NCBI GenBank assembly: GCA_009377645.1
Contig: WHTQ01000001.1
Coordinates: forward strand, 1-64,000
Direction: 5' to 3'
Length of the DNA: 64,000 nucleotides
Origin: Micromonosporaceae bacterium
Lineage (GTDB): Bacteria; Actinomycetota; Actinomycetes; Mycobacteriales; Micromonosporaceae
The notes below the pieces were generated by a model. That model was not told the origin of the DNA and made no database searches. It saw only the letters and a list, made by a program, of their open reading frames with translations. A program made the translations under genes and the position numbers. How positions within the stretch are numbered: the first letter of the stretch is position 1; every line of letters begins with the position of its first letter. Positions 1 through 64,000 of the stretch are shown in pieces.

Positions 1-385
1 GGGGGGTCGCGTTGAGCACGTCGAGGTAGGGCCGGGTCACGTCGTCGAGCAGCCGGACCCGGGCCAGCAGGAACCCGACTGGGATGCCGATTCCCATCCC
101 GAGCCCGAAGCCGAGCCCGGCCTCGAGCAGGGTGATGCCGACGTTGGCGAAGATGCTGCCGTCCTCGACCCACTCCCAGATGGTCGCGAACACATCGCTG
201 GGGCGGCTGGTGAAGAACTTGTCGACCCAGCCCCGGTTCGCGGCCACCGCCCAGAGGCCGAGGAAGCCACCGAGTATCAGCAGCTGGCAGCCGACCACCA
301 GGGCCCGGTACCCGAGGCTGCGGCGGCCCCGCCGCGGGGCAGCGGGCAGCTCCGGCTCGGTGGCTGGTTTCCTCCCGTTCGGCAC
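1..385 (-). CDS. ABC transporter permease, NitT/TauT type (partial, 3' part outside window)
   Basis: Inner-membrane subunit of a nitrate/sulfonate/taurine-type importer. Only the first 128 codons are present. Reading from a GTG at 385, the N-terminus is a basic cytoplasmic stretch, then a hydrophobic segment (LLILGGFLGLWAVAA), then the typical periplasmic motif W-VDKFFTSRPSDVFATI, a second hydrophobic segment and a Gly-rich helix ending in ARVRLLDDVTRPYLDVLNATP, the lead-in to the family's EAA loop region. The GTG start is inferred; it lies 6 bp after the ATPase stop and no ATG is available in this frame. It is the last visible gene of the operon binding protein - ATPase - permease, so it should form the channel for those two subunits. 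Substrate unknown. Confidence 0.8.
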   Translation of the reverse strand, partial: MPNGRKPATEPELPAAPRRGRRSLGYRALVVGCQLLILGGFLGLWAVAANRGWVDKFFTSRPSDVFATIWEWVEDGSIFANVGITLLEAGLGFGLGMGIGIPVGFLLARVRLLDDVTRPYLDVLNATP

Positions 386-391
386 AGGTCC

Positions 392-1138
392 TCAGCTCAG
401 AACGGGAGTGCCGATGTCGTCCCACAGCCGGCTGACCAGACGCTGGAACTCCGGCTGGGTGCTGAGTGGCACGAGGTCACGAGGGCGGCCGAACGGCACC
501 CGATGCCGGGCGACCACCCGAGCCGGCTGGTCACCCAGCACCACCACCTCGTCGGATAGCGAGACCGCCTCTGCCAGGTCGTGAGTCACCCAGACCACGG
601 TGTACGGCCGGGCCTGGCACAGCGTGAGGAAGCGGCTGGACAGGGCCAGCCGGGTCTGCGCGTCCAGCGCCGCGAACGGCTCGTCCATCAGCAGTACGTC
701 CGGGTCCGGGGCCAGCGTCCGCGCCAGCGCCACCCGCTGGCGCATTCCCTGCGACAGCTCGGAGCGGTGCTTGCCGCCTGCGTCGGCCAGCCCCACCATC
801 TCCAGGAACCGCAGGGCGGTGCGCCTCCGGTCCGGTTTGTGCTGCAGCTCCAGCCCGAGCTCCACGTTCGCCTGGGCGGTGCGCCAGGGCAGCAGGCCGT
901 CCCGGGCGAACATGTAGCCGATCTTGTGTGGCTGCAAGCCGGTCACCGGGCGGCCGTGTACCCGCACCTCGCCCTCGGTCGGGTGCAGCAGCCCGCTGAT
1001 GAAGTTGAGCACGGTGGACTTGCCGCAGCCGGAGGCGCCCACCACCGCTACGATCTGCCCCGAACCGACCTGGAGTGACACGTCGCGGAGGACCCATCCG
1101 CTGCCAAACGAGTGCGAGACCTGTCGCAGCTCGATCAT
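392..1138 (-). CDS. ABC transporter ATP-binding protein, NitT/TauT (SsuB/TauB) type
   Basis: ATPase subunit, 248 aa, normal length. Walker A is GASGCGKST at residues 34-42, the signature is LSQGMRQR, Walker B is VLLMDEP, and the H-loop is VTHD. The Q-loop is odd: where relatives have F-Q, this protein reads YMFARDGLLPW, so the Gln position (about residue 78) is Ala. The LLPW that follows is typical of the sulfonate/taurine branch, so the protein is not degenerate. ATG start is preceded by a GAGGG ribosome-binding site. It stands between the binding protein (1148-2182) and the permease (1-385) and should energise them. Confidence 0.92.
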   Translation of the reverse strand: MIELRQVSHSFGSGWVLRDVSLQVGSGQIVAVVGASGCGKSTVLNFISGLLHPTEGEVRVHGRPVTGLQPHKIGYMFARDGLLPWRTAQANVELGLELQHKPDRRRTALRFLEMVGLADAGGKHRSELSQGMRQRVALARTLAPDPDVLLMDEPFAALDAQTRLALSSRFLTLCQARPYTVVWVTHDLAEAVSLSDEVVVLGDQPARVVARHRVPFGRPRDLVPLSTQPEFQRLVSRLWDDIGTPVLS

Positions 1139-1147
1139 GACGTTCCC

Positions 1148-2182
1148 TCAACGCTGGGTCTCGGCGGTGGTCATCTGATCGTACGGGATGGCGCTTTCGA
1201 GCAGCTCGGAATCGACCAGCAGCTGGACTACGTGGTCGTGGTCCTGCTCGGTGTACGTGGTGCGCAGCAACGGCTGCAGCTGGTCGAGCAGCTCGGTCAG
1301 GGTGGCGTCGTCGGTGCCGGCCAGCCGGTCCCGCGCCACCGCCATCACCTGTTCCCGGTTGGCCGGGTCGCTCATCAGCTCGACCGCGTCATCCATCGCG
1401 GCAACGATATCGTCCAGCGTTTCCGGGTGGTCTGCGGCGAGGTCTCCGCTCACGATCCCGGTCGTCATGGGCTGGTCGAGCGCCGCCGGTCCCTGCCCCG
1501 CCGCCAGGTCGATCGCGACCATCCCGAGGTCGCGCGCGAGCATGGTGGCGGTCAGCGGCTGGTACGAGAGTGCCGCCTCGACCTGCCCGGCCTCGACGCC
1601 GGCGATCATCGACGGTCCGGCTCCGAGCGGGACGATCTGGACGTCGCTGTCCGGGTCCAGGCCGGCCTGGGACAGGATGTACCGCAGGTTCGTGTCCGTG
1701 CTGCCGCCGCGGGTGGTGATGCCGACCCGGCGTCCCCGGAGGTCCTGGGCCACCTGCTGCCAGTCGGACGGGTCCGACAGGCTCACGTCCGGCCGCACGA
1801 ACACCGCCTGGGTGAGGCGGGACTGCGCCGTGACCAGCACCCGCACGTCAGCGCCGCGAGTGTGGGCCAGCGCCGCCTGCCCCGGCGAGGCCATGCTCAT
1901 CTCAGCCGCGCCGGTGAGCACCCCGGTCAGCGGGGTCGGTTCGGTGACGAAGCTGGCCTCGATGCCGTGCTCGGCGAAGATGCCCTCGTCCACCGCGACG
2001 TAGAACGCGAGCTGGCAGACGCACGGTGCCTGCTCCGCGATCCGGACCGTGGTAGCGCCACCGGACCCGGCGCTCGGGCTGCCGCCCGAGCCGTCCCCGC
2101 AGCTGGCGAGGCCGACCGCGGCCGCCACCAGCACCGCCATCAGCCGCGGCACTCGGGGTGCCCGCTGCCCGCCTGCCGCCAT
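1148..2182 (-). CDS. ABC transporter substrate-binding lipoprotein, NMT1/SsuA-like
   Basis: Extracellular solute-binding lipoprotein of the NitT/TauT family. The start is set at the ATG at 2182 because an AGGAGG ribosome-binding site (2188-2193) lies 5 bp upstream; an ATG 15 bp earlier would have none. The signal peptide is followed by lipobox VGLASC-G and a Gly/Ser linker. The mature part shows family traits such as AFYVAVDEGIFAEHGIEASFV (first lobe) and DLRGRRVGITTRGG. The gene begins a transcription unit: promoter and operator A lie just upstream inside the tetR 3' end. The ligand cannot be read from sequence; NMT1-type proteins bind small anions, pyrimidines or aromatic acids. Confidence 0.88.
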   Translation of the reverse strand: MAAGGQRAPRVPRLMAVLVAAAVGLASCGDGSGGSPSAGSGGATTVRIAEQAPCVCQLAFYVAVDEGIFAEHGIEASFVTEPTPLTGVLTGAAEMSMASPGQAALAHTRGADVRVLVTAQSRLTQAVFVRPDVSLSDPSDWQQVAQDLRGRRVGITTRGGSTDTNLRYILSQAGLDPDSDVQIVPLGAGPSMIAGVEAGQVEAALSYQPLTATMLARDLGMVAIDLAAGQGPAALDQPMTTGIVSGDLAADHPETLDDIVAAMDDAVELMSDPANREQVMAVARDRLAGTDDATLTELLDQLQPLLRTTYTEQDHDHVVQLLVDSELLESAIPYDQMTTAETQR

Positions 2183-2210
2183 GCCCGCCTCCTGCATGCC
2201 GTGACCTGCG

Positions 2211-2251
2211 CTAGTTAACACTAACTTACGACTCGGTTTCGGGTCTGTCAA
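2211..2251 (-). promoter_or_regulatory. Promoter with operator A (TetR-type site on the -10)
   Basis: On the minus strand TTGACA (2246-2251) is followed after 17 bp by TAAGTT (2223-2228). The 19-bp site GTAAGTTAGTGTTAACTAG (2211-2229) covers the -10 and is an imperfect palindrome with AGTTA/TAACT arms. It drives the binding protein-ATPase-permease operon and lies partly within the end of the tetR gene. Confidence 0.72.
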
Positions 2252-2858
2252 GCGCCAGCGCCGGCAGCGGTGCCAGCAGCGCCGCCTGGACCATCGCCAT
2301 CATCATCGCCTTGAGCTCGCTCCCCTCGATCTCGTTGTCCCGGCGGGCGTACCGGTTGGCCAGGGCCACCGCACCGGCGACCATCGCCATCGCGTGGTCG
2401 CGGTCAAGGTCGGCGCGGACCCGGCGCAGGGTGCCGGCCCACGCCTCCAGATACCGCCGCTGGTTGGCGCGGAACCGCTCGCGGGCCTCCGGCGGGAGGC
2501 TGTGCACCTCCCGGCGCACGATCCGCATCAGGCTGCGGTGCGCGAGCACGTAGTCGATGTGCAGGTGGATCAGGGTGTCCAGCGCGTCCTCCCCGGCTGC
2601 GTCGGCCAGCTGCAGCGGGTCGGCGCTTCCCAGCAGGTAGTCCATGGTGGAGTCAAAAATCGCGACCAGCAGCTCAGACTTGCCCCGGAAATACCGGTAC
2701 AGGGCCGGACCGGTGAGCCCGACCGCCGCCCCTACATCATCGATGGTGGTGCTGTGGAAGCCCTTGTCGTTGAACAGCTCGGTAGCTGCCGCCAGGATCT
2801 CCCCGGTCCGCCCGGACCCGGTCAGGGTGCCGGCCGGACTGCCGTCGCGCCTGCTCAT
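2226..2858 (-). CDS. TetR family transcriptional regulator
   Basis: 210-residue repressor. The N-terminal helix-turn-helix runs from GEILAAATELFNDKGFHSTTIDDVGAAVGL to ALYRYFRGKSELL, the canonical TetR recognition region; the C-terminal ligand domain is not informative. Start at the ATG at 2858 overlaps the stop of the upstream large UGSC-partner gene (ATGA) and has AGGAGG 9 bp upstream, so the longer reading frame is not the gene. It is the only TetR gene in region A and operator A directly follows it, so it is the best candidate for the regulator of the four 19-bp sites at 2211, 8701, 15823 and 15912. Being the last gene of a unit headed by site B, it would be autoregulated. Confidence 0.9.
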   Translation of the reverse strand: MSRRDGSPAGTLTGSGRTGEILAAATELFNDKGFHSTTIDDVGAAVGLTGPALYRYFRGKSELLVAIFDSTMDYLLGSADPLQLADAAGEDALDTLIHLHIDYVLAHRSLMRIVRREVHSLPPEARERFRANQRRYLEAWAGTLRRVRADLDRDHAMAMVAGAVALANRYARRDNEIEGSELKAMMMAMVQAALLAPLPALALDRPETES

Positions 2859-3907
2859 GTGCCTTCCCTCCTGGCCGTGCCCCCGGGCCAGCCACCGGCC
2901 ACCGGCCGGCTGGCCATCCCGCTGATCGCCCAACCGTTGAAACACATCGAGTGTGCCGGCCAGCTCGCACCAGCCACCATGACCTCCACCTTGGCGACAT
3001 CGTCGGTCATCAACACGTGGTCACCGCCCATGGTCCACTCCGCCTGCGAGGCGTTCCGCCCACCCGGGTACGCGGAGACTGGCACCCGGGCGCGGCGGAA
3101 CAGCTCCGCCCGGACCCGGTCCGGCGAGTAGCCCGCCGCCGCGAGGATCGACGCGTGCCGGGGGTTGAAGCAGGCCAGCAGCACGCCGCTGGAGTAGTGC
3201 AGGTTCAGGCCGTTGCACATCGCCAGCGCCATCATCTGCAGGATCGCGTCCGGATCACGGTACGGGGCGGGCACGTTCACCAACGACTCCACCGCAACCA
3301 CGGTGACCGCGGACCCGTCCGGCAGCCCCCGCCGGCGGTGCAGCGGCGGCCACGGGCTCTGCTCTTCGTGCTCACCGAGCACCAGTCCCCGCTTGGCCGG
3401 GCTGCCCAGCACCGACTGGTCCACCGGTGGCACCGCCCCACCGACGTTGCGCAGCACCAGCTGCAGCGCCCGGCCGATCGCCAGGTTTGCCCGGTTGCCG
3501 CCGGCGAGCGCGTCCCCGCCGCCGGTGATGCCCAGCTCCGCCCGGACCGGACCGTTCACGATCACGAGCGGCGCCGCCGGGTTGGTCGTGCACTGCAGGC
3601 CCTGCAGGTTGAGCGCCGGGTCGAGCAGCGCCGCCACCGCCGCGATCAGCACCGGCAGCTCTCCCGGCCGGCACCCGGCCAGCACCGCGTTGGTGGCGAG
3701 CACCTCCACCGTGGCCAGCCCGTCCCGGGGTGGGACCGCGCCGATCTCCGCATCGGGTGGATACCCGCTTGCCTCGACCATCGCCGCCACCCGCTGCTGG
3801 GTGGGCGGGACCATCGGGAGCCCGTCGGCCCAACCCTGCTCGGCCGCCCAGGCCGTGAACGCCTCCAGCTCCACCGGCGCCGGCTGCAGCTGCGACCCGG
3901 GGCTCAC
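2855..3907 (-). CDS. Large partner of UGSC-family protein, copy 1 (function unknown)
   Basis: 350-residue protein that I cannot assign to a characterised enzyme. It is a clear homologue of the protein at 8711-9781. Shared blocks in order: GW-DGLP-PPT (about residues 25-36), PPR-GLATVE (59-68), N-V-AGC with a conserved Cys at about 79, LDP, TTN-APLV, GPV-AELG, a GG-RA-IGRAL-L-LRN-GG block, SPWPP-H-RG, and near the C-terminus a Cys followed by x-GW. No signal peptide or membrane segment. Start GTG overlaps the stop of the small UGSC gene (GTGA), so both are translationally coupled, suggesting a two-subunit enzyme. Two conserved Cys residues fit a thiol/redox role, but that is inference. Confidence 0.72.
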   Translation of the reverse strand: MSPGSQLQPAPVELEAFTAWAAEQGWADGLPMVPPTQQRVAAMVEASGYPPDAEIGAVPPRDGLATVEVLATNAVLAGCRPGELPVLIAAVAALLDPALNLQGLQCTTNPAAPLVIVNGPVRAELGITGGGDALAGGNRANLAIGRALQLVLRNVGGAVPPVDQSVLGSPAKRGLVLGEHEEQSPWPPLHRRRGLPDGSAVTVVAVESLVNVPAPYRDPDAILQMMALAMCNGLNLHYSSGVLLACFNPRHASILAAAGYSPDRVRAELFRRARVPVSAYPGGRNASQAEWTMGGDHVLMTDDVAKVEVMVAGASWPAHSMCFNGWAISGMASRPVAGGWPGGTARREGT

Positions 3908-4497
3908 GCCGCACCGCCCGCGGCCGGGCCAGGGCCACCGGCACCGTCCGGCCGGCCCGGCAGCCGCCACGCCGTCCCGCAGCCGGCGACCACCTGCCCA
4001 GCCACCGGAGCCAGCCGCTTCGGCGGCGTGTCCGGCGCCGCGTCCGGCACCGTCACCACCGGCAGGTCCGGCTCGCCGAGCGCGCGCAGCCGGGCCCGGG
4101 CGACCGCCGCGAACCGGTCGGTCACTAGCACCGCCACCGGCATTCGGGGCACCAGATCGGCGGCCAGTTCCGCCAGCCAGGTGGTGCACGCACCGCAGTT
4201 GCCCAGGCCGAGCAGGGCCAGGCCGGAGCCGGCCAGGCCGGCGGAGAGCCCGGCACCGGTGGGCCGCGAGTGCGGGACCTGGACCACCCGCACCGGCCCG
4301 CCGAGCTCGGCCTGCCAGCGGGCCTGCACCGACGCGGCGAGCTCGGTCATGCCCGGGATCAGGTTGTCCACGATCACCAGGCCGTGCTCCAGCGCCACCG
4401 CCGGCGGGTCTGGCCACTCGTGCGGCCGCTGGACCACCGGCCGCACCACCCCGGTCGGGTTGTGCACCAGCACGTACCCGGCGTCGACCTGGCACAC
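3904..4497 (-). CDS. UGSC-family protein, Cys form, copy 1
   Basis: 197-residue small protein of the UGSC family, named after a selenocysteine motif U-G-S-C. Here the motif is C-G-A-C at residues 101-104, in the context LLGLGNCGACTTWLAEL, followed by the family's VAVLVTDRFAAVAR and the LGEPDLPVVTVP segment. The codon is an ordinary Cys codon, not TGA. An N-terminal VDNLIPGM block also fits the family. The start is GTG at 4497 with GAGGAGG 8 bp upstream; it lies just 2 bp past the amidohydrolase stop. The C-terminal 25 residues are Gly/Pro/Ala-rich and probably disordered. Pairs with the downstream gene 2855-3907. Family assignment is from memory of the motif, moderately sure. Confidence 0.65.
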   Translation of the reverse strand: MCQVDAGYVLVHNPTGVVRPVVQRPHEWPDPPAVALEHGLVIVDNLIPGMTELAASVQARWQAELGGPVRVVQVPHSRPTGAGLSAGLAGSGLALLGLGNCGACTTWLAELAADLVPRMPVAVLVTDRFAAVARARLRALGEPDLPVVTVPDAAPDTPPKRLAPVAGQVVAGCGTAWRLPGRPDGAGGPGPAAGGAA

Positions 4498-4499
4498 CG

Positions 4500-5702
4500 T
4501 CAGTCCCTCCTCCCGGTCACCGGGGGGCCGGCCGGGCACATCCAGCCCTGCGGGTGCGGCCCCCAGTCCGCGGCGACCACCCGGCCCGCGCGCACCACCG
4601 ACACCGGCTCCAGTGCCCGCCGGCCGGTGCGCTCCTCGCCCATCGAGTCCCGGAACCGCCAGTGCCCGGTTACCTCCCGCAGCAGCGTCACGTCGACCGG
4701 ACCGCCCACCCGGAGCTGCCCGAGCTCGGGCCGGGACAGCGCGCCGGCCGGGCCGGTGGTTGCCATCGCGATCACCCGGGACAGGGGCAGGCCCAGCAGC
4801 AGCAGCTTGGACATCGTCTCAGTCAGGCTGTACGCGGGACCGCGGCGGGGCCGCTTGCCCATGTCGGTGCTCACCGAGTCGGGCACCACCCCGGCGGCCA
4901 GCAGCTCCTCCGCGGCGCGGAAGGAGAAGTTCCGGACGCCGTGCCCGAGGTCCAGGAACACCCCGCGCTGCTGGGCGGCCTGCGCCCGGGCGAGCGCCGT
5001 CGGGCTGCTCAGCAGCCCGCCCGGGTGGCCGGACCAGGCGTGGGTCACGATGTCGCCCGGACCCAGCAGGTCCAGCACCTCCGCCGCCACCTCCGCGCAC
5101 CGGACCGACTCGGGCTCGCCCAGGTGCACCATCACCGGCAGCCCATGCGCGCCGGCCACGGTCCGGGCGTGCCGGACCAGGTCCGGCCCCAGCGCCGCCA
5201 GCGCGGCACCCACCACCCGGACCTTCACTCCACAGAGGTGCTCCCGGTGGGTGCCGACCGCCGCGATCGCCCCGGCCACGTCGACGTCGGCGGCGGAGCG
5301 GATCTCCGGCGGGTCCTGCAGGCCGCGCCGGGCCAGGTTCACGAACACCAGGATCCGGGTGGCGGCCCGCTGGTACTCGTGGGTCAGGAACCGTTCCAGC
5401 GTGTCCGGTCCGGCACTGCCCGCGTCGACCACGGTGGTCACACCGGAGGTCACACCGGCGATGTCCGCCCCGATCGCGCCCTCCATCCGCTCGGTGAACA
5501 CGTGGGTGTGCAGGTCGATCAGTCCAGGGACGACGTACAGTCCGTGGCAGTCGAGCACCCGCGCGTCCGGTGGCGCGGCCAGCCCCGACCCGCGCGCGGT
5601 CAGGACGCCGCCGGACAGGGCCAGGTCCGCCACCTGGTCGGTCCCGCTGGCCGGGTCGATCACCCGCCCGCCCGTGAGTAACACGTCCACCGCGCCGGTC
5701 AC
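4500..5702 (-). CDS. Amidohydrolase, dihydroorotase/deacetylase-like
   Basis: 400-residue cytoplasmic TIM-barrel metallohydrolase. The metal site begins with VVPGLIDLHTHVF (H-x-H), a carboxylated-Lys candidate lies in HLCGVKVRVVG, further ligands in VMVHLGEP and IVTHAWSGHP, and the Asp in SVSTDMG. C-terminal VRAGRVVAADWG closes the composite beta-sandwich. It most resembles the deacetylase/dihydroorotase-like group rather than true pyrimidine enzymes. Start GTG at 5702 overlaps the acyl-CoA synthetase stop (GTGA). In the operon it may hydrolyse a cyclic amide or an N-acyl compound, releasing an acid for the upstream CoA ligase; substrate not determined. Confidence 0.85.
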   Translation of the reverse strand: MTGAVDVLLTGGRVIDPASGTDQVADLALSGGVLTARGSGLAAPPDARVLDCHGLYVVPGLIDLHTHVFTERMEGAIGADIAGVTSGVTTVVDAGSAGPDTLERFLTHEYQRAATRILVFVNLARRGLQDPPEIRSAADVDVAGAIAAVGTHREHLCGVKVRVVGAALAALGPDLVRHARTVAGAHGLPVMVHLGEPESVRCAEVAAEVLDLLGPGDIVTHAWSGHPGGLLSSPTALARAQAAQQRGVFLDLGHGVRNFSFRAAEELLAAGVVPDSVSTDMGKRPRRGPAYSLTETMSKLLLLGLPLSRVIAMATTGPAGALSRPELGQLRVGGPVDVTLLREVTGHWRFRDSMGEERTGRRALEPVSVVRAGRVVAADWGPHPQGWMCPAGPPVTGRRD

Positions 5703-7816
5703 GGCTGCACCACCACGTCGACGCACCAGCAGTCACCGGTCCGCCCGTCGACCAGCACCGGGTTGAGCTCCAGCAACGAGAACCGCTCGGTGATCGCGGG
5801 CGCGTGCCTGAGCAGCCGGTCGAGCAACCGACCGAGCGCGGCCGCCAGCACCAGCGGGTCGCCGCCCACCCGGTGCAGATACCGGCCCAGCCGGGACTGG
5901 CGCACCAGCTCCAGCGCTCCCGGTCCGGTATGGACCGGGAGCAGGGTGACCACCGCATCCGGGAACAGCTCGGTCAGCCCGCCACCGATCCCGAGCAGCA
6001 CCGCCCAGCCCGCCAGCGGGTCCCGGCGGCACGACACCAGCACCGCCAGCTCCCCGTCCACCGCCTGCTCGGCGTACCAGCCGGCGTCCGGGTGCCGGGC
6101 GGCCCCCTCGGCCAGCGCGGCCGACACCGCCTCCGGGGTCTGGTGCGGACCGGTGACCAGCCCGTGCTGCCGTTTGTGAGTGACCCCCGGCAGGTACCCC
6201 TTGACGTAGTACGTGCCGGGTCGGGGGGCGGCGTCGAACTCCGCCCGCGGCCGGCAGTCCGGCACCGGGGCATCGAGCGCGGCCGCCAGCGGCGCCGCGT
6301 CAGCGGTGGTGACCACGCCGGCAGCGGTGAGCCGGCCGGCCAGCGCCGCCAGCACCTCGGGGGGCAGAGCCGGTCCGGCCGGCGGGTCCGGCGTGCCGGC
6401 GGCGGAAGGATCCCGGCTGGAGCGAGTGGCGTCGGCGAGCCGGCGCAGCGCCTCCGGCACGCCGTCCGAGCCGTCCACCACAGCCGCCCGGGTGCGCCGC
6501 CAGGTCTGCCAGGACTGGTCGGTCAGGCCGGGAGAAGTCCACAGGCTGGCGACCAGCGGCCGGCCGGGCTCGGCCAGCGCCTCAGCCAGGCCCGCGTACA
6601 GCAGGTCGCCGAGCTCGTCCCGGAACACCGGCAGCGCCACGTGGACCAGGTCGACCTCCTCCTGCAGCGCCTGCCGGATGGTGTCGACCAACAGCCCCGG
6701 CGTGGACAGGGTCTGGCCGGTGAGGTCGAACGGGTTGGCCGGCGTGGCGAACCCGAACCGCTCCTTTATGTACCCGGCGAGCTCGGCGCTCGGGGCCGGC
6801 AGCGCGATGCCGGCGGCGCTGTAGGAGTCGGCCAGCAACGCCGCCTCGCCACCCGATCCGCACACCAGCAGCACCCGCAGCGGATCGCCGGGCGGTGGCC
6901 GGTCCGGCGGAAAGGCCGCGGTGAGCCCGGCCAGCCGGCAGGCGTCGTCGATGCCGTGCGCCCAGACCGCCCCGTACCGCAGGCTCAGCGCCCGCAGCAC
7001 GTCGGCGTCGCAGGCCAGCGCACCGGTGTGGGTGGCAGCGACCTCCTGCCCAGCCGCGCTGCCGCCGACGTGCAGCACGATCAGCCGCTTGCCGGCCTGG
7101 TGCAGGGCCGCCAGCGCCGCCTGCGTGGCCGGGCCGTCGCGTACCCCCTCCACCACCCACACCACCGTACGCAGGTCGTCCCGCCCGGCCACGTGTCGCA
7201 ACCAGTGGTCGGCGCGCAGGTCGGCCTCGTCTCCGGTGGCCACGCATAGCCCGACCCCGAGGCCCAGCCCGTGCATCCGGGCCAGCAGTGTGTTGGACAG
7301 CGCCCCGCTCTGGGTGACGATCGCCACCGACCCGGCGGCGATGTCGTCCGGCGAGTTCAGCACCGCCCGCGGGACGAACCGGTGGGTGAAGTCGGCCAGC
7401 CCGGCGGTGTTCGGGCCGAGCAGCCGGGTGCCGGAGCCGGCGAGCAGCTCCGCCAGCCGCCGCCCGCGGGCCGCCCCCTCCGGGCCGGCGGCCAGCTCCG
7501 CGAACCCGGCCGACACCAGGATCACCGCTGGGACCGCCATCCGGACCGCCTCGGCCACCACCGCCAGCGCCGGCTCGGCCGGCACCGCGACCACCACCGC
7601 GTCCGGACGCTGCGGGCACTCCGCCAGGCTGGCGAACTCGCCGGACTCCGGCCGGCTCGGGCGGCCGGCGTTGACCGCGTACACCTGACCCGGATACCCG
7701 TAGTGGCCCAGGTTCCGGACCGCCGCGCCACCCATCTTGGCCGGGTTGGCCGACGCGCCGACCACCGCCACCGAGCCGGGGCTGCAAAATGGAGTGAGGT
7801 CGGGGTCGCCGGTCAC
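5699..7816 (-). CDS. ADP-forming acyl-CoA synthetase (acetate-CoA ligase family)
   Basis: 705-residue single-chain NDP-forming ligase making acyl-CoA from acid, ATP and CoA through a phosphohistidine. Domain order: CoA-binding domain (SVAVVGASANPAKMGG at the start), two flavodoxin-like succinyl-CoA-synthetase domains with LLGPNTAGL, VTQSGALSN and the phospho-His motif ATHTGAL, then a C-terminal ATP-grasp domain ending in LLELNPVLVDG. The ATP-grasp Lys motif is unusual (YYVKGYLPGVTHK). Start GTG at 7816 has GGAGGTGA 5 bp upstream and overlaps the NHL gene stop. A paralogue lies at 19403-21532. Probably activates the acid made by this pathway. Confidence 0.88.
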   Translation of the reverse strand: MTGDPDLTPFCSPGSVAVVGASANPAKMGGAAVRNLGHYGYPGQVYAVNAGRPSRPESGEFASLAECPQRPDAVVVAVPAEPALAVVAEAVRMAVPAVILVSAGFAELAAGPEGAARGRRLAELLAGSGTRLLGPNTAGLADFTHRFVPRAVLNSPDDIAAGSVAIVTQSGALSNTLLARMHGLGLGVGLCVATGDEADLRADHWLRHVAGRDDLRTVVWVVEGVRDGPATQAALAALHQAGKRLIVLHVGGSAAGQEVAATHTGALACDADVLRALSLRYGAVWAHGIDDACRLAGLTAAFPPDRPPPGDPLRVLLVCGSGGEAALLADSYSAAGIALPAPSAELAGYIKERFGFATPANPFDLTGQTLSTPGLLVDTIRQALQEEVDLVHVALPVFRDELGDLLYAGLAEALAEPGRPLVASLWTSPGLTDQSWQTWRRTRAAVVDGSDGVPEALRRLADATRSSRDPSAAGTPDPPAGPALPPEVLAALAGRLTAAGVVTTADAAPLAAALDAPVPDCRPRAEFDAAPRPGTYYVKGYLPGVTHKRQHGLVTGPHQTPEAVSAALAEGAARHPDAGWYAEQAVDGELAVLVSCRRDPLAGWAVLLGIGGGLTELFPDAVVTLLPVHTGPGALELVRQSRLGRYLHRVGGDPLVLAAALGRLLDRLLRHAPAITERFSLLELNPVLVDGRTGDCWCVDVVVQP

Positions 7817-8682
7817 CGGTTCACCTCCGTGATCGTGGTGGTCGACTGACCGTGAATGTGGGTCAGGTAGATCCGGCCACCGCGGTCCACGCACAGGTTG
7901 TGGGCCGAGGGCGGCACCGGCCACCGGGCGACCACCTCGCCGTCCGGCGTCAGCCGGGTCACCGCCGGGCTCAGGTCGCTGACGAACACGTCATCCCCGC
8001 GCACGTACACGTCGGTGGGCCGGTGCGTGTGCCACCAGTCGCCGGGCCTGCCCCCGTCCGGGTCGAAGCACTGGATCCGGGAGTTCTCGCGGTCGCAGAC
8101 CAGCACCCGGCCACCGGTGTCCAGCGCCACCGAGTGCGGGAGCCGGAACTCTCCCGGTCCGGTGCCGTAGCCGCCCCAGGACCGCAGGAGTCGGCCGGAG
8201 TGGTCGAAGACGTGCACCCGCGCGTTGCCGTAGCCGTCGGACACGTACACCCGCCCGGCCTGGTCCTGGACCGCCTGGGTGGGGCTGTGGAACGGGCCGG
8301 CCGGTCGCGGCACCGGCCCGCCCGGCTGGGTGGACCCGGTGTCGCTGCAGCGGTCCGGCGTGCCGAGCCGCCCGCGCGGCCGGCCGGCCAGGTCGTACCG
8401 GAACACCGCGTGGGACCACCGGTCGGTGACCAGCAGGGTGTCGCCGTGGATGGAGATCGCGTGCAGCTGCGCGACCTCGGGCAGCCGTAGCGTGGTCGGG
8501 TCGGTCCGGTCCGGCCCGAACACCAGCACCTCGGTGCCGCCCCGCTCCCGGGCGTCGACCGCGGCCCCGGCCCGCAGACCGACGAACAGCCGGTCGTCGG
8601 CGTCCACCGCCAGGCCGCTGGGAATCGCTTCGCCTGACCGGAAGTCGAGCCAGTCCGTCACGATCGCCACGGCCGCCCCCAA
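7813..8682 (-). CDS. NHL-repeat beta-propeller, peptidyl-alpha-hydroxyglycine lyase-like
   Basis: About 289 residues, predicted six-bladed propeller. NHL blades are visible: GLAVDADDRLFVG, PTQAVQDQAGRVYVSDGYGNARVHVFD, LPHSVALDTGGRVLVCDRENSRIQCFD, NLCVDRGGRIYLTHI. The GGYGTGPGEF-LPHS-DRENSRIQ signature matches the lyase domain of peptide-amidating enzymes, which split alpha-hydroxyglycine into glyoxylate and amide. No signal peptide, so cytosolic. TTG at 8682 is the longest start; GTG at 8670 is an alternative. First gene of the unit behind operator B and overlaps the synthetase gene. Whether it is a lyase or a lactonase-like propeller here is open. Confidence 0.75.
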   Translation of the reverse strand: MGAAVAIVTDWLDFRSGEAIPSGLAVDADDRLFVGLRAGAAVDARERGGTEVLVFGPDRTDPTTLRLPEVAQLHAISIHGDTLLVTDRWSHAVFRYDLAGRPRGRLGTPDRCSDTGSTQPGGPVPRPAGPFHSPTQAVQDQAGRVYVSDGYGNARVHVFDHSGRLLRSWGGYGTGPGEFRLPHSVALDTGGRVLVCDRENSRIQCFDPDGGRPGDWWHTHRPTDVYVRGDDVFVSDLSPAVTRLTPDGEVVARWPVPPSAHNLCVDRGGRIYLTHIHGQSTTTITEVNR

Positions 8683-8687
8683 TCCCG

Positions 8688-8719
8688 CTGAGTGAGCTGC
8701 TGAGTGAGCATTAACTTAC
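8688..8719 (-). promoter_or_regulatory. Operator B with a duplicated half-site
   Basis: The 19-bp site (8701-8719, minus strand GTAAGTTAATGCTCACTCA) matches operators A, C and D and overlaps the stop codon of 8711-9781. Its left half, CTGAGTGAGC on the plus strand, occurs twice (8688-8697 and 8700-8709), giving a 12-bp-spaced direct repeat. A -10 (TAAGTT) coincides with the site but no good -35 is seen. Confidence 0.62.
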
Positions 8720-9781
8720 CGCCTCGATCTCCCGGGTAACCGCCAGACCGCCGAACTCCCCCCAGCCCGGGCAGAAACCCACCCAGAACTGGCCGTCCCC
8801 CCCGCTGACCAGGATGTGGATGTCCCCCGGTGAGTCCACCATCGGCAGCGTGGCATCGTCGTCGAGGGCGGTCAGGTCCGGCGCCGGGTGCCGGGCCCCC
8901 CAGTAGAAGGTGTGTCCCTCGGTCTCGAATATCTGGCCCGCGCGCAGCGCCCCGAGCGAGTAGTGGGCCTCCTGCCAAACCCGCGCGGCGACCGCCGCCC
9001 GGTTCAGCCCGGCCGCCGCCAGGCTCCGCGCCACCCGGGGTGCGAACACCAGCAACACCTGCCCGCCGCCGAAGAACATGTTCACCCCGGGCGTGGCCAT
9101 GCTGGTGCCCAGCACCCGCAGCACCCGGTTCGGCGATCCCGGCACGTACAGCGGGAACGGCGCCTGGCAGGCGAACACGGTCGCGCAGCTGGCGGACTCC
9201 GGAAACCCCCGCGCGGTGTGGAACGGCGGCCACGGGCTGGCGTCGGCCCGCTCCGCGACGCAGAACGAGAACCAGCCCGGGTGGCCGTGCGTCACCTTGC
9301 ACGTGTCCCCGGGTACCGACCCGCCGATGTTGCGCAGGATCAGCCGGAGCGCCCGGCCGACCGTCGCAGTGGCCCGGGACCCGCCGGCGAACGCGCCCTC
9401 GGCCGGGTTGAACCCTAGCTCCGCCACAGCCGGCCCGCTCACCACCACCAGCGGCGCGCAAGCGTTGGTGGTCAGCTGCACCGCCGCCAGCTCGAAGACC
9501 GGGTCCAGCACCGCGTCCAGCGCGGCCACCACCACCGGCAGCGCTTCCGGCGGGCAGCCGGCCATCACCGAGTTGACCACCACCTGCTCTACTGTGGCCA
9601 GTCCGCGACGGGGCGGCACCACGCCGAGCACCTCCGCACCGTCCCGAGCCAGCGCCCGGACCCCGGCCGCGACGGCCGCGGTAGTGGGCGGGTTTACCGG
9701 CAGCCCGTCGGTCCACCCGTTCGCCACCGCCTCCGCGTACCAGGTGTCCACATCGGTGTAACGAGCGGTTCCCGGCACCAC
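8711..9781 (-). CDS. Large partner of UGSC-family protein, copy 2 (function unknown)
   Basis: About 356 residues, homologue of 2855-3907 with the same block order: GWTDGLP-NPPT, PPRRGLATVE, NSVMAGC (Cys about 76), LDP, TTNACAPLVVVSGP, GG-RA-VGRALRLILRNIGG, SPWPPFHTARG, and a C-terminal GFCPGW. It has more Cys residues than copy 1 (for example in TTNACAP and WFSFCVAE). The start is set at GTG 9781, 8 bp after GGAGG; GTG 9790 is possible but too close to that site. It follows the small UGSC gene at 1 bp, the same order as in copy 1. Product unknown; likely forms a complex with its partner. Confidence 0.72.
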   Translation of the reverse strand: MVPGTARYTDVDTWYAEAVANGWTDGLPVNPPTTAAVAAGVRALARDGAEVLGVVPPRRGLATVEQVVVNSVMAGCPPEALPVVVAALDAVLDPVFELAAVQLTTNACAPLVVVSGPAVAELGFNPAEGAFAGGSRATATVGRALRLILRNIGGSVPGDTCKVTHGHPGWFSFCVAERADASPWPPFHTARGFPESASCATVFACQAPFPLYVPGSPNRVLRVLGTSMATPGVNMFFGGGQVLLVFAPRVARSLAAAGLNRAAVAARVWQEAHYSLGALRAGQIFETEGHTFYWGARHPAPDLTALDDDATLPMVDSPGDIHILVSGGDGQFWVGFCPGWGEFGGLAVTREIEAVS

Positions 9782-9782
9782 G

Positions 9783-10328
9783 TCACCCACCTCCGGTCAG
9801 TGCGCTTACCAGCACCTCGGCCCGGTCCTCGACCAGCGCCGTGGCGCCCTCGGCCAGGTTCCCGCCCACCGGCGCCGGGTAGACCAGCAACGGCAGGTCG
9901 GGGTACCCGAGCGCGGTCGCGTACGCGACCGCGAGCCGCACGAAGTTGTCCTGGCACAGGGTCACCGTCGGCACCCCGCGCCGCTCCAGCTCGGCCGCGT
10001 CGCCGACCGCGCCGGCGGTGCAGCCACCGGACAGGCAGATGCCGGTTACCACCGCCGTACACCCGGCCATCACCGCGAGCTGGGCGGCGGAGGCGGGCGA
10101 TCCGGCCCGGTCCTTCTTCCGCCAGACCACCTCCGCCACTGCCCACCGGGCGGCGGCGACGCGGTCGACCGCCGCCATCAGCGGGTACATCGTGAAGCTG
10201 CCGTCCGGACGGCGATCGCCCCAGCCGTCCAGTAGGCCCAGCCGCCCGCCGCGCAACGTGGCCGGCCGCCGCGCCAGCGGCCGGACCGCGTCGTCCCGGC
10301 GCGGAACCGGAAGCACCACCTCGATCAT
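9783..10328 (-). CDS. UGSC-family protein, Ser/Cys form, copy 2
   Basis: 181 residues. The motif region reads GICLSGGCTAG (residues 96-106), so the first position of U-G-S-C is Ser (100), while the final Cys (103) is kept and an extra Cys sits at 98. The following block DAAELERRGVPTVTLCQDNFVRLAV and the segment LGYPDLPLLVYP are strongly family-like, more so than in copy 1. ATG 10328 overlaps the stop of the transporter ATPase (ATGA). It is co-transcribed with the peptide-type transporter. Loss of the redox residue at position one suggests that the two copies differ in role or that the Cys is not essential. Confidence 0.65.
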   Translation of the reverse strand: MIEVVLPVPRRDDAVRPLARRPATLRGGRLGLLDGWGDRRPDGSFTMYPLMAAVDRVAAARWAVAEVVWRKKDRAGSPASAAQLAVMAGCTAVVTGICLSGGCTAGAVGDAAELERRGVPTVTLCQDNFVRLAVAYATALGYPDLPLLVYPAPVGGNLAEGATALVEDRAEVLVSALTGGG

Positions 10329-11332
10329 GCTCCGCCCACCTCCTCGGCCGCTTCCAGGAAGTGGCAGGCCGCCCGGTGCCCGGTACCGGCCTGGCGCAAC
10401 GGCGGCTCCTGCTCCGCGCACAGTGCCGGGTGTTCGAGCGCCGCCGCCAGCGCGCACCGGTGCCGGAACCGGCAGCCACCCGTCGCGACCGGACCCGGCT
10501 CCCCGGCCGCTCGGTCCGCCACCGGCCGGCCGGCCACCGCCGTGACCAGCGCTCGGGTGTACGGGTGCCGGGGCCGCCGGCACACCTCGTCGGCCGGCCC
10601 CTGCTCGACGATCCGGCCGGCGAACATCACCGCCACCTCGTCGCTGAGGTAGCGCACCACCGCGATGTCGTGGCCGATGAACAGGTACGCCAACCCCAGC
10701 CCGTGCCGCAGCGACGCGAGCAGGTTCAGCACCTGCGCCTGCACCGAGACGTCGAGCGAGGCGGTCGGCTCGTCGCAGACCACGAACTCCGGCTCGACCG
10801 CCAGCGCCCGGGCGATGCCGACCCGCTGCCGCTGCCCGCCGGACAGCTCGTGCGGGTACCGGTCCAGCAGCCCGGCGTCCAGCCCGACCGACGACAGCAG
10901 CCCGGCAGCCCGGTCGCCGCGTCCCCGGCCCCGGTCCGGGCGGCGCCGCAGCGCCTCGCCCAGGCTGCCGCGGATGGTCATCCGCGGGTCCAGCGTGCCG
11001 GAGGTGTCCTGGAAGATCGCCTGTACCCGGGTGCTGAGCCGGCGCATGGTGGACCGGCTGCGCCGGGTCACGTCCACCCCGTCGAAGCTGACCCGCCCCC
11101 GGGTCGGCGGGACCAGTCCCAGCAGCGCCCGGCCGACCGTGGTCTTGCCGGAGCCGGACTCGCCGATCAGCCCGAGCACCCGCCCCCGGCCGATCCGGAT
11201 GTCCAGCCCGTCCACCGCCCGTACCCGCCGGCCGAGCCAGCCGGAGCCGCCGCGGGCCGGGTGCTCGACGGTCAGGCCGGCGGTCTCGACCAGCGCGCCG
11301 TCCGCCGCCGGTCCGGTGCGGCCGGGGGTCAC
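10325..11332 (-). CDS. Oligopeptide/dipeptide ABC transporter ATP-binding protein (DppF/OppF type)
   Basis: 335 residues. Walker A GESGSGKTT, Q-loop IFQDTSGTLDPRM (the DPRM is typical of OppF-type subunits), signature LSGGQRQR, Walker B FVVCDEP, H-loop GHD. C-terminal peptide-importer extension with the Cys-rich GCRFRHRC-LC motif that often holds an iron-sulfur cluster. Start chosen at GTG 11332, overlapping the previous stop (GTGA); GTG 11341 is the alternative. Second ATPase of the importer whose other ATPase is fused to the permease upstream. Confidence 0.9.
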   Translation of the reverse strand: MTPGRTGPAADGALVETAGLTVEHPARGGSGWLGRRVRAVDGLDIRIGRGRVLGLIGESGSGKTTVGRALLGLVPPTRGRVSFDGVDVTRRSRSTMRRLSTRVQAIFQDTSGTLDPRMTIRGSLGEALRRRPDRGRGRGDRAAGLLSSVGLDAGLLDRYPHELSGGQRQRVGIARALAVEPEFVVCDEPTASLDVSVQAQVLNLLASLRHGLGLAYLFIGHDIAVVRYLSDEVAVMFAGRIVEQGPADEVCRRPRHPYTRALVTAVAGRPVADRAAGEPGPVATGGCRFRHRCALAAALEHPALCAEQEPPLRQAGTGHRAACHFLEAAEEVGGA

Positions 11333-13206
11333 GCCGCCCACCCCCCGGTGTCGGTGGCCCAGCAGCGGGCCAGCTGGCCGGCTCCGGCGCGGCCGGTCAG
11401 CGGCGGCTCCCGGTCGCGGCAGACCGGCCGCACCAGTGGGCAGCGGGGCGCGAACCGGCAGCCGGTGGACACCGTGCCGGGGGCTGGTGGCGTGCCCTCG
11501 ATCGACCCGAGCGGCCGGTCCCGGTCCGCCGACAGGTCCGGCAGCGCCTGCAGCAGCGCCCGGGTGTACGGGGAGGCGGGCCGCTCCAGGACGTCGGCGG
11601 TCCGTCCGGACTCGACGATCCGGCCGGCGTACATCACTAGCACCCGGTCGCAGGCCTGCCGGGCGATCCCGAGGTCATGCGTGATCAGCAGCATCGCCAG
11701 CCCGGACGTGGCGCACACCTCGGCCAGCAGCCCGATGATCCGTGCCTGCACGGTGGCGTCCAGCGCGGTGGTCGGCTCGTCGGCGATCAGCAGCTCGGGT
11801 TCGCCGGCCAGCGCCGCGGCGAGCGCCACCCGCTGGCCCATCCCGCCGCTGAACTGGTGCGGGTAGCTGGACATCCGGCGCCGGGCGTCCGGGATGCCGA
11901 CCCGGTCCAGCAGCTCCACCGCGCGGCGCCGGGCCGCCACCCGGGACAGACCACAGTGGGTGGTGAGCACCTCCACCACGTGGCTGCCGACCGTCGCTGT
12001 CGGGTCCAGTGAGGACGTGTGCTCCTGGAAGACGAACCCGACCAGGCCGCCCCGCAGCCGGCGCAGCCCGGCGCTGCGCAGGGCCAGGAGGTCCGAGCCA
12101 CCCAGCCGGAGCCGCCCCGCCGTCATCCGCAGCGACTGCGGCAGCAGCCGTACGATCGCCGCCGCCGTCAGCGATTTGCCCGACCCGGACTCACCGATCA
12201 GCCCCACGAACTCGCCCCGGTGGACCTGCAGGCTGACCCCGTCCACCAGCGGGATGGCCCGGTCGCCGGCGGTCGTGACCCGCAGGCCGGCCACGTCCAG
12301 CAGCGGGTCGCGGTCTCCGGCCGGGCCGGCCGCCGGTGCCGGGCCGAGGTCCTGGGCCGGCACCGGCCCGGCGGCGGCCACCGGGGCGGCCGGTGCCGGC
12401 TGCCGGGTACGCGGATCGAGCCGCTCCCGCAGCCAGTCGGCCAGGCTGTTCAGGCCCACCACCACCAGCAGGATCGCGGCTCCCGGCAGGGCGCTGATCC
12501 ACCATGCGGTGCCGATGAAGTCCCGCCCGTCGGCCACCAGCGTGCCCCAGGCCGGCGCCGGCGGCGGCACCCCGGCACCGAGGAAGCTCAGCGAGGCCTC
12601 CAGCAGGATCACCGAACCGATCTGGCTGGCCAGCAGGGTCAGCACGGTCGGCGACACGTTCGGCAGCACGTGCCGCAGCACCACTAGCCAGGTGGACGTA
12701 CCGAGCACCCGGGAGGCGTCCACGTAGGACAGCCGGCGCACCTTGGCCACCTCGGCGCTGACCACCCGCGCGTACTGCGCCCACAGGAGGGCACCGATCA
12801 CCGCCACCACGTTGCCGATCCCGGGCCCGCGGGCCACCGCGAGCGCGAGCGCCACCAGGAAGATCGGTATCCCCAGCGCGGCGTCGGCCAGCCGCATCAC
12901 CGCCGCGCCCACCGGCCGGGGCGCGAACCCGGACGCCAGGCCAGCCGCCACCCCCAGCGCCCCGGCGACCCCGACCGCCGCGGCTGCCACCAGGCAGGAG
13001 TACCGGGCACCATGCACGATCCGGGAGAGCACGTCGCGCCCGAGCCCGTCCGTCCCTAGCGGATGGTCGCCGGTCCAGGACGGCGCCGCGAGCTGGTTGG
13101 TCAGGTCGGTGGCGTTCGGGTCCGGCAGGCCGAGCAGCCCCGGAACCGCCGACGCCGTGAGGAACGCCAGCACCACCACGCTGGCCAGCACCGGTGGGCG
13201 CCGCAT
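11329..13206 (-). CDS. Fused DppC-type permease and DppD-type ATPase
   Basis: 625 residues in one frame. Residues about 1-290 are a DppC-like permease: N-terminal hydrophobic helix, DHPLGTDGLGRDVLSR motif, several membrane segments, EAA-type loop and a closing SLADWLRERLDPRTR. A Pro/Ala linker of about 40 residues follows, then a DppD-like ATPase with GESGSGKSL, FVFQEH, FSGGMGQR, LLIADEP, THD, and the C-terminal GCRFAPRCP-C-R Cys motif. ATG 13206 overlaps the DppB stop (TGATG). Both halves are intact, so this is a real fusion rather than a sequencing error; such fusions are known in actinobacterial peptide importers. Confidence 0.9.
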   Translation of the reverse strand: MRRPPVLASVVVLAFLTASAVPGLLGLPDPNATDLTNQLAAPSWTGDHPLGTDGLGRDVLSRIVHGARYSCLVAAAAVGVAGALGVAAGLASGFAPRPVGAAVMRLADAALGIPIFLVALALAVARGPGIGNVVAVIGALLWAQYARVVSAEVAKVRRLSYVDASRVLGTSTWLVVLRHVLPNVSPTVLTLLASQIGSVILLEASLSFLGAGVPPPAPAWGTLVADGRDFIGTAWWISALPGAAILLVVVGLNSLADWLRERLDPRTRQPAPAAPVAAAGPVPAQDLGPAPAAGPAGDRDPLLDVAGLRVTTAGDRAIPLVDGVSLQVHRGEFVGLIGESGSGKSLTAAAIVRLLPQSLRMTAGRLRLGGSDLLALRSAGLRRLRGGLVGFVFQEHTSSLDPTATVGSHVVEVLTTHCGLSRVAARRRAVELLDRVGIPDARRRMSSYPHQFSGGMGQRVALAAALAGEPELLIADEPTTALDATVQARIIGLLAEVCATSGLAMLLITHDLGIARQACDRVLVMYAGRIVESGRTADVLERPASPYTRALLQALPDLSADRDRPLGSIEGTPPAPGTVSTGCRFAPRCPLVRPVCRDREPPLTGRAGAGQLARCWATDTGGWAA

Positions 13207-14132
13207 CAGCCGGCCACCCCGTCCCGGATCCGCGGGTCCAGCCACGCGATGGCCAGGTCCGCACCGAGGTTCACCAGCACCACGATCGCGCTGCCAACCA
13301 GGGTCACCCCCTGGATCACCGGGAAGTCCCGGGCCACCACCGCGTCGTAGGCCAGGCTGCCCAGCCCGGGCCAGACAAACACGGTCTCCACCACCACCGC
13401 GCTGGAGATCAGCAGCGGCAGGTACGCGCCGAGATAGCCGACCACCGGCAGGCTGGCGTTGCGCAGCACGTGACCGAACACCACCCGCCGGGTGGACAGC
13501 CCCCGGGCGTGGGCCGCCCGCACGTACGGGCCGGCGGTCACCTCCGACACCCCGGCGGCCAGCAGCCGGGTCATCCCGCCGGCGATGAACAGGGTGAGGG
13601 TCAGCACCGGCAGTACGAGGTGCGCAGGGGTGCCCGAGCCGGACACCGGCAGCATCTCCCACCGGAGCGCGAACAGATCGATCGCGAGCAGCCCCACCCA
13701 GAACGCGGGCAGCGAGATGCCCGCCAAGCTGACCGCATTCACCGCCGCGCCGACGCTCCGGCGGCCGGTCAGTGGCACCAGCATCCCCAGCAGACAGGCC
13801 ACCACCACGGCGACCAGCGCGGCGATCCCAGCCAGCTCCAGCGAGGCCGGCAGCCGGGCCGCCAGCAGCTCGTCGACCGGCACCTGGTAGCGGATCGACT
13901 CGCCGAAGTCCCCCCGGGCCAGCCCGGCCAGGTAGAGCCCGTACTGCTCCACCAGCGGCCGGTCCAGGCCCAGCTGGCGGGTCATCCGCTCGATGTCGGC
14001 GTTGCTCGCGGTGGCGGGCAGGTTCAGCACCGCCGGGTTTCCGCTGCTGCGGGTCAGGACGAACACCACGAACGAGACCAGCAGCAGGGTCAGGCAGCCC
14101 TGCAGCAGCCGCGCCACCACATACCGGCCCAT
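13206..14132 (-). CDS. Peptide ABC transporter permease (DppB/OppB type)
   Basis: 308 residues, six predicted membrane helices. N-terminal MGRYVVARLLQG with a first helix, the periplasmic loop with LGLDRPLVEQYGLYLAGLARGDFGES that marks DppB proteins, the EAA loop YVRAAHARGLS-R-VFGHVLRNA, and the C-terminal DPRIRDG. Pairs with the permease half of the fused gene downstream. 6 bp after the binding-protein stop; ATG start. Confidence 0.92.
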   Translation of the reverse strand: MGRYVVARLLQGCLTLLLVSFVVFVLTRSSGNPAVLNLPATASNADIERMTRQLGLDRPLVEQYGLYLAGLARGDFGESIRYQVPVDELLAARLPASLELAGIAALVAVVVACLLGMLVPLTGRRSVGAAVNAVSLAGISLPAFWVGLLAIDLFALRWEMLPVSGSGTPAHLVLPVLTLTLFIAGGMTRLLAAGVSEVTAGPYVRAAHARGLSTRRVVFGHVLRNASLPVVGYLGAYLPLLISSAVVVETVFVWPGLGSLAYDAVVARDFPVIQGVTLVGSAIVVLVNLGADLAIAWLDPRIRDGVAG

Positions 14133-14138
14133 GCCCGG

Positions 14139-15749
14139 TCACGACTTCGGGCGGAGCTCTTCGAGCTGCATGCCGAGGTACCCGGATTGATACGGCGACC
14201 AGCCGGCCACCGAGGCCGCCGCACCGAACAGCGACGGGGTACGCGCCAGCGGGAACGCGACGTACTGCGAGTCGGCGTAGTCCACCATCTCGGTGATCGC
14301 GGCGCCCAGCTCCTCCCGGCTCTGCGCCTGGCTCGCCGCCGCGCTCAGCGTGTCCATCTGTTCGGTCGGCAGCAGGTAGACCACGCTGCTGCTCGGGTAG
14401 TACGCGTTCTGCAGGGTGATGTTCGAGTTGGTCACCTGCGACAGGTTCACCATCGCGGCGCCGATCAGCTCGTCCGGCAGCGGTCGTTGCCGGTACAGCG
14501 ACGAGACCGTGCCGTAGTCGGTCGGGATGATGTTGGTCTGCACGCCGATCGCCTGCCAGTAGCCGGCGATAGCCTCGACCGCCCGTGGCACCCAAGGCGC
14601 CCCGGCGATCGGTGCACTATAGACGTCGACCGTGAAGCCATCCGGGTAGCCCGCATCGGCGAGCAGCTGGCTGGCCTGGTTCGGGTCGTACGACTCCGGC
14701 TGCCAGGACGAGTCATACCCGAGCGTGCCCTCACCAACGATGAACCGGGCCGGGATCGTTCCGTACCCGGCCAGCACCCGCTCCACCAGCTCCGGCCGGT
14801 TGATCGCCAGCGCGAGCGCCCGCCGCACGTCCACGTCGCCGGTCGGCAGGTCCTCGGCGCGCGGGTCGCCCTCCCCGAAGAAGGTCAACGCGGTGTCGGT
14901 GAAGTCCGGGATCTCCAGTACCTGCAGGCCGGCTTCCCGTACCTGCGCCACCTGGTCCGGGGTGATCTCGGCGAGCTGGACCGCGCCGGAGCGCAGCTCG
15001 GCCAGCCGGGTGCTGTTCTCGGCCACCAGCTTCACGGTCAGGTTCTCGTAGCCGGGCGGCTGCCGGTAGGAGTCCGGGTCCGCCCGCTGGTAGACGAAGG
15101 CGGAGCCGAGGTCGTGCCGCACGAACCTCCACGGTCCACTGCCGACAGGCGCGGCGCGGAACCCCTCCGCACCCACCTCCTCGTAGTAGGCCTTCGGGAC
15201 CACCGCCCCCTGCGCACCCTCGTACGGGGACAGCGCGTCCGGGAAGGTCGGCCAGGGCGAGTTGAGCTGGACGGTCAGGCTGGTCTCCGAGTTGACCGTG
15301 ACCGAGGTGACCTTGCTGCGCCACAGCCCGCTCAGGCTGCTGGTCGCATCCGGGTCCAGGTGCAGCTCGATGCTGAACTTCACGTCCTCGGCCGTGACCG
15401 CAGTGCCGTCCGAGAAGGTTGCCGCACCGAGCTCGATCGTCCAGCTGAGATGGTCGGCGCTCTCGGTCCAGCTGGTGGCCAGCCCGGGGCCGAGCGTGCT
15501 GTCCTTGGCTGGCCACGCCAGCCAGTCGTAGATCGGAGCTCCGATCACTCCGATGGTGGCGAGCGTGTCGGCGCTCGGGTCGATGTTCTCCTTGCCGAGG
15601 CTCGACACGGCGACCGTCAGGTCGGCCTCGGCCGGCTCGGGGTCGCCCGCGGCCGTACAGCCAGCAGACAGTCCTAGCAGCAGCGCCACGCCGACCCCCG
15701 TCGACCGGCGGAGCGCGCTGTTGCTGCGCCTATTCGACAACCGTGACAT
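14139..15749 (-). CDS. Peptide ABC transporter substrate-binding lipoprotein (SBP family 5)
   Basis: 536 residues, family SBP_bac_5 (DppA/OppA-like). Basic start, hydrophobic h-region and lipobox GLSAGC-T, then ATSWTESADHLSWTIEL, SDGTAVTAEDVKFSIE, GSGPWRFV and DVRRALALAINR, the landmarks of the family. Start is ATG 15749 with GAGGAG 7 bp upstream; the longer frame would include the operator. First gene of the transporter-UGSC unit under operator C. Ligand unknown: family members bind peptides, nickel, opines or glutathione-like compounds. Confidence 0.92.
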   Translation of the reverse strand: MSRLSNRRSNSALRRSTGVGVALLLGLSAGCTAAGDPEPAEADLTVAVSSLGKENIDPSADTLATIGVIGAPIYDWLAWPAKDSTLGPGLATSWTESADHLSWTIELGAATFSDGTAVTAEDVKFSIELHLDPDATSSLSGLWRSKVTSVTVNSETSLTVQLNSPWPTFPDALSPYEGAQGAVVPKAYYEEVGAEGFRAAPVGSGPWRFVRHDLGSAFVYQRADPDSYRQPPGYENLTVKLVAENSTRLAELRSGAVQLAEITPDQVAQVREAGLQVLEIPDFTDTALTFFGEGDPRAEDLPTGDVDVRRALALAINRPELVERVLAGYGTIPARFIVGEGTLGYDSSWQPESYDPNQASQLLADAGYPDGFTVDVYSAPIAGAPWVPRAVEAIAGYWQAIGVQTNIIPTDYGTVSSLYRQRPLPDELIGAAMVNLSQVTNSNITLQNAYYPSSSVVYLLPTEQMDTLSAAASQAQSREELGAAITEMVDYADSQYVAFPLARTPSLFGAAASVAGWSPYQSGYLGMQLEELRPKS

Positions 15750-15822
15750 CGAAATCTCCTCACCGCCTAGAAATGCTTCCGGCGCGCAGATGTACGGCCG
15801 AGCGGAGGAGCGCTCAGGCGTG

Positions 15823-15863
15823 CTAGTGAGTGTTAACTTACACGACACATGGCGGCCTGTCCA
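15823..15863 (-). promoter_or_regulatory. Promoter with operator C
   Basis: Minus strand: TGGACA (15858-15863), 17-bp spacer, TAAGTT (15835-15840). The site GTAAGTTAACACTCACTAG (15823-15841) covers the -10, as at site A. It heads the peptide-transporter/UGSC unit. Confidence 0.72.
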
Positions 15864-15888
15864 GGCCCTCCAGCTGCGCATGCAGTGC

Positions 15889-15930
15889 TTGACAGGGCAG
15901 GCTTGAGAGGTGTAAGTTAGTGCTTACTAA
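15889..15930 (+). promoter_or_regulatory. Promoter with operator D, divergent from operator C
   Basis: Plus strand: TTGACA (15889-15894), 18-bp spacer, TAAGTT (15913-15918), with operator GTAAGTTAGTGCTTACTAA at 15912-15930, the most symmetric of the four sites. It drives the lyase gene at 16021 with a leader of roughly 95 bases, in which I see no further element. Confidence 0.72.
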
Positions 15931-16020
15931 CAGTCGATTGGCGATGCCCACGACCGTTTCGACCATGCTGCCGAAAAGGCCGGTTAATCGTGGCCATGAG
16001 CCCCGAGAAAGGGAACAAGA

Positions 16021-16986
16021 ATGTCTGAAACTCCGCTGGCGAAATACCGCCAGCGCGTAATCTGGCTCATGATGCCCGGTGGTGACCTGGGGATGGTCCG
16101 CAAGGCGACGCGGTACGCACCGGACGTGATCATCCCGTGTCTCGAGGACGGTGTCGCCTACCACCCGGACGCCAAGGCCACCGCCCGGAGAGCGCTGTCC
16201 ACGTTCCTCCGGGAGGGCGGGCACACCGAGCTGGGCATCGCCACCTTTCCCCGGATCAACCACCCCAGCTCCCCGTACTGGGGCGACGACGTCGACGCGC
16301 TGGTCGCCGCCGGGGCCGACGGAATCGTTATCCCGAAGTGCGAGACAGTCGACGAGGTCCGCGTGGTCGAGGACCGCCTGTCCGAGGCGGAGGCAGCCAC
16401 CGGCGTACCCGCCGGCTCGGTGCCGGTGGTGGTGATGCTCGAGACCGCCCGTGGCGTGCTGCGCGCGGCTGAGCTGGCGCTTTCCGCGCGGCGCGGGGTG
16501 GCGCTGCTGTTCGGCCGGGAGGACTTCAGCGCGTCGATCGGGTTGATGCGGCGCCACTCCGACAGCCTCGCCGAGGGGTCGCCGGAGCTGCTGTACGCCC
16601 GCTCCCAAGTGGTGCTCGCCGCGCAGGCGGCCGGTCTCGGCTCGATCGACGGGGCCTCGTTCACGTTCCAGGATGCGGACTACATGCTGCGCGACGCCAG
16701 CCTGTCCGCGCGGATCGGCTACACCGGCAAGCTGGCAGCGCATCCGGGCCACGTCCGGGCGATCCGGCAGGGTTTCGCCCCCGAGCCGGCGGACGTGGCG
16801 ATCGCGGAACGGATCGTTGAGCTGGAGCGCGCGGCGCTTGCGAACGGAGAGGCACCGGTCGGCGGCGTCGACGGGATGGAGGTCACCCCGCCGATCGTGG
16901 ACCAGGCCCGACTGCTACTGGCCCGCGTGAACTGGGCGAGCCGGGTCGACGACCGGCTCGCGGCGGCCGCCGAGGCCTCCCGGTAA
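16021..16986 (+). CDS. HpcH/HpaI aldolase / citrate lyase beta-like CoA-ester lyase
   Basis: 321-residue (beta/alpha)8 lyase of the CitE/HpcH superfamily, which cleaves or forms C-C bonds of acyl-CoA or hydroxy acids with Mg2+. Landmarks: IIPCLEDGVAYHPDAKATAR (usual D-L-E-D has Cys for the first Asp), FPRIN, IVIPKCETVDEV, VVMLETARGVLRA (metal-binding Glu) and LLFGREDFSASIG (metal-binding Asp), then GYTGKLAAHPGHV. Longer C-terminus than the 290-residue paralogue at 60893. Monocistronic; transcribed away from the peptide transporter from the shared operator region. Probably acts on the CoA ester made by 5699-7816. Confidence 0.85.
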   Translation: MSETPLAKYRQRVIWLMMPGGDLGMVRKATRYAPDVIIPCLEDGVAYHPDAKATARRALSTFLREGGHTELGIATFPRINHPSSPYWGDDVDALVAAGADGIVIPKCETVDEVRVVEDRLSEAEAATGVPAGSVPVVVMLETARGVLRAAELALSARRGVALLFGREDFSASIGLMRRHSDSLAEGSPELLYARSQVVLAAQAAGLGSIDGASFTFQDADYMLRDASLSARIGYTGKLAAHPGHVRAIRQGFAPEPADVAIAERIVELERAALANGEAPVGGVDGMEVTPPIVDQARLLLARVNWASRVDDRLAAAAEASR

Positions 16987-17040
16987 GAGCGCCCCGCGCC
17001 GTCGTTGGTTCCGCCCCCGGCGCCTGGCTCCGGCGAACGG

Positions 17041-17736
17041 TCAGCGGCTGGGCGTGGCGTTGACGCCCATGGCGCGGCGGGCACTGCCGAACGACCGCTG
17101 AAGGTGCTCGGCCATCCTCGCCGCGGCGGTCTCGGCGTCACCGTCGATGACGGCGCGGGCGATGTCAACGTGCTCCTCGTAGGCCGCCCTGGTCCGCGCC
17201 GGATGGTGGCCGCTGCGGGCGCGGGCCAGCCGCAGCTGCCCGAGCAGCTCCACCACGTGGTCGGTGAGGACCTCGTTGCGGGTGGCGGAGACCAACGCGA
17301 CATGAAAGTCCTTCTCGAACGGATCGGACGCGTTCCCGGAGTCCAGCGACCGTGCGCTCTGTCGCAGCATCTCCTCCAGGGCCGCCACCTCCTGGTCCGA
17401 CCGGCGAACAGCGGCGAGCCTGGCCGCGCTAACCTCCAGGATCTCCCTGGCCTCGTAGAGCTGCTGCAGGTCGTCGACTGTGAACGAACGGACGAACGAG
17501 CCGCGGTGACTGACGATCGTGATCAGGCCCTCGGCGGCCAACCGGTGCAACGCCTCACGCAACGGACCCCTGCTGATCCCCAGCCGGACCGCGAGCTCCA
17601 CCTCATTCAACCGTTCCCCGGACGCGAGATGACCCTCCAGGATCAGATTCCGGAGCACCTTGGTTGTCTGCGAGCTGAACGTGGTGCGCTCGTACGGCAG
17701 CCCGACGTCGCCCCAGGCCAGGTCACTACCGCTCAT
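17041..17736 (-). CDS. GntR family regulator, FCD (FadR-like) subgroup
   Basis: 231 residues. N-terminal winged HTH: [44 protein letters not shown]; C-terminal FCD domain with [30 protein letters not shown] and a C-terminal [16 protein letters not shown] metal/acid-binding helix. ATG 17736; the preceding DUF35 gene ends inside its first codons (11-bp overlap). It is the last gene of the long leftward operon starting at 28268, so it likely controls that operon from the palindrome at 28344-28356. FCD regulators usually sense organic acids. Confidence 0.9.
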   Translation of the reverse strand: [231 protein letters not shown]

Positions 17737-18202
17737 GTGGCTCCAACCGATGGTAAGTAACGTACGTCGCCCCGTCCTCGGCGCAACGGGTCGGACCGGC
17801 TGGCTCGCACACGACGAACACCGGAACCATGATCCCGGAGTGCTCCGCCGGCTCGAACGCCACCCGAACCCGGCGGCCAGCAGACACCTCGGACGGTGCG
17901 CACCCCACGACGTTGGATAGTAGCCGCACGCCCTCATCCAGTGCCACCAGAGCAACCACGTACGGAACGTCGGCGGCGAGCGCGTCGCTGGCTGCCCGGT
18001 GCACGACGGTGAAGGTCAACACTGTTCCCAGCCCGGAGGCCGGCGCCCAGTGCAATGGAGCGCCGCACCCCGGACAGGCACTAGCCACCGGCCATCGCCA
18101 GCGTCCGCACCCGGTGCAGCGGGGCAGCACCAGCGCACCCTCGCCGGCGCCCTGCCAGAACGGCGCGGTCTCGTCCGTCGTCGTCGGGGTCGGGTGTCTC
18201 AT
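17726..18202 (-). CDS. DUF35 OB-fold/zinc-ribbon protein, copy 1
   Basis: 158 residues. N-terminal helix ETAPFWQGAGEGALVLPRC leads into a rubredoxin-like zinc ribbon C-TGC-...-C-PGC (four Cys), followed by an OB-fold with GTVLTFTVVHRA, PYVVALVALDEGVRLL and VAFEPAE. DUF35 proteins are non-catalytic partners that dock on thiolase-like enzymes and form part of the acyl-CoA channel. ATG 18202 with GGGAG 9 bp upstream. Lies next to its presumed partner 18237-19406 and is paralogous to 22421-22900. Confidence 0.88.
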   Translation of the reverse strand: MRHPTPTTTDETAPFWQGAGEGALVLPRCTGCGRWRWPVASACPGCGAPLHWAPASGLGTVLTFTVVHRAASDALAADVPYVVALVALDEGVRLLSNVVGCAPSEVSAGRRVRVAFEPAEHSGIMVPVFVVCEPAGPTRCAEDGATYVTYHRLEPHER

Positions 18203-18236
18203 CCGGCCTCGCTCCCGAGCCGGCTCACTGTGCCGA

Positions 18237-19406
18237 TCATGCCGCCTCCTCCCGTACCAGCAGGGCGGCCGCGTGGGAGGCGAAAACCCCTGCCATGCCG
18301 TGGACCAGTGCCGTGGCGCAGCCCTCGACCTGGCGGTCCCCGGCCGCGTGCCGGAGCTGGATGACGGCTTCGACCAGGTTGGACATGCCTCCGGCGCGGG
18401 CCGGATGCCCGTGCGAGAGGAGACCACCATGGGTGTTCACCGGCAGCCGGCCGGCCGCGCCCGCGGCACGGTCCTGGAGTACCCCGGCACCGTGCCCGCG
18501 CGCGGCGAAGCCCATGTCCTCCAGGTTGACCAGCATGGCGATGGAGAAGCAGTCGTAGATCAACGCGAGGTCGATGTCGGCGCGCCGTCGTCCGGCGGCC
18601 TGTAGGGCACCCTCGAGCGCGACGCCGGCGGCGAACTCGGTCAGCGACGAAGCGAACGACAGGTGCAACCCGGTCGTTCCGGCGCCACTGCCGGCGAGGT
18701 GGACCGCCGGCCAGCGCCGGTCCGCCGCGGGCTGGTCCGCGACCAGCACGACCGCTCCGCCGCCGTCGGAGACCGGGGCACAGTCGAGCAGCCGCAGCGG
18801 CTCCGCGATCATGCGGGAGTCGCGGTAGGCCGGCAGCGACATCGGGCCGCGCTGGTGGGCGTTGGGGTGGCCGGCGGCCATCGCCCGGTCGTGCCGGGCA
18901 ACCGCGGCGAGAGCCTCGTCGTCGAGCCGGTAGGCGTCCAGGTAGGCGCGGGCCACCAGCGCGAACATCGCCGGAACGGTGGGGCCGAAGGGCACCTCGA
19001 ACTCCGGGTGCACCGGACCGACCTGCGCGAGGTTACGGACGTACGCCTCCCGGGACACGCCGGTGAGGGGCAGGTCGGCCGCCACCACCACGGCGGACCG
19101 TCCAGCTCCGGCTCGCAGCAGGTCGTGGGCCGCCCGGAGCATCAGAACCGGTCCCGCGCCCCCGGCCTCGTAGCTGTGGCAGTGGGCCGGGGACAGGCCC
19201 AGGCGCTCGGCCACCGCGACCGCGTGGACCAGGTACGGATCGGATCGCGGTGCCACGGTGAGCAGGACGTCCACAGTGTCCGGCGGGACGCCGGCGTCAT
19301 CCAGCGCCGCCCGGACCAGCGCCTCGTGCAAGGCCATCGTGCTAGGCCAGCCGGTCTTGCCGTGGGGAAGCTCGGCGACCCCCGCGATAGCGACCGTCCG
19401 GCTCAC
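18237..19406 (-). CDS. Thiolase-like protein (lipid-transfer/aldolase type) lacking the nucleophile Cys, copy 1
   Basis: 389 residues with the thiolase fold: VAIAGVAELPHGKTGWPS at the start, DCAPVSDGGGAVVLV mid-protein, VNTHGGLLSHGHPARAGG and a C-terminal ALVHGMAGVFASHAAALL. The position of the nucleophilic Cys reads EAGGAGP (Ala at about 84). Paired with a DUF35 protein, this is the layout of side-chain retro-aldolases such as Ltp2-ChsH2, which cut a beta-hydroxyacyl-CoA into propionyl- or acetyl-CoA and a carbonyl. GTG 19406 overlaps the acyl-CoA synthetase stop. An aldolase role is inference. Confidence 0.85.
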   Translation of the reverse strand: MSRTVAIAGVAELPHGKTGWPSTMALHEALVRAALDDAGVPPDTVDVLLTVAPRSDPYLVHAVAVAERLGLSPAHCHSYEAGGAGPVLMLRAAHDLLRAGAGRSAVVVAADLPLTGVSREAYVRNLAQVGPVHPEFEVPFGPTVPAMFALVARAYLDAYRLDDEALAAVARHDRAMAAGHPNAHQRGPMSLPAYRDSRMIAEPLRLLDCAPVSDGGGAVVLVADQPAADRRWPAVHLAGSGAGTTGLHLSFASSLTEFAAGVALEGALQAAGRRRADIDLALIYDCFSIAMLVNLEDMGFAARGHGAGVLQDRAAGAAGRLPVNTHGGLLSHGHPARAGGMSNLVEAVIQLRHAAGDRQVEGCATALVHGMAGVFASHAAALLVREEAA

Positions 19407-21532
19407 CACGCCGCCTCGGTGACCAGGACGTCGACCGCCCGCGCCGCCCCGGCGGCGGCCAGGATCACCGGGTTCAGCTCGACCTCGGCCACCCACTCCT
19501 CGGCCAGGTAGAACCGGGTCAGCCGGTCCCAGAGGTGTGCGACCGCGCCCAGGTCTACCGCCGGACGGCCCCGGAAACCGGCCAGCAGCGGCCAGCCCCG
19601 CAGGTCGCGAAGGCGGTCCAGGAGCACGTCCGCCGAGTTCGGGAAGGTCATCGTCACGGTGTCGTGGTGGATCTCCACCTCGGTGCCGCCGAGGCCGGCG
19701 ACGGCCACCGGGCCGAAGTCCCGGTCCTGGGTGATCGACAGCAACAGCTCCGGCCCGGGTGGGACCATCTCCTGGACCTCGAGGACCAGCCGCTGGTCGG
19801 GACCGAGCTGCCGGCGGGCGTTGGCGAGCACCGCCGCGGCAGCCGCTTGCAGGGCTGCCAGGTCGGGCAGGCCGAGCCGCACGCAACCGAGCTCGCTGCG
19901 GTGCGGCAGTGCGGCACCGGACACCTTCACCGCGACCGGATATCGCAGCGGACCGAGCTGGGACCAGTCGATCGCCGCGCCTTCCGGTTCGAGCAGGGTA
20001 GTACGGGCGACCGGCACGTCGTGGGCGGCCAGCGCCGGATAGACCCGGCGCGGGTCGGCCAGCGTGCGGCCCAGCCGGCGGTAGCAGGCGCGGCGCTCGG
20101 CGGGGCTCGCGACCAGGGCGGACACCGGCCGGCGGGAACTGTCCAGCCGGGCCACCTGGCCGATCGCGCGCAGGCACAGCTCCGGATCCTCCAGCACCGG
20201 TACCCCGGCCTCGGCCAGCTGCCGCTCGATCTCCGGGGCGACCGGTACGCCGGAGCAGGCGATGAGGGTGCCGCCGAGTCGCCGAGCCGACTCCGCGATG
20301 TCGGCGGAGTAACGGTCGAGCAGCGGCCGCCCGAAGACCAGCCAGGTGCCGATGTCGACGGCCGCGTCCGGCAAGGCGGCCAACGCTCCAGTGAGGATCT
20401 CCGCGCGGCCGATCACGTTGGCCGACAGGTCGACTGGGTTCTGCGGCGAGCCGTACTCCGGGATCACGGTGCGCAACCGCTCCTGGACGTGCACCGGCAG
20501 ATCCGGCAGGGTCACCCCGGCGGCCTCGGCATGGTCGGCGATGAGCGAACACGCTCCGCCAGACGCCGACAGCACACCGGCGCTCGCCGCGACCGGCCGT
20601 CGCGCCAGGCTGAGCACCTTGGTGACGTACGCGAGCTCGTGCAGCGACCGCACCTCGATGACGCCCAGCTCGGCGAAGACCGCGTGCGACACCTGCGCCG
20701 AGCCGGACACCTTGCCGGTGTGCGACAGCGCCGAGCGCTGCGCCGCGGCCGACCGGCCGGCCGTGAGCACGACCAGGTCCCGACCGGTGGCGCGCAGGGT
20801 GGAGGCTGCCTCGATGAACCGCTGACCGTCGGTCAGCCCTTCCAGGAAGCACACCACCGTCCGGACGTCGTCGGCGTGCGCGAAGTAGCCGAGGAAGTCG
20901 GCCAGCTCCAGATCGGTCTCGTTGCCCAGCCCCACCCAGTAGTCCACTCCCACGCCGTGCCGCTGCAGCAGCGAGAACGCCAGCCCGCCGACGCTGCCGC
21001 TCTGGGTCAGGACCGCCACCGGCCCCCGCTGGCCGGTGTCCCGCTGGTACCAGTCGGCGAACGTGACGGGCAGCCGCCGGCCGAAGTTGACCAGGCCGAC
21101 CGTGTTCGGCCCCAGCACCCGTACCCCGGTGCGCCGCACCAGGCTCCGCAGCTGCTCTGCCCGTTGCCGGCCCTCCGGCCCGGTACCGCCTTCGCCGAAG
21201 CCGCCGCTCATCACGACGGCGCTGGGCATGCCCACCTCCGCGCACTCGGTCAGCACGCCCAGGGCGGCCGCGGCGGGGGTGGCGACGACGGCCAGGTCGG
21301 CCGCCTCCGGCAGATCCTGCACCGACGGGTAGCACTGCCAGCGCCCGAGCCGCTGGTGGCCGGGGTTGACCGGGAACACCCGGCCGGGGTAGTCGCTGGA
21401 CTCCAGGAAGCGCAGGATCATCCCGGACGGCTTGCGCTGGTCGGCGGAGGCGCCGACCACGGCGATGCTGCGCGCCTCGAGCAGCGCGGCGACCGGGGTC
21501 GGGTCCGCTCCCGGCGGGCTCAGCTGGTCCAT
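19403..21532 (-). CDS. ADP-forming acyl-CoA synthetase, copy 2
   Basis: 709 residues, same architecture as 5699-7816: CoA-binding domain (SIAVVGASADQRKPSG), VLGPNTVGLVNFG, VLTQSGSVGGLAFS, phospho-His in ALSHTGKVSGSAQV, ATP-grasp with a normal VAVKVSGAALPHRSE and C-terminal VEVELNPVILA. Start ATG 21532 with GGAGA 4-5 bp upstream; an in-frame upstream ATG is less likely. Activates a carboxylic acid, probably the compound brought in by the operon's transporter, for the thiolase/DUF35 steps. Confidence 0.9.
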   Translation of the reverse strand: MDQLSPPGADPTPVAALLEARSIAVVGASADQRKPSGMILRFLESSDYPGRVFPVNPGHQRLGRWQCYPSVQDLPEAADLAVVATPAAAALGVLTECAEVGMPSAVVMSGGFGEGGTGPEGRQRAEQLRSLVRRTGVRVLGPNTVGLVNFGRRLPVTFADWYQRDTGQRGPVAVLTQSGSVGGLAFSLLQRHGVGVDYWVGLGNETDLELADFLGYFAHADDVRTVVCFLEGLTDGQRFIEAASTLRATGRDLVVLTAGRSAAAQRSALSHTGKVSGSAQVSHAVFAELGVIEVRSLHELAYVTKVLSLARRPVAASAGVLSASGGACSLIADHAEAAGVTLPDLPVHVQERLRTVIPEYGSPQNPVDLSANVIGRAEILTGALAALPDAAVDIGTWLVFGRPLLDRYSADIAESARRLGGTLIACSGVPVAPEIERQLAEAGVPVLEDPELCLRAIGQVARLDSSRRPVSALVASPAERRACYRRLGRTLADPRRVYPALAAHDVPVARTTLLEPEGAAIDWSQLGPLRYPVAVKVSGAALPHRSELGCVRLGLPDLAALQAAAAAVLANARRQLGPDQRLVLEVQEMVPPGPELLLSITQDRDFGPVAVAGLGGTEVEIHHDTVTMTFPNSADVLLDRLRDLRGWPLLAGFRGRPAVDLGAVAHLWDRLTRFYLAEEWVAEVELNPVILAAAGAARAVDVLVTEAAW

Positions 21533-21548
21533 GCCATCTCCGTTCTGG

Positions 21549-22424
21549 CTACTCCGGCTCAGTGGTGGCATACCGGCGCCCGAGCGCGTCGAAGGTCTCC
21601 CGCCGAGTGAGGCGCTGCCGCTCCTCCCAGCTGATCATCCGGCCCAGCACCTGCTGGGTGCTGCCCGCCTCGCGGAGGTGCTGGAGGACCTCCCGGGCAT
21701 TCTGCAGCGAGGCCCGCATCGCCGAGTTCGCGTACAGAACTAGCGCATAGCCCATCTCCCCCAGCTCGCGCTGGCTCAACAGCGGGCTCTTGCCACCCTC
21801 GACCATGTTCGCGACGTGCAGGCCGGGCACCAGGCTGGGGATCGCCCGCAAGTCCTCCACATTGGTCGGTGCCTCCACGAACAGCAGGTCCGCCCCGGCC
21901 GCCGCGTAGGCGGCGACTCGTTCCAGGGCTTGCTGCAACCCGAGCACGGCCAGGGCGTCCGTGCGGGCGATGATCAGGGTGTCCTGGCGGCGCGCGTCCA
22001 GCGCCGCCTTTACCTTGGCCACCATCTCGTGGGTCGGGACGACCTCTTTGCCGTCGAAGTGCCCGCACCGCTTCGGCGAGGTCTGGTCCTCCAGCTGCAG
22101 CGCCGCGGCGCCGGCACCCTCCAGCAGCCGGACCGTCCGGTAGACGTTGAGCGCGTTGCCGTACCCCGCGTCGGCGTCCACCACCAGCGGTACGTCGATG
22201 GCGTTGGCCATGGCATCCACCTGCTGCACCATCTCGGTGAGCGTCACCAGCCCGACATCGGGTACGCCCAGCCGCGAGTTGGCCAGCCCCGCCCCGCTGA
22301 CGTAGACCGCCTCGAAGCCGAGCTGCTGGATCAGCAGCGCGGTGATCGTGTCCACCGCGCCCGGCACGATCAGCGGCTGGCGGCGGTCATGGGCCTGCTC
22401 GATCCGGGTCCGCAGCGGCGTCAT
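21549..22424 (-). CDS. Isocitrate lyase/PEP mutase superfamily lyase
   Basis: 291 residues, (beta/alpha)8 barrel. Catalytic loop is KRCGH at 118-122 (family K-[KR]-C-G-H), metal/substrate residues in VVDADAGYGN (81-90), LQLEDQ (110-114) and IIARTDA. Length and loop fit methylisocitrate lyase or 2,3-dimethylmalate lyase-type enzymes rather than large isocitrate lyases or PEP mutase. It would release pyruvate, succinate or glyoxylate plus an acid. ATG 22424 overlaps the DUF35 stop (ATGA). Exact substrate uncertain. Confidence 0.85.
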   Translation of the reverse strand: MTPLRTRIEQAHDRRQPLIVPGAVDTITALLIQQLGFEAVYVSGAGLANSRLGVPDVGLVTLTEMVQQVDAMANAIDVPLVVDADAGYGNALNVYRTVRLLEGAGAAALQLEDQTSPKRCGHFDGKEVVPTHEMVAKVKAALDARRQDTLIIARTDALAVLGLQQALERVAAYAAAGADLLFVEAPTNVEDLRAIPSLVPGLHVANMVEGGKSPLLSQRELGEMGYALVLYANSAMRASLQNAREVLQHLREAGSTQQVLGRMISWEERQRLTRRETFDALGRRYATTEPE

Positions 22425-22900
22425 GACCTTCCTTCCCGGACCAGGAAGACCGGCAACTTCTGTCCACTCTCCAGCGCGCGGAAGGACACCACCACCCGAT
22501 CGCCGATGCTCGGCTCCCCGCCGCCGTCCGGGACCAGCCGGGTGAACAGGGCCACGCCCTCGTCCAGCCAGACGATCCCCACGCAGTACGGTGCCGATGC
22601 CTGCCAGACCGCGGCGGGTGCCCGGTGCACCGTGCTGAACGAGTACACCGTGCCGCCGCCGGTGGCCTCGACCCACCGCAGGTCACCCTGCCAGCAGTCC
22701 GGGCAGCCCATCCGGCGCGGATGTAGGTGCCGCCCACATCGCACGCACCGCTTGATCATCAACTGGTCGCGCTCCACCCCGTCCCAGAACCCCTGGGTCT
22801 CCGGCGATGCCTCGGTAAGTCCCAGCTCCATGTGCCCGGCGACTACCCGGAAGCCTTCCGACCAGTCGATCGTCGTGCCCGCCGACTGATTGCTCGTCAC
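22421..22900 (-). CDS. DUF35 OB-fold/zinc-ribbon protein, copy 2
   Basis: 159 residues. ETQGFWDGVERDQLMIKRC leads into the zinc ribbon C-VRC-...-C-PDC, then the OB-fold GTVYSFSTVHRAPA, PYCVGIVWLDEGVALFTRL. Start GTG 22900 overlaps the thiolase-like gene stop (GTGA). Acts as the partner of 22897-24123; relation to copy 1 is low outside the Cys and OB motifs, so each thiolase probably has its own dedicated partner. Confidence 0.88.
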   Translation of the reverse strand: MTSNQSAGTTIDWSEGFRVVAGHMELGLTEASPETQGFWDGVERDQLMIKRCVRCGRHLHPRRMGCPDCWQGDLRWVEATGGGTVYSFSTVHRAPAAVWQASAPYCVGIVWLDEGVALFTRLVPDGGGEPSIGDRVVVSFRALESGQKLPVFLVREGRS

Positions 22901-24123
22901 CCGCGTTCACTCCCTACGATGAGGATCGAATGGCACGCCAGCGGACCGCCGTGCCCGTGCACCAGCGCGCGACGGGCGCCGGGCACCGGCCGGCCCCGCG
23001 CTCGACCGCGCACCTGGTCGATACATTCCTGCAGGAGATAGAGACCCTGGCCACTCTGCCCGTAGGACAGGTACCCGCCGCTGGTGTTGAACGGGAAGCC
23101 GCCGTCGAAGTCCACGCCCCCGCCCCCGACGAAGCGCCCGCCCTCGCCTTCCGGGCAGAAACCGATCTGCTCCAGCATCAGCGGCACCAGGAACGAGAAC
23201 GGCGCGCTGGTCTGTGCCAGGTCGAGGTCGCCCGGTGCCAGCCCGGCCATGGCGAACGCCTGCCGGGCGGCGGCGATGGCGCCAGTCCGGGTAAGGTTCG
23301 GGCCACTCTCGGCGGGAGCGATGCCGTCGAGCCCGAGCCGGTCGGTCAGCCACTCGTGGGTGTTGCTCTGTCCCCAGCCGAGCAGATACACCGGGTCATC
23401 GCGATGGCTCTCGGCACGCTCGGACCGGGTGACCACCATCGCGGAGGAGTTCCCGCCCGGGTACCACGGAGCGCAGTCCAGCAGATGCAGCGGTGAGGCG
23501 ATCAGACGCGAGCTGAGCACGTCGTCGACGGTGATCTCGCCCTTGTGCGCCATCGCGGCATCCGGGTGGTGGACCGCCCAGCGCCGGCTCTCCACCGCCG
23601 CCCTGGCGAACTGCTCGACGCTGGCCCCGCTCTCGTGCATGTACCGCTGGGCGACCTGCGCGTACAGCGACGGGGTGCTCGGTCCATAGGGGGCCTCGAA
23701 CTGCGGGTCCGCCTCGATCGTGGCGTTGGTCTTGACGGTGTCGATCCAGAGCTTGTCGCAGTTTCCCGATGTGCACAGGACATAGTCCACAGTGCCGCTG
23801 AGCACGATCATCGAGGCGATCTGCAGCATGCTGAGCGCACCCGCACCATGCGCGGTGATCTCCGAGGTGTACGACGGGGCCACCTTCAGCTCGTTCAAGA
23901 CCCGCATGTTGAACTGGCGCACGTCATAGGACCGGGGTGCCCTCGTGGTGAGGACCGCACCGATCTGGGAGCGGCTGATCCCCGCGTCGGCGACCGCCCG
24001 GCGAGCCGCCTCGACGTGCAGCTCCAGGGCGGTCCGCCGGCGGTCGTCGCCCTCCCGAGCCACCACGGTGGCGCTGCCTACGATCGCGGTTGCGCCGCCA
24101 TGTGCTGCACTATGACCGCTCAT
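22897..24123 (-). CDS. Thiolase-like protein lacking nucleophile Cys, copy 2
   Basis: 408 residues. Thiolase fold with IVGSATVVAREGDD, YTSEITAHGAGALSML (Ala94 where Cys is expected), LLDCAPWYPGGNSSAMVV and C-terminal ALVHGHGGPLACHSILIV. The HGHP loop of thiolases is replaced by SGGYLSYGQSGQG, so a second catalytic His is also gone. Such altered actives occur in DUF35-linked enzymes (benzylsuccinate and steroid pathways). ATG with GGGAGGAG upstream. Likely retro-aldolase or acyl-CoA lyase; not a classical acetyl-transferase. Confidence 0.82.
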   Translation of the reverse strand: MSGHSAAHGGATAIVGSATVVAREGDDRRRTALELHVEAARRAVADAGISRSQIGAVLTTRAPRSYDVRQFNMRVLNELKVAPSYTSEITAHGAGALSMLQIASMIVLSGTVDYVLCTSGNCDKLWIDTVKTNATIEADPQFEAPYGPSTPSLYAQVAQRYMHESGASVEQFARAAVESRRWAVHHPDAAMAHKGEITVDDVLSSRLIASPLHLLDCAPWYPGGNSSAMVVTRSERAESHRDDPVYLLGWGQSNTHEWLTDRLGLDGIAPAESGPNLTRTGAIAAARQAFAMAGLAPGDLDLAQTSAPFSFLVPLMLEQIGFCPEGEGGRFVGGGGVDFDGGFPFNTSGGYLSYGQSGQGLYLLQECIDQVRGRARGRPVPGARRALVHGHGGPLACHSILIVGSERG

Positions 24124-24160
24124 GCCACTCCTCCCTGAGGGCGCCGGCCCCGGCGCCTCA

Positions 24161-25369
24161 TTACCTGTCCTCGCCGTCGTGCGGGACGGCGACGCAGTCC
24201 TTCGGGTGCACGCTCAGCTCGACCTCCGCGCCAACGTCGAGGCTGGTGTCCGGATCGAGCACCATGCGCAGCTCGTAGCTGGAGCAGTCCACCAGGTACT
24301 CGCGGGAACCGCCCAGGAAGCCGCCCGCCCGGACCCGACCCCGGATCCGGTTGCCGCCCGGGGGCGCCGTGCCGGCCAGCCGGACCCGATCCGGTGGCGC
24401 CATCACCACCACCCGCTCGCCGGCTGCCAGCTGGTGACCGGTCCTGGACCGGATCGGGCCGGACGCCGCCTGGACCACCACCGTCCCGTCCTGGGTGGCG
24501 CTCTCGTCCCCGTCCGCAGCGGCGCCGACGGGGCCGCCCGCGATCGCCGCCCAGCCGAGGAAGTCGGCCACGAAGTGCGAGGCGGGTAGGTCGTACAGGG
24601 CTTCTGGGTGCCCCTGCTGGACGATCCGGCCGTCGTGCATGACGACCAGCGTGTCGGACATCGCCAGCGCCTCGCTCTGGTCGTGCGTGACGTAGACCAT
24701 GGTGAGCCCGAGGCGGGACTGGATCTCCTTGAGTTCCAGCCGCATCCGCCGACGCAGCTTCGCATCCAGGTTCGACAGTGGCTCGTCCAGCAGGAGCACC
24801 TTCGGGCGCTGCACCAGCGCTCGTGCCAGCGCCAGCCGCTGCTGCTGCCCACCGCTCAGCTCGTTCGCGCCCCGGTGGCCGAACCCGGGTAGCTGGACCA
24901 GTTCCAGCGCCCGGTCGACCTCGTTCTCGATCTCGCGGCGGGACAGCCGGCGGGAGCGCTGGCGGACCTTGAGCGGAAATGCGACGTTGTCGAACACGTT
25001 CATGTGCGGCCAGATGGCGTACGACTGGAAGACCATCCCGATCGGTCGCCGGCGGGTCGGCACGGACACCCGGGAGCTGGGGTCGTACATGCACTGGCCG
25101 CCGATCAGGATGCTGCCGCCGTCGACCTCCTCCAGGCCGGCGATCGCCCGCAAGGTCGACGTCTTGCCACAGCCGGACGGGCCGAGCAGCGTCAGCACCT
25201 GCCCTTCGGCGACGTGGAGCGTGACATCATCGACGGCCGGTACCCGCTCCCCGGAGTGCGCCCGGTAGATGACCCGCAGGCCGTGTACGGAGAGCATCGG
25301 GACCGGTTCCGGTCCAGGGCCGTCCGGTCGACGCGCGTCCGGCAGCGTTCCGGCGCTCCTAGCGGACAT
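24161..25369 (-). CDS. ABC transporter ATP-binding protein (PotA/FbpC type)
   Basis: 402 residues. Walker A GPSGCGKTS, Q-loop MVFQSYAIWPHM, signature LSGGQQQR, Walker B VLLLDEPLSNLDAK, H-loop THDQSEA. The last about 150 residues form the TOBE-type regulatory region of spermidine/iron importers. Starts at ATG 25369, overlapping the permease stop by 11 bp. Energises the two-domain permease 25359-27125. Confidence 0.93.
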   Translation of the reverse strand: MSARSAGTLPDARRPDGPGPEPVPMLSVHGLRVIYRAHSGERVPAVDDVTLHVAEGQVLTLLGPSGCGKTSTLRAIAGLEEVDGGSILIGGQCMYDPSSRVSVPTRRRPIGMVFQSYAIWPHMNVFDNVAFPLKVRQRSRRLSRREIENEVDRALELVQLPGFGHRGANELSGGQQQRLALARALVQRPKVLLLDEPLSNLDAKLRRRMRLELKEIQSRLGLTMVYVTHDQSEALAMSDTLVVMHDGRIVQQGHPEALYDLPASHFVADFLGWAAIAGGPVGAAADGDESATQDGTVVVQAASGPIRSRTGHQLAAGERVVVMAPPDRVRLAGTAPPGGNRIRGRVRAGGFLGGSREYLVDCSSYELRMVLDPDTSLDVGAEVELSVHPKDCVAVPHDGEDR

Positions 25370-27125
25370 GGTTCACTCCCCTTCGTCGGGTGATCGTGTG
25401 GACCAGGAATCCCAGCGCCCCGAACGTGAGGACCACGAACATCGACAGCGTCGCGAGCTGTGACTTGCCTCCGTCGTCGGACACCGACAGCAACAAGGTG
25501 GCGATGACTGGCGTGTCCGGCGTCACCAGGAAGACCGAGGTCTCCAGTTCCCGGGCGGTGATGAAGAACACGTAGGTCCAACCGGCCGCGATCGGGGCGA
25601 CCAGCAGCGGGCCGAGGATCCGGCGTCCGATCTGGAACGTACTGGCGCCGCTGACCCGGCCCGCCTCCTCCAGTTCCTTGTGGATGGACATGAAACCGGC
25701 CTCGCTGAACCGGATTCCCCAGGGCAGGAACCGGGTGACGTAGGCCAGGATAAGGATCGCGAGGGTTCCGTAGATCGGCACCGGCAGCCGGGCGTAGAGC
25801 TGCAGCAAGGCCAGGCCGATCACCAGCCCGGGCAGCGCGAGCGCGAAGGAGCCGAGCAGCGTGAGCGCGCGGCGCTGGCCGCCGGTGGCCAGGCGCAGGC
25901 CGATCCAGGACAGGGCGCTGGCGATCAGCATGATCAGGGCGGCTGCCACCACGGCGGTGACCACGCTGTTGACCATCGAGCGGCGCAGACCGTCGTACTC
26001 AAGCAGGCCGCCGTAGTGGCTCAGGGTGAACCCGGTGAAGTCCAGCCCGGCGTAGAACGGCTGCACCGAGGCCCAGACAACCACCGCCAGCGGGAGCACC
26101 ACCAGGGTCAGGAAGGCCGCTAGCTGCAGACCGAGCAGCACGAACCGGCCGCCGCCCAGCCGCACCGTGCGCGGCAGATGGCCTCGCCCGCGTACCGTCT
26201 GGTAGCGGGCGGCGTTGCTGGAGGCCCTGGCGTAGAGCCACAGGAACCCGACCACCAGGAGAACCAGCAGCACCGAGTGGGCGGTCGCGATGCTCTCGTC
26301 CGGCGGAAGCCGCTGGGTCGACAGCCAGATCTCGGTGGTCATCACGGTGACCCCGCCGGGCACTCCGATGATCACCGGCACCGAGAAGGACTCGAGCGTC
26401 CGCACCCCGGTGAGCAGGAGCACGGCCAGCACGCTGGGCAGCATCAGCGGCAGCAGCACCCGGCGCAGCAGCTGCCATCCACTGGCGCCGCTGGTCAGGG
26501 CCGCCTCCTCCAGGTTCCGGTCCACCGACTGCATCGGCCCGACCAGCAGGAAGAACGCGAGCGCGGCGTAGTTGGCGCCGTCCACCCAGATCATCCCGGC
26601 CAGGTTGTTGATGCTCAGTACGAAGTCCTGCACTCCGAACAGTTCCAGGAACCGCTCCAGCGGCGACTGCAGCACGCCGCCGCGGCCCAGCAACAGTTGC
26701 CAGCAGATCGCGTAGACCAGCGCCGGGATGGCGATCAGGCCGGTCGCGGTGACGTACCCGAGCGACCGGAGCGGTGCGTTGGTGCGGGTGGTGATGAACG
26801 CAAGAGCCCCGCCGATCAGCAGGGCGACCACTGCCGATCCGCCGCCGTAGAGGATCGTGGCGCCAGCGGTCCCGGTGATGCCGCCCTCCAGCAGCCGCCC
26901 GATCACCTCCGGGTAGGCCGACAACGACCAGTCGGTGCCGGTGACCAGCGTCCCCCGGCGCAGGCTGCCCACCACCAGGGAGACGACCGGAGGGGCGTAC
27001 AGGAAAACCAGCGCCAGCGCGGCGAGCAGGAACGGCGCCCAGCGCAGCCAGCGGCGGGTCGAGAACCGGGTGCCGGTCGTCGTGGTGCCGGTCGTCGTGC
27101 CCGTCGTCGTAGTCCTTGTCGTCAT
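25359..27125 (-). CDS. Two-domain ABC permease (FbpB-like)
   Basis: 588 residues, about 12 membrane helices in two homologous halves, each with an EAA loop (NLEEAALTSGASGWQLLRRVLLP and ELEEAGRVSGASTFQIGRRILGP). Tandem permeases like this serve Fe3+, thiamine or phosphonate importers. The first 20 residues are almost only Thr and Gly, coded by a low-complexity tract with a 15-bp direct repeat (27070-27084, 27085-27099). ATG at 27125. Functions with 24161-25369 and the binding protein 27165-28268. Confidence 0.92.
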   Translation of the reverse strand: MTTRTTTTGTTTGTTTTGTRFSTRRWLRWAPFLLAALALVFLYAPPVVSLVVGSLRRGTLVTGTDWSLSAYPEVIGRLLEGGITGTAGATILYGGGSAVVALLIGGALAFITTRTNAPLRSLGYVTATGLIAIPALVYAICWQLLLGRGGVLQSPLERFLELFGVQDFVLSINNLAGMIWVDGANYAALAFFLLVGPMQSVDRNLEEAALTSGASGWQLLRRVLLPLMLPSVLAVLLLTGVRTLESFSVPVIIGVPGGVTVMTTEIWLSTQRLPPDESIATAHSVLLVLLVVGFLWLYARASSNAARYQTVRGRGHLPRTVRLGGGRFVLLGLQLAAFLTLVVLPLAVVVWASVQPFYAGLDFTGFTLSHYGGLLEYDGLRRSMVNSVVTAVVAAALIMLIASALSWIGLRLATGGQRRALTLLGSFALALPGLVIGLALLQLYARLPVPIYGTLAILILAYVTRFLPWGIRFSEAGFMSIHKELEEAGRVSGASTFQIGRRILGPLLVAPIAAGWTYVFFITARELETSVFLVTPDTPVIATLLLSVSDDGGKSQLATLSMFVVLTFGALGFLVHTITRRRGVNHVR

Positions 27126-27164
27126 GGGGTGTCAGCTCCCGGGCCGGGTCCGCCGATCGGATCG

Positions 27165-28268
27165 TCAGCCGGCGCCGATGTAGCGGCTGAACAGCTCGTC
27201 CCAGCGCTCGTAACCGGCGTTGGCGCGCTCGTCGGTGAGCACCCACGCCGTGCGGCCCTCGATCGCCGGGTCCTGCTCAGCGAGCGACGGGTGGGTGGGC
27301 GTGTAGAGGTTGTCCTTCAACACCTGCTGACCCCCGTCGGCGGCGATCAGGAAGTCGTTGAACAGCACGGCGGCGTGGGGGTGCTGGGGCTCCGGCGGAA
27401 ACATGGTGGTCTGAAGCGAGACGAAGTAGGTGTCCCCGAGCATCGAGTAGGCAACCGGAGCGCCCTGGGCGGCCAGACCGTTCACGGTGTGCACCGAGCA
27501 GATGCACGCGTCGGCGGAGCCCGCCACCACCTCGTCCACAGTGCCGGCCTGACCAGTGGCCGCCATCTGCGGGTTCTGCTCGGAGAACCGCTCCAGGAAC
27601 TGGATCGCCTGCTCCTCGCCCAGCAGGTCGATCAACCCGCCGATCATCATCAGGCCAAGGCCGGGGCTGTTAGAGATGACGATCCGGTCTCGCCACCGCG
27701 GGTCCAGCAGGTCCTCCCACTGCGTGGGCACCTGGTTCTCGTCGACCCGGTCGGTGTTGTAGCCGAAGCTGCGAACGAACTGCGCGATGGCCACCTCCCG
27801 CCCTTCCGGGTCGACCCCCAGGTCGCCGGTGGGGTAGTCGGTCATCGCCGGGGAGTCCCACGGCACCGCGCCGATGCTTGCCCGGATCTGGGGACCGGAG
27901 CCGGACGGTGTGATGACGTCCGCCTCGTGCCGACCGGCGCGGTACTCCGTGATGACCCGCTGCGTGAGGTCCCGGTCGGCGGTCCGGAACAGGTCGACCG
28001 TGATGCCGGGGTATGCCGCTTCGAACGCGGTGGCGAGCGCCTCGGCGATATTGACGGTGAGGGTGGTGTACCAGACCACCTCGCCCTCGGCGAGGGCACC
28101 GTCCAGCAGCACCTCCTGCCGGTCCTCGCCGCGGTACTGGGCAAGCTCCGCGAAGGCCTCGCCGTCGCCGTCCGAGGACCCACTGTCGCAGGCGCCCAGG
28201 GCCACCCCCAGCGCGGCTACGCACGCGAGACTAGCCGTTATACGAACGTTCTCCCTAAAACCAGGCAT
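27165..28268 (-). CDS. ABC transporter substrate-binding lipoprotein (Fe/spermidine family 1)
   Basis: 367 residues. Signal peptide with lipobox VALGAC-D, Ser/Asp-rich linker, then a family-1 binding fold: GEVVWYTTLTVNIAEALATAFEAAYPGITVDLFR, SFGYNTDRV, WEDLLDPRWRDRIVI, and NDFLIAADGGQQVL. It resembles FutA/AfuA-type proteins but the Tyr ligands for Fe3+ are not evident, so an organic anion is as likely. First gene of the leftward operon that ends with gntR (17041). Confidence 0.9.
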   Translation of the reverse strand: MPGFRENVRITASLACVAALGVALGACDSGSSDGDGEAFAELAQYRGEDRQEVLLDGALAEGEVVWYTTLTVNIAEALATAFEAAYPGITVDLFRTADRDLTQRVITEYRAGRHEADVITPSGSGPQIRASIGAVPWDSPAMTDYPTGDLGVDPEGREVAIAQFVRSFGYNTDRVDENQVPTQWEDLLDPRWRDRIVISNSPGLGLMMIGGLIDLLGEEQAIQFLERFSEQNPQMAATGQAGTVDEVVAGSADACICSVHTVNGLAAQGAPVAYSMLGDTYFVSLQTTMFPPEPQHPHAAVLFNDFLIAADGGQQVLKDNLYTPTHPSLAEQDPAIEGRTAWVLTDERANAGYERWDELFSRYIGAG

Positions 28269-28318
28269 CTGACCGCCCTCCGGTTTAACCTCGCCCCACG
28301 GCGAAGGGGTGTCGTTGC

Positions 28319-28379
28319 ACGTTAACGGCAGGTTTCGTAGACTGTCAACAGTTGACTGTCACCAGTTTCCTGATACTGT
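28319..28379. promoter_or_regulatory. Divergent promoters sharing a palindromic operator
   Basis: GTCAACAGTTGAC (28344-28356) has perfect 6-bp arms around one base. On the plus strand TTGACT (28352-28357), 16 bp and TACTGT (28374-28379) form the CoA-transferase promoter. On the minus strand TTGACA (28343-28348), 18 bp and TAACGT (28319-28324) form the transporter-operon promoter. Both -35 boxes overlap the palindrome, so one bound protein, probably the GntR at 17041, would control both. Confidence 0.68.
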
Positions 28380-28413
28380 CCAGGTCAGCCGACGATCGGG
28401 AAGGGCGGCATCG

Positions 28414-29646
28414 ATGGAGAGCCCCGGGCGACAGCAGCCGGACCGCCAGGCCGGCGGCCCGCTCGCCGGAGTACGCGTCATCGACGCGTCGAGTTTCCTG
28501 GGCGGGCCCTACGCCGGGATGCTCCTCGCGGACTTGGGCGCCGACGTGGTGAAGCTGGAAGCGCCGCCACACGGTGACCCGAGCCGACGCCGGCAGGACC
28601 ACGACGGCTACAGCAGCACCTTCAGCGGTGTCAACCGCACCAAGCGCAGCGTGCTGATCAACCTGAAGGATCGACGTAGCCGCCCGGCCCTGCACGCGCT
28701 AGTGCGCAGCGCTGACGTCCTCCTGGTCAGCACCCGACCGAAGAACCGCACCAAGATCGGGCTCGACTACCAGTCGGTGAAGGCAGTCAACCCGAGGCTG
28801 GTCTACTGCTCGATCACCGGCTACGGGGAGACCCCGCTGACCAGCGACGTTCCCGCCTTCGACACCACCGCCCAGGCAATGTCCGGCCTGCTGCACCTGG
28901 TGATGCCCCAACTGCCCGAGGAGGTCAGCATCACCGCGTACCTGTCTGACTTGCTGGCCGGGCTCTACGCGTGCAACGCGGTGCTCGCCGCCCTGGTCGA
29001 GCGGGACCGGTCCGGCGTCGGGCAGGAGGTCCGCACCTCCCTGCTGGAGGCCTCGCTGGCCTTCGAAGTGTTCAACTTCTTCACCCTGTTCGCCGCCCAG
29101 GCCAACAAGTCGACGTACCGGACGGTCCGGCCCGCCGGCTACCTCCTCCGCGGCTCCGACGGGCTGCCCTTCGCGGTGCACGTTCCCCCGTCGCCCGAAC
29201 ACATCTGGCGCGACTTCGCCGCGGCGATGGACCTGCCCTCGGTGCGGGACGACGAGCGGTTCGCCACGAAGTCCGCCAGGTCGGCCAACTACCCTCTGCT
29301 GCATCGGATCATGGCCGGCCAGGCCAAGACCGCGCCCCGTGCACACTGGATGAAGCGGCTCACCGAGCGGGACGTGGCCAACGCCCCGATCTACCAACTC
29401 GACGAAGTGTTCAGCGATCCGCTCGTACAGGACGTGGGAATGCTGCGCTCCTACCCCGATCCGTGGGGGCGCGAGCAGCGCACGGTGAGCAGCGGGGTGA
29501 GCCTGAGCCGGACCGCGACGGTCGAGCCCTACCGCGCACCGCTGGCTGGCGAGCACAACCGGGAGGTGCTCCTTGCGCTCGGGTTCTCCGCCGACGACGT
29601 GGACGAGCTCGAGCAGGCAGGCGTGCTCTCGGCCACCCCTGGTTGA
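28414..29646 (+). CDS. CaiB/BaiF family (class III) CoA transferase
   Basis: 410 residues, moves CoA between acids through an aspartyl-CoA intermediate. Landmarks: GPLAGVRVIDASSFLGGPYAGMLLADLGADVVKLE, RTKRSVLINLK, ITGYGETPL and the catalytic Asp150 in PAFDTTAQAMSG. Start is ATG 28414 (GGAAGGG 10 bp upstream); the longer frame would begin upstream of the promoter. Divergent from, and probably co-regulated with, the region B operon, adding a second route of CoA activation. Confidence 0.9.
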   Translation: MESPGRQQPDRQAGGPLAGVRVIDASSFLGGPYAGMLLADLGADVVKLEAPPHGDPSRRRQDHDGYSSTFSGVNRTKRSVLINLKDRRSRPALHALVRSADVLLVSTRPKNRTKIGLDYQSVKAVNPRLVYCSITGYGETPLTSDVPAFDTTAQAMSGLLHLVMPQLPEEVSITAYLSDLLAGLYACNAVLAALVERDRSGVGQEVRTSLLEASLAFEVFNFFTLFAAQANKSTYRTVRPAGYLLRGSDGLPFAVHVPPSPEHIWRDFAAAMDLPSVRDDERFATKSARSANYPLLHRIMAGQAKTAPRAHWMKRLTERDVANAPIYQLDEVFSDPLVQDVGMLRSYPDPWGREQRTVSSGVSLSRTATVEPYRAPLAGEHNREVLLALGFSADDVDELEQAGVLSATPG

Positions 29647-29717
29647 ACACCGGCCGACGATCACCGGCTGCCCCCGGGTGCCGCGGCTCGTGCGCTTGGC
29701 TCTCGGTGGCCGGCTCG

Positions 29718-30632
29718 TCAGACGCCCGAGTCCGGCAGGCCGACGAGCCTGGCGCTGTCGTTCCACAGTGCTTGCGCTAGTTCGCCTTGGCGTGCCAGTT
29801 CGGACGGGTCCGGCCAGGTGAGCCGTCCTCTTCGCAGCGCGGCGTAGGTGCGCCCGGTTGGGGGTGTCGCGACGCCCAGCGCCAAGTCGGCCAAGCCGCG
29901 TCCCGCCGCGGTGCGGCTGTTGAGATTGCGGTTCAGTCTGCGCAGCGGCCACCCCACGGGTGTGCCCAGCAGCGACCACGCGATCCTCAAGGGAAACGAC
30001 AGGTGGTTGGCCAATCCGGTCCCGAACACCTGCCCTGGACAGTAGGCGACCACCGTGATTCGCCGCGTTTGGACCTCGGCGTGCTCGGACAACGATCGTA
30101 CGGTGAGCACGGTGCACAGCTTGGACGCGGTGTACGCCTGCTGACCCGCCTTGCGCGTCGAAGGGTCACGGTCGGGGTCGCGATCGGGATCCGCCAGCAG
30201 CTCCGCGTCGGCGTGACGCGGCGGCGCCAACCCGGCGCCCGTGGCGGGATCGTGTGTGCCGCTCGTGGTCAGCACGACGATTGCGTCGTCTGCCAGGGCG
30301 GGCAGCAGGAGGCGCAACAGCAGGTAGTGCGCGAGGTGATTGACGGCGAACGTCGTTTCGAAGCCGTCGACGGTCCGACCGGCGACATCGGGAAGGACCA
30401 CGCCGGCGTTGAGCACCAACGCGTCGATGGGGATGCCACCCACTCGCTCGCGGACCGACGCAGCGAATGCCTGCACGGAGTCGAGCTCCAGCAGGTCCAG
30501 CGCGACCGACTCGCCGGCTGATGTCGGTCGGCGGGCGCCCAGGATCAGCCGAGCGTCGCTCGACTGCCTCAGCCGCTCAGCGGCAACCGCCCCGAATCCT
30601 GACGTACCGCCGGTCATCACGATCGTTGACAT
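29718..30632 (-). CDS. Short-chain dehydrogenase/reductase
   Basis: 304 residues, Rossmann fold. TGGTSGFG nucleotide motif near residue 7, NAG in LVLNAGVV, catalytic YTASK, and LTTSGTHD supplying the Ser. ALGARRP after beta-2 suggests NADP+ preference. It carries a small acidic repeat DPDRDPDRDP. ATG 30632 with GAGAGG upstream; divergent from the TetR at 30757. Resembles retinol dehydrogenase/protochlorophyllide reductase-like SDRs; substrate unknown. Confidence 0.88.
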   Translation of the reverse strand: MSTIVMTGGTSGFGAVAAERLRQSSDARLILGARRPTSAGESVALDLLELDSVQAFAASVRERVGGIPIDALVLNAGVVLPDVAGRTVDGFETTFAVNHLAHYLLLRLLLPALADDAIVVLTTSGTHDPATGAGLAPPRHADAELLADPDRDPDRDPSTRKAGQQAYTASKLCTVLTVRSLSEHAEVQTRRITVVAYCPGQVFGTGLANHLSFPLRIAWSLLGTPVGWPLRRLNRNLNSRTAAGRGLADLALGVATPPTGRTYAALRRGRLTWPDPSELARQGELAQALWNDSARLVGLPDSGV

Positions 30633-30720
30633 GCGGTCCTCTCCGAATCTCACGCAGCCTGCGGCGCAGTTCTCGTGGTCATGTCTTGTGGTCACGGGAC
30701 CCGACCGAATCAAGCACCGA

Positions 30721-30747
30721 TTGAAACGATGTTTCATACGTTAACAT
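30721..30747. promoter_or_regulatory. Palindrome between SDR and tetR
   Basis: TGAAACGATGTTTCA (30722-30736) is an inverted repeat with perfect 6-bp arms and a 3-bp spacer, in the intergenic region between the divergent SDR and TetR genes. TAACAT (30742-30747) is a possible -10 for tetR. Likely the autoregulatory operator of the TetR at 30757. Confidence 0.6.
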
Positions 30748-30756
30748 GGTGGCATC

Positions 30757-31350
30757 ATGAAGCGCAACCCGCAGACTCGCGAGCGGCTGCTCGACGCCGC
30801 CGAGCGGCTCTTCCTGGAACGGGGCTTCCAGCAGACATCGACCCGCGACATCACCGAGGCCGCCCGCGCCAACCTGGCCGCGGTCAACTACTACTTCCGT
30901 TCCAAGCAGGACCTGATGGTCGCGGTCGCCGAGCGGGTCGTCGCCCCGGTCCTGCACGCCCAGGCCAGCCGGCTGGACGAGCTACAGGCCCGGTCCGCCC
31001 CAGCGACCGTTACCGAGCTGGTGGCCGCGTACGTCACCCCAATGGTGGAGCAGCGCGAGCGCCGCGGCGGGCAGCAGATCGCCAGGCTCATCGGACAGTC
31101 CATGTACGAGGACTTCGAATCGGTGCGCAGGGTGGTCGACCCGGTCGAGGCCCGGTTCCGGACAGAACTCGCGCGCGCCCTGCCCGACCTGCCCGCCGAC
31201 GAGCTCGAGCTGCGGTTCCGCGCCATGATCGGCGTCTTCATCATGTACGGGCTCGGCATCCTCACCCAGAGCCAACGTGACACGGAACCGGAGCAGCTGG
31301 CGGCCCGGATCACCACCGTCTGCACCGCCGCCCTCACCGCCACCTCCTGA
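30757..31350 (+). CDS. TetR family transcriptional regulator (CecR/YbiH-like C-terminus)
   Basis: 197 residues. N-terminal HTH: RERLLDAAERLFLERGFQQTSTRDITEAARANLAAVNYYFRSKQDL; the NYYFRSK form with C-terminal helices is typical of the group around AcrR/CecR. No ribosome-binding site stands out. Divergent from the SDR, which it probably represses through the palindrome in the gap. Confidence 0.88.
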   Translation: MKRNPQTRERLLDAAERLFLERGFQQTSTRDITEAARANLAAVNYYFRSKQDLMVAVAERVVAPVLHAQASRLDELQARSAPATVTELVAAYVTPMVEQRERRGGQQIARLIGQSMYEDFESVRRVVDPVEARFRTELARALPDLPADELELRFRAMIGVFIMYGLGILTQSQRDTEPEQLAARITTVCTAALTATS

Positions 31351-31410
31351 CCGGCTCCATCCGCCGGCCATCTACAGCAGACACATGTAGCTGCGGATTC
31401 GCCGGAACCC

Positions 31411-31509
31411 AGCACATCGCCCGGGCAGTTGCTGCGCCTGCTCGCCGGCGAGGCGATCGACCGCGCGCTGGTGCTCCCCACCGAGCTGGTGGTCCGGGAA
31501 TCCACCTAA
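31411..31509 (+). pseudogene. LacI-family regulator remnant (C-terminal end only)
   Basis: Frame +1 from 31411 reads a short tail with QLLRLLAGEAIDRALVLP followed by TELVVREST and a TAA at 31507-31509. This is the conserved end of LacI/GalR regulators (leucine-rich helix, then VLPTELVVREST). No upstream DNA-binding or ligand domain exists; tetR ends 60 bp before. The rest of the gene was lost. Confidence 0.6.
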
Positions 31510-31557
31510 GCTTGCGACGGGTGAGTACGATTCCGCAGAGCCTTGGAGGACCCGACC

Positions 31558-33459
31558 ATGCCCGACGAACCAGACCAGCCCGGCCGGGGACGGCGCGCGG
31601 TCACGCGTACCGGCTGGGTGCTGGTGGTGGCCGCGGCACTGGCGCTGGCGGCCACCCTGACCCCATTGCTGGCCTGGTCGCAGGCGGGCGACGAGCCGTC
31701 GCTGTGGGCGCGCAGCCTGCCGGCGGCGATCGCGGTGCTGGTGCTCGGGCCGGCCGCCAGCCTGGTGGTGGCGGTGGCCTGGGTACGCGCGCCGGCCGGC
31801 CGAGGCGGGGCGGTGCTGCTGGCGGTCGCCGCGGTGGTGGCTGGATGGGTCGCCTGGGTCCAGCTCTCCGGCGTCGCCGACCGGCAACTCGGCCCTGGCG
31901 GCCCGGTCGCGGTGCTCGCCGCGGCGGCGCTGATCGTGGGGTGGGTGCTGGTCGGGACCGGCTGGCCGGCCGCCGCGGTGACCGGTGGCGGGGTGGTGCC
32001 GTGGCTGGTCGCGGTCTGCGTGCTGGGGCTGCTGGTGGCCGCCGCCGTGCCGGCGGTCGGCTGGTACCGCACCGGCCGGTTGGTCGACCACACCACCGCC
32101 AGCCCACTGCCGGAGACGCCGGCCGCCGACCCCGCGGACCTGGCACGGGAGCGGTGGCGGGTGCCCGCACCAGGCGGCCAGCTGGTCGGGACCACCGGAC
32201 GGTACGTGGTGGTGCGCAGCGCCACTGCCGGGTCAGAGCCGGTTGGCACCGGTGTCCGGGTGGTGGACGGGGAGACCGGTGACGAGCACTGGCGCTACCG
32301 CCGCACCGACCTGGCCGCCGAGGTCGCCACGCTCAGCGGTGACGGCGCGGTGGTGGTGGTGCTGTTCACCGCGTACGACCAGCGGCGGCTGCTGGCCCTG
32401 GAGACCGCGACCGGGCAGCTGCGCTGGCAGCGCGACCTGCCCGCGGACGTGCTGGGGGCGGACTCGTTCGGGATCGACGCGCTGGTGGCCGGGGGCGTGG
32501 TCGCGCTCACCACCCAATGCGGCATCAGCGCCCGTCACCAGATCCGCGGTGAGCTCCTCGACTACCAATGCCAGGAAGAGCACGGCGAGGTGTGGGCGGT
32601 GGACGCCCAAACCGGCGAGACCCGCTGGCAGTGGGCACCGGAGCCGATCCCGCGCGATGGCGAGGCCGACGGACCGGCCGAGGCGCCCTGCTGGGGAGTA
32701 GCGGCGGCGCCGGCCGGCGACACGCTGGTGGTGCAGGTCGAGTGCCCGACCGAGTACTTCGACGGTGGCTTCGACCCGTGGTTCGGCCCAGCGCTCCAGC
32801 AGTTCGTCGGGCTCGCCGCCGACGACGGCACCGAGCGCTGGCGTCGCGAGCCGCCCGAGCTGGCGGACCACCGGCTCGGGCCGCGCGGGTATCCGCCGGA
32901 GGAGGAAGAGCCGGTGCTCCGGCCGCTCGGCGACGCCGTGCTGGCCCCGCTCGGCGGCGGGTATCAGGCGCCGGACGGCTCGATCATCGAGCTGCCGCCG
33001 CGCTGGGTGGCGCTGGCCGGCGCGGACGGCGCGGAACTGTCCACGATGGAGGTCGACGAGCTGCTAGCGGCCACCGATGAGCTGGCCATCTACGTCGAGG
33101 GCCAGGCGCCGGTCGAGGCGGTGGCGGTAGACCCGACCACCGGCGAACCGCGGTGGCGGTCGCGGCTGCCCAGCAACGGCTCCAGCCACGAGCAGAGGCT
33201 CGCGGCCACCTCCAGCCAGACCGGCTACCTACTCTGGTTCCGGGGCGAGCGGGTCGGGGACCAGCTTCGGCCGTCCGGCGAGGTCGCGATGGTCACCGTC
33301 GACCTCGCCGGCGGGGCGGTGACCGAGGCGGGCAGCCACGAGCTGGCGAACCTGGTCTGCCCGCGCGATCCGTGCGTGGGGCTGGCCGGCGGCGGGCTGG
33401 TGCTGGTCACCGTGCCACCGGAGGCACCGGACCAGGCAGCGCTGATCAGCCTCGGCTGA
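31558..33459 (+). CDS. Membrane-anchored PQQ-type beta-propeller protein
   Basis: 633 residues. N-terminus with about five hydrophobic segments (residues 15-190), then an extracytoplasmic beta-propeller with repeats such as VVDGETGDEHWRYR, ALETATGQLRWQRDLP, AVDAQTGETRWQW and VDPTTGEPRWRSRLP. Several Cys pairs suit an exported domain. Start ATG 31558 with GGAGG 8 bp upstream. No catalytic or PQQ-binding set is recognisable; probably a structural or sensory surface protein. Its neighbours are unrelated to it. Confidence 0.75.
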   Translation: MPDEPDQPGRGRRAVTRTGWVLVVAAALALAATLTPLLAWSQAGDEPSLWARSLPAAIAVLVLGPAASLVVAVAWVRAPAGRGGAVLLAVAAVVAGWVAWVQLSGVADRQLGPGGPVAVLAAAALIVGWVLVGTGWPAAAVTGGGVVPWLVAVCVLGLLVAAAVPAVGWYRTGRLVDHTTASPLPETPAADPADLARERWRVPAPGGQLVGTTGRYVVVRSATAGSEPVGTGVRVVDGETGDEHWRYRRTDLAAEVATLSGDGAVVVVLFTAYDQRRLLALETATGQLRWQRDLPADVLGADSFGIDALVAGGVVALTTQCGISARHQIRGELLDYQCQEEHGEVWAVDAQTGETRWQWAPEPIPRDGEADGPAEAPCWGVAAAPAGDTLVVQVECPTEYFDGGFDPWFGPALQQFVGLAADDGTERWRREPPELADHRLGPRGYPPEEEEPVLRPLGDAVLAPLGGGYQAPDGSIIELPPRWVALAGADGAELSTMEVDELLAATDELAIYVEGQAPVEAVAVDPTTGEPRWRSRLPSNGSSHEQRLAATSSQTGYLLWFRGERVGDQLRPSGEVAMVTVDLAGGAVTEAGSHELANLVCPRDPCVGLAGGGLVLVTVPPEAPDQAALISLG

Positions 33460-33493
33460 GGCGGAGGCGCGGGCACCTACTGGGACGTCCCTG

Positions 33494-34975
33494 TCACCTG
33501 ACCTTCGGGAAACCGAGGTCGACCTCGCTCGTGGCCGGGTCCGGCCAGCGCGAGGTGACCACCTTCGTGCGGGTATAGAAACGCAGCCCATCGGGACCGT
33601 ACATGTGCAGGTCGCCGAACAGGGACGTCTTCCAGCCGCCGAAGCTGTAGTAGGCGACCGGGACCGGGACCGGGACGTTGACGCCGACCATGCCACACAC
33701 CACGTCGTACTGGAAGCGGCGGGCGACGCCGCCGTCGCGGGTGAAGATGGCGGTGCCGTTGCCGTACGGGTTGTCGTTGACGAGCGCGACGGCCTCCTCA
33801 TAGGTGTCGACACGCACAACCGACAGAACCGGACCGAAGATCTCGTCCCGGTAGTAGGGCGAGTCGATGTCGACATTGTCCACGAGAGACGGTGCGAGGA
33901 AGAACCCGGGACCTTGTGTTATCGGGGCGGTGCGTCCATCGACGACCACTGTGCCGCCATCGTGATCCAGATAGGATCGTACGCGGTCGCGGTGCTCGCC
34001 AGTGATGAGTGGACCCATCTCCGCGCCAGGGTCGCTGGCCGGGCCGACGCGGATGTTCTCGATCCGCTCCTTGATCGCGTCGACCAGCGGGGCGCCGACG
34101 CCGCCGACCGCCACGACGACGGACACAGCCATGCACCGCTCTCCCGCCGAGCCGAACCCGGCCGAGACGGCCGCGTCGGCGGCCGTCGGCACATCGGCGT
34201 CGGGCAGCACGACCATGTGGTTCTTCGCCCCGCCGAGCGCCTGGACCCGCTTGCCCGCGCGGGTGCTCGTCTCGGAGATGTATTTCGCCACCGGGGTCGA
34301 CCCGACGAAACTGACCGCCTGCACGTCCGGGTCGGCGAGCAGCGCGTCGACGGCGACCTTGTCGCCCTGTACGACGTTGAATGCGCCGTCCGGCAGGCCG
34401 GCACGTCGCAGCAGGTCGGCCAGCAGCAGCGACACCGACGGGTCCTTCTCGCTGGGCTTGAGCACGAACGTGTTGCCGGCCACGAGCGCGTTGCAGAACA
34501 TCCACATCGGCACCATCGCCGGGAAGTTGAACGGCGTGATGCCGGCGACGACGCCGAGCGGCTGCTGGATCGAGTAGACGTCGACGCCGGTGGCCGCCTG
34601 CTCGCTGTAGTCGCCCTTGAGCAGGTGGGGTGCGCCGGCCGCGAACTCCGCGTTCTCCAGGCCGCGAGTCACCTCACCGGCCGCGTCGGCCACGGTCTTG
34701 CCGTGCTCCGAGGAGAGCAGCGTCGCGATTTCCTTGCGGTGCTCGTCGACGAGGTCGCGGAAGTGGAACATCACCTCGGCCCGCCGGGACAGCGACGCCG
34801 CCCGCCACGCGGGCTGGGCTTTGCGCGCGGAGAGGACCGCCGCCCGTACCTCCTCGGGGGTGGCCGCGACGACTTCGGCCCGCAGCTCACCCGTCGCCGG
34901 GTCGAAGACCGGCAGCCGGACGTCGCCGGTCCCGGCGACCTCGCGACCGCCGATCCAATGGGGAATATCCCGCAT
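33494..34975 (-). CDS. mmsA: CoA-acylating methylmalonate-semialdehyde dehydrogenase
   Basis: 493 residues, typical length. Oxidises (methyl)malonate semialdehyde to propionyl- or acetyl-CoA, with CO2 loss, using NAD+ and CoA. Landmarks: QPLGVVAGITPFNFPAM, LKPSEKDPS, VGSTPVAKYI, LGGAKNHMVVLPDAD and catalytic Cys281 in GSAGERCMAVS; C-terminus SFGGWKTSLFGDLHMYG is characteristic of MmsA. Last gene of the leftward unit binding protein - cyclodeaminase-like - mmsA under promoter O1, suggesting that the module ends in a 3-carbon semialdehyde. Confidence 0.92.
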   Translation of the reverse strand: MRDIPHWIGGREVAGTGDVRLPVFDPATGELRAEVVAATPEEVRAAVLSARKAQPAWRAASLSRRAEVMFHFRDLVDEHRKEIATLLSSEHGKTVADAAGEVTRGLENAEFAAGAPHLLKGDYSEQAATGVDVYSIQQPLGVVAGITPFNFPAMVPMWMFCNALVAGNTFVLKPSEKDPSVSLLLADLLRRAGLPDGAFNVVQGDKVAVDALLADPDVQAVSFVGSTPVAKYISETSTRAGKRVQALGGAKNHMVVLPDADVPTAADAAVSAGFGSAGERCMAVSVVVAVGGVGAPLVDAIKERIENIRVGPASDPGAEMGPLITGEHRDRVRSYLDHDGGTVVVDGRTAPITQGPGFFLAPSLVDNVDIDSPYYRDEIFGPVLSVVRVDTYEEAVALVNDNPYGNGTAIFTRDGGVARRFQYDVVCGMVGVNVPVPVPVAYYSFGGWKTSLFGDLHMYGPDGLRFYTRTKVVTSRWPDPATSEVDLGFPKVR

Positions 34976-34988
34976 CGCCTTACCTCCC

Positions 34989-35948
34989 CTAGGTCAACGG
35001 CAGGGTCTCGAACCTATGGCCCGACTCCAGCGCCGCGTGGTAGACCCAGTCGGCGATGGCGACGTCGGTGACGCTGAGGCCTTGCGACTCGAACAGCGTC
35101 GGGTGCTCGAGCACGACCGACCCGTCCAACACCTCACCGAGCTCCCCGACCGAGTTCCAGTTGAGCCGGCCCTTCTCGACGAGGTAGAGCAGGTCACCGC
35201 AGCAGGACTTGGCCTCGCCCAGATCGTCCACCACGATCGACTTCATCTGCCGGACGCACTCCTCGTCGAGCTCCCGTTCGTAGACGCGGTTCGCGCCCAT
35301 GCCGACAACCACCCGGGTGCCCTCGTCGAGCCACGCACCGTGGAGCACTGGCGTCGACGAGCTGGTCGCGGTGACGACGATGTCGGCTCCCGCGACGGCG
35401 TCGCGAGGCTCGTCCACGGCGACGGCCTTGACCCGGAAGGACTCCTCGACGTCCCGCGCGAACGCTTCTCTCCGGCCCGGGTCCCTGCCGTGGATCTGCA
35501 GTGAGGCCACGTCGTAGCCGATGCACATCGCCTCGATCTGACCGCGCGCCTGCCGACCCGTACCGAACACCGCGATGGTCACCGGACCCTGGTCTGCGGG
35601 CACTGCGATCTGGGCTCCCAGCAGGCTGACGGCCGAGGTCCGGCACAGGCTGACGTGGTGGGCCTCCAGCACGGCCAGCAGCTCGCCCGTGCTCGCCTTG
35701 TACAGGTGGATCCAGGCTCCCGACAGCGGCGAGCCCGAGTTTACCCAGACCTTGTAGCCCAGGCGGTCCGCGGTGTCCCAGCGCCCGGGCCCCCACTGCA
35801 TGAAGCCTGCCTCCGTGGGCATCCGGTAGCGCGGCCCGGTCTCGGCCTTGCCCCGAGCCAGGTCGATGAACACCGAACGCATGGGTTCGATGGCGTCGCG
35901 GACGGAAACGAGCTGCTTGGCAACCTCGTTGGGAATCAAGATAGCCAC
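34989..35948 (-). CDS. Ornithine cyclodeaminase/mu-crystallin family protein, copy 1
   Basis: 319 residues. Rossmann motif AVFGTGRQARGQ, substrate-side LGYKVWVNSGS (Lys of the family's reaction centre) and IVVTATSSSTPVLHGAWLDEG. A block RYRMP-GF-QWGP-RWD before the Lys is shared only with the paralogue at 54280 in this window. Family members reduce cyclic imines or oxidise amino acids with NAD(P). The operon has an oxygenase-type pathway, so a role on a nitrogen-containing intermediate is possible. ATG start; 13 bp before mmsA. Confidence 0.85.
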   Translation of the reverse strand: MAILIPNEVAKQLVSVRDAIEPMRSVFIDLARGKAETGPRYRMPTEAGFMQWGPGRWDTADRLGYKVWVNSGSPLSGAWIHLYKASTGELLAVLEAHHVSLCRTSAVSLLGAQIAVPADQGPVTIAVFGTGRQARGQIEAMCIGYDVASLQIHGRDPGRREAFARDVEESFRVKAVAVDEPRDAVAGADIVVTATSSSTPVLHGAWLDEGTRVVVGMGANRVYERELDEECVRQMKSIVVDDLGEAKSCCGDLLYLVEKGRLNWNSVGELGEVLDGSVVLEHPTLFESQGLSVTDVAIADWVYHAALESGHRFETLPLT

Positions 35949-35972
35949 TGTCAGTCTCCTCGATGGTCGGAC

Positions 35973-37010
35973 TCAGCTGGTCTTGTTCGCACCCGCGTAG
36001 ACGAGGTCGTCCATGTCGATCGCCTTGTCGAGGACCTGGTACTTGACCGAGAGCTCCGACTGCAGCTGGAACGACTCCATGTTGATCTGGGGGCTCCAGC
36101 CGCTACTTCGCACCTGCGCCAAGGCATCGGGGTCCACCTCGGAGTAGGTGGTCACGATTGCGCGAGCCTCGTCCTGGTGGTCGTTCGCGTACTCCAACGA
36201 CTTGGACCAGGCGCGGATAAAGCCGTCGATGAGGTCCTGGTTTTCGTCGAGGTAGTCGTCGGTGGTGAAGACGCCGGTGAGGGTCGCGCCCGGCATCATT
36301 TCGGAGAACGGGTTGGCCAGCAGCCGGTGCCCCGCGTTGACGTGCTCGGTAAGGTAAGGCTCGTTGGTCGCGGCCGCGTCGATCTGTCCCTGCGCCAGCG
36401 CCTGTCCCTGGTCTGGCCACGCGATCTCGACGAAGCGGACCGAGTTGACGTCGACCCCGGCGCGGGCGATCGCCTCGCGATTGACGACCTCGTTGATGGT
36501 GCCGAGGCCCTGCACGGCAACCGTCTTGCCGGCGAGGTCCGCGAGCGCCTGCACGGAGCTTCCGTTCGCTGCGACGATCCCGATCGGATCCTCGCTCGCG
36601 GTGGTGCCGGCTTGGGTGATCGGGGCGATGACCTTCACCGGCAGGCCCTGGTTGCGCGCGGCCATCAGGGAGGCAACGTTGCTCATTCCCATCGCGACCT
36701 CACCGGAGACGGCGGCCGGCACCATCGCGGCCCCGCTGGCGTAGTCACGCGGCTCGAGCTCGATGCCCTCCTCGGCGAAGAAGCCCTTCTCCATGCCCAG
36801 CCACAGAGGCGAGAACTCCGCGATCGGAACCGTGGCGATCGCGATGGTCTCCGTCGTGCCCGAACCGCCGGAGGCTGGCGCCTCTTCTTCGTCTCCGCAG
36901 GCCACCGCGCTACCGGCGACCAGGGCGAAGGCGGCAGCCTGCACCAGCGTCCGGCGGATCCGCCGTCCCTTATGTCTCGGAGTTCCCTTTCCAATCGCAC
37001 AGCTGTTCAT
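35973..37010 (-). CDS. ABC transporter substrate-binding lipoprotein, NitT/TauT type (module 1)
   Basis: 345 residues. Basic N-terminus, hydrophobic segment and lipobox SAVAC-GD, acidic linker, then PLWLGMEKGFFAEEGIELE, VPAAVSGEVAMGMSNVASL and ALADLAGKTVAVQGLGT, the NMT1/SsuA pattern. ATG 37010; the longer frame runs into the operator. Works with permeases 38064-39775 and ATPase 39772 on the other strand. Probably imports an aromatic acid or similar anion, given its neighbours. Confidence 0.9.
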   Translation of the reverse strand: MNSCAIGKGTPRHKGRRIRRTLVQAAAFALVAGSAVACGDEEEAPASGGSGTTETIAIATVPIAEFSPLWLGMEKGFFAEEGIELEPRDYASGAAMVPAAVSGEVAMGMSNVASLMAARNQGLPVKVIAPITQAGTTASEDPIGIVAANGSSVQALADLAGKTVAVQGLGTINEVVNREAIARAGVDVNSVRFVEIAWPDQGQALAQGQIDAAATNEPYLTEHVNAGHRLLANPFSEMMPGATLTGVFTTDDYLDENQDLIDGFIRAWSKSLEYANDHQDEARAIVTTYSEVDPDALAQVRSSGWSPQINMESFQLQSELSVKYQVLDKAIDMDDLVYAGANKTS

Positions 37011-37098
37011 ATCGGCCGCTCCATCATCAAAGTCCAACCCGCGTCGGGGTCGCCGCGTTGCCGATCCGCCGGTCGAGCCGCACGTCGGGATTGGTACC

Positions 37099-37126
37099 AC
37101 TGTACTTACTGAACGATCGGTGTCAA
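37099..37126 (-). promoter_or_regulatory. Promoter with operator O1
   Basis: Minus strand TTGACA (37121-37126), 16-bp spacer, TACAGT (37099-37104). The spacer holds the operator; its plus-strand form is ACTTACTGAACGATCGGT (from 37104). It heads the binding protein-cyclodeaminase-mmsA unit. Confidence 0.72.
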
Positions 37127-37214
37127 GCCTGCGCGAAGGCGCGCCTCCCGGGGCGAGCCCGGGAGATCATCGGATGTCGGGGCGTTTGCGCAGGTCAGCG
37201 CCGTGCGGAGGGAG

Positions 37215-37832
37215 TCATTTCTGGGCTGGCGCGACCAGCCGCTGGATGACCCACCTGATGTAGGTCGAGCGGATCTCGCGGTCGGTCGCCGGCCCGCCCG
37301 GGTGGTACCACTCCGTGACCCAGTTGACCATGCCGAGGATCGCCAACCGCATCAGCCGCGGGTCGGAGGCGGTGAACTCGCCGGACGCGACACCGTCGAC
37401 GATGATCCGCTCGAACAACGCGTCGTACCGCTTGACGCGCACCTGGTACCGCTCCGCGTAATCGCCCACCAGGAAGCGCCGTTCCCGCAGAAACACGCGG
37501 ATGGCTTCGGGGCGATGAAAAATCAGGTCGAAGTGGTTGTTCAACGCCATTTCGAGTCGCTCGGCGGCTGGCCGCGGAACGTCGTAGATGCCTTCCAGCT
37601 TCTCGAGCTGGTCGGCCATGCCGTCCTCGAGAACGCGATAGAGCAGCTCCTGCTTGCTCGAGACGTAGTAGTAGAGTGCGGCGTTGGTGACCCCGGCTTT
37701 CGCGACGATCTGCGCGATGCCCGTACCGTTGTAGCCCTGCTTGTTGAACAGGTCCCGCGCGATCCTCATGATCTCCTGATAGGTCTCTCCCGAACGCTCA
37801 CGCTTGATTCTTCCCTGCTCCGAAGCCTTCAC
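37215..37832 (-). CDS. TetR family regulator, module 1
   Basis: About 205 residues. HTH: EIMRIARDLFNKQGYNGTGIAQIVAKAGVTNAALYYYVSSKQELL. The ligand domain has VFLRERRFL, ERYQVRVKRYDALF and RLAILGMVNWVTEWYHPGG, all shared with the TetR at 46359, so they are paralogues. Start at GTG 37832 is preferred, TTG 37844 is possible. It lies between the two divergent halves of module 1 and is flanked by operators O1, O4 and O3, so it is their likely repressor. Confidence 0.88.
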   Translation of the reverse strand: MKASEQGRIKRERSGETYQEIMRIARDLFNKQGYNGTGIAQIVAKAGVTNAALYYYVSSKQELLYRVLEDGMADQLEKLEGIYDVPRPAAERLEMALNNHFDLIFHRPEAIRVFLRERRFLVGDYAERYQVRVKRYDALFERIIVDGVASGEFTASDPRLMRLAILGMVNWVTEWYHPGGPATDREIRSTYIRWVIQRLVAPAQK

Positions 37833-37879
37833 GAGGGTCCCCAACCAGTCGACAATCCGATCGAGCTGCGCACCGCAAA

Positions 37880-37900
37880 CTCTACTGAACGCTTAGTGTC
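37880..37900 (-). promoter_or_regulatory. Operator O4 upstream of tetR (module 1)
   Basis: Plus-strand CTCTACTGAACGCTTAGTG (from 37880) matches O1/O3 except in the 3' arm. It lies about 50 bp upstream of the tetR start, consistent with autoregulation. No clear -35 is visible. Confidence 0.55.
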
Positions 37901-37965
37901 GGCGGCGACGCGGCGAGCCCACGGCCCCGTACGCAGCCGCTTCCCGGTCGTCAGCGCCCAGCTGG

Positions 37966-37993
37966 TTGACACCGACCGTTCAGTAAGTAGAGT
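37966..37993 (+). promoter_or_regulatory. Promoter with operator O3
   Basis: TTGACA (37966-37971), 16-bp spacer and TAGAGT (37988-37993). Operator 37968-37988 is nearly identical, in inverted orientation, to O1 (CCGTTCAGTAAGT core). Drives permease, permease, ATPase, intradiol dioxygenase and Rieske oxygenase. Confidence 0.75.
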
Positions 37994-38063
37994 AAAGGCG
38001 TCCCCGGAGGTGTCCGCACAGGGGTCCCTCCAGCACGGCCGAGCCCACGATGGAGCCGCTGAC

Positions 38064-39005
38064 ATGGACAAGCTCGAGGCGGGTGCGCCGCGGGAGGGGA
38101 GGCTCGGGCGCGAGCGCCGAAGCCTCGTCCTGTCGGCGGCGGCGTCCACGTCACCGGGCGACCTCCCAGTCGACGACCACGACCGGCCGGTCGAGCCCGT
38201 CACCGGGTACGGGCGCCTCGACGCGGCCCGGCCCTCGCTGCTGCGGCGGTGGCGGGACCCGCTCATCGTCGTCCTCGCGCTGGGGGTCCTCTGGGAGCTG
38301 GCGCTCGCGACGTCGCTGCTGTCCCAGGAGTACTTCCCGCGGGTCGGCGAGCTGGCCGGAGCGCTGGCGGACCTGCTGGGCTCGCAGACGTTCTGGACCT
38401 CGGTCCTCTACACGCTCGCCGGCTGGGGACTCGGGTTGCTGATCTCGGTACCGGTCGGGGTGTTCGCCGGCATCGCGATCGGATCCCACTGGCTGACGTA
38501 CCGCGCCTTCCGCCCGGTCGTCGAGTTCTTCCGTCCCATCCCGTCGATCGCCTACCTGCCGCTGGCCGTCGTGGCACTCGGCAGCGGGATGCGCCTCACG
38601 ATCTTTCTCGTCGCGCTCGCGACGTCCTGGCACATCCTGATCCAGACCATCTACGGCGTGCGAAGCGTCGAGGCCGTCACGATGGACACGGCGACGGTCT
38701 TCCGCTTCCCCTACCGGTACCGGCTTTTCACCGTCATCCTGCCCAGCGCGTTGCCGAGCATCATGACCGGCGTACGGCTGGCGTCGACCATCGCGATCGT
38801 CCTGACGATCACCGCGGGTCTGGTCGTCGGCTCGCCCGGCATTGGCAGCCTCGTCATTCGCGCCCAGCTGGCTGGACAGACGACTGGGATGTACGCGTTG
38901 ATCTTCGTCGCCGGTCTCCTCGGATGGGGCCTGGACATTCTCGTCAGACGGGTCCAGCACTCCGTGCTGGTGTGGCACCCGTCGACCAGGAAGGGCACGC
39001 CATGA
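38064..39005 (+). CDS. ABC transporter permease, NitT/TauT type (module 1, first)
   Basis: 313 residues, about six membrane helices. After a hydrophilic N-terminus of about 65 residues: LIVVLALGVLWELALA, the family motif SQEYFPRVGELAGALADLL, EFFRPIPSIAYLPLAVV, EAA-loop MDTATVFRFPYRYRLFTVILPSALPSIMTGVRLA. Start is ATG 38064 (GGAG 8 bp upstream); the reading frame extends far upstream by chance. Pairs with 39002-39775 and ATPase 39772. Confidence 0.9.
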   Translation: MDKLEAGAPREGRLGRERRSLVLSAAASTSPGDLPVDDHDRPVEPVTGYGRLDAARPSLLRRWRDPLIVVLALGVLWELALATSLLSQEYFPRVGELAGALADLLGSQTFWTSVLYTLAGWGLGLLISVPVGVFAGIAIGSHWLTYRAFRPVVEFFRPIPSIAYLPLAVVALGSGMRLTIFLVALATSWHILIQTIYGVRSVEAVTMDTATVFRFPYRYRLFTVILPSALPSIMTGVRLASTIAIVLTITAGLVVGSPGIGSLVIRAQLAGQTTGMYALIFVAGLLGWGLDILVRRVQHSVLVWHPSTRKGTP

Positions 39006-39775
39006 GACGCCGACAACGGTGGCTGGGCACGGTGGCGGAGATCGGCACGCCGGCGGCCCTGGTGGTGGTCGTTGCCATCTGGTCGACGGGCACCGCCAGC
39101 TTCTTCTTCCCGCCACTGCCCAGCATCCTGGAGAGCGTCTGGACGCTCTGGCTGGCCGGGCCCTACCGCGGCGACGTCGAGGCGAGCGCGCTCCGGGGGC
39201 TCGCGGGGTTCGGGGTCGCCACAGTTCTCGGGATCTCGCTGGGCATCGCGCTGGCGACCCTGCCGCGGATCGCGCGGGCCGTCCACCCGGTCCTCGAGTT
39301 CCTCCGGGCGATGCCTCCGCCGGTGCTCGTCCCGTTCGCGCTGACGCTGTTCGGAATCGCGAACAGCGGCAAGATCTTCATCATCGTGGCGACCGCGATC
39401 TGGCCGATCCTGCTGAACACGACCGACGGAGTCCGCAGCGTCGATCCGCTGGTGCTCGACACATCTCAGGTCTACCGGCTCAATGGTTGGCGTCGGATCT
39501 GGTCCGTTCTCCTGCCCGCAGCTTCGCCACAAATCCTCACCGGAATGCGCACCGCCACATCGATCACCATCATCGTGACGATCGTGAGCGAGCTGGTCGG
39601 CAGCTTCGACGGCATCGGCTACCAGCTACTACGGGCACAACGAACGTACGGAATGGTCGAGATGTGGAGCGGCGTCATCATCCTCGGGCTCGCTGGATAC
39701 CTGATTAGCGTGATTTTTATGGTTATCGATCATAAGATGCTCAGTTGGTTCCACGGCGCACGGGGGTCTCGATGA
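39002..39775 (+). CDS. ABC transporter permease, NitT/TauT type (module 1, second)
   Basis: 257 residues. TASFFFPPLPSILESVWTLW, EFLRAMPPPVLVPFALTLFG, and EAA-loop LDTSQVYRLNGWRRIWSVLLPAASPQILTGMRTA. ATG overlaps the first permease stop (ATGA) and its own stop overlaps the ATPase start (ATGA). Two different permeases instead of one homodimer give a heterodimeric channel, less usual in this transporter class. Confidence 0.9.
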   Translation: MRRRQRWLGTVAEIGTPAALVVVVAIWSTGTASFFFPPLPSILESVWTLWLAGPYRGDVEASALRGLAGFGVATVLGISLGIALATLPRIARAVHPVLEFLRAMPPPVLVPFALTLFGIANSGKIFIIVATAIWPILLNTTDGVRSVDPLVLDTSQVYRLNGWRRIWSVLLPAASPQILTGMRTATSITIIVTIVSELVGSFDGIGYQLLRAQRTYGMVEMWSGVIILGLAGYLISVIFMVIDHKMLSWFHGARGSR

Positions 39776-40626
39776 CGAACCTGTTCAATCACGCAAGCGC
39801 CACCGCCGAGCCGGTCGAGGCGGCCCACGCCGGGGCCGGCCCACCGGCCCCCTCGGCACGGACCTTCCTCGAGGTGTCGAAGCTCAAGAAGGTCTACGGC
39901 ACCGAGACGAAGACGCCGGTCGAGGCGCTGCACGAGATCTCGCTGGACGTTCGCGAGCGGGAGTTCGTCTGCGTGGTGGGCCCGTCCGGTTGCGGCAAGA
40001 CCACGCTGCTGCGCTGCATCGCCGGCCTGCTGCCGCCGACCAGTGGGCAGATCGCCCTCCAGGGTCACCCGATCGACATGACGCCGGAGGGGATGGCCGT
40101 CGTCTTCCAGGACTACAGCCGCTCGCTGTTCCCCTGGATGTCGGTCTCGCGCAACGTCACCCTGCCGCTGAGCGCCAACGGGGTGGCGCGGCGCGAGCGC
40201 CGCATGCTCGCCGCGCAGGCGCTGGAGGCGGTGGGACTGACCGGCGCCGCGGACCGCTACCCCTGGCAGCTCTCCGGGGGGATGCAGCAGCGCGTGGCGA
40301 TCGCCCGAGCGCTCGCCTTCCAGCCCAAGATCCTTCTGATGGATGAGCCGTTCGCCTCGGTCGACGCGCAGACCCGCGCCGACCTCGAGGATGTCGTCCT
40401 GCGGGTGCACGGCGAGTTCTCGACGACGGTGCTCTTCGTGACCCACGACGTCGACGAAGCGGTCTACCTGAGCGACCGGGTCATCGTCTTGAGCTCGGCG
40501 CCGACCCGGATCCGCGAGGTCGTTCCGGTCGAGCTGGCCCGGCCGCGAGACCAGGCGGAGACCCGCGAACTGAGGGAGTTTGTCGAGCTGCGGACGCGTG
40601 TATATCGAGGAGTGCGGGGACGATGA
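39772..40626 (+). CDS. ABC transporter ATP-binding protein, NitT/TauT type (module 1)
   Basis: 284 residues. Walker A GPSGCGKTT, Q-loop VVFQDYSRSLFPWM (normal Gln), signature LSGGMQQR, Walker B ILLMDEPFASVDAQ, H-loop THDVDEA. ATG 39772 overlaps the permease stop. The dioxygenase gene begins inside its stop codon (ATGA), linking uptake with catabolism. Confidence 0.93.
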   Translation: MTNLFNHASATAEPVEAAHAGAGPPAPSARTFLEVSKLKKVYGTETKTPVEALHEISLDVREREFVCVVGPSGCGKTTLLRCIAGLLPPTSGQIALQGHPIDMTPEGMAVVFQDYSRSLFPWMSVSRNVTLPLSANGVARRERRMLAAQALEAVGLTGAADRYPWQLSGGMQQRVAIARALAFQPKILLMDEPFASVDAQTRADLEDVVLRVHGEFSTTVLFVTHDVDEAVYLSDRVIVLSSAPTRIREVVPVELARPRDQAETRELREFVELRTRVYRGVRGR

Positions 40627-41540
40627 AGAAGGTCTGGAACTTCGAGAACCTGTCAGAGGACGAGCCGGTCACGCCGGCGGACCCGGACGCCGAGCCGGAG
40701 CTCGACGAGAGCCTGCGAAACCCCAAGGTGGGCCTCGCGATCGACGCGGTGCGGGGCGCGCTCACAGACCTCGTACGCAACCACGGCGTCACCAAGGACG
40801 ACGTGACCGTCGCGGTCGGCGCGTTGGTCGACATGTCGGTCGAGGACCCGGTGTTCACCAGGCACCACCTCGTCTCGATCCTGGCGCAGGCATGGGATCC
40901 AGCGGGCGGCTGGGACGTCGCGACCCAGGGGACGCCGGCCGACTCGGAGGGCCCGGTCTACTACCCGGACGCACCGTTGGTCGACAACCCTGGCGTACTC
41001 CCGATGCGCGAGGACGAGGCGGGCGTGCCGTTGATCGTCAGCGGGCAGGTGCGCTCACTGGCCGGGGAACCGCTGGCCGGCGCCGAGCTCGATGTCTGGC
41101 TCGCGACGGCGAGCGGCCACTACTCCAACACCGGGGTCCGCGGACTGCCGGACTTCGTGCTGCGCGGGCGGTTACTCACCGACGACAAAGGGCGGTACGA
41201 GTACCGCGCGATAAAGCCGGTGCCGTACGACTTCCCGGTGCGCCCGAAGACGGCCGACTACATGCTGCTGGCGCAGGGCTTCTCGCGCTACCGCCCACGT
41301 CATATCCACGTCAAGGTCCGCCACCCGGACCTGTCCGGCGAGTTCACGACGCAGCTCTACTTCCGCGGCGACCCGTACCTGCGGTACTACCCGGCGACGC
41401 CGGCGCAGCGCAGCCTCGCCTCGCTCCTGCAGCTCGACGTCGAGCTGCACGACGACCCCCGGGAGATCACCGACCGGGGACTGTCGCGGCCGTTCGAAAC
41501 TTCCCAGTTCGACCTGGTCCTCAAGACGAAGAGACGGTGA
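40623..41540 (+). CDS. Intradiol ring-cleavage dioxygenase (hydroxyquinol/catechol 1,2-type)
   Basis: 305 residues. Non-heme Fe3+ enzyme opening a vicinal diol ring between the hydroxyls. The N-terminal about 110 residues are the helical dioxygenase-N domain; the catalytic beta-barrel carries the four ligands: Tyr167 (SGHYSN), Tyr202 (KPVPYDFP), His227 and His229 (RPRHIHVK). The GPVYYPDAP start of the catalytic domain is typical. Together with the maleylacetate-reductase-like gene 55265, a hydroxyquinol route is more likely than a beta-ketoadipate one. No cycloisomerase is seen nearby. Confidence 0.92.
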   Translation: MKKVWNFENLSEDEPVTPADPDAEPELDESLRNPKVGLAIDAVRGALTDLVRNHGVTKDDVTVAVGALVDMSVEDPVFTRHHLVSILAQAWDPAGGWDVATQGTPADSEGPVYYPDAPLVDNPGVLPMREDEAGVPLIVSGQVRSLAGEPLAGAELDVWLATASGHYSNTGVRGLPDFVLRGRLLTDDKGRYEYRAIKPVPYDFPVRPKTADYMLLAQGFSRYRPRHIHVKVRHPDLSGEFTTQLYFRGDPYLRYYPATPAQRSLASLLQLDVELHDDPREITDRGLSRPFETSQFDLVLKTKRR

Positions 41541-41543
41541 CGG

Positions 41544-42851
41544 ATGCTACGTACCGAGGAGAACCAACGACTGACGTCGGTCGGGCCCGGAACGCCGATC
41601 GGCGATCTCATGCGCCGCTACTGGTTGCCGGCCTGCCTCAGCAAGGAGCTGGCTGCCGGCGGGGCGGTCAAGCCGGTGGAGCTGTTGGGAGAGCGGTTGG
41701 TCGCCTTCCGGTCGCCCGCCGGTGAGGTCGGGATCATCGACGAGGCCTGCCCGCACCGCGGCACCTCGCTCCTACTGGCGCGCAACGAGAAGTGCGGCCT
41801 GCGCTGCATCTACCACGGCTGGCAGGTGGACCGCACCGGCCGGGTCGTCGACGTGCCCACCAGCCGCAACCCCGAGCGGATCGCGCAGATCGTGCGCCAC
41901 GGCGCCTATCCCGTGGTCGAGCGCGGCGGTCTCGTTTGGACCTGCCTGTCACCCGATGGCGGGATGCCGGAGCCGCCGATGTTCAAATGGCTCACGCTCC
42001 CGACCGACCACCTCGAGGTCGTCAAGGCCAGGGTCGACGCCAGCTGGGCGCAGGGGATCGAGAGCCTGATCGACTCCGCGCACGCGACCTACCTGCACGC
42101 CGACAGCGTACGGGCGACGAGCGGGGTCAAGACGGGTGAGTGGACGGAGAGGGGCCTGGACCGCAACTCGGCCGACGGCCAGCCGGTGCTGGAGGTGGAG
42201 GACCGGCCGTACGGGTTCCGCTACGCGGCTGTCCGACGCCCGATGACCGACGCGGACCGGCTGCGGCACGTACGCACCACGCTGTTCATCGCCCCGGTGT
42301 TCGCCTGTGTGGCGGCGCCGGCCGGGCGCGGGATGTTCCAGTGCTTCGTGCCGGTCGACGACCGGCGTGCTACGGCCTACTTCGTCTACTTCACGACCGA
42401 CGGACCGATGAGCGACGAGCACCGCACCTGGTTCCAGCGCAGCTGGTGGGGCGTCGAGCCCGGCGTCGACATCGACCAGGAGACGTTCCGCAAGGCCCGC
42501 CGCCCCGACAACCAGTGGCTCCAGGACCGCGCGGCGATGCAGCGCGAGGAGACGTACTCGGGGATCAGCGGCGTCTTTAACGAGGACCAGAGTGTCGTGG
42601 AGGGGATGGGCCCGATCGTCGACCGCTCTATCGAGCACCTCGGGCCGACCGATCTGGCGGTCGTCCGGTTTCGCCGGGTGATGCTGGCCAACGCGCGCGA
42701 CGTCGCCGCGGGCGGGCCGCCGCTGGGATGGGACGGCATTCCCCACGAGCGGCTGGATGCCGCCGAGGGCCTGGTGCCCCATGGCGAGCGGTGGCAGGAC
42801 CTGTTGCCCGACGGCCTCGATGTGGAGCCGGCAACGTCGGGCAGCCGATGA
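41544..42851 (+). CDS. Rieske non-heme iron oxygenase alpha subunit, copy 1
   Basis: 435 residues. Rieske centre CPHRG (C69, H71) and CIYHGW (C88, H91); mononuclear iron site DSAHATYLH (D177, H180, H185). The C-terminal domain lacks any beta-subunit partner, as in the phthalate 4,5-dioxygenase/vanillate demethylase group. Hydroxylates or demethylates an aromatic ring. Electrons must come from a reductase not present in this window. Only 3 bp after the dioxygenase. Closely paralogous to 43216-44529. Confidence 0.92.
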   Translation: MLRTEENQRLTSVGPGTPIGDLMRRYWLPACLSKELAAGGAVKPVELLGERLVAFRSPAGEVGIIDEACPHRGTSLLLARNEKCGLRCIYHGWQVDRTGRVVDVPTSRNPERIAQIVRHGAYPVVERGGLVWTCLSPDGGMPEPPMFKWLTLPTDHLEVVKARVDASWAQGIESLIDSAHATYLHADSVRATSGVKTGEWTERGLDRNSADGQPVLEVEDRPYGFRYAAVRRPMTDADRLRHVRTTLFIAPVFACVAAPAGRGMFQCFVPVDDRRATAYFVYFTTDGPMSDEHRTWFQRSWWGVEPGVDIDQETFRKARRPDNQWLQDRAAMQREETYSGISGVFNEDQSVVEGMGPIVDRSIEHLGPTDLAVVRFRRVMLANARDVAAGGPPLGWDGIPHERLDAAEGLVPHGERWQDLLPDGLDVEPATSGSR

Positions 42852-42865
42852 CCGGAGTCAGCCCG

Positions 42866-42918
42866 TTGATCGGCCGGGCTGGCGATGGTAGCTTCTTACT
42901 GACTGACCGATCGGTTAG
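42866..42918 (+). promoter_or_regulatory. Promoter with operator O2 (between the two Rieske genes)
   Basis: TTGATC (42866-42871), 17-bp spacer, TAGCTT (42889-42894), then operator ACTGACTGACCGATCGGT (from 42898 to 42918), whose ACCGATCGGT centre is a perfect palindrome. The operator covers the likely start of transcription. It separates module 1 from module 2. Confidence 0.65.
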
Positions 42919-42931
42919 GAGCAGTGAACCG

Positions 42932-43210
42932 GTGGCGGAGCTCAGCTTCTACGAGTTCATCGACGAGGCCTGCGTCCTCGTGCTCGCGGCCGAGCAGCAG
43001 GGACAGGAGCCCGTCGAGCTGGGCGTCCCGACGAAGATCTACGAGGCGATCCGCAGCGCCAAGCTGGCCGAGCTGCGTCGCGGCGGCACGCTGTCGCTGC
43101 TGGGACTTCGCGTCGTGGACGCCGAGCGGGCGACCGGGCCGGCAACCGTCGCCGGCTCGGCGTCTCCTGAGCTCGTTTTCGAGCGCCGAACGGACCACGA
43201 GGGTGGGTGA
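42932..43210 (+). CDS. Small protein of unknown function, first gene of Rieske-2 unit
   Basis: 92 residues if it starts at GTG 42932, 10 bp after an AGGAG site and behind promoter O2. An ATG at 42848 in the same frame overlaps the Rieske-1 stop, but it would translate the promoter and operator region. The sequence is acidic and helix-rich at first (FYEFIDEACVLVLAAEQQG), then VPTKIYEAIRSAKLAELRRGG, LGLRVVD and an apparently disordered tail. No Cys cluster for a ferredoxin. Unrecognised; the gene overlaps the Rieske-2 start region, so it might be an accessory subunit or chaperone of the oxygenase. Confidence 0.6.
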   Translation: MAELSFYEFIDEACVLVLAAEQQGQEPVELGVPTKIYEAIRSAKLAELRRGGTLSLLGLRVVDAERATGPATVAGSASPELVFERRTDHEGG

Positions 43211-43215
43211 ACGAC

Positions 43216-44529
43216 ATGTTGAAAGCCGACGAGAACCGGCGTCTGACCCAGGTCGGACCGGGGACGCCGATGGGCCAGGTCTTCCGGCACTACTGGTTGC
43301 CGGCGTGTCTAAGCAGTGAGCTCGAGGCCGGCGGAGGTCCGAGGCTGGTCGAGCTCCTCGGCGAGCGGATGGTGGCATTCCGCTCGCCGAGCGGTGAGGT
43401 GGGCATCGTCGCCGAGCCGTGCCCGCACCGCGGAGCGTCGCTGCTGCTGGCGCGCAACGAGGAGTGCGGCCTGCGCTGCATCTACCACGGATGGAAGGTA
43501 GACGGTGCGGGCAAGCTGGTCGACGCGCCGACCAACCGCAACCCCGAGCGGATCGCCCAGGTCGTCCGTCACGCGGCATACCCCGCCGTCGAGCGGGGCG
43601 GCGTCGTGTGGACGCATCTCGGTCCGCCCGAACAGCGTGGCCCGTTCCGCGCGTTCAAGTGGGCCGTCCAACCGGCATCGCACGTCCAGCTCATCAAGGT
43701 CGCCATGGATGCGAACTGGGCGCAGGCGATGGAGAGCCTCGTCGACTCCGCCCACGTGAGCTACCTGCACGCCGACCTCGTCCGGTCCGGTGCCGGCGCG
43801 GAAACCGCCGAGTGGACCGGCACGGGGCAGGTGCGCAACACCGCCGACGGCGCGCCGCACCTGGAGATCGAGGACACCGCCTATGGCTTCCGGTACGGCG
43901 CCATCCGCCGCCCGCTCACCGGGGCGGACACCCACCGCTACGTCCGGACGACGGTCGTCGTCGCGCCGAACTTCGTGTGCATCGCGTCCCCCGAAGGACG
44001 GGGTCACTTCGAGGCGTACATCCCGATCGACGACCACCGGTCGATGTTCTACTCAGTGCACTACACCACGCACAGGCCCTTCGACGAGCAGGACCGCCGC
44101 GGCATCCTCGAGTGGTACGGCGGCCGACCGGGGCTGGACGTGGATGAGAACTTCCGGAAGGTCCGCAACCCGGACAACGGGTGGCTCCAGGACCGCGAAC
44201 GGATGCGGCTCGGCGAGACGTACACCGGCCTGTTCGGGATCCTCAACCAGGACCACGCCGCGGTCGAGAGCATGGGACCGATTGTGGACCGCGCCAAGGA
44301 GCATCTCGGGCCGACCGACGTGGCGGTCATCCGCTTCCGCCGCATGATGCTGCGGGCGGCCAGGGACGTGGAGAGCGGGGGCGTACCGATCGGGGCCGAC
44401 CAGGACCTTCCGTACGAGAGCCTGGACGCCGCCGAGGGGCTCGTCCGCCTCGACGCCCCGTGGCAGGAGGTCATCAGCGACGGCCTGGCGGGGGCGGCCG
44501 CGGGTCCGTCCGCGACGGCGTACGGCTGA
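43216..44529 (+). CDS. Rieske non-heme iron oxygenase alpha subunit, copy 2
   Basis: 437 residues. Rieske residues C69, H71, C88 and H91 fall at exactly the same numbers as in copy 1 if the ATG at 43216 is the start, which supports this start over the GTG at 43207. Mononuclear iron site SLVDSAHVSYLH. High similarity to copy 1 throughout, with changes in the C-terminal substrate domain. Also without reductase partner. Has its own promoter (O2), so it can be expressed apart from copy 1. Confidence 0.93.
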   Translation: MLKADENRRLTQVGPGTPMGQVFRHYWLPACLSSELEAGGGPRLVELLGERMVAFRSPSGEVGIVAEPCPHRGASLLLARNEECGLRCIYHGWKVDGAGKLVDAPTNRNPERIAQVVRHAAYPAVERGGVVWTHLGPPEQRGPFRAFKWAVQPASHVQLIKVAMDANWAQAMESLVDSAHVSYLHADLVRSGAGAETAEWTGTGQVRNTADGAPHLEIEDTAYGFRYGAIRRPLTGADTHRYVRTTVVVAPNFVCIASPEGRGHFEAYIPIDDHRSMFYSVHYTTHRPFDEQDRRGILEWYGGRPGLDVDENFRKVRNPDNGWLQDRERMRLGETYTGLFGILNQDHAAVESMGPIVDRAKEHLGPTDVAVIRFRRMMLRAARDVESGGVPIGADQDLPYESLDAAEGLVRLDAPWQEVISDGLAGAAAGPSATAYG

Positions 44530-44538
44530 GGCGCGTCC

Positions 44539-45459
44539 ATGCAGGAGCGGCAGACGGTCGGGTTCGTCGGGGCCGGCACCATGGGAGGCGCGATGGCCCT
44601 GCGGCTGCTCGACGCGGGCTACCGCGTACGGGTCCACGACCGGGTCCCCGCGCGGGCGAACCAGGCGGTCGCACACGGGGCGGTGGCGGTGCCCGACCCG
44701 GGCGCGGTCGCGTCGGACGTCGTCATCATGATGCTGCCCGACTCGCGGGTCACCCGGCGCGTGCTTTTCGAGGCTGGGCTCGCCGACGCCATGGCCGGCG
44801 GGAGCACCATCGTCGACATGAGCTCCGGCGACCCCGGCCTGGTCCGCGAGCATGCGAACTGGCTCGCCACGCGCGGCGTCGGCCAGCTCGACGCGCCGGT
44901 CTCCCAGGGTCAAGCGGAGGCCCGCGCGGGTACGTTGCGGATCATGGTCGGTGGCGACGAGAAGGAGTTCGACCGCCGCCGGTCGGTCCTGTCGTGCCTC
45001 GGTGACCCTTACTACCTCGGTCCGTCCGGCAGCGGTCAGGTAGCGAAGCTCGTCAACCAGCTGATCCTGGCGGTGACCGTCGGCGCGGTGGCGGAGGGCC
45101 TGCTGTTCGGTGCGGCGGCCGGCGTCGAGGCGCGGCAGCTCGTCGCCGCCCTGCAGGGCGGGTACGCCGACGGTCCAGTCCTGCGCGATCACGGGCGGCG
45201 CATGTCGCAGCGCGACTTCGAACGGGTCGGCGGGCCGAGCCACCTCTTCCTCAAGGATCTCGAGGGCGTGCGGTCCGAGCTGAACCGGCTCGGGCTGCGG
45301 CTCGGGCTCGTCGAGACCGTGCTGCCGATGTTCACCGCACTGGCGGAAGGGCGGGGCGGCCTGCTGGACCACCAAGCGTCTCTGGTGCGGCAGGTCGAAC
45401 GGATGAATCCCGGATTCCAGGTGGGGAGCACGAGCCATGACGAGGTCGCGACGTCGTGA
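44539..45459 (+). CDS. Beta-hydroxyacid dehydrogenase (3-hydroxyisobutyrate dehydrogenase-like)
   Basis: 306 residues. N-terminal Rossmann GFVGAGTMGGAMA, IIMMLPDS, DAPVSQGQAEARAGTL (usual DAPVSGG with Gln instead of Gly), and the catalytic Lys in GSGQVAKLVNQ. Family enzymes oxidise beta-hydroxy acids with NAD(P)+. ATG 44539. The gene end overlaps the cyclase by 23 bp. Could deliver a semialdehyde to MmsA of module 1. Confidence 0.88.
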   Translation: MQERQTVGFVGAGTMGGAMALRLLDAGYRVRVHDRVPARANQAVAHGAVAVPDPGAVASDVVIMMLPDSRVTRRVLFEAGLADAMAGGSTIVDMSSGDPGLVREHANWLATRGVGQLDAPVSQGQAEARAGTLRIMVGGDEKEFDRRRSVLSCLGDPYYLGPSGSGQVAKLVNQLILAVTVGAVAEGLLFGAAAGVEARQLVAALQGGYADGPVLRDHGRRMSQRDFERVGGPSHLFLKDLEGVRSELNRLGLRLGLVETVLPMFTALAEGRGGLLDHQASLVRQVERMNPGFQVGSTSHDEVATS

Positions 45460-46351
45460 CCGCTTCGCCCCCCAGCGCCGCGTCACCAACTGGGGCCGGT
45501 GGGGCGATGACGACGAGGCGGGTGCGCTCAACCTCGTCACCGCGGCCGAGACCCGTCGCGCGGCGGGTCTTGTCACGCACGGGCGGGTGGTCATGCTGGG
45601 GCAGGCGCTCGGGCCCGACACCGTCGTGCCCCGCCACCGCAAGCGCGTCGAGCGGTTCATGGTGCGCGACGGCGGCGACTACGCGTCCGGGGCACGGCAT
45701 CAGGGCGGCTTCCAGTTCGCCGAGGACGTTGTCTCGTACGCGTCGCACAGCGGCACCCACATCGACGCCCTGTCCCACGCCTGGTACGGCGACGCGCTCT
45801 ACAACGGCCACCCGTCCACGACCGTACGCAGTACGACGGGCGCCCAGCGCTGCGGTGCCGAACGGCTCCGCCCGATCGTCACCCGCGGGGTTCTGCTCGA
45901 CGTAGCGGCGGTCGCCGGCGCCCCGCTCGACGTCGGCGATGTGGTCACGCGTGAGCACCTCGTCGCGGCCGCGGACCGTGCGGGCGTCGCACTCGAGCCC
46001 GGTGACGCCGCGCTCATCCGTACCGGATGGTTCGGCGTCGCGGGCGACGACCCGGACCGCTACCTCGCCGGCGAACCGGGACTCGACCTGTCCGCGGCGC
46101 GCTGGCTCGCGGCGGCCGATGTGGCGGTGGTCGGCGCCGACAACTACGCGATCGAGGCTATGCCCTTCACCGGAGAGGACTGGTTCCCGGTGCACCGGCT
46201 GCTGATCCGGGACCTTGGGGTGCCGCTCGTCGAGGGCATGGTCCTGGACGAGCTCGCCGGTCTCGCCGAAGGGGCCTTCCTGTTCGTCGCCTCCGCGGTC
46301 TCCGTCGTCGGCAGCACCGCGGGACAGGTCTGTCCGATCGCCGTGCTGTAG
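45437..46351 (+). CDS. Cyclase family protein (kynurenine formamidase/isatin hydrolase-like)
   Basis: 304 residues. Metal site SHSGTHIDALSH, residues 103-114, the H-x-GTH-x-D-x3-H motif of this family. VTNWGRWGDDDEAGALNLVT at the N-terminus and SAVSVVGSTAGQVCPIAVL at the end match the longer subgroup of metal-dependent hydrolases. Possibly hydrolyses a lactone, lactam or formamide arising in the pathway. It converges on the TetR gene with only 7 bp between. Confidence 0.88.
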   Translation: MTRSRRRDRFAPQRRVTNWGRWGDDDEAGALNLVTAAETRRAAGLVTHGRVVMLGQALGPDTVVPRHRKRVERFMVRDGGDYASGARHQGGFQFAEDVVSYASHSGTHIDALSHAWYGDALYNGHPSTTVRSTTGAQRCGAERLRPIVTRGVLLDVAAVAGAPLDVGDVVTREHLVAAADRAGVALEPGDAALIRTGWFGVAGDDPDRYLAGEPGLDLSAARWLAAADVAVVGADNYAIEAMPFTGEDWFPVHRLLIRDLGVPLVEGMVLDELAGLAEGAFLFVASAVSVVGSTAGQVCPIAVL

Positions 46352-46358
46352 CCGCGTG

Positions 46359-47042
46359 CTATCCCAGCAGCCGCTGCATGATGAGGTTGCTCATGGTTAG
46401 CTTGATCTCGAACGGCGTCAGCCGGCCACCTGGCTCGTACCACTCGACCAGCCAGTTGATCATGCCGAGGATCGCCAGCCGGGTGACGTGCGGGTCGACG
46501 GGAGGCAGCTCGCCGTCGCGCACGCCGGCCACGATGAACTCGGTGAAGAGCTCGTCGTAGCGGTCGACTTGGGTCTGGTAGCGCTCGCGGTAGGGCGACT
46601 CGAGGAAGCGCCGCTCGCGGAGGAAGACCGTGACGGCCTCCTGGTTGCCCAGCACGAAGTCAAGATGGTTCTCGACGGCGATCCGCACCTTCTCGCGGTT
46701 GCTGATCGGCTGTCTCGCCAGGGCCTCCAGGCGTTGCAGGAAGTCGGACATCCCCGTGGACAGCACGCGCATAAGGAGATCCTGCTTGCCGGTGACGTAG
46801 TAGTAGAGGCTGGCGGTCGTGAGGCCAAGCTGGCCGGCGACCTCGCTCACCGAGGTGCCGTTATAGCCGTTGCGCGCGAACAGGCTCGTGGCGGCGATGA
46901 CGAGCGCCCGCTCGGTCGCGTGAGCCGTCCGGCGTGGCTCCGTCACCTTGCTGGCCGCGACCTTGGTGGCCGTCACCTTGCTGGCCGTCACCTTGCTGGC
47001 CGCGACCTTGGTGGCGTTTGCCCGCACCCGCTTGGCGCTCAT
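46359..47042 (-). CDS. TetR family regulator with a Lys-rich repeat N-terminus, module 2
   Basis: 227 residues, ATG 47042 with GGAGGG upstream. The DNA-binding domain (IAATSLFARNGYNGTSVSEVAGQLGLTTASLYYYVTGKQDLL) is preceded by about 40 residues made of TKVAASKVTASKV-type repeats, a basic tail coded by five 15-bp units at 46941-47015. Ligand domain shares VFLRERRFL, ERYQTQVDRYDELF and RLAILGMINWLVEWYEPGG with the TetR at 37215. Operators O6 and O5 lie upstream. The basic tail could add non-specific DNA binding. Confidence 0.88.
   Translation of the reverse strand: MSAKRVRANATKVAASKVTASKVTATKVAASKVTEPRRTAHATERALVIAATSLFARNGYNGTSVSEVAGQLGLTTASLYYYVTGKQDLLMRVLSTGMSDFLQRLEALARQPISNREKVRIAVENHLDFVLGNQEAVTVFLRERRFLESPYRERYQTQVDRYDELFTEFIVAGVRDGELPPVDPHVTRLAILGMINWLVEWYEPGGRLTPFEIKLTMSNLIMQRLLG
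46941..47015. repeat. Five tandem 15-bp repeats inside tetR
   Basis: Two unit types, CGTCACCTTGCTGGC and CGCGACCTTGGTGGC, in the order A-B-A-A-B, without spacers and in frame with the gene (5 codons each). Copy-number change would lengthen or shorten the basic tail without frameshift. Confidence 0.9.
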
Positions 47043-47083
47043 GGTCCCTCCAACTGAAGCCGTCGTCGGCACCCTCATGCAGG

Positions 47084-47104
47084 TCTTACCAAGTGCTCGT
47101 TAGA
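47084..47104 (-). promoter_or_regulatory. Operator O6 upstream of tetR (module 2)
   Basis: Plus-strand TCTTACCAAGTGCTCGTTA is a degenerate match to the O1-O5 motif, 42 bp upstream of the tetR start. Weakest of the six sites. Confidence 0.42.
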
Positions 47105-47190
47105 TGAGGACGGTAGCCAGGATGAGGGCAGATCACCCAAGCGTAGAGGACTCTCAGCCGTGTGTCCCGTCGCGAGTTGGCAGACGGCTG

Positions 47191-47219
47191 TTGACAACAT
47201 ATCGAGCGTTTAGTAAGTT
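47191..47219 (+). promoter_or_regulatory. Promoter with operator O5
   Basis: TTGACA (47191-47196), 17-bp spacer, TAAGTT (47214-47219), with the operator at 47198-47218 (reverse complement ACTTACTAAACGCTCGATA) filling the spacer. Heads the long rightward unit from the transporter to the Zn-ADH. Confidence 0.75.
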
Positions 47220-47302
47220 GACCACCAACTCGACGCATCATCGTAACGGGCCGGACACGGACCCAAGCCGGGCACGATTCGTTCAGGTTCGAGGAGCAGA
47301 CC

Positions 47303-48478
47303 GTGGGAAGTGTTGCGACTGCCAACCAACCGGGTGTCGCGGCCCCGGGCCCGGGCACCGGCTCGGACCAGGCGGTACTGAGCCTGCGGTCGGTGGGCAG
47401 GTTCTTCGACCAGGGCGATCACTGGGCCGTACGCGGCCTGAGCCTGGACATCGCACCTGGCGAGTTCTTCGGCCTGCTCGGTCCGTCGGGCTGCGGCAAG
47501 ACCACCACGCTCAACATGATCGCGGGGTTCCTCGACCCGACCGAGGGAAGCATCCACGTCACCGGGCGCGACCTGCGGTCGGTGCCGCCGCACCGCCGCA
47601 ACGTGGCGATGGTGTTCCAGGACTACGCGCTGTTTCCGCACCTGTCCGCGAGGGACAATGTCGCGTTCGGCATGAAGGTGCGCAAGAAGCCGCGGCCGGT
47701 CATCGACCGGCGCACTACCGAGCTGCTCGACTTCGTCGACTTGGCCGCCGCGGCCGACCGCCTTCCGAGCCAGCTGTCCGGTGGGCAGCAGCAGCGGGTC
47801 GCCATCGCGCGGGCGCTGGCGGTCGACCCCGGCATCGTCCTGCTCGACGAGCCGCTCAGCAACCTTGACTCCCGGCTGCGCGCCGACGTGCGGCTCGAGC
47901 TCAAGAGACTGTTCCGCAGCGCGGGCGTCACCGTTATCCTCGTGACGCACGACCAGAGCGAGGCGTTCTCGCTCTGCGACCGCGTCGCGGTCATGTTCCG
48001 CGGCACAGCGGCGGCGGTGGGCCGTCCGGACGACATCTACCGGCTGCCGCCGACGGTCGAGGTGGCCGAGTTCGTCGGCGAGGCCAACCTGTTTCCGGCT
48101 CGGGTCGTCACCGGAGGCTCCACGGTGCTCAGAGCGGCCGTCACGGTGGGCGCGGACGTCGTCGAGCGCGAGGTAGTGGCGGCCGCCTCCGTCACCTCCG
48201 CCGGCCAGGAGGGCCACGTGCTCGTGCGCCCGGAGGTCGCGCGGGTGACCGCCGAGTCCGCGGGTGCGACAGCAGGACTGCGCGGCACCATCCGGGACGT
48301 GAGCTTCCTCGGTGAGTTCGCCAGCTACCAGATCGACCTGGGTGGCCGGAGCGTGGGGTCGAAGGTGGTCTACGAGGGCCAGCTGCTGAAGCCTGGGGCA
48401 CCGGTCACCTTCGACTGGGCGCCGAAGGACGCGGTCTTCATCCCGTCCGAGACCCCGGCGCCGGGCGGGACGCCATGA
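47303..48478 (+). CDS. ABC transporter ATP-binding protein (PotA/FbpC type, module 2)
   Basis: 391 residues. Walker A GPSGCGKTT, Q-loop MVFQDYALFPHL, signature LSGGQQQR, Walker B VLLDEPLSNLDSR, H-loop THDQSEA, C-terminal TOBE domain with HVLVRPE and DVSFLGEFASYQIDL. GTG start with GAGGAG 6 bp upstream. Followed by two permeases and a binding protein, all overlapping or close. Confidence 0.93.
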   Translation: MGSVATANQPGVAAPGPGTGSDQAVLSLRSVGRFFDQGDHWAVRGLSLDIAPGEFFGLLGPSGCGKTTTLNMIAGFLDPTEGSIHVTGRDLRSVPPHRRNVAMVFQDYALFPHLSARDNVAFGMKVRKKPRPVIDRRTTELLDFVDLAAAADRLPSQLSGGQQQRVAIARALAVDPGIVLLDEPLSNLDSRLRADVRLELKRLFRSAGVTVILVTHDQSEAFSLCDRVAVMFRGTAAAVGRPDDIYRLPPTVEVAEFVGEANLFPARVVTGGSTVLRAAVTVGADVVEREVVAAASVTSAGQEGHVLVRPEVARVTAESAGATAGLRGTIRDVSFLGEFASYQIDLGGRSVGSKVVYEGQLLKPGAPVTFDWAPKDAVFIPSETPAPGGTP

Positions 48479-49422
48479 CGCTCACCCGGTGGCAGCGAAC
48501 CGCGGTGCTCGCGGCACCACTGGTGGTCTACGTCCTTTTCTTCGTCATCCCGCTGATCTCGCTGGGCCGCATGAGCCTCAACGAGTTCACGCGACTGACC
48601 GGCCTGCAGGATGCGGTCACCCTGGACAGCTTCCGCACCGCGCTGACCGACGACTTCTACCTGCGTACGTTCCTGACGACGCTGAAGCTGGCGTTGATCG
48701 CCTCCGTGCTCTGCACCGCGCTCGGCTGCATCGTTGGTTATCTCATGTGGAGGATCGGCGGTAACGTCCGCCGGGTCATGTTGGGCGTCATCCTGGCCCC
48801 GCTGCTCGTGGCGTCGGTCGTCCGCGCGTTCGGGTGGATCGGCACGATCGGTCCCGGAGGCCTGCTTCCGCACGTGTCGGAGCGGATCGGCCTGGGCACC
48901 CTCACCATTTACGCCAACGAGCCGGCGGTCATCATCGGCTTCGTACACATCCTGCTGCCGTTCGCGGTCATCCTGTTCATCACGAGCCTCGACAACATCA
49001 GTCCTTCGGTGATGAAGGCCGCGGAGGGGCTCGGCGCCACCGAGTGGCGCCGCATCCGGGCGGTCGTGCTACCCCTGACATACCCGGGTGTCCTGTCCTC
49101 GCTGCTTTTCACGTTCGCGCTCGCCAGCGCCGCCTACTCGATCCCCGCGATCCTCGGCGGTCGCCGCGTGCTGACCGCCTCCCTCGCCATCTACGAGCAG
49201 CAGACCAGGCTGTTCAACTGGCCCCTCGCCGCCGCGTTGTCGCTCATCCTGATCGTCGTCGTGGCGTTCGCGATGTCCACCTACCAGGCGTTGACCCGCC
49301 GCGGCCGGACCAGCAGGCGGCGCGCGTGGCGACGCCGTGACCGGCCCCGCGACTCAGCACCCGACGAAGGGGGTGTGCCTGGGTATGACAGCCGTCCAGC
49401 CCTCGGCGACCAGGGCGGGTGA
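48475..49422 (+). CDS. ABC transporter permease (PotB-like, module 2)
   Basis: 315 residues, about six helices: VLAAPLVVYVLFFVIPLISLG, VLCTALGCIVGYLMW, EAA-loop KAAEGLGATEWRRIRAVVLPLTYPGVLSS. An arginine-rich tail of about 45 residues after the last helix is hydrophilic and unlike the family. ATG overlaps the ATPase stop (ATGA); its end overlaps the second permease. Confidence 0.9.
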   Translation: MTLTRWQRTAVLAAPLVVYVLFFVIPLISLGRMSLNEFTRLTGLQDAVTLDSFRTALTDDFYLRTFLTTLKLALIASVLCTALGCIVGYLMWRIGGNVRRVMLGVILAPLLVASVVRAFGWIGTIGPGGLLPHVSERIGLGTLTIYANEPAVIIGFVHILLPFAVILFITSLDNISPSVMKAAEGLGATEWRRIRAVVLPLTYPGVLSSLLFTFALASAAYSIPAILGGRRVLTASLAIYEQQTRLFNWPLAAALSLILIVVVAFAMSTYQALTRRGRTSRRRAWRRRDRPRDSAPDEGGVPGYDSRPALGDQGG

Positions 49423-50302
49423 GCCTGGCTCCCCGGTTGCCGACCCGCCGTCGCGCACGGCCGGCAGACCCCGCAGGGGGGCGCCACCTGTCACGGCGCC
49501 GCGAAACGTCCGTTGGGCCGGCTATGTCCTCTGCGCGGTCGTCACGCTTTTCGTCCTGACCCCACTCGCGGTCATCATCGGCTCGTCACTGACGCCGCAG
49601 AGATACTGGCAGTTCCCACCGGAGGGGCTGACCTTCCAGTGGTACGAGCAGCTGCTGACCGACGCCGAGTTCATGAGGTCGCTGCTGGTCAGCTTCGTGG
49701 TCGCGGTGATCGTGACCCTGATCGGCACGGCCGTCGGGCTGCTCGGCGCGATCGCGATCGTCCGCGGGCCGCGCGGCACCTCGCAGCGGTTGGCGCTGGG
49801 AACCCTGCTACCAGTGCTGTTCCCCAACGTGGCGATCGGTGTCGCCATCTTCATGCTCTACGCCAACCTCGGCGTGCCGATCGGCATCGTCACGCTGGCG
49901 CTTGCGCAGCTGATCCTCGTCCTCCCGTTCACCATCCGACTGCTGATGGTGGGCCTCACCGGCATCAACCCGAACCTCGAGCGGGCCGCCCAAAACCTGG
50001 GCGCGCCACCGGGGATGGCGGTCGTCAAAGTGGTGCTCCCGCTCATCAAGGGAGCGACATTGACTGCCGCGCTCATCACGTTCGTGCATTCGCTGGACGA
50101 CGCCGCGGTCGCGCTGTTCATCAACAATCCGGACACGATAACTGTGCCGGTGCGGCTGCTTCTCTACCAGGAGACCCAGCCCGGTCCCCTCATCGCGGCC
50201 GGCGGAACGATCCTCATGGTCGTCGGTGTGGTCGTTTGCGCCGTCATCGTCAAGACCGTGGGGCTCGGCAGGGCATTCGGAGTTTCCTCTGGCAAAGGCT
50301 GA
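49385..50302 (+). CDS. ABC transporter permease (PotC-like, module 2)
   Basis: About 305 residues. Pro/Arg-rich N-terminus, then WAGYVLCAVVTLFVLTPLAVIIGSSL, LGLLGAIAIVRGP-like helix and EAA-loop RAAQNLGAPPGMAVVKVVLPLIKGATLTA. ATG 49385 is chosen; GTG 49337 is in frame and possible. Either overlaps the upstream permease by 38 bp or more, a sign of coupled translation. Confidence 0.88.
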   Translation: MTAVQPSATRAGEPGSPVADPPSRTAGRPRRGAPPVTAPRNVRWAGYVLCAVVTLFVLTPLAVIIGSSLTPQRYWQFPPEGLTFQWYEQLLTDAEFMRSLLVSFVVAVIVTLIGTAVGLLGAIAIVRGPRGTSQRLALGTLLPVLFPNVAIGVAIFMLYANLGVPIGIVTLALAQLILVLPFTIRLLMVGLTGINPNLERAAQNLGAPPGMAVVKVVLPLIKGATLTAALITFVHSLDDAAVALFINNPDTITVPVRLLLYQETQPGPLIAAGGTILMVVGVVVCAVIVKTVGLGRAFGVSSGKG

Positions 50303-50342
50303 TCGGCCGCGGGCCGGGAGCACATATCTCAGGAGTAGCGCC

Positions 50343-51434
50343 ATGCAGGTAAAGGCATCGAGAACGGTTTGTGCAATGGTCGCCCTTGGCCTCGTCCTGT
50401 CCGCGTGCGGGGGCGGTGACGACGGGGGCGAGCGGTCCGGCGGGACCGGAGAGCCGGAAGCCAGCATGACCTTCGCGGGACCCGGTGGCGAGCTCGGCGA
50501 CGTCTTCAAGGCGAGCATTGCCGACTTCACCGCGGCGACCGGTGTCCAAGTCACGTACGTCGAGGGTCGCGTCGGCGACAACTTCGCCAAGGTACAGGCC
50601 GGAAACCAGTCTGGCAATCAGGAGATCGACGTGCTGCTGTCAAACGACTCGGTCGACCCGATCGGCCGCGGCCAAGGTCTGTTCCAGCCGCTCGACCCAC
50701 AGCTCGTTCCGAACATCGAGAAACTCGCGGAGAAAGCCCGCCGCGCCGACGGTGTCGGCGTGCTGGTCATGTTCACGCTGGTCGGGCTCATCTACAACGA
50801 GGCGGAGCTGGCCGCGCGCAACCTTCCGGCGCCGACCTCGTGGACCGACCTCTGGAACCCGATGTACGACTGCGTCATCATCGCCGACCCCTCCGGCGGC
50901 AACGGCCTGAAGGGCTTCGTGGCCATGAACTTCGTCGCGTCCGGCGGCGACCTCTACGACATCGACGCCACCATCGAGAAGCTGAAGGCGATGGGTTCCC
51001 ACATCGTCGGTATCGAGGGCGCCTCCGAGCAGGTCATCAACGATGTCTCCGCGGGCAGGGGCTGCCTGAGCGTCAGCAACCAGGGCCGCGCGCTCGCCGC
51101 GATCGATGGCGGCGCGCCCGTCGAGTTCATCTTGCCGGAGGAGGGCACCAGCTACATCGAAAACCCGCTCCAGCTGGTCACCGGTGCCAACAGCCCGGTC
51201 GCGGGCCAGCTGCTCATCAACTGGCTGCTGGACACGCCGACCCAGCAGGAGCTCTACGAGACGCAGGCGTTCACGCCTATGAACACCGATGTGGAGCCGG
51301 TGACCACCGGAATCGCGGCCGCCGTCACGACCGCCGACCAGCTCGACACGCTCAACCTCATGGAAGCCGACATGGCAACGGCTCCGGTCGACGAATGGCT
51401 CAGGAAGTTCCAGTCAGAGGTTGCCCAACAGTAG
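50343..51434 (+). CDS. ABC transporter substrate-binding lipoprotein (spermidine/putrescine-type)
   Basis: 363 residues. Lipobox LVLSAC-GGG, acidic Gly-rich linker, then PotD-like fold: FKASIADFTAATGVQVTYVEG, IGLIYNEAELAARNLPAPTSWTDLWNP-like segment (VGLIYNEAEL), DVSAGRGCLSVSNQGRA and VTGANSPVAGQLLINWLL. ATG 50343 with AGGAG upstream. Ligand unknown; by context an organic acid or amine used in module 2. Confidence 0.9.
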   Translation: MQVKASRTVCAMVALGLVLSACGGGDDGGERSGGTGEPEASMTFAGPGGELGDVFKASIADFTAATGVQVTYVEGRVGDNFAKVQAGNQSGNQEIDVLLSNDSVDPIGRGQGLFQPLDPQLVPNIEKLAEKARRADGVGVLVMFTLVGLIYNEAELAARNLPAPTSWTDLWNPMYDCVIIADPSGGNGLKGFVAMNFVASGGDLYDIDATIEKLKAMGSHIVGIEGASEQVINDVSAGRGCLSVSNQGRALAAIDGGAPVEFILPEEGTSYIENPLQLVTGANSPVAGQLLINWLLDTPTQQELYETQAFTPMNTDVEPVTTGIAAAVTTADQLDTLNLMEADMATAPVDEWLRKFQSEVAQQ

Positions 51435-51447
51435 ATAGGAGTCGTGC

Positions 51448-52443
51448 ATGGTAGCCAAGGCAGAAGCCAAGGAGTGGGGACGCCAGAACATCACGGGCCT
51501 CTGGGGCGTCCACTGGGTCCCCTTCGACGGGGACGACAACCTCGACGAGGCGCAGCTGCGCGATCACGTCGAGCGGGTCCTGCGGCAGCCGATGGAGGGC
51601 CTTTCGGTGGCGGGGATGCTCGATGAGCTCTTCTACGTCTCGATCCCGGAGCGCAAGCGGATAGCGGAAGTGGTCGCGGAGGTCGTCGGCGGCCGGCTCC
51701 CCGCGTACTGCTCGGCGACGACGGACTCGATCCGGGACACACTCGACCTCGTCCACCACGCCCACGACCTCGGCTACGACATGGCGATGGTGTGGCCTTC
51801 ACCGGAGCACGCGCGCAGCGACAAGATCCTGTACGAGTTCTACGCCTACCTCGACCGGCATTCGCCGATCGCCATATCGGCCTACAGCACGCCGCACTCG
51901 GGGCGGCTGATGAGCCCCGAGCTGGCCGGCGCGGTCGCCAAGCTGGAGAGCGTCTGCGTGATCAAGTACGTCACGTGGGACTTCCGCAGCTACCTCGCGG
52001 CCAAGGACGAGGTGGGGCAGAACGCGGTCATCAGCTATCCGATGGAGGACCGGTGGCTGATGAGCAAGCAGATGTTCGGCAACCCCGCGCTCTACTCGAC
52101 GACCGCCGTGAACCTCTTCGCGTCGGCCGACGGGAGGTCTCCCATCGCCGACTACACAAAGGACGCGGAGCAGGGAAACTGGACCGAGGCCTACCGCAAG
52201 TCGCTCGACGTCCAGCCGCTGCGTGACCTGTGGACGGAGCTGTACGACGTCTACCGCACCGAGCACCGCCATCCCTACGCGGAGACCAAGTACTGGGCGC
52301 ACGTCGTCGGCCTGCTCGACAACCCGGCCGTCCGGCGCCCGCAGGAGCAGGCCCCCCCAGCGGTTCGCGAGAAGATCTGGCGCACGCTCAACGAGGCCGG
52401 GCTGGCGCTGTCACCGGCGCCGGAGCAGGGCGAAGCTCGGTGA
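51448..52443 (+). CDS. DapA-family aldolase/lyase (dihydrodipicolinate synthase-like)
   Basis: 331 residues, class I (beta/alpha)8 lyase. Schiff-base Lys173 in CVIKYVT, Tyr146 in AYSTPHSG, N-terminal GLWGVHWVPFD instead of the usual T-P-F. Members of this group condense or cleave pyruvate or related 2-oxo acids. The long C-terminus and altered N-terminal motif exclude DapA itself. 13 bp downstream of the binding protein. Confidence 0.85.
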   Translation: MVAKAEAKEWGRQNITGLWGVHWVPFDGDDNLDEAQLRDHVERVLRQPMEGLSVAGMLDELFYVSIPERKRIAEVVAEVVGGRLPAYCSATTDSIRDTLDLVHHAHDLGYDMAMVWPSPEHARSDKILYEFYAYLDRHSPIAISAYSTPHSGRLMSPELAGAVAKLESVCVIKYVTWDFRSYLAAKDEVGQNAVISYPMEDRWLMSKQMFGNPALYSTTAVNLFASADGRSPIADYTKDAEQGNWTEAYRKSLDVQPLRDLWTELYDVYRTEHRHPYAETKYWAHVVGLLDNPAVRRPQEQAPPAVREKIWRTLNEAGLALSPAPEQGEAR

Positions 52444-52450
52444 CGCGTCA

Positions 52451-53836
52451 ATGAGCGTGCTGGCCGCGAAGCTGGGCGGCATCAGGTATGACGCCCTGCC
52501 GGACCGGGTGGTGGCAGCCGCTAAGAACATGATCCTGGACAACCTCGGTTGCGCCCTGCTGGGGGCGGAGTCCGGCGAACCAGCCCGGATCAACCGGGCC
52601 CTCGCCGACGACTCCCCGGTCAGCGCCCGGGTCCTCGGCGCGCGTACCGGGCCCTTCGCGGCGACGGTCGCCAACGCCACGGCGATCTGCCTGACCGAGC
52701 TCGCCGAGGGCGTCGGCAAGGCGGTAGTCCACCCGGGCACGGTGGTGGTCCCCGCGGTGTTGGCAGCGGCCGAGTGGACGAAAGCCGACGGACGGACGGC
52801 GATCGCGGCGACGGTCGCCGGGTACGAGGCGCTCATCACCATCGGGTGGGCGGCCGCCCGGCCGGCCGGCGCCGCGTGGGACGACAGCCGCGGGCTGTCG
52901 CTGCACCGCGGGTGGTACCCGCCGGCGCTGCTGGGCGGCTTCGGGACCGCGGCCGCGGTGGCCCACCTGCTCGGCGCGACCGAGCCGCAGATCGACGCCA
53001 GCCTCGGCACGTACGCCAACCTGGCGCCGACCTCGATGCTGGCCGCGTCGCAGCAGGGATCCATGGCGAAACCGTTGAGCGCGGGCCTCGCCGCGGCGTG
53101 GGGCGGGTACGGCGCCACACTGGCGGTACGGGGGTTCACCGGGCTCGACGATCCGACCGGTCACCTGCTTCCGTTGCTGGTGCCCGGATGCGACGCGGAA
53201 GGCGTGCTCGAGCGGGTGAGCCCCGGCTACCAGATCGAGGAACTGGACGTGAAGTTCTTCGCGGTCGCCGGACCGATGCGCACCGACCTCGAATGCGCCT
53301 ACCAGCTGCGCGCCCGCCACGCCTTCCAGCCGGCCGACGTGCGCCACGTGCTGGTCGAGACCAACGAGCGCGCGGCGTTGCTGCACTTGACCGGGCCGCG
53401 CAACCCCGGCGCCGCGCGGTTCAGCCTCCGCTACTGCGTCGCCCATGCGCTGTGCACCGGCGACCGCGCGGCGATGACCACGGGTGACGCGTTCACCGCG
53501 GACGAGCTGGACCGGGCGGACGTGGCGCGGCTCGCCGACCGGATCGACGTGGTGGTCGAACCGGAGATCAACGCCGCGTACAACGAGCACGGCGCCCGGC
53601 GCCCGTCCCGGCTCACCGTGACCCTGCACGACGGGCAGGTGTTCACGCACCGGGTCGAGGGGATGAAGGGCCTGCGCATGTCGCCGGCCACCGACGACGA
53701 CTTCGCCGAGAAGTTCCGCCTTCTCGCGGGCCGTTCCCTGCCGCCGTCCCGGGTCGACGAGATCCAGCGGACCGTCGCTGGGCTCGAAGCGCTGGGCGAC
53801 TGCGGCGAGCTCGGCGACCTGCTGCTGTTGCCATGA
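52451..53836 (+). CDS. MmgE/PrpD family protein, copy 1
   Basis: 461 residues. Family features: VVAAAKNMILDNLGCALLGAE at the start, a repeated YEALITIG-HRGWYPPALLGGFGTAAAVAHLLG block and KPLSAGLAAAWGGYGATL. PrpD proteins dehydrate 2-methylcitrate; many relatives have other hydratase/isomerase roles (aconitate decarboxylase, iminodisuccinate epimerase). ATG 52451, 8 bp after the DapA-like stop. A second copy lies at 56479. Confidence 0.88.
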   Translation: MSVLAAKLGGIRYDALPDRVVAAAKNMILDNLGCALLGAESGEPARINRALADDSPVSARVLGARTGPFAATVANATAICLTELAEGVGKAVVHPGTVVVPAVLAAAEWTKADGRTAIAATVAGYEALITIGWAAARPAGAAWDDSRGLSLHRGWYPPALLGGFGTAAAVAHLLGATEPQIDASLGTYANLAPTSMLAASQQGSMAKPLSAGLAAAWGGYGATLAVRGFTGLDDPTGHLLPLLVPGCDAEGVLERVSPGYQIEELDVKFFAVAGPMRTDLECAYQLRARHAFQPADVRHVLVETNERAALLHLTGPRNPGAARFSLRYCVAHALCTGDRAAMTTGDAFTADELDRADVARLADRIDVVVEPEINAAYNEHGARRPSRLTVTLHDGQVFTHRVEGMKGLRMSPATDDDFAEKFRLLAGRSLPPSRVDEIQRTVAGLEALGDCGELGDLLLLP

Positions 53837-53855
53837 GATGCCTCGGAGGGTTCCT

Positions 53856-54248
53856 GTGGACGTGAAAGACGCTGTCTTCCCCGGACAGCCGCTCGACCAG
53901 CTGAAGTTCCATGCGGAGACCACCGCACCCGGCGTGGGGCAGCGGTTCGTGCTTCTCAGCGAGGCGACGAGCGGCGAGGCCGGGGTCTTCGTCACCACCC
54001 GCCACTTCCAGGACGCCGGCGAGGCCCCGGACGCGGCGGCCGAGCCGCACACCCACGACGCGTTGCAGCTGTTCCTGGTGCTGGGGCAGCCCGGTGCGCT
54101 CCGGGTACGCGCAACGGTGGGTGAGACGGAGACGGAGATCGCCTCGCCGGCGTCGATCTGCGCCTTGCCCGGCGTGCCGCATCAGGTGACCGTGCTCGGC
54201 GGCACGGGAGCGCTGGTCTCGGTCCTGTTCGACACCGACTACGCCTGA
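53856..54248 (+). CDS. Small cupin-domain protein
   Basis: 130 residues. Start at GTG 53856, 5 bp after GGAGGG; the ATG at 53838 has no ribosome-binding site. Cupin motif 1 with metal-ligand candidates AEPHTHDALQLFLVLGQPG (H-x-H, and Gln/Glu positions), motif 2 ICALPGVPHQVTVLG (His). Could be a metal-dependent isomerase, dioxygenase or non-enzymatic binding protein. Placed between PrpD-1 and the cyclodeaminase-like gene. Confidence 0.78.
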   Translation: MDVKDAVFPGQPLDQLKFHAETTAPGVGQRFVLLSEATSGEAGVFVTTRHFQDAGEAPDAAAEPHTHDALQLFLVLGQPGALRVRATVGETETEIASPASICALPGVPHQVTVLGGTGALVSVLFDTDYA

Positions 54249-54279
54249 CACCAGGCGTCGACCGCTCCGGAGGCGAGGC

Positions 54280-55272
54280 TTGACACTCCTTATCCGCAAC
54301 GACGAAGCGACGTCGCTGATGACCGTCGAGGAGGCCAAGCCGGTCATGCGCGAGGTGCTGACCGACCAGGCATACGGACGGGCCACGAACTTTCCGCGCT
54401 ACCGCATGCCGATCCCCACCGGGTTCCTCCAGTGGGGACCGGCGCGCTGGGACGCCCAGGGAGTCATGGGGTACAAGGTGTGGGCCAACACCGGTTCGCC
54501 GCTCGAGGGCGTGTGGATCCACCTGCACAGCCTCACCGGCGCGGAGCCGCTGGCGATCATCGACGGCCACCACATCAGCCGGTGCCGCACCGGCGCCTAC
54601 TCCGCCGTCGCCGCCGAGGTGCTGCTGAGCGGCCGGGAGAGCCGGCCCCGGCGGCTCGGGATCTACGGTACGGGCCGGCAGGCGACCGCCCAGGTCGAGG
54701 CGCTGTCAGGCGTGATCGACATCGCGCGGGTGCGCTGCTACGGCCGCGACGCCGAGCGCCGGAACCGGTTCGTCACGGACGTCACCGAGCGGCTCGGGTT
54801 GGCCTGCGAGGCGGTCGACCGGCCACGGGACGTTGCCGCCGGAGCGGACGTCATCGTCACAGCCACCTCCTCGAAGGAACCGGTCCTGCTCGGCGAGTGG
54901 CTGGACGAGCCGGAGCTGATCGTCGCGATGGGCGCGAACAAGCGCTACGAGCGCGAGCTCGACGCGGCGGTCGTACGGAGGATGGACACCATCGTCGTGG
55001 GCGATCTGACCGAGGCGTCGAGCAACTGCGGCGATCTCATCCAGGGCATCGACGGTGGCTGGCTTACCTGGTCCCAGGTGAGCGAGCTCCACCCGCTGCT
55101 GCGGTCCGGCAGGGGCGACCCCGCACCGGCGCCGGTGCTGTTCGAGTCGCTCGGGGTCAGCGTCACCGACGTCGCTGTCGCGCACGCGACCTATGAGAAG
55201 GCCCGGCGCGCGGGGGTGGGCACGGACGTCACCCACTTCGCCGGCCTGCCAGAGGTCGTGGCCCATGGATAG
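54280..55272 (+). CDS. Ornithine cyclodeaminase/mu-crystallin family protein, copy 2
   Basis: 330 residues, TTG start at 54280 backed by GGAGG 6 bp upstream. Same landmarks as 34989-35948: RYRMP-GFLQWGPARWD, MGYKVWANTGSPLEG-W, IYGTGRQATAQ and VTATSSKEPVLLGEWLDE. The C-terminal part has an added LRSGRGDPAPAP segment. Likely an NAD(P)-dependent imine reductase or deaminase acting in module 2 as its paralogue does in module 1. Confidence 0.86.
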   Translation: MTLLIRNDEATSLMTVEEAKPVMREVLTDQAYGRATNFPRYRMPIPTGFLQWGPARWDAQGVMGYKVWANTGSPLEGVWIHLHSLTGAEPLAIIDGHHISRCRTGAYSAVAAEVLLSGRESRPRRLGIYGTGRQATAQVEALSGVIDIARVRCYGRDAERRNRFVTDVTERLGLACEAVDRPRDVAAGADVIVTATSSKEPVLLGEWLDEPELIVAMGANKRYERELDAAVVRRMDTIVVGDLTEASSNCGDLIQGIDGGWLTWSQVSELHPLLRSGRGDPAPAPVLFESLGVSVTDVAVAHATYEKARRAGVGTDVTHFAGLPEVVAHG

Positions 55273-56443
55273 CGGCTTTCCGGGTCGGACGGCCTTCGGC
55301 GACCAGACGTTCCTGATCGGCGAGCAGGCAGCAGGGCAGCGACTGCGCGAAGAGCTCCGCCTGCGGGGGTTGCGGCGGGTGGTCGTGTTCGCCAGTGCTT
55401 CGGCACGCGCCAGCGGCGTGGTGGACGAGGTTGTCGCGAGCGCCCTGTCCGACTGCGAGGTCCGGATGTGGTCCGGCACCATCCTTGCGCACGCGCCGAT
55501 CGCGCAGATCGAGCAGATAGCAGCGACCCTCCAGGACGACGGGGGCGAGATCGACGCGTTGCTGAGCATCGGGGGCGGCAAGGTCGTCGACACGGCCAAG
55601 GGCGTCGCCATCGTGCTCGCGGAGGGCGCTCCGCTCGAGCGGCACCGCGCCCACCGCAATGAAACCGGCACGATGGTCTACCCGCCGCTGTCCCGGCCGA
55701 AGCTCCCGATCGTCGCCGTACCCACCACGCTGTCGGGGGCCGAGGTCACGCCGGGCTGCGGGCTCACCACCGACCAGGGCCGGAAGCGGATCTTCTGGGA
55801 CCGCAAGATCAGCGCCCGGGTCATCTGCCACGCGCCCGAGGTGCTCGGCACTGTGCCGGCGGAGGTTCTCACGACCTCGGGGATGAACGCGCTCGCGCAC
55901 TGCGCCGAGGCCATGTATTCCAAGACTTCCGGCCACCTCGCGTCGGCGTTCGCGGCCATGGGCGCGGAGTATCTGGCAAGCGGGCTGCTGGGCTTCCGGG
56001 ACGGCCCACCGGAGGCGCTGAGCAGTCTCGGCGCGGGCTCGAGCCTCGCGGCACTGGCCATCTGCAACGCGCGGACCGGCCTCCACCACGCGATCTGCCA
56101 CGTCCTCGGTGGAATGTTCAAGATCCCGCACGGGGACGCCAACAGCATCGTGCTGCCGCACGCCCTGCGCTTCAACCTCCCGGCCACGCTGCCGCAGCAG
56201 GAGCGGTTCCTGCGAGCGGTCGCGGTCTCCGTACCCCTGTCCGCCGGCGCGACGGCGCCCGACGCGGTCGCGACCCTCCAGTCGCTGCTGGGCGTGCCCA
56301 CCCGTCTGCGCGAAGCCGGGATCGCGGAGTCAGAGCTGGGGCGTGCGGCGGAGGCAGTGCTCGACGACCCCGCGCGTTTCTACAACCCGCGCGACATCCG
56401 ATCGGCCGCGGAGGTGGAGACCGTGCTGCGCGCCGCCTGGTGA
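55265..56443 (+). CDS. Iron-containing alcohol dehydrogenase, maleylacetate reductase-like
   Basis: 392 residues. NAD-binding SIGGGKVVDTAK (101-112), metal region SGMNALAHCAEAMY with Asn208 in the usual Asp position, as in maleylacetate reductases, and GLHHAICHVLGGMFKIPHG. Maleylacetate reductase converts the product of hydroxyquinol ring cleavage to 3-oxoadipate. ATG overlaps the previous stop by 8 bp. Best link between this operon and the intradiol dioxygenase of module 1. Confidence 0.85.
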   Translation: MDSGFPGRTAFGDQTFLIGEQAAGQRLREELRLRGLRRVVVFASASARASGVVDEVVASALSDCEVRMWSGTILAHAPIAQIEQIAATLQDDGGEIDALLSIGGGKVVDTAKGVAIVLAEGAPLERHRAHRNETGTMVYPPLSRPKLPIVAVPTTLSGAEVTPGCGLTTDQGRKRIFWDRKISARVICHAPEVLGTVPAEVLTTSGMNALAHCAEAMYSKTSGHLASAFAAMGAEYLASGLLGFRDGPPEALSSLGAGSSLAALAICNARTGLHHAICHVLGGMFKIPHGDANSIVLPHALRFNLPATLPQQERFLRAVAVSVPLSAGATAPDAVATLQSLLGVPTRLREAGIAESELGRAAEAVLDDPARFYNPRDIRSAAEVETVLRAAW

Positions 56444-56478
56444 CCCCCCGTCCATCGCCCACAGAGTAAGGAGAACCC

Positions 56479-57894
56479 ATGACCGCAGACGACCTCGCTC
56501 CGCTGGCCGAGTACGCCTCCGCGCTGCGCTTCGACGAGCTGCCGAAGGAGGTCGTCGAAGCGACCCGGCTCAACGTCCTGAACAACCTCGCGTGCGCCTT
56601 CCTCGGCAGCTCTTCGCCCGGCAGCGAGCAGCTGCGCTCCGCTCCTGAGTGGTTCGGCACCGGTCAGGGCGCCACGATCGTGCTGGGGCGGCCGGCCGGT
56701 ACCCAGCCGATGACGGCGGCGTTCACGCATGCCGCCTACATCAACGCCACCGAGCTGTCCGAGGGGGTGTCCAAGGCCGTCGTCCACACGGGAACCGTCA
56801 TCATCCCGGCGGTGATGGCCGCCGCCGAGCAGGCCGGCAGCCAGGGGAAAGACGTGGTGGCAGCGATCGTCGCGGGCTATGAGGTGCTGATCCGCGTCGG
56901 CTGGGCACTCGCGCACGTGCCAGGCACGCCCGACGACACCGTACAGGCCCAGTCGCTGCACCGGGGCTGGTATCCGCCGGCCGTGCTCGGCGGGTTCGGG
57001 GTGGTCGCGGCCCTGGGCAACCTGCGCGGGCAGACCGGTGAGCAGATCCTCGACGCGATGGGCACGTTCGCGAACATCGCTCCGACCACGCTGCTCGCCT
57101 CGTTCAGGCAAGGTGTCATGGCCAAGGGCCTCGGATGCGGTGTCGCCTCGGCCAGCGGCATGATGTGCACGGAGCTCGCGGGGTCCGGCTTCACGGGGGT
57201 ACGCGACGCGGCACGTAAGCTGTTCCCGCTGCTGGTCGACGAGGTCGACTACACGCGGCTAACGGACGGCCTCGGCGAGCGCTACGAGACGCTGTCGCTG
57301 GACGTGAAGTTCGCCGGCGCGGGCCCGGTCCTGGCCGACATCGAGTGCATGTTCCAGCTGATCGACCGGCTCGGGCCCGTCGACATCGACCGCATCACGC
57401 AGATCGACGTGCACACCAACCGGCGCGCGTTGCTGCTCAACGACCCTCGGCCGCAGACGCCGACGGCGGCCAAGTTCAGCGGCCCCTACTGCCTGGCCCA
57501 GGTGCTGCTCGGCCGGTCCCGCAACGAGATGATGGTGGAGGCATTCACCGCCCCCATCATCGAGAACAGCAACTGGGAGCCGATCGCCGGAAAGGTGCGG
57601 ATGCACCTCGACGAGGAGTTCGACCGGGACTTCGAGAGCGTACCGCCCCGGCGTCGCCCCTCGCGGATCGTCATCGCCATGAACGACGGCGCGACCCTCG
57701 AGCACATGGTGACCGGCGCCATGGGGCTGCCGATGATGCCGGCGCCACCGGAGGCGTACATCTCGAAGTTCCGCTACCTGGTCGAGCCGCGCACCTCCGC
57801 GAGCCAGACCGACGAGATCGTCTCGCTCGCGATGGACCTCGACCAGCTGGACGACGCCGGGCAGGTGATGCGGGCCTGCGGGTCGGGTAGATGA
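56479..57894 (+). CDS. MmgE/PrpD family protein, copy 2
   Basis: 471 residues. VVEATRLNVLNNLACAFLGSSSPG, AAFTHAAYINATELSEGVSKAVVHTGTV, HRGWYPPAVLGGFGVVAALG and KGLGCGVASASGMM parallel copy 1 (the HRGWYPPA-LGGFG block is near identical). ATG has AAGGAG upstream. Two PrpD homologues in one operon suggest two hydration/isomerisation steps or a heteromeric enzyme. Confidence 0.88.
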   Translation: MTADDLAPLAEYASALRFDELPKEVVEATRLNVLNNLACAFLGSSSPGSEQLRSAPEWFGTGQGATIVLGRPAGTQPMTAAFTHAAYINATELSEGVSKAVVHTGTVIIPAVMAAAEQAGSQGKDVVAAIVAGYEVLIRVGWALAHVPGTPDDTVQAQSLHRGWYPPAVLGGFGVVAALGNLRGQTGEQILDAMGTFANIAPTTLLASFRQGVMAKGLGCGVASASGMMCTELAGSGFTGVRDAARKLFPLLVDEVDYTRLTDGLGERYETLSLDVKFAGAGPVLADIECMFQLIDRLGPVDIDRITQIDVHTNRRALLLNDPRPQTPTAAKFSGPYCLAQVLLGRSRNEMMVEAFTAPIIENSNWEPIAGKVRMHLDEEFDRDFESVPPRRRPSRIVIAMNDGATLEHMVTGAMGLPMMPAPPEAYISKFRYLVEPRTSASQTDEIVSLAMDLDQLDDAGQVMRACGSGR

Positions 57895-58943
57895 GCGCAC
57901 CGGCATTCACCACCCGCGCGGTGGTAAAGGACCGACCCCAGCCGGGCGTTCGGGTCGCCGAGGTTACGCTGCGTCCGCGCGCGACCGACGTGGTTGTGCG
58001 GCCGCTGGCGATCGGCATCTGTGGCTCGGACGTGTCCACCTACCGGTGGGGCACCGATCGGGCCAACCGGATGCGAGTGTCGCTGCCGGTCGTGATGGGC
58101 CACGAGATCGTGGGGGAGGTTGTGGAGATCGGCCCGGCCGCGCGGACCCGGCCAGGCGTCAGCGGCCTCGCGGTCGGCGCGCGGATCATCGCCGAGCCGA
58201 TCGTCGCGTGCGGACGGTGCCGCACCTGCGTCGACGGGCGCACCAACCTGTGCTACGAGCGCAGGGTGCTCGGGCTCGACGTCGACGGCGGCATGGCGGA
58301 TCTCGCCGTGCTGCCGGCGTCGTCGGTCCTGCCCCTACCGGTGGCCCTGCCACCGACCGAGGCGACCTTGCTCGAGCCGCTCGCCACCGCTGTGCAGGCC
58401 ATGGCGAAGGTTGGTCCGGTGGCCGGGGTGAGCTGTGCGGTGGTCGGGCCGGGCCCGCTGGGCCTGCTCCTCACCCAGGCACTGGTCACGGCCGGAGCCA
58501 CCACCACCGTGCTGGGTACGGAGCGTAGCCGCGAGCGGTTGCGCCTCGCGAGCACCCTCGGCGCAGCCGAGACCGTGGTCGCCGATGCCGAGTGGACGCG
58601 GGCCAACGGCGACCGCTTCGAGGTCGTCTTCGACGTCGGCGGGCCGACGGCGTTGCTACAGGCGGTGCAGCTCGTCCGCCGCGGCGGCCGGGTGGTGTAC
58701 GCGTCGGGCTCGGACGTGCCCGTGCCGATCGCGTTCAACAGCATGCTGAAGCACCGCGGTATCGACCTGCTGACCTCGACCGGGCACCAGCTCGATGCAT
58801 GGATGGAGGCGTTCGCTCTGGCGGCGAGCGGAGGCGTGCGACTTGCTCCCCTAATCGATGCGGTCGTCTCCCTCGAACGGGTCGCGGACGGATTCGCCGC
58901 GGCCAGCGCGCGCAGCGTTCTCAAGTGCGTCGTCGTCCCATAG
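57891..58943 (+). CDS. Zinc-dependent medium-chain alcohol dehydrogenase
   Basis: 350 residues. Catalytic zinc site GICGSDV and GHEIVG, structural zinc loop CGRCRTCVDGRTNLC, Rossmann VVGPGPLGLL. Resembles threonine/sorbitol dehydrogenase-type MDRs. ATG overlaps the PrpD-2 stop (ATGA). Oxidises or reduces a polyol/hydroxy acid; last gene of the operon from 47303 before a 106-bp gap. Confidence 0.9.
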   Translation: MSAPAFTTRAVVKDRPQPGVRVAEVTLRPRATDVVVRPLAIGICGSDVSTYRWGTDRANRMRVSLPVVMGHEIVGEVVEIGPAARTRPGVSGLAVGARIIAEPIVACGRCRTCVDGRTNLCYERRVLGLDVDGGMADLAVLPASSVLPLPVALPPTEATLLEPLATAVQAMAKVGPVAGVSCAVVGPGPLGLLLTQALVTAGATTTVLGTERSRERLRLASTLGAAETVVADAEWTRANGDRFEVVFDVGGPTALLQAVQLVRRGGRVVYASGSDVPVPIAFNSMLKHRGIDLLTSTGHQLDAWMEAFALAASGGVRLAPLIDAVVSLERVADGFAAASARSVLKCVVVP

Positions 58944-59037
58944 CCGCCAGCACCGGACCCGCTACCACCCCGACAGGCCATTTGCGACGATGACGCCCGG
59001 GGTTCCGGGGCTGCATATCCCGTACCGGCCGCACGGG

Positions 59038-59050
59038 TATGATCCGATCA
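59038..59050 (+). promoter_or_regulatory. Possible leaderless promoter (-10 TATGAT)
   Basis: TATGAT at 59038-59043 ends 6 bp before the ATG at 59050, and no ribosome-binding site precedes that ATG. This is the layout of leaderless actinobacterial transcripts. No -35 is recognised. Confidence 0.45.
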
Positions 59051-59700
59051 TGTCCGACCCACCGAAGCCCCTCGTCGACGTAATCGGGACGATCGGGTCC
59101 GCCCGAGTGCTCCCCGCGATCGTGCTCGAGGACGCAGACGCCGCCGGTCCGCTGGCCGACGCGCTGGTCGCCGGCGGCCTGCGGTGCGCCGAGGTGACGT
59201 TCCGTACCGCCGCCGCGGAAGCCGCCCTGGCCGCCCTGTCCGAGGACCCGCGGCTGCTGGTCGGGGCGGGCACCGTGGTACGGCCTGAGCAGGTGGACCG
59301 GGCGGTGGCGGCCGGCGCCCGGTTCATCGTCTCGCCCGGTTTCAACACCACCGTGGTGTGGCAATGCCAGCAGGCCGGGGTCCCGGTGGTGCCGGGCGTG
59401 GCGACCGCCACCGAGATCCAGGCCGCCGGCGAGGAGGGCCTGGACGTGCTCAAGTTCTTCCCGGCCGAGCCGCTGGGCGGGCTGGCGATGCTCACCGCGC
59501 TGGCCGCACCGTTCCCCGGCGTCCGGTTCGTGCCCACCGGCGGCATCAGCCCCGCCAACCTGCGCGACTACCTGGCGCATCGCCACGTGCTCGCGGTCGG
59601 CGGCACCTGGATGGTCGCGCCCAGGCTGGTCGCGGCCGGCGCATGGGACGAGATCACCCGGCTCACCGCCGAGGCGGTCGCGCTCGCCGCCGAGTCGTGA
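59050..59700 (+). CDS. 2-keto-3-deoxy-(6-phospho)gluconate-type aldolase
   Basis: 216 residues, class I KDPG aldolase family. Catalytic Glu48 in CAEVTFRT, Schiff-base Lys135 in DVLKFFPAE, phosphate loop PTGGISPANL. Cleaves 2-keto-3-deoxy(phospho)sugar acid to pyruvate and an aldehyde. ATG 59050. With the kinase just downstream it forms a sugar-acid catabolic pair. Confidence 0.9.
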   Translation: MSDPPKPLVDVIGTIGSARVLPAIVLEDADAAGPLADALVAGGLRCAEVTFRTAAAEAALAALSEDPRLLVGAGTVVRPEQVDRAVAAGARFIVSPGFNTTVVWQCQQAGVPVVPGVATATEIQAAGEEGLDVLKFFPAEPLGGLAMLTALAAPFPGVRFVPTGGISPANLRDYLAHRHVLAVGGTWMVAPRLVAAGAWDEITRLTAEAVALAAES

Positions 59701-59732
59701 CCACAGTAGCCACAGGACAGGAGGATCCCGGC

Positions 59733-60827
59733 ATGCAGCTACGGGACCGGGCCGAGTGCCGGTACGACGCGGTCGCGCTCGGGGAGGTGATGCTGCGGCT
59801 GGACCCGGGCGAGGGGCGGGTGCGCACCACCCGCCAGTTCCAGGTTTGGGAGGGCGGCGGTGAGTACAATGTGGTCCGCGGCCTGCGGCGCTGCTTCGGG
59901 CTGCGCACCGCGGTGGTCAGCGCGTTCGCCGACAACGAGGTGGGCCGGCTGGTCGAGGACTTCATCCTGACCGGCGGGGTGGACACCGCGCTGATCCGGT
60001 GGGTGCCCTACGACGGAATCGGGCGCACCGTCCGCAATGGCCTGAACTTCACCGAACGCGGCTTCGGGGTGCGGGGCGCGGTCGGCGTCTCCGACCGGGG
60101 CCACACCGCCGCCAGCCAGCTGCGGGCCGGCGACGTCGACTGGGAGCACGTGTTCGGCGGGCTGGGCGCCCGCTGGTTCCACACCGGCGGGATCTTCGCC
60201 GGACTGTCCGAGACCACCCCGGACGTGCTGGAGGAGGCGATGGCCGCCGCCAAGCGGCACGGCACGGTGGTCTCGTACGACCTCAACTACCGGCCCAGCC
60301 TGTGGCAGGCGATCGGCGGCCACGCCCGCGCCCAGCAGGTCAACCAGCGGCTGGCCCAGTATGTCGACGTGCTGATCGGCAACGAAGAGGACTTCACCGC
60401 CGCGCTCGGGTTCACGGTGCCGGACACCGACCCGGAGCTGACCGCCCTGCCAGTGGCGGGTTTCCAACGGATGATTGGCGAGCTCACCCGGGCGTACCCG
60501 CACATCTCGGTGGTGGCGACCACCCTGCGCGCGGTCCGCACCGCCACCGTCAACGACTGGGGCGCGATCGCCTGGTCGCAGCCGACCGGGTTCGTCCAGG
60601 CCACCGACCGGCCCGGCCTGGAGATTGTGGACCGGGTCGGCGGCGGCGACGGCTTCGCCTCCGGGCTGATCTACGGGCTGCTGGAGAACGGCGACCTGCC
60701 GACCGCGGTGGAGTACGGCGCGGCGCACGGCGCGCTGGCCATGACCACCCCGGGCGACACCTCGATGGCGACCCTGCGCGAGGTGGAACGGCTCGCCGCC
60801 GGTGGCGGCGCCCGGGTCCAGCGCTGA
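59733..60827 (+). CDS. PfkB-family sugar kinase (2-keto-3-deoxygluconate kinase-like)
   Basis: 364 residues. N-terminal ALGEVMLRLDPGEGR, GGGEYNVVRGLRR, SYDLNYRPSLW, NEEDF and the catalytic DRVGGGDGFASG (Asp base). The closing part is that of KDG kinases. ATG with GGACAGGAGG upstream; 32 bp after the aldolase. Would phosphorylate the keto-deoxy acid before aldol cleavage. Confidence 0.9.
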   Translation: MQLRDRAECRYDAVALGEVMLRLDPGEGRVRTTRQFQVWEGGGEYNVVRGLRRCFGLRTAVVSAFADNEVGRLVEDFILTGGVDTALIRWVPYDGIGRTVRNGLNFTERGFGVRGAVGVSDRGHTAASQLRAGDVDWEHVFGGLGARWFHTGGIFAGLSETTPDVLEEAMAAAKRHGTVVSYDLNYRPSLWQAIGGHARAQQVNQRLAQYVDVLIGNEEDFTAALGFTVPDTDPELTALPVAGFQRMIGELTRAYPHISVVATTLRAVRTATVNDWGAIAWSQPTGFVQATDRPGLEIVDRVGGGDGFASGLIYGLLENGDLPTAVEYGAAHGALAMTTPGDTSMATLREVERLAAGGGARVQR

Positions 60828-60892
60828 GAGCTCCTCGGTCGGGGACGGCGAGCCACGCACCGGCGGTAGGATCGGTACGTCGGAAGGACCGG

Positions 60893-61765
60893 ATGACGAG
60901 CGAACGCCTGACCCCTGTGACGCCGCTCACCTGGCTGTTCGTACCCGGAGACCGGCCGCGGGCGCTCTCCGGAGCACTCCGGGCCGGTGCCGACGTGGTG
61001 ATCGTCGACCTTGAAGACGCGGTCGCGCCAGCCGGCAAGGCGGCCGCTCGGTCGGCGATCCGGGAGCTGCTTGGCACCCCGCCGGAGGTCCCGGTCTATG
61101 TGCGGGTCAATGGCATCGACAACCCGCACTCGCGGGAGGACATCGACGCACTCGCCCCGTTGCCCGGCCTGGCCGGCATCATGCTGCCGAAGACCAGCTC
61201 GGGCGGCACGGTGCGCACGGCGCTGCGGTGGTCGGACGCGGCGACCGGGTCAGCAGGTGGCGGCCCGCCGCTGCATTGCCTGCTGGAATGCGCCCAGGGC
61301 ATCGAGAACGCGATGGCGATCGCAACCGCCGACCCGCGGGTCGCCGGGATCGGGCTCGGTGAGATCGATCTCATGGCCGACCTGGGTGTCACCGACGACG
61401 CCGGGCTGGTCTGGGCGCGTGGGCGGATCGTGGTCGCGGCCCGGGCTGCCGGCCTGCCGCCGCCGCCCCAGGGGGTCTATCCCGACGTTCACGACCTGGC
61501 CGGTCTCGCGCAGTCGTGCGCTGCCGGCCGGGCCACCGGCTTCTTCGGCCGGTATGCGATCCATCCCCGCCAGCTGCCGGTCATCGTGGACTCCTACCGG
61601 CCCTCTGTGGACGAGCTGGCACGCGCCCGCGAAGCGTTGGCGGCGCTGGGTTCCGGGTCGGGGGCCGCCGCGCTACCCGACGGCCGGTTCGTTGACGAGG
61701 CGGTGCTCCGCAGCGCCCGGGCGGCGGTCGCACTGGCCGAGCGGTATGGGACCCAGGGGCGATGA
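60893..61765 (+). CDS. CitE/HpcH-type CoA-ester lyase
   Basis: 290 residues. LFVPGDRPRALSGAL, IVDLEDAVAPAGKAAAR (intact D-L-E-D), RVNGIDNPHS, LLECAQGIENA (metal-binding Glu), GLGEIDLMADLG (metal-binding Asp). Length fits CitE-like malyl-CoA/citramalyl-CoA lyases. Compared with 16021-16986 it is shorter and keeps the canonical Asp. SD GGAAGGA; overlaps the next gene (ATGA). Confidence 0.9.
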   Translation: MTSERLTPVTPLTWLFVPGDRPRALSGALRAGADVVIVDLEDAVAPAGKAAARSAIRELLGTPPEVPVYVRVNGIDNPHSREDIDALAPLPGLAGIMLPKTSSGGTVRTALRWSDAATGSAGGGPPLHCLLECAQGIENAMAIATADPRVAGIGLGEIDLMADLGVTDDAGLVWARGRIVVAARAAGLPPPPQGVYPDVHDLAGLAQSCAAGRATGFFGRYAIHPRQLPVIVDSYRPSVDELARAREALAALGSGSGAAALPDGRFVDEAVLRSARAAVALAERYGTQGR

Positions 61766-62826
61766 CCCAGCCGGGGCCGGATCCCGGTGGGACGACTGGG
61801 CTTGCGCTGCGGTGCGGTCTCCGGCTGCCGCCGCACGGGCCGTTCCCGGAGCTGGTCGAGCAGGCGCAGCAGGCAGAGCGGTGGGGCTTCGATTCGCTCT
61901 GGCTGCCCGACTCCCACCTGCTCTGGCACGACGTCTGGACCTCGATGGCGGTGCTGGCGGCGAACACCTCGCGGGTGACGCTGGGCACGGCGGTCGCCAA
62001 CCCGGTGACCCGGCACCCCACGGTGCTGGCCTCCGCCGCCGCCAGCGTCGACGCACTGTCCGGCGGCCGGACCGTGCTCGGCGTGGGAGCCGGGGACAGC
62101 GCGGTCCGGATCCTCAGCGGGACCCCGGCCCGGGTGGACCAGATGCGGGCCGCGGTGGAGACCATCCGCACCCTCACCGGCGGCCACCGCCAGCCCGGAC
62201 CGCCCCCCTACCGGATCCGGACCGCGCAGGGCCGGCCGGCGCCGGTCCCGGTCTACCTGGGGGTGACCGGCCCGCGGATGCTGCGGCTGGCCGGCGAGCT
62301 GGCGGACGGCGCCATCCTCATGTCCGGGGCCGGCGACGAGAGCATCCGGTACGCGCTGTCGCACCTGCGGGAGGGGCTGGCGCGGGCCGGCCGCCGGCCG
62401 GAGGAGCTCGACGTGGTGGTCGGGCTCCGCTGCTTCCTGGGCGACCCGGAGCAGATGCGGGAGCAGGCCCGCCCGTTCGCCGCGAAATACCTGCTGCGCT
62501 CGCCCGACGCGGTGGCCGCCGCCGGGGTCCAGCAGGTCCCGCGCGACTACCGCGAGCTGGCCGAGACCTACCCCGACCTGGTCCACAGTGAAGACTGGGA
62601 GGCCGCGGTGCGGGCCTGCCGGTGGGTCCCCCACGAGGTGCTGGAGCAGTTCTGCGCGGCGTTCATCGTCGGCCCGGACACCGGCGCGATCCGCCGCACC
62701 CTGCACCGGCTCCACCGGCACGGGGTGTCGCACGTCATGCTGATGGACTACGCCTCGTACGCGTACCCGTCCGGCCTGGCCGCCGCGGTCGCCCGGGACG
62801 TCCTGCCGTCCCTGGCCGCCGGCTGA
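61762..62826 (+). CDS. LLM-class F420-dependent oxidoreductase
   Basis: 354 residues, luciferase-like TIM barrel. AERWGFDSLWLPDSHLLWHDVW, VTLGTAVANPVTRHP and GRTVLGVGAGDSA follow the methylenetetrahydromethanopterin-reductase-like branch that uses F420. VYLGVTGPRMLRLAGELADGAIL completes the signature. Uses the F420 cofactor of actinomycetes. ATG overlaps the CitE-like stop. Substrate unknown. Confidence 0.88.
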   Translation: MTQPGPDPGGTTGLALRCGLRLPPHGPFPELVEQAQQAERWGFDSLWLPDSHLLWHDVWTSMAVLAANTSRVTLGTAVANPVTRHPTVLASAAASVDALSGGRTVLGVGAGDSAVRILSGTPARVDQMRAAVETIRTLTGGHRQPGPPPYRIRTAQGRPAPVPVYLGVTGPRMLRLAGELADGAILMSGAGDESIRYALSHLREGLARAGRRPEELDVVVGLRCFLGDPEQMREQARPFAAKYLLRSPDAVAAAGVQQVPRDYRELAETYPDLVHSEDWEAAVRACRWVPHEVLEQFCAAFIVGPDTGAIRRTLHRLHRHGVSHVMLMDYASYAYPSGLAAAVARDVLPSLAAG

Positions 62827-62887
62827 CCGGCCCCGCGCTACCTGCCGCGGGTCCCGACCGCCCGCCGCAGGTAGCGCGCCGGGCCGG
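62827..62887. terminator. Bidirectional hairpin between convergent genes
   Basis: Arms CGCGCTACCTGC (62834-62845) and GCAGGTAGCGCG (62867-62878) pair over 12 bp, and CCGGCCC (62827-62833) pairs with GGGCCGG (62881-62887) after a 2-base bulge, with a 21-base loop. It lies just past the LLM stop and includes the end of the opposite gene. No U tract, as usual in high-GC actinomycetes. Confidence 0.65.
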
Positions 62888-64000
62888 AGCGGGGGAGGAT
62901 CTCGCCGTCCTCCATCACCAGCTCGCCCCGCGCCACCGTCAGCACCGGCCAGCCCCGGAACGTGACTCCCTCGTAGATGCTGTACGGCGCGCCCGACCGG
63001 TGCCACTGCGCGGAGACGGTCTTCTCCAGCTCCAGGTCGAGCAGCATCAGGTCGGCGCACATCCCCGGCGCGATCGCGCCCCGGTCGGTCAGGCCGAAGA
63101 TCCGGGCCGGCCAGCCGGCGGTCAGCTCGGCCACCCGGCGCAGGTCGAGCCGGCCCTTGCCGACCCCCTCGGACAGCAGGACCGGGAGGGTGTGCATCAT
63201 GTTCGGGAAGCCGGCCGCGGCGTCCCAGATCGACCCGTCCAAGCCCTTCAGCTCCAGTGGCTTGGCACCGTGGTCACTGCCCATGCAGGTGACTCCGGCG
63301 TCGGCCAGCCCCTGCCAGAGCCCATCGTTGTCCACACTGGTCCGCACCGGTGGGTTCACCTTGGCCAGGTAGCCGGCCTCGCTGTCCTGGGTGTGGGTCA
63401 GGTAGTGGGCGCAGGTCTCGGCGTGGATCGTGGTCCCGCGGGCGGCGGCGTCCCGCACCGCCGCCAACCCGGCCGCCGAGCTGAGGTGGACCACGTACAG
63501 CGGGCATCCGGTCTGCCGCGCGAACATCCCGGCACGCTGGATGTTCTCCGCCTCCGCGATCGACGGGGAGGTGAGCGACCAGCTCGCCAGCTGGTCGTCA
63601 CCGCGCCCCTGCTCGCGCCACTGGCGCCGCATCCGCCAGATGATGTCCTGGTTCTCGGCGTGGACCAGCGCGGTGCCGCCGAGCTCGGCCACCCGGTCGA
63701 ACCCCTCCAGCAGGTAGCCGTCGTCGACTCCCCGCTTCACCATCGAGCCCGGCTCCGGGTCCCGGCGGCCCATGAAGAACTTGAAGCTGGAGACTCCGAA
63801 GTGATCGGCGTACCGGGCGACCGAGGAGAGCTGCTCCTCAGTCATCAGGGTGAGGTGGATCGCGAAGTCGACCAGCGAGTTCTCCTGGTACTTCGGGATC
63901 AGCTCGTCCAGGTAGTCGTAGTCGTCGAACGAGCGCTCCATCTTGACGAACGACGTCACCCCGCCGAGCACCCCGTGCGCCGTCTCGGTGGCCAGCTCCC
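62838..64000 (-). CDS. Dihydropyrimidinase/hydantoinase-like amidohydrolase (partial, 5' end outside window)
   Basis: 387 codons present; the frame is open to the right edge. Carboxylated-Lys candidate in SSFKFFMG, metal His in LVHAENQ and VVHLSS, catalytic Asp in GSDHGA, and the closing APGMCADLMLLDLE. The N-terminal H-x-H must lie beyond 64000. Opens cyclic amides (hydantoin, dihydropyrimidine or allantoin-like). Converges on the LLM gene; different subgroup from 4500-5702. Confidence 0.88.
   Translation of the reverse strand, partial: ELATETAHGVLGGVTSFVKMERSFDDYDYLDELIPKYQENSLVDFAIHLTLMTEEQLSSVARYADHFGVSSFKFFMGRRDPEPGSMVKRGVDDGYLLEGFDRVAELGGTALVHAENQDIIWRMRRQWREQGRGDDQLASWSLTSPSIAEAENIQRAGMFARQTGCPLYVVHLSSAAGLAAVRDAAARGTTIHAETCAHYLTHTQDSEAGYLAKVNPPVRTSVDNDGLWQGLADAGVTCMGSDHGAKPLELKGLDGSIWDAAAGFPNMMHTLPVLLSEGVGKGRLDLRRVAELTAGWPARIFGLTDRGAIAPGMCADLMLLDLELEKTVSAQWHRSGAPYSIYEGVTFRGWPVLTVARGELVMEDGEILPRSGPARYLRRAVGTRGR

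Follow-up and report, generated by a model that had tools for sequence, protein, structure and literature searches.

The 64,000-nt window analysed here, the start of contig WHTQ01000001.1 of a Micromonosporaceae bacterium, contains two TetR-type regulator genes, six related short sites, and two adjoining catabolic gene modules (Table 1). The sequence suggests, with a probability that we put at about 70%, that TetR1 and TetR2 are two autoregulating repressors that use one ancestral operator type and each act on neighbouring genes. They would be either old paralogues or separately acquired relatives within the TetR_C_24 group, having retained an operator with the 14-bp core ACYGANC|GNTCRGT together with relaxed versions of it. 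Each protein would probably bind as a dimer and repress its own gene, TetR1 through O2 and TetR2 through O5, and the neighbouring operons would be repressed by TetR1 at O1, O3, and O4 and by TetR2 at O6. At O1, O3, and O6, a dimer sitting on the spacer between the -35 and -10 boxes would block the promoter, and the block would be lifted once the C-terminal domain takes up a small ligand, probably the substrate being transported or an intermediate.

Table 1. Regulators, candidate operators, promoters, and gene modules in the window
Feature	Position	Strand	Description
O1	37105..37124	+	candidate operator CTTACTGAACGATCGGTGTC; within the leftward promoter of the NMT1-type binding-protein gene
O2	37881..37900	+	weaker candidate operator, upstream of TetR1
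O3	37968..37987	-	candidate operator within the rightward promoter of the ABC/dioxygenase operon
O4	42899..42918	+	candidate operator between the two Rieske oxygenase genes
O5	47085..47104	+	weakest candidate operator, upstream of TetR2; no TTGACA box
O6	47198..47217	-	candidate operator over the promoter spacer, ahead of the second ABC operon
O1 promoter	37099-37126	-	TTGACA-N16-TACAGT
O3 promoter	37966-37993	+	TTGACA-N16-TAGAGT
O6 promoter	47191-47219	+	TTGACA-N17-TAAGTT
TetR1	37215..37844	-	TetR_N + TetR_C_24 regulator; start codon uncertain
TetR2	46359..47042	-	TetR_N + TetR_C_24 regulator; ORF open to 47078
Module 1, left arm	33494..37010	-	aldehyde dehydrogenase, ornithine cyclodeaminase/mu-crystallin family protein, NMT1-type binding protein
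Module 1, right arm	38064..46351	+	two ABC permeases, ATPase, intradiol dioxygenase, Rieske oxygenase 1, 92-aa ORF, Rieske oxygenase 2, NAD-binding beta-hydroxyacid-dehydrogenase-type protein, cyclase family protein
Module 2	47303..58943	+	ABC ATPase with TOBE_2, two ABC permeases, binding protein, DHDPS-family protein, MmgE/PrpD, 136-aa ORF (no Pfam match), ornithine cyclodeaminase family protein, Fe-type alcohol dehydrogenase, MmgE/PrpD 2, Zn-type alcohol dehydrogenase

Six related sites and their promoters

All six sites of the original prediction were found, each within one base of where it had been placed, and we set them in one 20-bp register with the axis between bases 10 and 11. With up to three mismatches allowed, the 18-mer ACTTACTGAACGATCGGT matches the window four times against an expectation of 0.02; the matches are O1 (no mismatch), O3 (one), O4 (two), and O6 (three), and O2 and O5 are weaker sites than these four. 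Our matrices were built from 2 to 5 sites each. Leave-one-out matrix scans covered 127,962 strand positions, with the five training sites kept in the ranking as competitors; O1 ranked 2, O3 3, O6 4, O2 and O4 both 9, and O5 20. Exact copies of CTTACYRAACGNTCGRT occur at only three places in the 4.97-Mb genome, and these are O1, O3, and O6, all in this window. Allowing up to two mismatches gives 8 places genome-wide (2 for the control), O4 being one of the five places with two mismatches. Mismatch counts, genome scan, and matrix ranks together bear out, within the window, the proposal that one operator family extends across both modules.

The pattern TTGACA-N15-18-TAnnnT is present six times in the window, compared with 0.05 expected, and three of these occurrences are at O1, O3, and O6. 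A stricter promoter scan reports those at O1 and O3 only, finding no promoter at O4, O5, or O6. The prediction had put its first, third, and fifth sites between such boxes; this is correct for O1 and O3 but not for the fifth-listed site at 47084, and the site evidently intended was the one at 47198 (O6), 47084 being a slip of labelling.

The two regulators

TetR1 and TetR2 are 47% identical. Both pass the thresholds for TetR_N (PF00440; 46.8 and 39.2 bits, respectively, against a gathering score of 24) and TetR_C_24 (PF17932; 104.4 and 106.6 bits, against 26.4). Their ligand domains are 48% alike, as compared with 45% for the DNA-binding parts, and within the recognition stretch the two proteins disagree at 5 of the 13 residues. 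The ATG of TetR2 at 47042 is preceded by GGAGGG, as read by eye. Three C-terminal motifs had been reported as common to both proteins, and we confirmed them (VFLRERRFL, ERYQ..V.RYD.LF, and RLAILGM.NW..EWY.PGG); they lie within the TetR_C_24 domain and are not private to this pair, because two further aligned proteins also carry them, whole or in part. Both proteins fall below the curated cut-off of the Bacillus FadR model (NF053878; 61.7 and 56.4 bits against 200), and with the KstR model (NF033703) TetR1 reaches 26.8 bits against a cut-off of 280 while TetR2 is unlisted.

The description of the two as duplicated regulators holds in the sense that they are related proteins with the same domains. 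A recent local duplication is rejected, since TetR2 is more similar to proteins from other genera (63% and 55% identity) than to TetR1 and groups with the former: the tree gives 98/92 support to TetR2 together with a Modestobacter protein and a protein from a second genome, with TetR1 outside. Among the matches listed, no TetR1 orthologue was found outside its own genome. A plasmid search found no close TetR, the matches being three records at 30-37% for TetR1 and one at 30% for TetR2.

Gene content of the modules

The aldehyde dehydrogenase of module 1 scores above the cut-off of the MMSDH model. We considered a hydroxyquinol-type pathway shared between the modules, with the intradiol dioxygenase of module 1 and a maleylacetate-reductase-like role for the Fe-type alcohol dehydrogenase of module 2, and found it unsupported. 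The nearest relatives of the dioxygenase are catechol 1,2-dioxygenases, with hydroxyquinol dioxygenases scoring lower. For the dehydrogenase, the two best PDB matches are named merely alcohol dehydrogenases and cover partial length, the next are lactaldehyde reductases aligned over most of the length, and maleylacetate reductase entries are weaker and partial. Every NCBIfam match to either enzyme is below its cut-off.

At E <= 1e-40 the intradiol dioxygenase has matches in 2 of the 368 genomes of the order, its own included, and at E <= 1e-60 a search of five hand-picked genomes with Rieske oxygenase 2 gave one match (38%) beyond its own genome. Rieske relatives on plasmids amount to 86 records, all under 60% identity, with the 12 listed at 39.6-41.3%. 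No syntenic relative of module 1 was seen among the matches listed.

Comparison with known operators

PaaR (BCAL0210) of Burkholderia cenocepacia is a TetR-type repressor of phenylacetate genes (PMC2770484, PMC9493321, as excerpted), and its operator ACCGACCGGTCGGT is described as lying between the -10 and -35 boxes and as needed for negative control of paaA (PMC2770484). That operator conforms to the core ACYGANCGNTCRGT, agreeing with O3 and O4 at 12 of 14 bases and with O1 at 11 of 14. In the window, O1 and O3 likewise lie in the promoter spacer and fit ACYGANCGNTCRGT exactly, and O6 fits it with two mismatches. A further likeness is that several separate catabolic clusters are placed under one operator type (PMC2770484, PMC9493321). 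The excerpts of those reports describe a single regulator, whereas there are two here, and PaaR controls phenylacetate genes, whereas a Pfam scan of the neighbouring proteins in the window found no phenylacetate enzyme; the likeness described here is one of operator. The PaaR operator agrees less well with O2, O5, and O6, each at just 9 of 14 bases, a score attained at 655 of 63,987 places.

In Thermus thermophilus, two TetR repressors, TTHB023 (PfmR) and SbtR (TTHA0167), are described as binding the same sites with nM affinity, and a need for multiple effectors is proposed there (PMC7022988, as excerpted). The TTHB023 consensus CTGACCGATCGGTCAG differs at one of 16 bases from positions 42903-42918 in O4, its best place in the window, although its dyad axis is 2 bases from the one used here. 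As in the window, the published sites overlap core promoters. The genes reported there are for fatty-acid and phenylacetate metabolism, and cross-binding was measured there, whereas here we infer it. FadR of T. thermophilus is also given as a TetR-type regulator with a catabolic regulon and short palindromic sites, but its reported consensus TTRNACYNRGTNYAA is another palindrome (PMC5597230, as excerpted). The operator type is one already known, and such sites are shared by two Thermus TetR repressors. As it stands, our result mainly extends this documented PaaR/TTHB023 type to an actinobacterial cluster with Rieske and intradiol dioxygenases.

Operators of related regulators

TetR2-like proteins with the TetR_C_24 domain are found in Modestobacter sp. 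DSM 44400 (63.2% identical to TetR2) and in genome G111 (54.9%), among neighbours that differ from those in the window: a periplasmic-binding-protein gene beside the TetR2-like gene in Modestobacter (locus L024), and flavin-oxidoreductase-type and AMP-binding-enzyme genes in G111 (locus L142). Related sites lie at 9857 and 11482 of L024, ahead of the TetR gene and the periplasmic-binding-protein gene, and near 9927 of L142, between the TetR gene and the divergent flavin-oxidoreductase-type gene. The 20.6-kb Modestobacter stretch holds two pattern matches against 0.34 expected, and 8 of 100 shuffles reach that number as well. Matrices from the relatives' sites rank the window's sites high, those of TetR1 included; this is partly circular, the two Modestobacter sites having been picked with the window's own pattern at up to three mismatches. 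The G111 core agrees with O1 at 12 of 14 bases (a score attained at 2 of 63,987 places), with O2, O3, and O4 at 11, with O6 at 9, and with O5 at 6, so by sequence the G111 site resembles those of module 1, unlike O6 or O5. As outside support for the operator family, the relatives' sites are thin and partly circular.

Looking at related TetR genes more widely, we found the 14-bp operator type with up to two mismatches at 14 of 24 scored loci, compared with about 1.3 expected. The loci were oriented, and 15 of 39 had been dropped when the script detected no helix. The contrast overstates independence, because the control shuffles single bases rather than dinucleotides and several of the loci are close relatives. 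Because this operator type recurs often beside related TetR genes and has been published for PaaR and TTHB023, its sharing by TetR1 and TetR2 is weaker evidence of a special link between them.

Possible cross-binding between the modules

The six sites grade into one another as a continuum, which makes some binding across the modules plausible; it would occur most easily for TetR1 at O6 and for TetR2 at O1 and O3. When the module-1 sites serve as the matrix, O6 ranks 5 of 127,962, and O5 only 43rd. Similarly, O6 is identical to O1 and to O3 at 15 of 20 bases, as against 14 of 20 for O5.

The figures for O6 bear against a model that we rate a little short of even odds, in which each TetR binds the sites of its own module only and operator likeness reflects ancestry without regulatory effect. 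Such insulation would agree with the differences in the recognition stretch, with the better fit of the PaaR operator to O3 and O4 than to O5 and O6, and with the presence of the operator type at other TetR genes, so that likeness alone proves little. It would also agree with the right half-sites, which end in CGGT in O1, O3, and O4 and TAGT in O2, compared with CGTT, CGAT, CATT, and CGTT in O5, O6, and the two Modestobacter sites. When the sites are grouped by module, their likeness is somewhat in excess (2 of 15 groupings; 2 of 70 and 7 of 126 once the relatives' sites are added), which amounts to a mild module-specific signal. However, of the 13 recognition residues in the G111 protein, 11 are also those of TetR2 and 12 those of the Modestobacter protein, yet the G111 site carries ACTG/CAGT ends, as in module 1; the half-site difference thus does not track the protein.

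It is also possible, and we put it forward tentatively, that both repressors occupy the same promoters, so that one or both modules are fully induced only with both ligands present, or the ligand of one module primes the other. The operator continuum, the similarity of the ligand domains, and the published co-binding of TTHB023 and SbtR with its proposed multiple effectors (PMC7022988, as excerpted) are consistent with this; on the other side, O5 and O2 match poorly and the enzymes of the modules do not form one proven pathway. A stronger version, in which both paralogues, perhaps as mixed dimers, hold O1, O3, O4, and O6 and the aromatic-type module and the second uptake/catabolic module open only with both ligands or one shared ligand, seems unlikely. 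We consider it very improbable that the six sites resemble one another by chance or serve some other regulator: an operator type so common among related genes could be recognised by a third TetR, but four matches were found where 0.02 were expected, exact CTTACYRAACGNTCGRT is nowhere else in the genome, the sites precede divergent or internal transcription units, and the third member of the subfamily in this genome carries a different palindrome.

If cross-binding is real, both catabolic modules should be treated as one regulon. The locus would then be a small natural setting for testing how operator specificity is retained or lost among paralogous repressors, in a genome where two of three subfamily members have one operator type and one has another.

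One further exact copy of the 14-bp core is present in the genome, at C58:1013. Judged by eye, it apparently lies inside a coding stretch, and we took it as a chance occurrence. Long minus-strand ORFs likewise span this position.

A common operator family in the two modules

We placed the six predicted operators of the window, O1 to O6, in one register and found that they have a common axis (see table). The original prediction of one operator family was supported within the window: its 18-mer, allowing up to three mismatches, has 4 matches there where 0.02 are expected; a 17-base pattern occurs exactly only at O1, O3 and O6 in the whole genome, and within two mismatches at 8 genome places (2 for the control). 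The 14-base core ACYGANCGNTCRGT, derived from O1 to O4, is present exactly at O1, O3 and O4 and at one more genome place, which by eye is intragenic. In a leave-one-out matrix ranking, where training sites compete among the 127,962 strand positions, the ranks of O1 to O6 were 2, 9, 3, 9, 20 and 4, respectively. Judged by pattern counts and these ranks, O1, O3, O4 and O6 are predicted to be strong sites, O2 fair and O5 weak.

Boxes of the form TTGACA-N15-18-TAnnnT occur 6 times in the window (0.05 expected), and three of them coincide with O1, O3 and O6; O1 and O3 alone pass a stricter promoter scan. The sites and TetR features were as first described, except that one label was wrong, the promoter site at 47198 (O6) evidently having been named as 47084 (O5). 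By eye, O4 and O5 have weak boxes alone, and there the operator would lie directly past the -10 position.

Coordinates of predicted operators, regulators and neighboring features (window positions unless a locus is named; for O1 to O6 the sequence is divided at the axis)
Feature	Position	Strand	Sequence, or left of axis	Right of axis	Remark
O1	37105-37124	+	CTTACTGAAC	GATCGGTGTC	
O2	37881-37900	+	TCTACTGAAC	GCTTAGTGTC	
O3	37968-37987	-	CTTACTGAAC	GGTCGGTGTC	
O4	42899-42918	+	CTGACTGACC	GATCGGTTAG	
O5	47085-47104	+	CTTACCAAGT	GCTCGTTAGA	
O6	47198-47217	-	CTTACTAAAC	GCTCGATATG	
O4 weak box	42866-42894		TTGATC-N17-TAGCTT		by eye
Other box	2223-2251	-			outside operator family
Other box	15889-15918	+			outside operator family
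Other box	28319-28348	-			outside operator family; directly upstream of binding-protein gene
TetR1	37215-37844	-			between leftward unit and rightward operon
TetR2	46359-47042	-			abuts end of module 1 rightward operon; faces second rightward set
TetR2 N-terminal tail	46938-47018		KVTASKVTATKVAASKVT-like units		
Rieske oxygenase, first	41544-42851				
Rieske oxygenase, second	43207-44529				
Ornithine cyclodeaminase/mu-crystallin family	34989-35948				
Ornithine cyclodeaminase/mu-crystallin family	54280-55272				
Short ORF	42933-43210				
Short ORF	53838-54248				
Modestobacter site (L024)			CTTACTGTACGATCATTAG		upstream of TetR gene; pattern scan
Modestobacter site (L024)			CTTACTGCACGCTCGTTAAG		ahead of periplasmic-binding-protein gene; pattern scan
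Palindrome, contig C6 (L003)	270-287		ACCAACCAGTTGGTTGGT		18 bp
Palindrome, contig C6 (L003)	2178-2195		ACCAACCAGTTGGTTGGT		18 bp

The family fits known operators, and the regulatory design is of an already known kind. Passages of PMC2770484 place the inverted repeat of PaaR, a Burkholderia cenocepacia repressor, between putative -10 and -35 signals, and PaaR operators are also given in part of PMC9493321. For TTHB023, a TetR repressor of Thermus thermophilus, sections of PMC7022988 give the consensus CTGACCGATCGGTCAG, with a KD of ~2 nM by biolayer interferometry and 65 nM by gel shift; they also report that a second repressor, SbtR, binds the TTHB023 sites at 1-2 nM, and suggest a need for multiple effectors. 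Of all positions in the window, O4 fits this consensus best (15/16). The consensus sequences of T. thermophilus FadR (excerpt of PMC5597230) and mycobacterial BkaR (excerpt of PMC3920632) are different. Among the papers listed by searches of the open-licence PMC literature for paired TetR regulators, none described a closer case.

Descent of the two regulators

We searched for relatives with TetR1 and TetR2; among the best 80 of 88, only the protein of Modestobacter sp. DSM 44400, of the same order and a different family, was near (48%), and the others were 25-34% identical. Profile searches, scoring the top 7 candidates of each genome, found members in 18 of 397 genomes of the order at E <= 1e-35, a count that includes the window's own genome; the majority were distant, and 2 other genomes had close members. 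They also found members in 13 of 394 of the class sample, none nearer; and in 2 of 396 of the phylum sample at E <= 1e-45 (own included), the one further member being distant. TetR1 alone at 1e-30 matched 1 of 61 relatives, its own genome.

TetR1 and TetR2 are 46.8% identical. TetR2 is 63.2% identical to the Modestobacter protein and 54.9% to that of genome G111; the values for TetR1 are 48.7% and 41.5%. Identities to a third paralogue, on contig C6 of the same genome as TetR1 and TetR2, are 36.8-41.1%. In a tree of 45 rows, TetR2 clusters with the Modestobacter and G111 proteins at 98/92, leaving TetR1 outside; TetR1 joins next at 92/86 (below the starred level), then C6, all five together at 100/99. 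Because TetR2 groups first with the other two genomes, the TetR1/TetR2 split is older than that between TetR2 and Modestobacter, or the genes were acquired separately. A recent duplication of the regulators is thus not supported, leaving the original interpretation, which also proposed that the modules may be induced jointly or in a hierarchy, half right: the operator family in the window stood.

Sites beside related regulators

Outside the window, support for the operator family is thin. A scan of the Modestobacter locus with the 17-base pattern gave two matches within three mismatches, weak by count alone (0.34 are expected, and 8 of 100 shuffled sequences have at least two); it is their placement that makes them credible as candidate operators. 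A matrix from these two sites ranks O6 1, O1 2, O3 4, O4 5, O5 6 and O2 19 in the window, a partly circular result since both were chosen by likeness to O1, O3 and O6. In G111, the TetR gene and a flavin-oxidoreductase-type gene are divergent, and reading the intergenic stretch that separates them revealed CTACTGGTCGTTCAGTAG. Its 14-base core agrees with O1 at 12/14 (a score reached at 2 of 63,987 places), with O2, O3 and O4 at 11/14 (9 places), with O6 at 9/14 (322 places) and with O5 at 6/14. More broadly, the 14-base core derived from O1 to O4 occurs within two mismatches at 14 of 24 scored loci near related TetR genes (39 loci given), compared with ~1.3 expected from shuffled upstream DNA, and at 10 of 20 without TetR1, TetR2, Modestobacter and G111.

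Shared or separate specificity

The recognition stretches of TetR1 and TetR2 differ at 5 of 13 residues, and the right half-sites are partly different among the sites. Grouping the sites by module beats most groupings and is not the best one (rank 2 of 15, becoming 2 of 70 once the Modestobacter sites are included and 7 of 126 once G111 is added too). A matrix of module 1 sites ranks O6 5 and O5 43. The G111 protein agrees with TetR2 at 11 of the 13 residues of the recognition stretch, yet its ACTG/CAGT site is closer to the sites of TetR1 than to those of TetR2 itself, which speaks for shared rather than module-bound specificity and against taking O5 and O6 to represent the group of TetR2. 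Cross-binding of the two regulators across modules is plausible on sequence grounds.

The C6 paralogue agrees with TetR1, and likewise with TetR2, at 3 of the 13 residues of the recognition stretch. Its gene has a CoA-transferase-family gene on one side and an NMT1-type binding-protein gene on the other, each preceded by a copy of ACCAACCAGTTGGTTGGT. This predicted operator type is unlike that of O1 to O6, which indicates that operators do change inside the subfamily. C6 is no clean control, however, because another relative (L116), with 4 of 13 residues in common with either regulator, keeps the core with 1 mismatch.

Gene layout and possible substrates

The window is part of contig C85 of a 4.97 Mb assembly. 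Beside TetR1, the leftward unit encodes a binding protein, an ornithine cyclodeaminase family protein and an aldehyde dehydrogenase, and the rightward operon an ABC transporter, an intradiol dioxygenase, two Rieske oxygenases, a beta-hydroxyacid-dehydrogenase-type protein and a cyclase family protein. The set facing TetR2 encodes an ABC transporter and DHDPS-family, MmgE/PrpD and other proteins.

The nearest relatives of the second Rieske oxygenase (chains annotated as Rieske (2Fe-2S) domain protein, followed by a putative phthalate 4,5-dioxygenase) and of the intradiol dioxygenase (catechol 1,2-dioxygenase) point to aromatic acids as candidate compounds for module 1. In 24 of 28 compared pairs, conservation is lower in the ligand domain than in the DNA-binding part; between TetR1 and TetR2 the ligand domain is 48% identical, slightly above the DNA-binding part (45%), which lends related ligands weak support, weak because the remaining three exceptions all include C6.

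The tandem Rieske oxygenases are 60% identical to each other. Between their genes lie a 92-aa ORF (no Pfam match) and O4, as if the second gene had a separate switch of its own. The two short module ORFs gave zero Pfam matches at 0.001. Each module has one ornithine cyclodeaminase/mu-crystallin family paralogue, the two being 48% identical. The tail of TetR2 carries repeated units, by eye a short imperfect DNA repeat, and is absent from TetR1 and from the relatives read.
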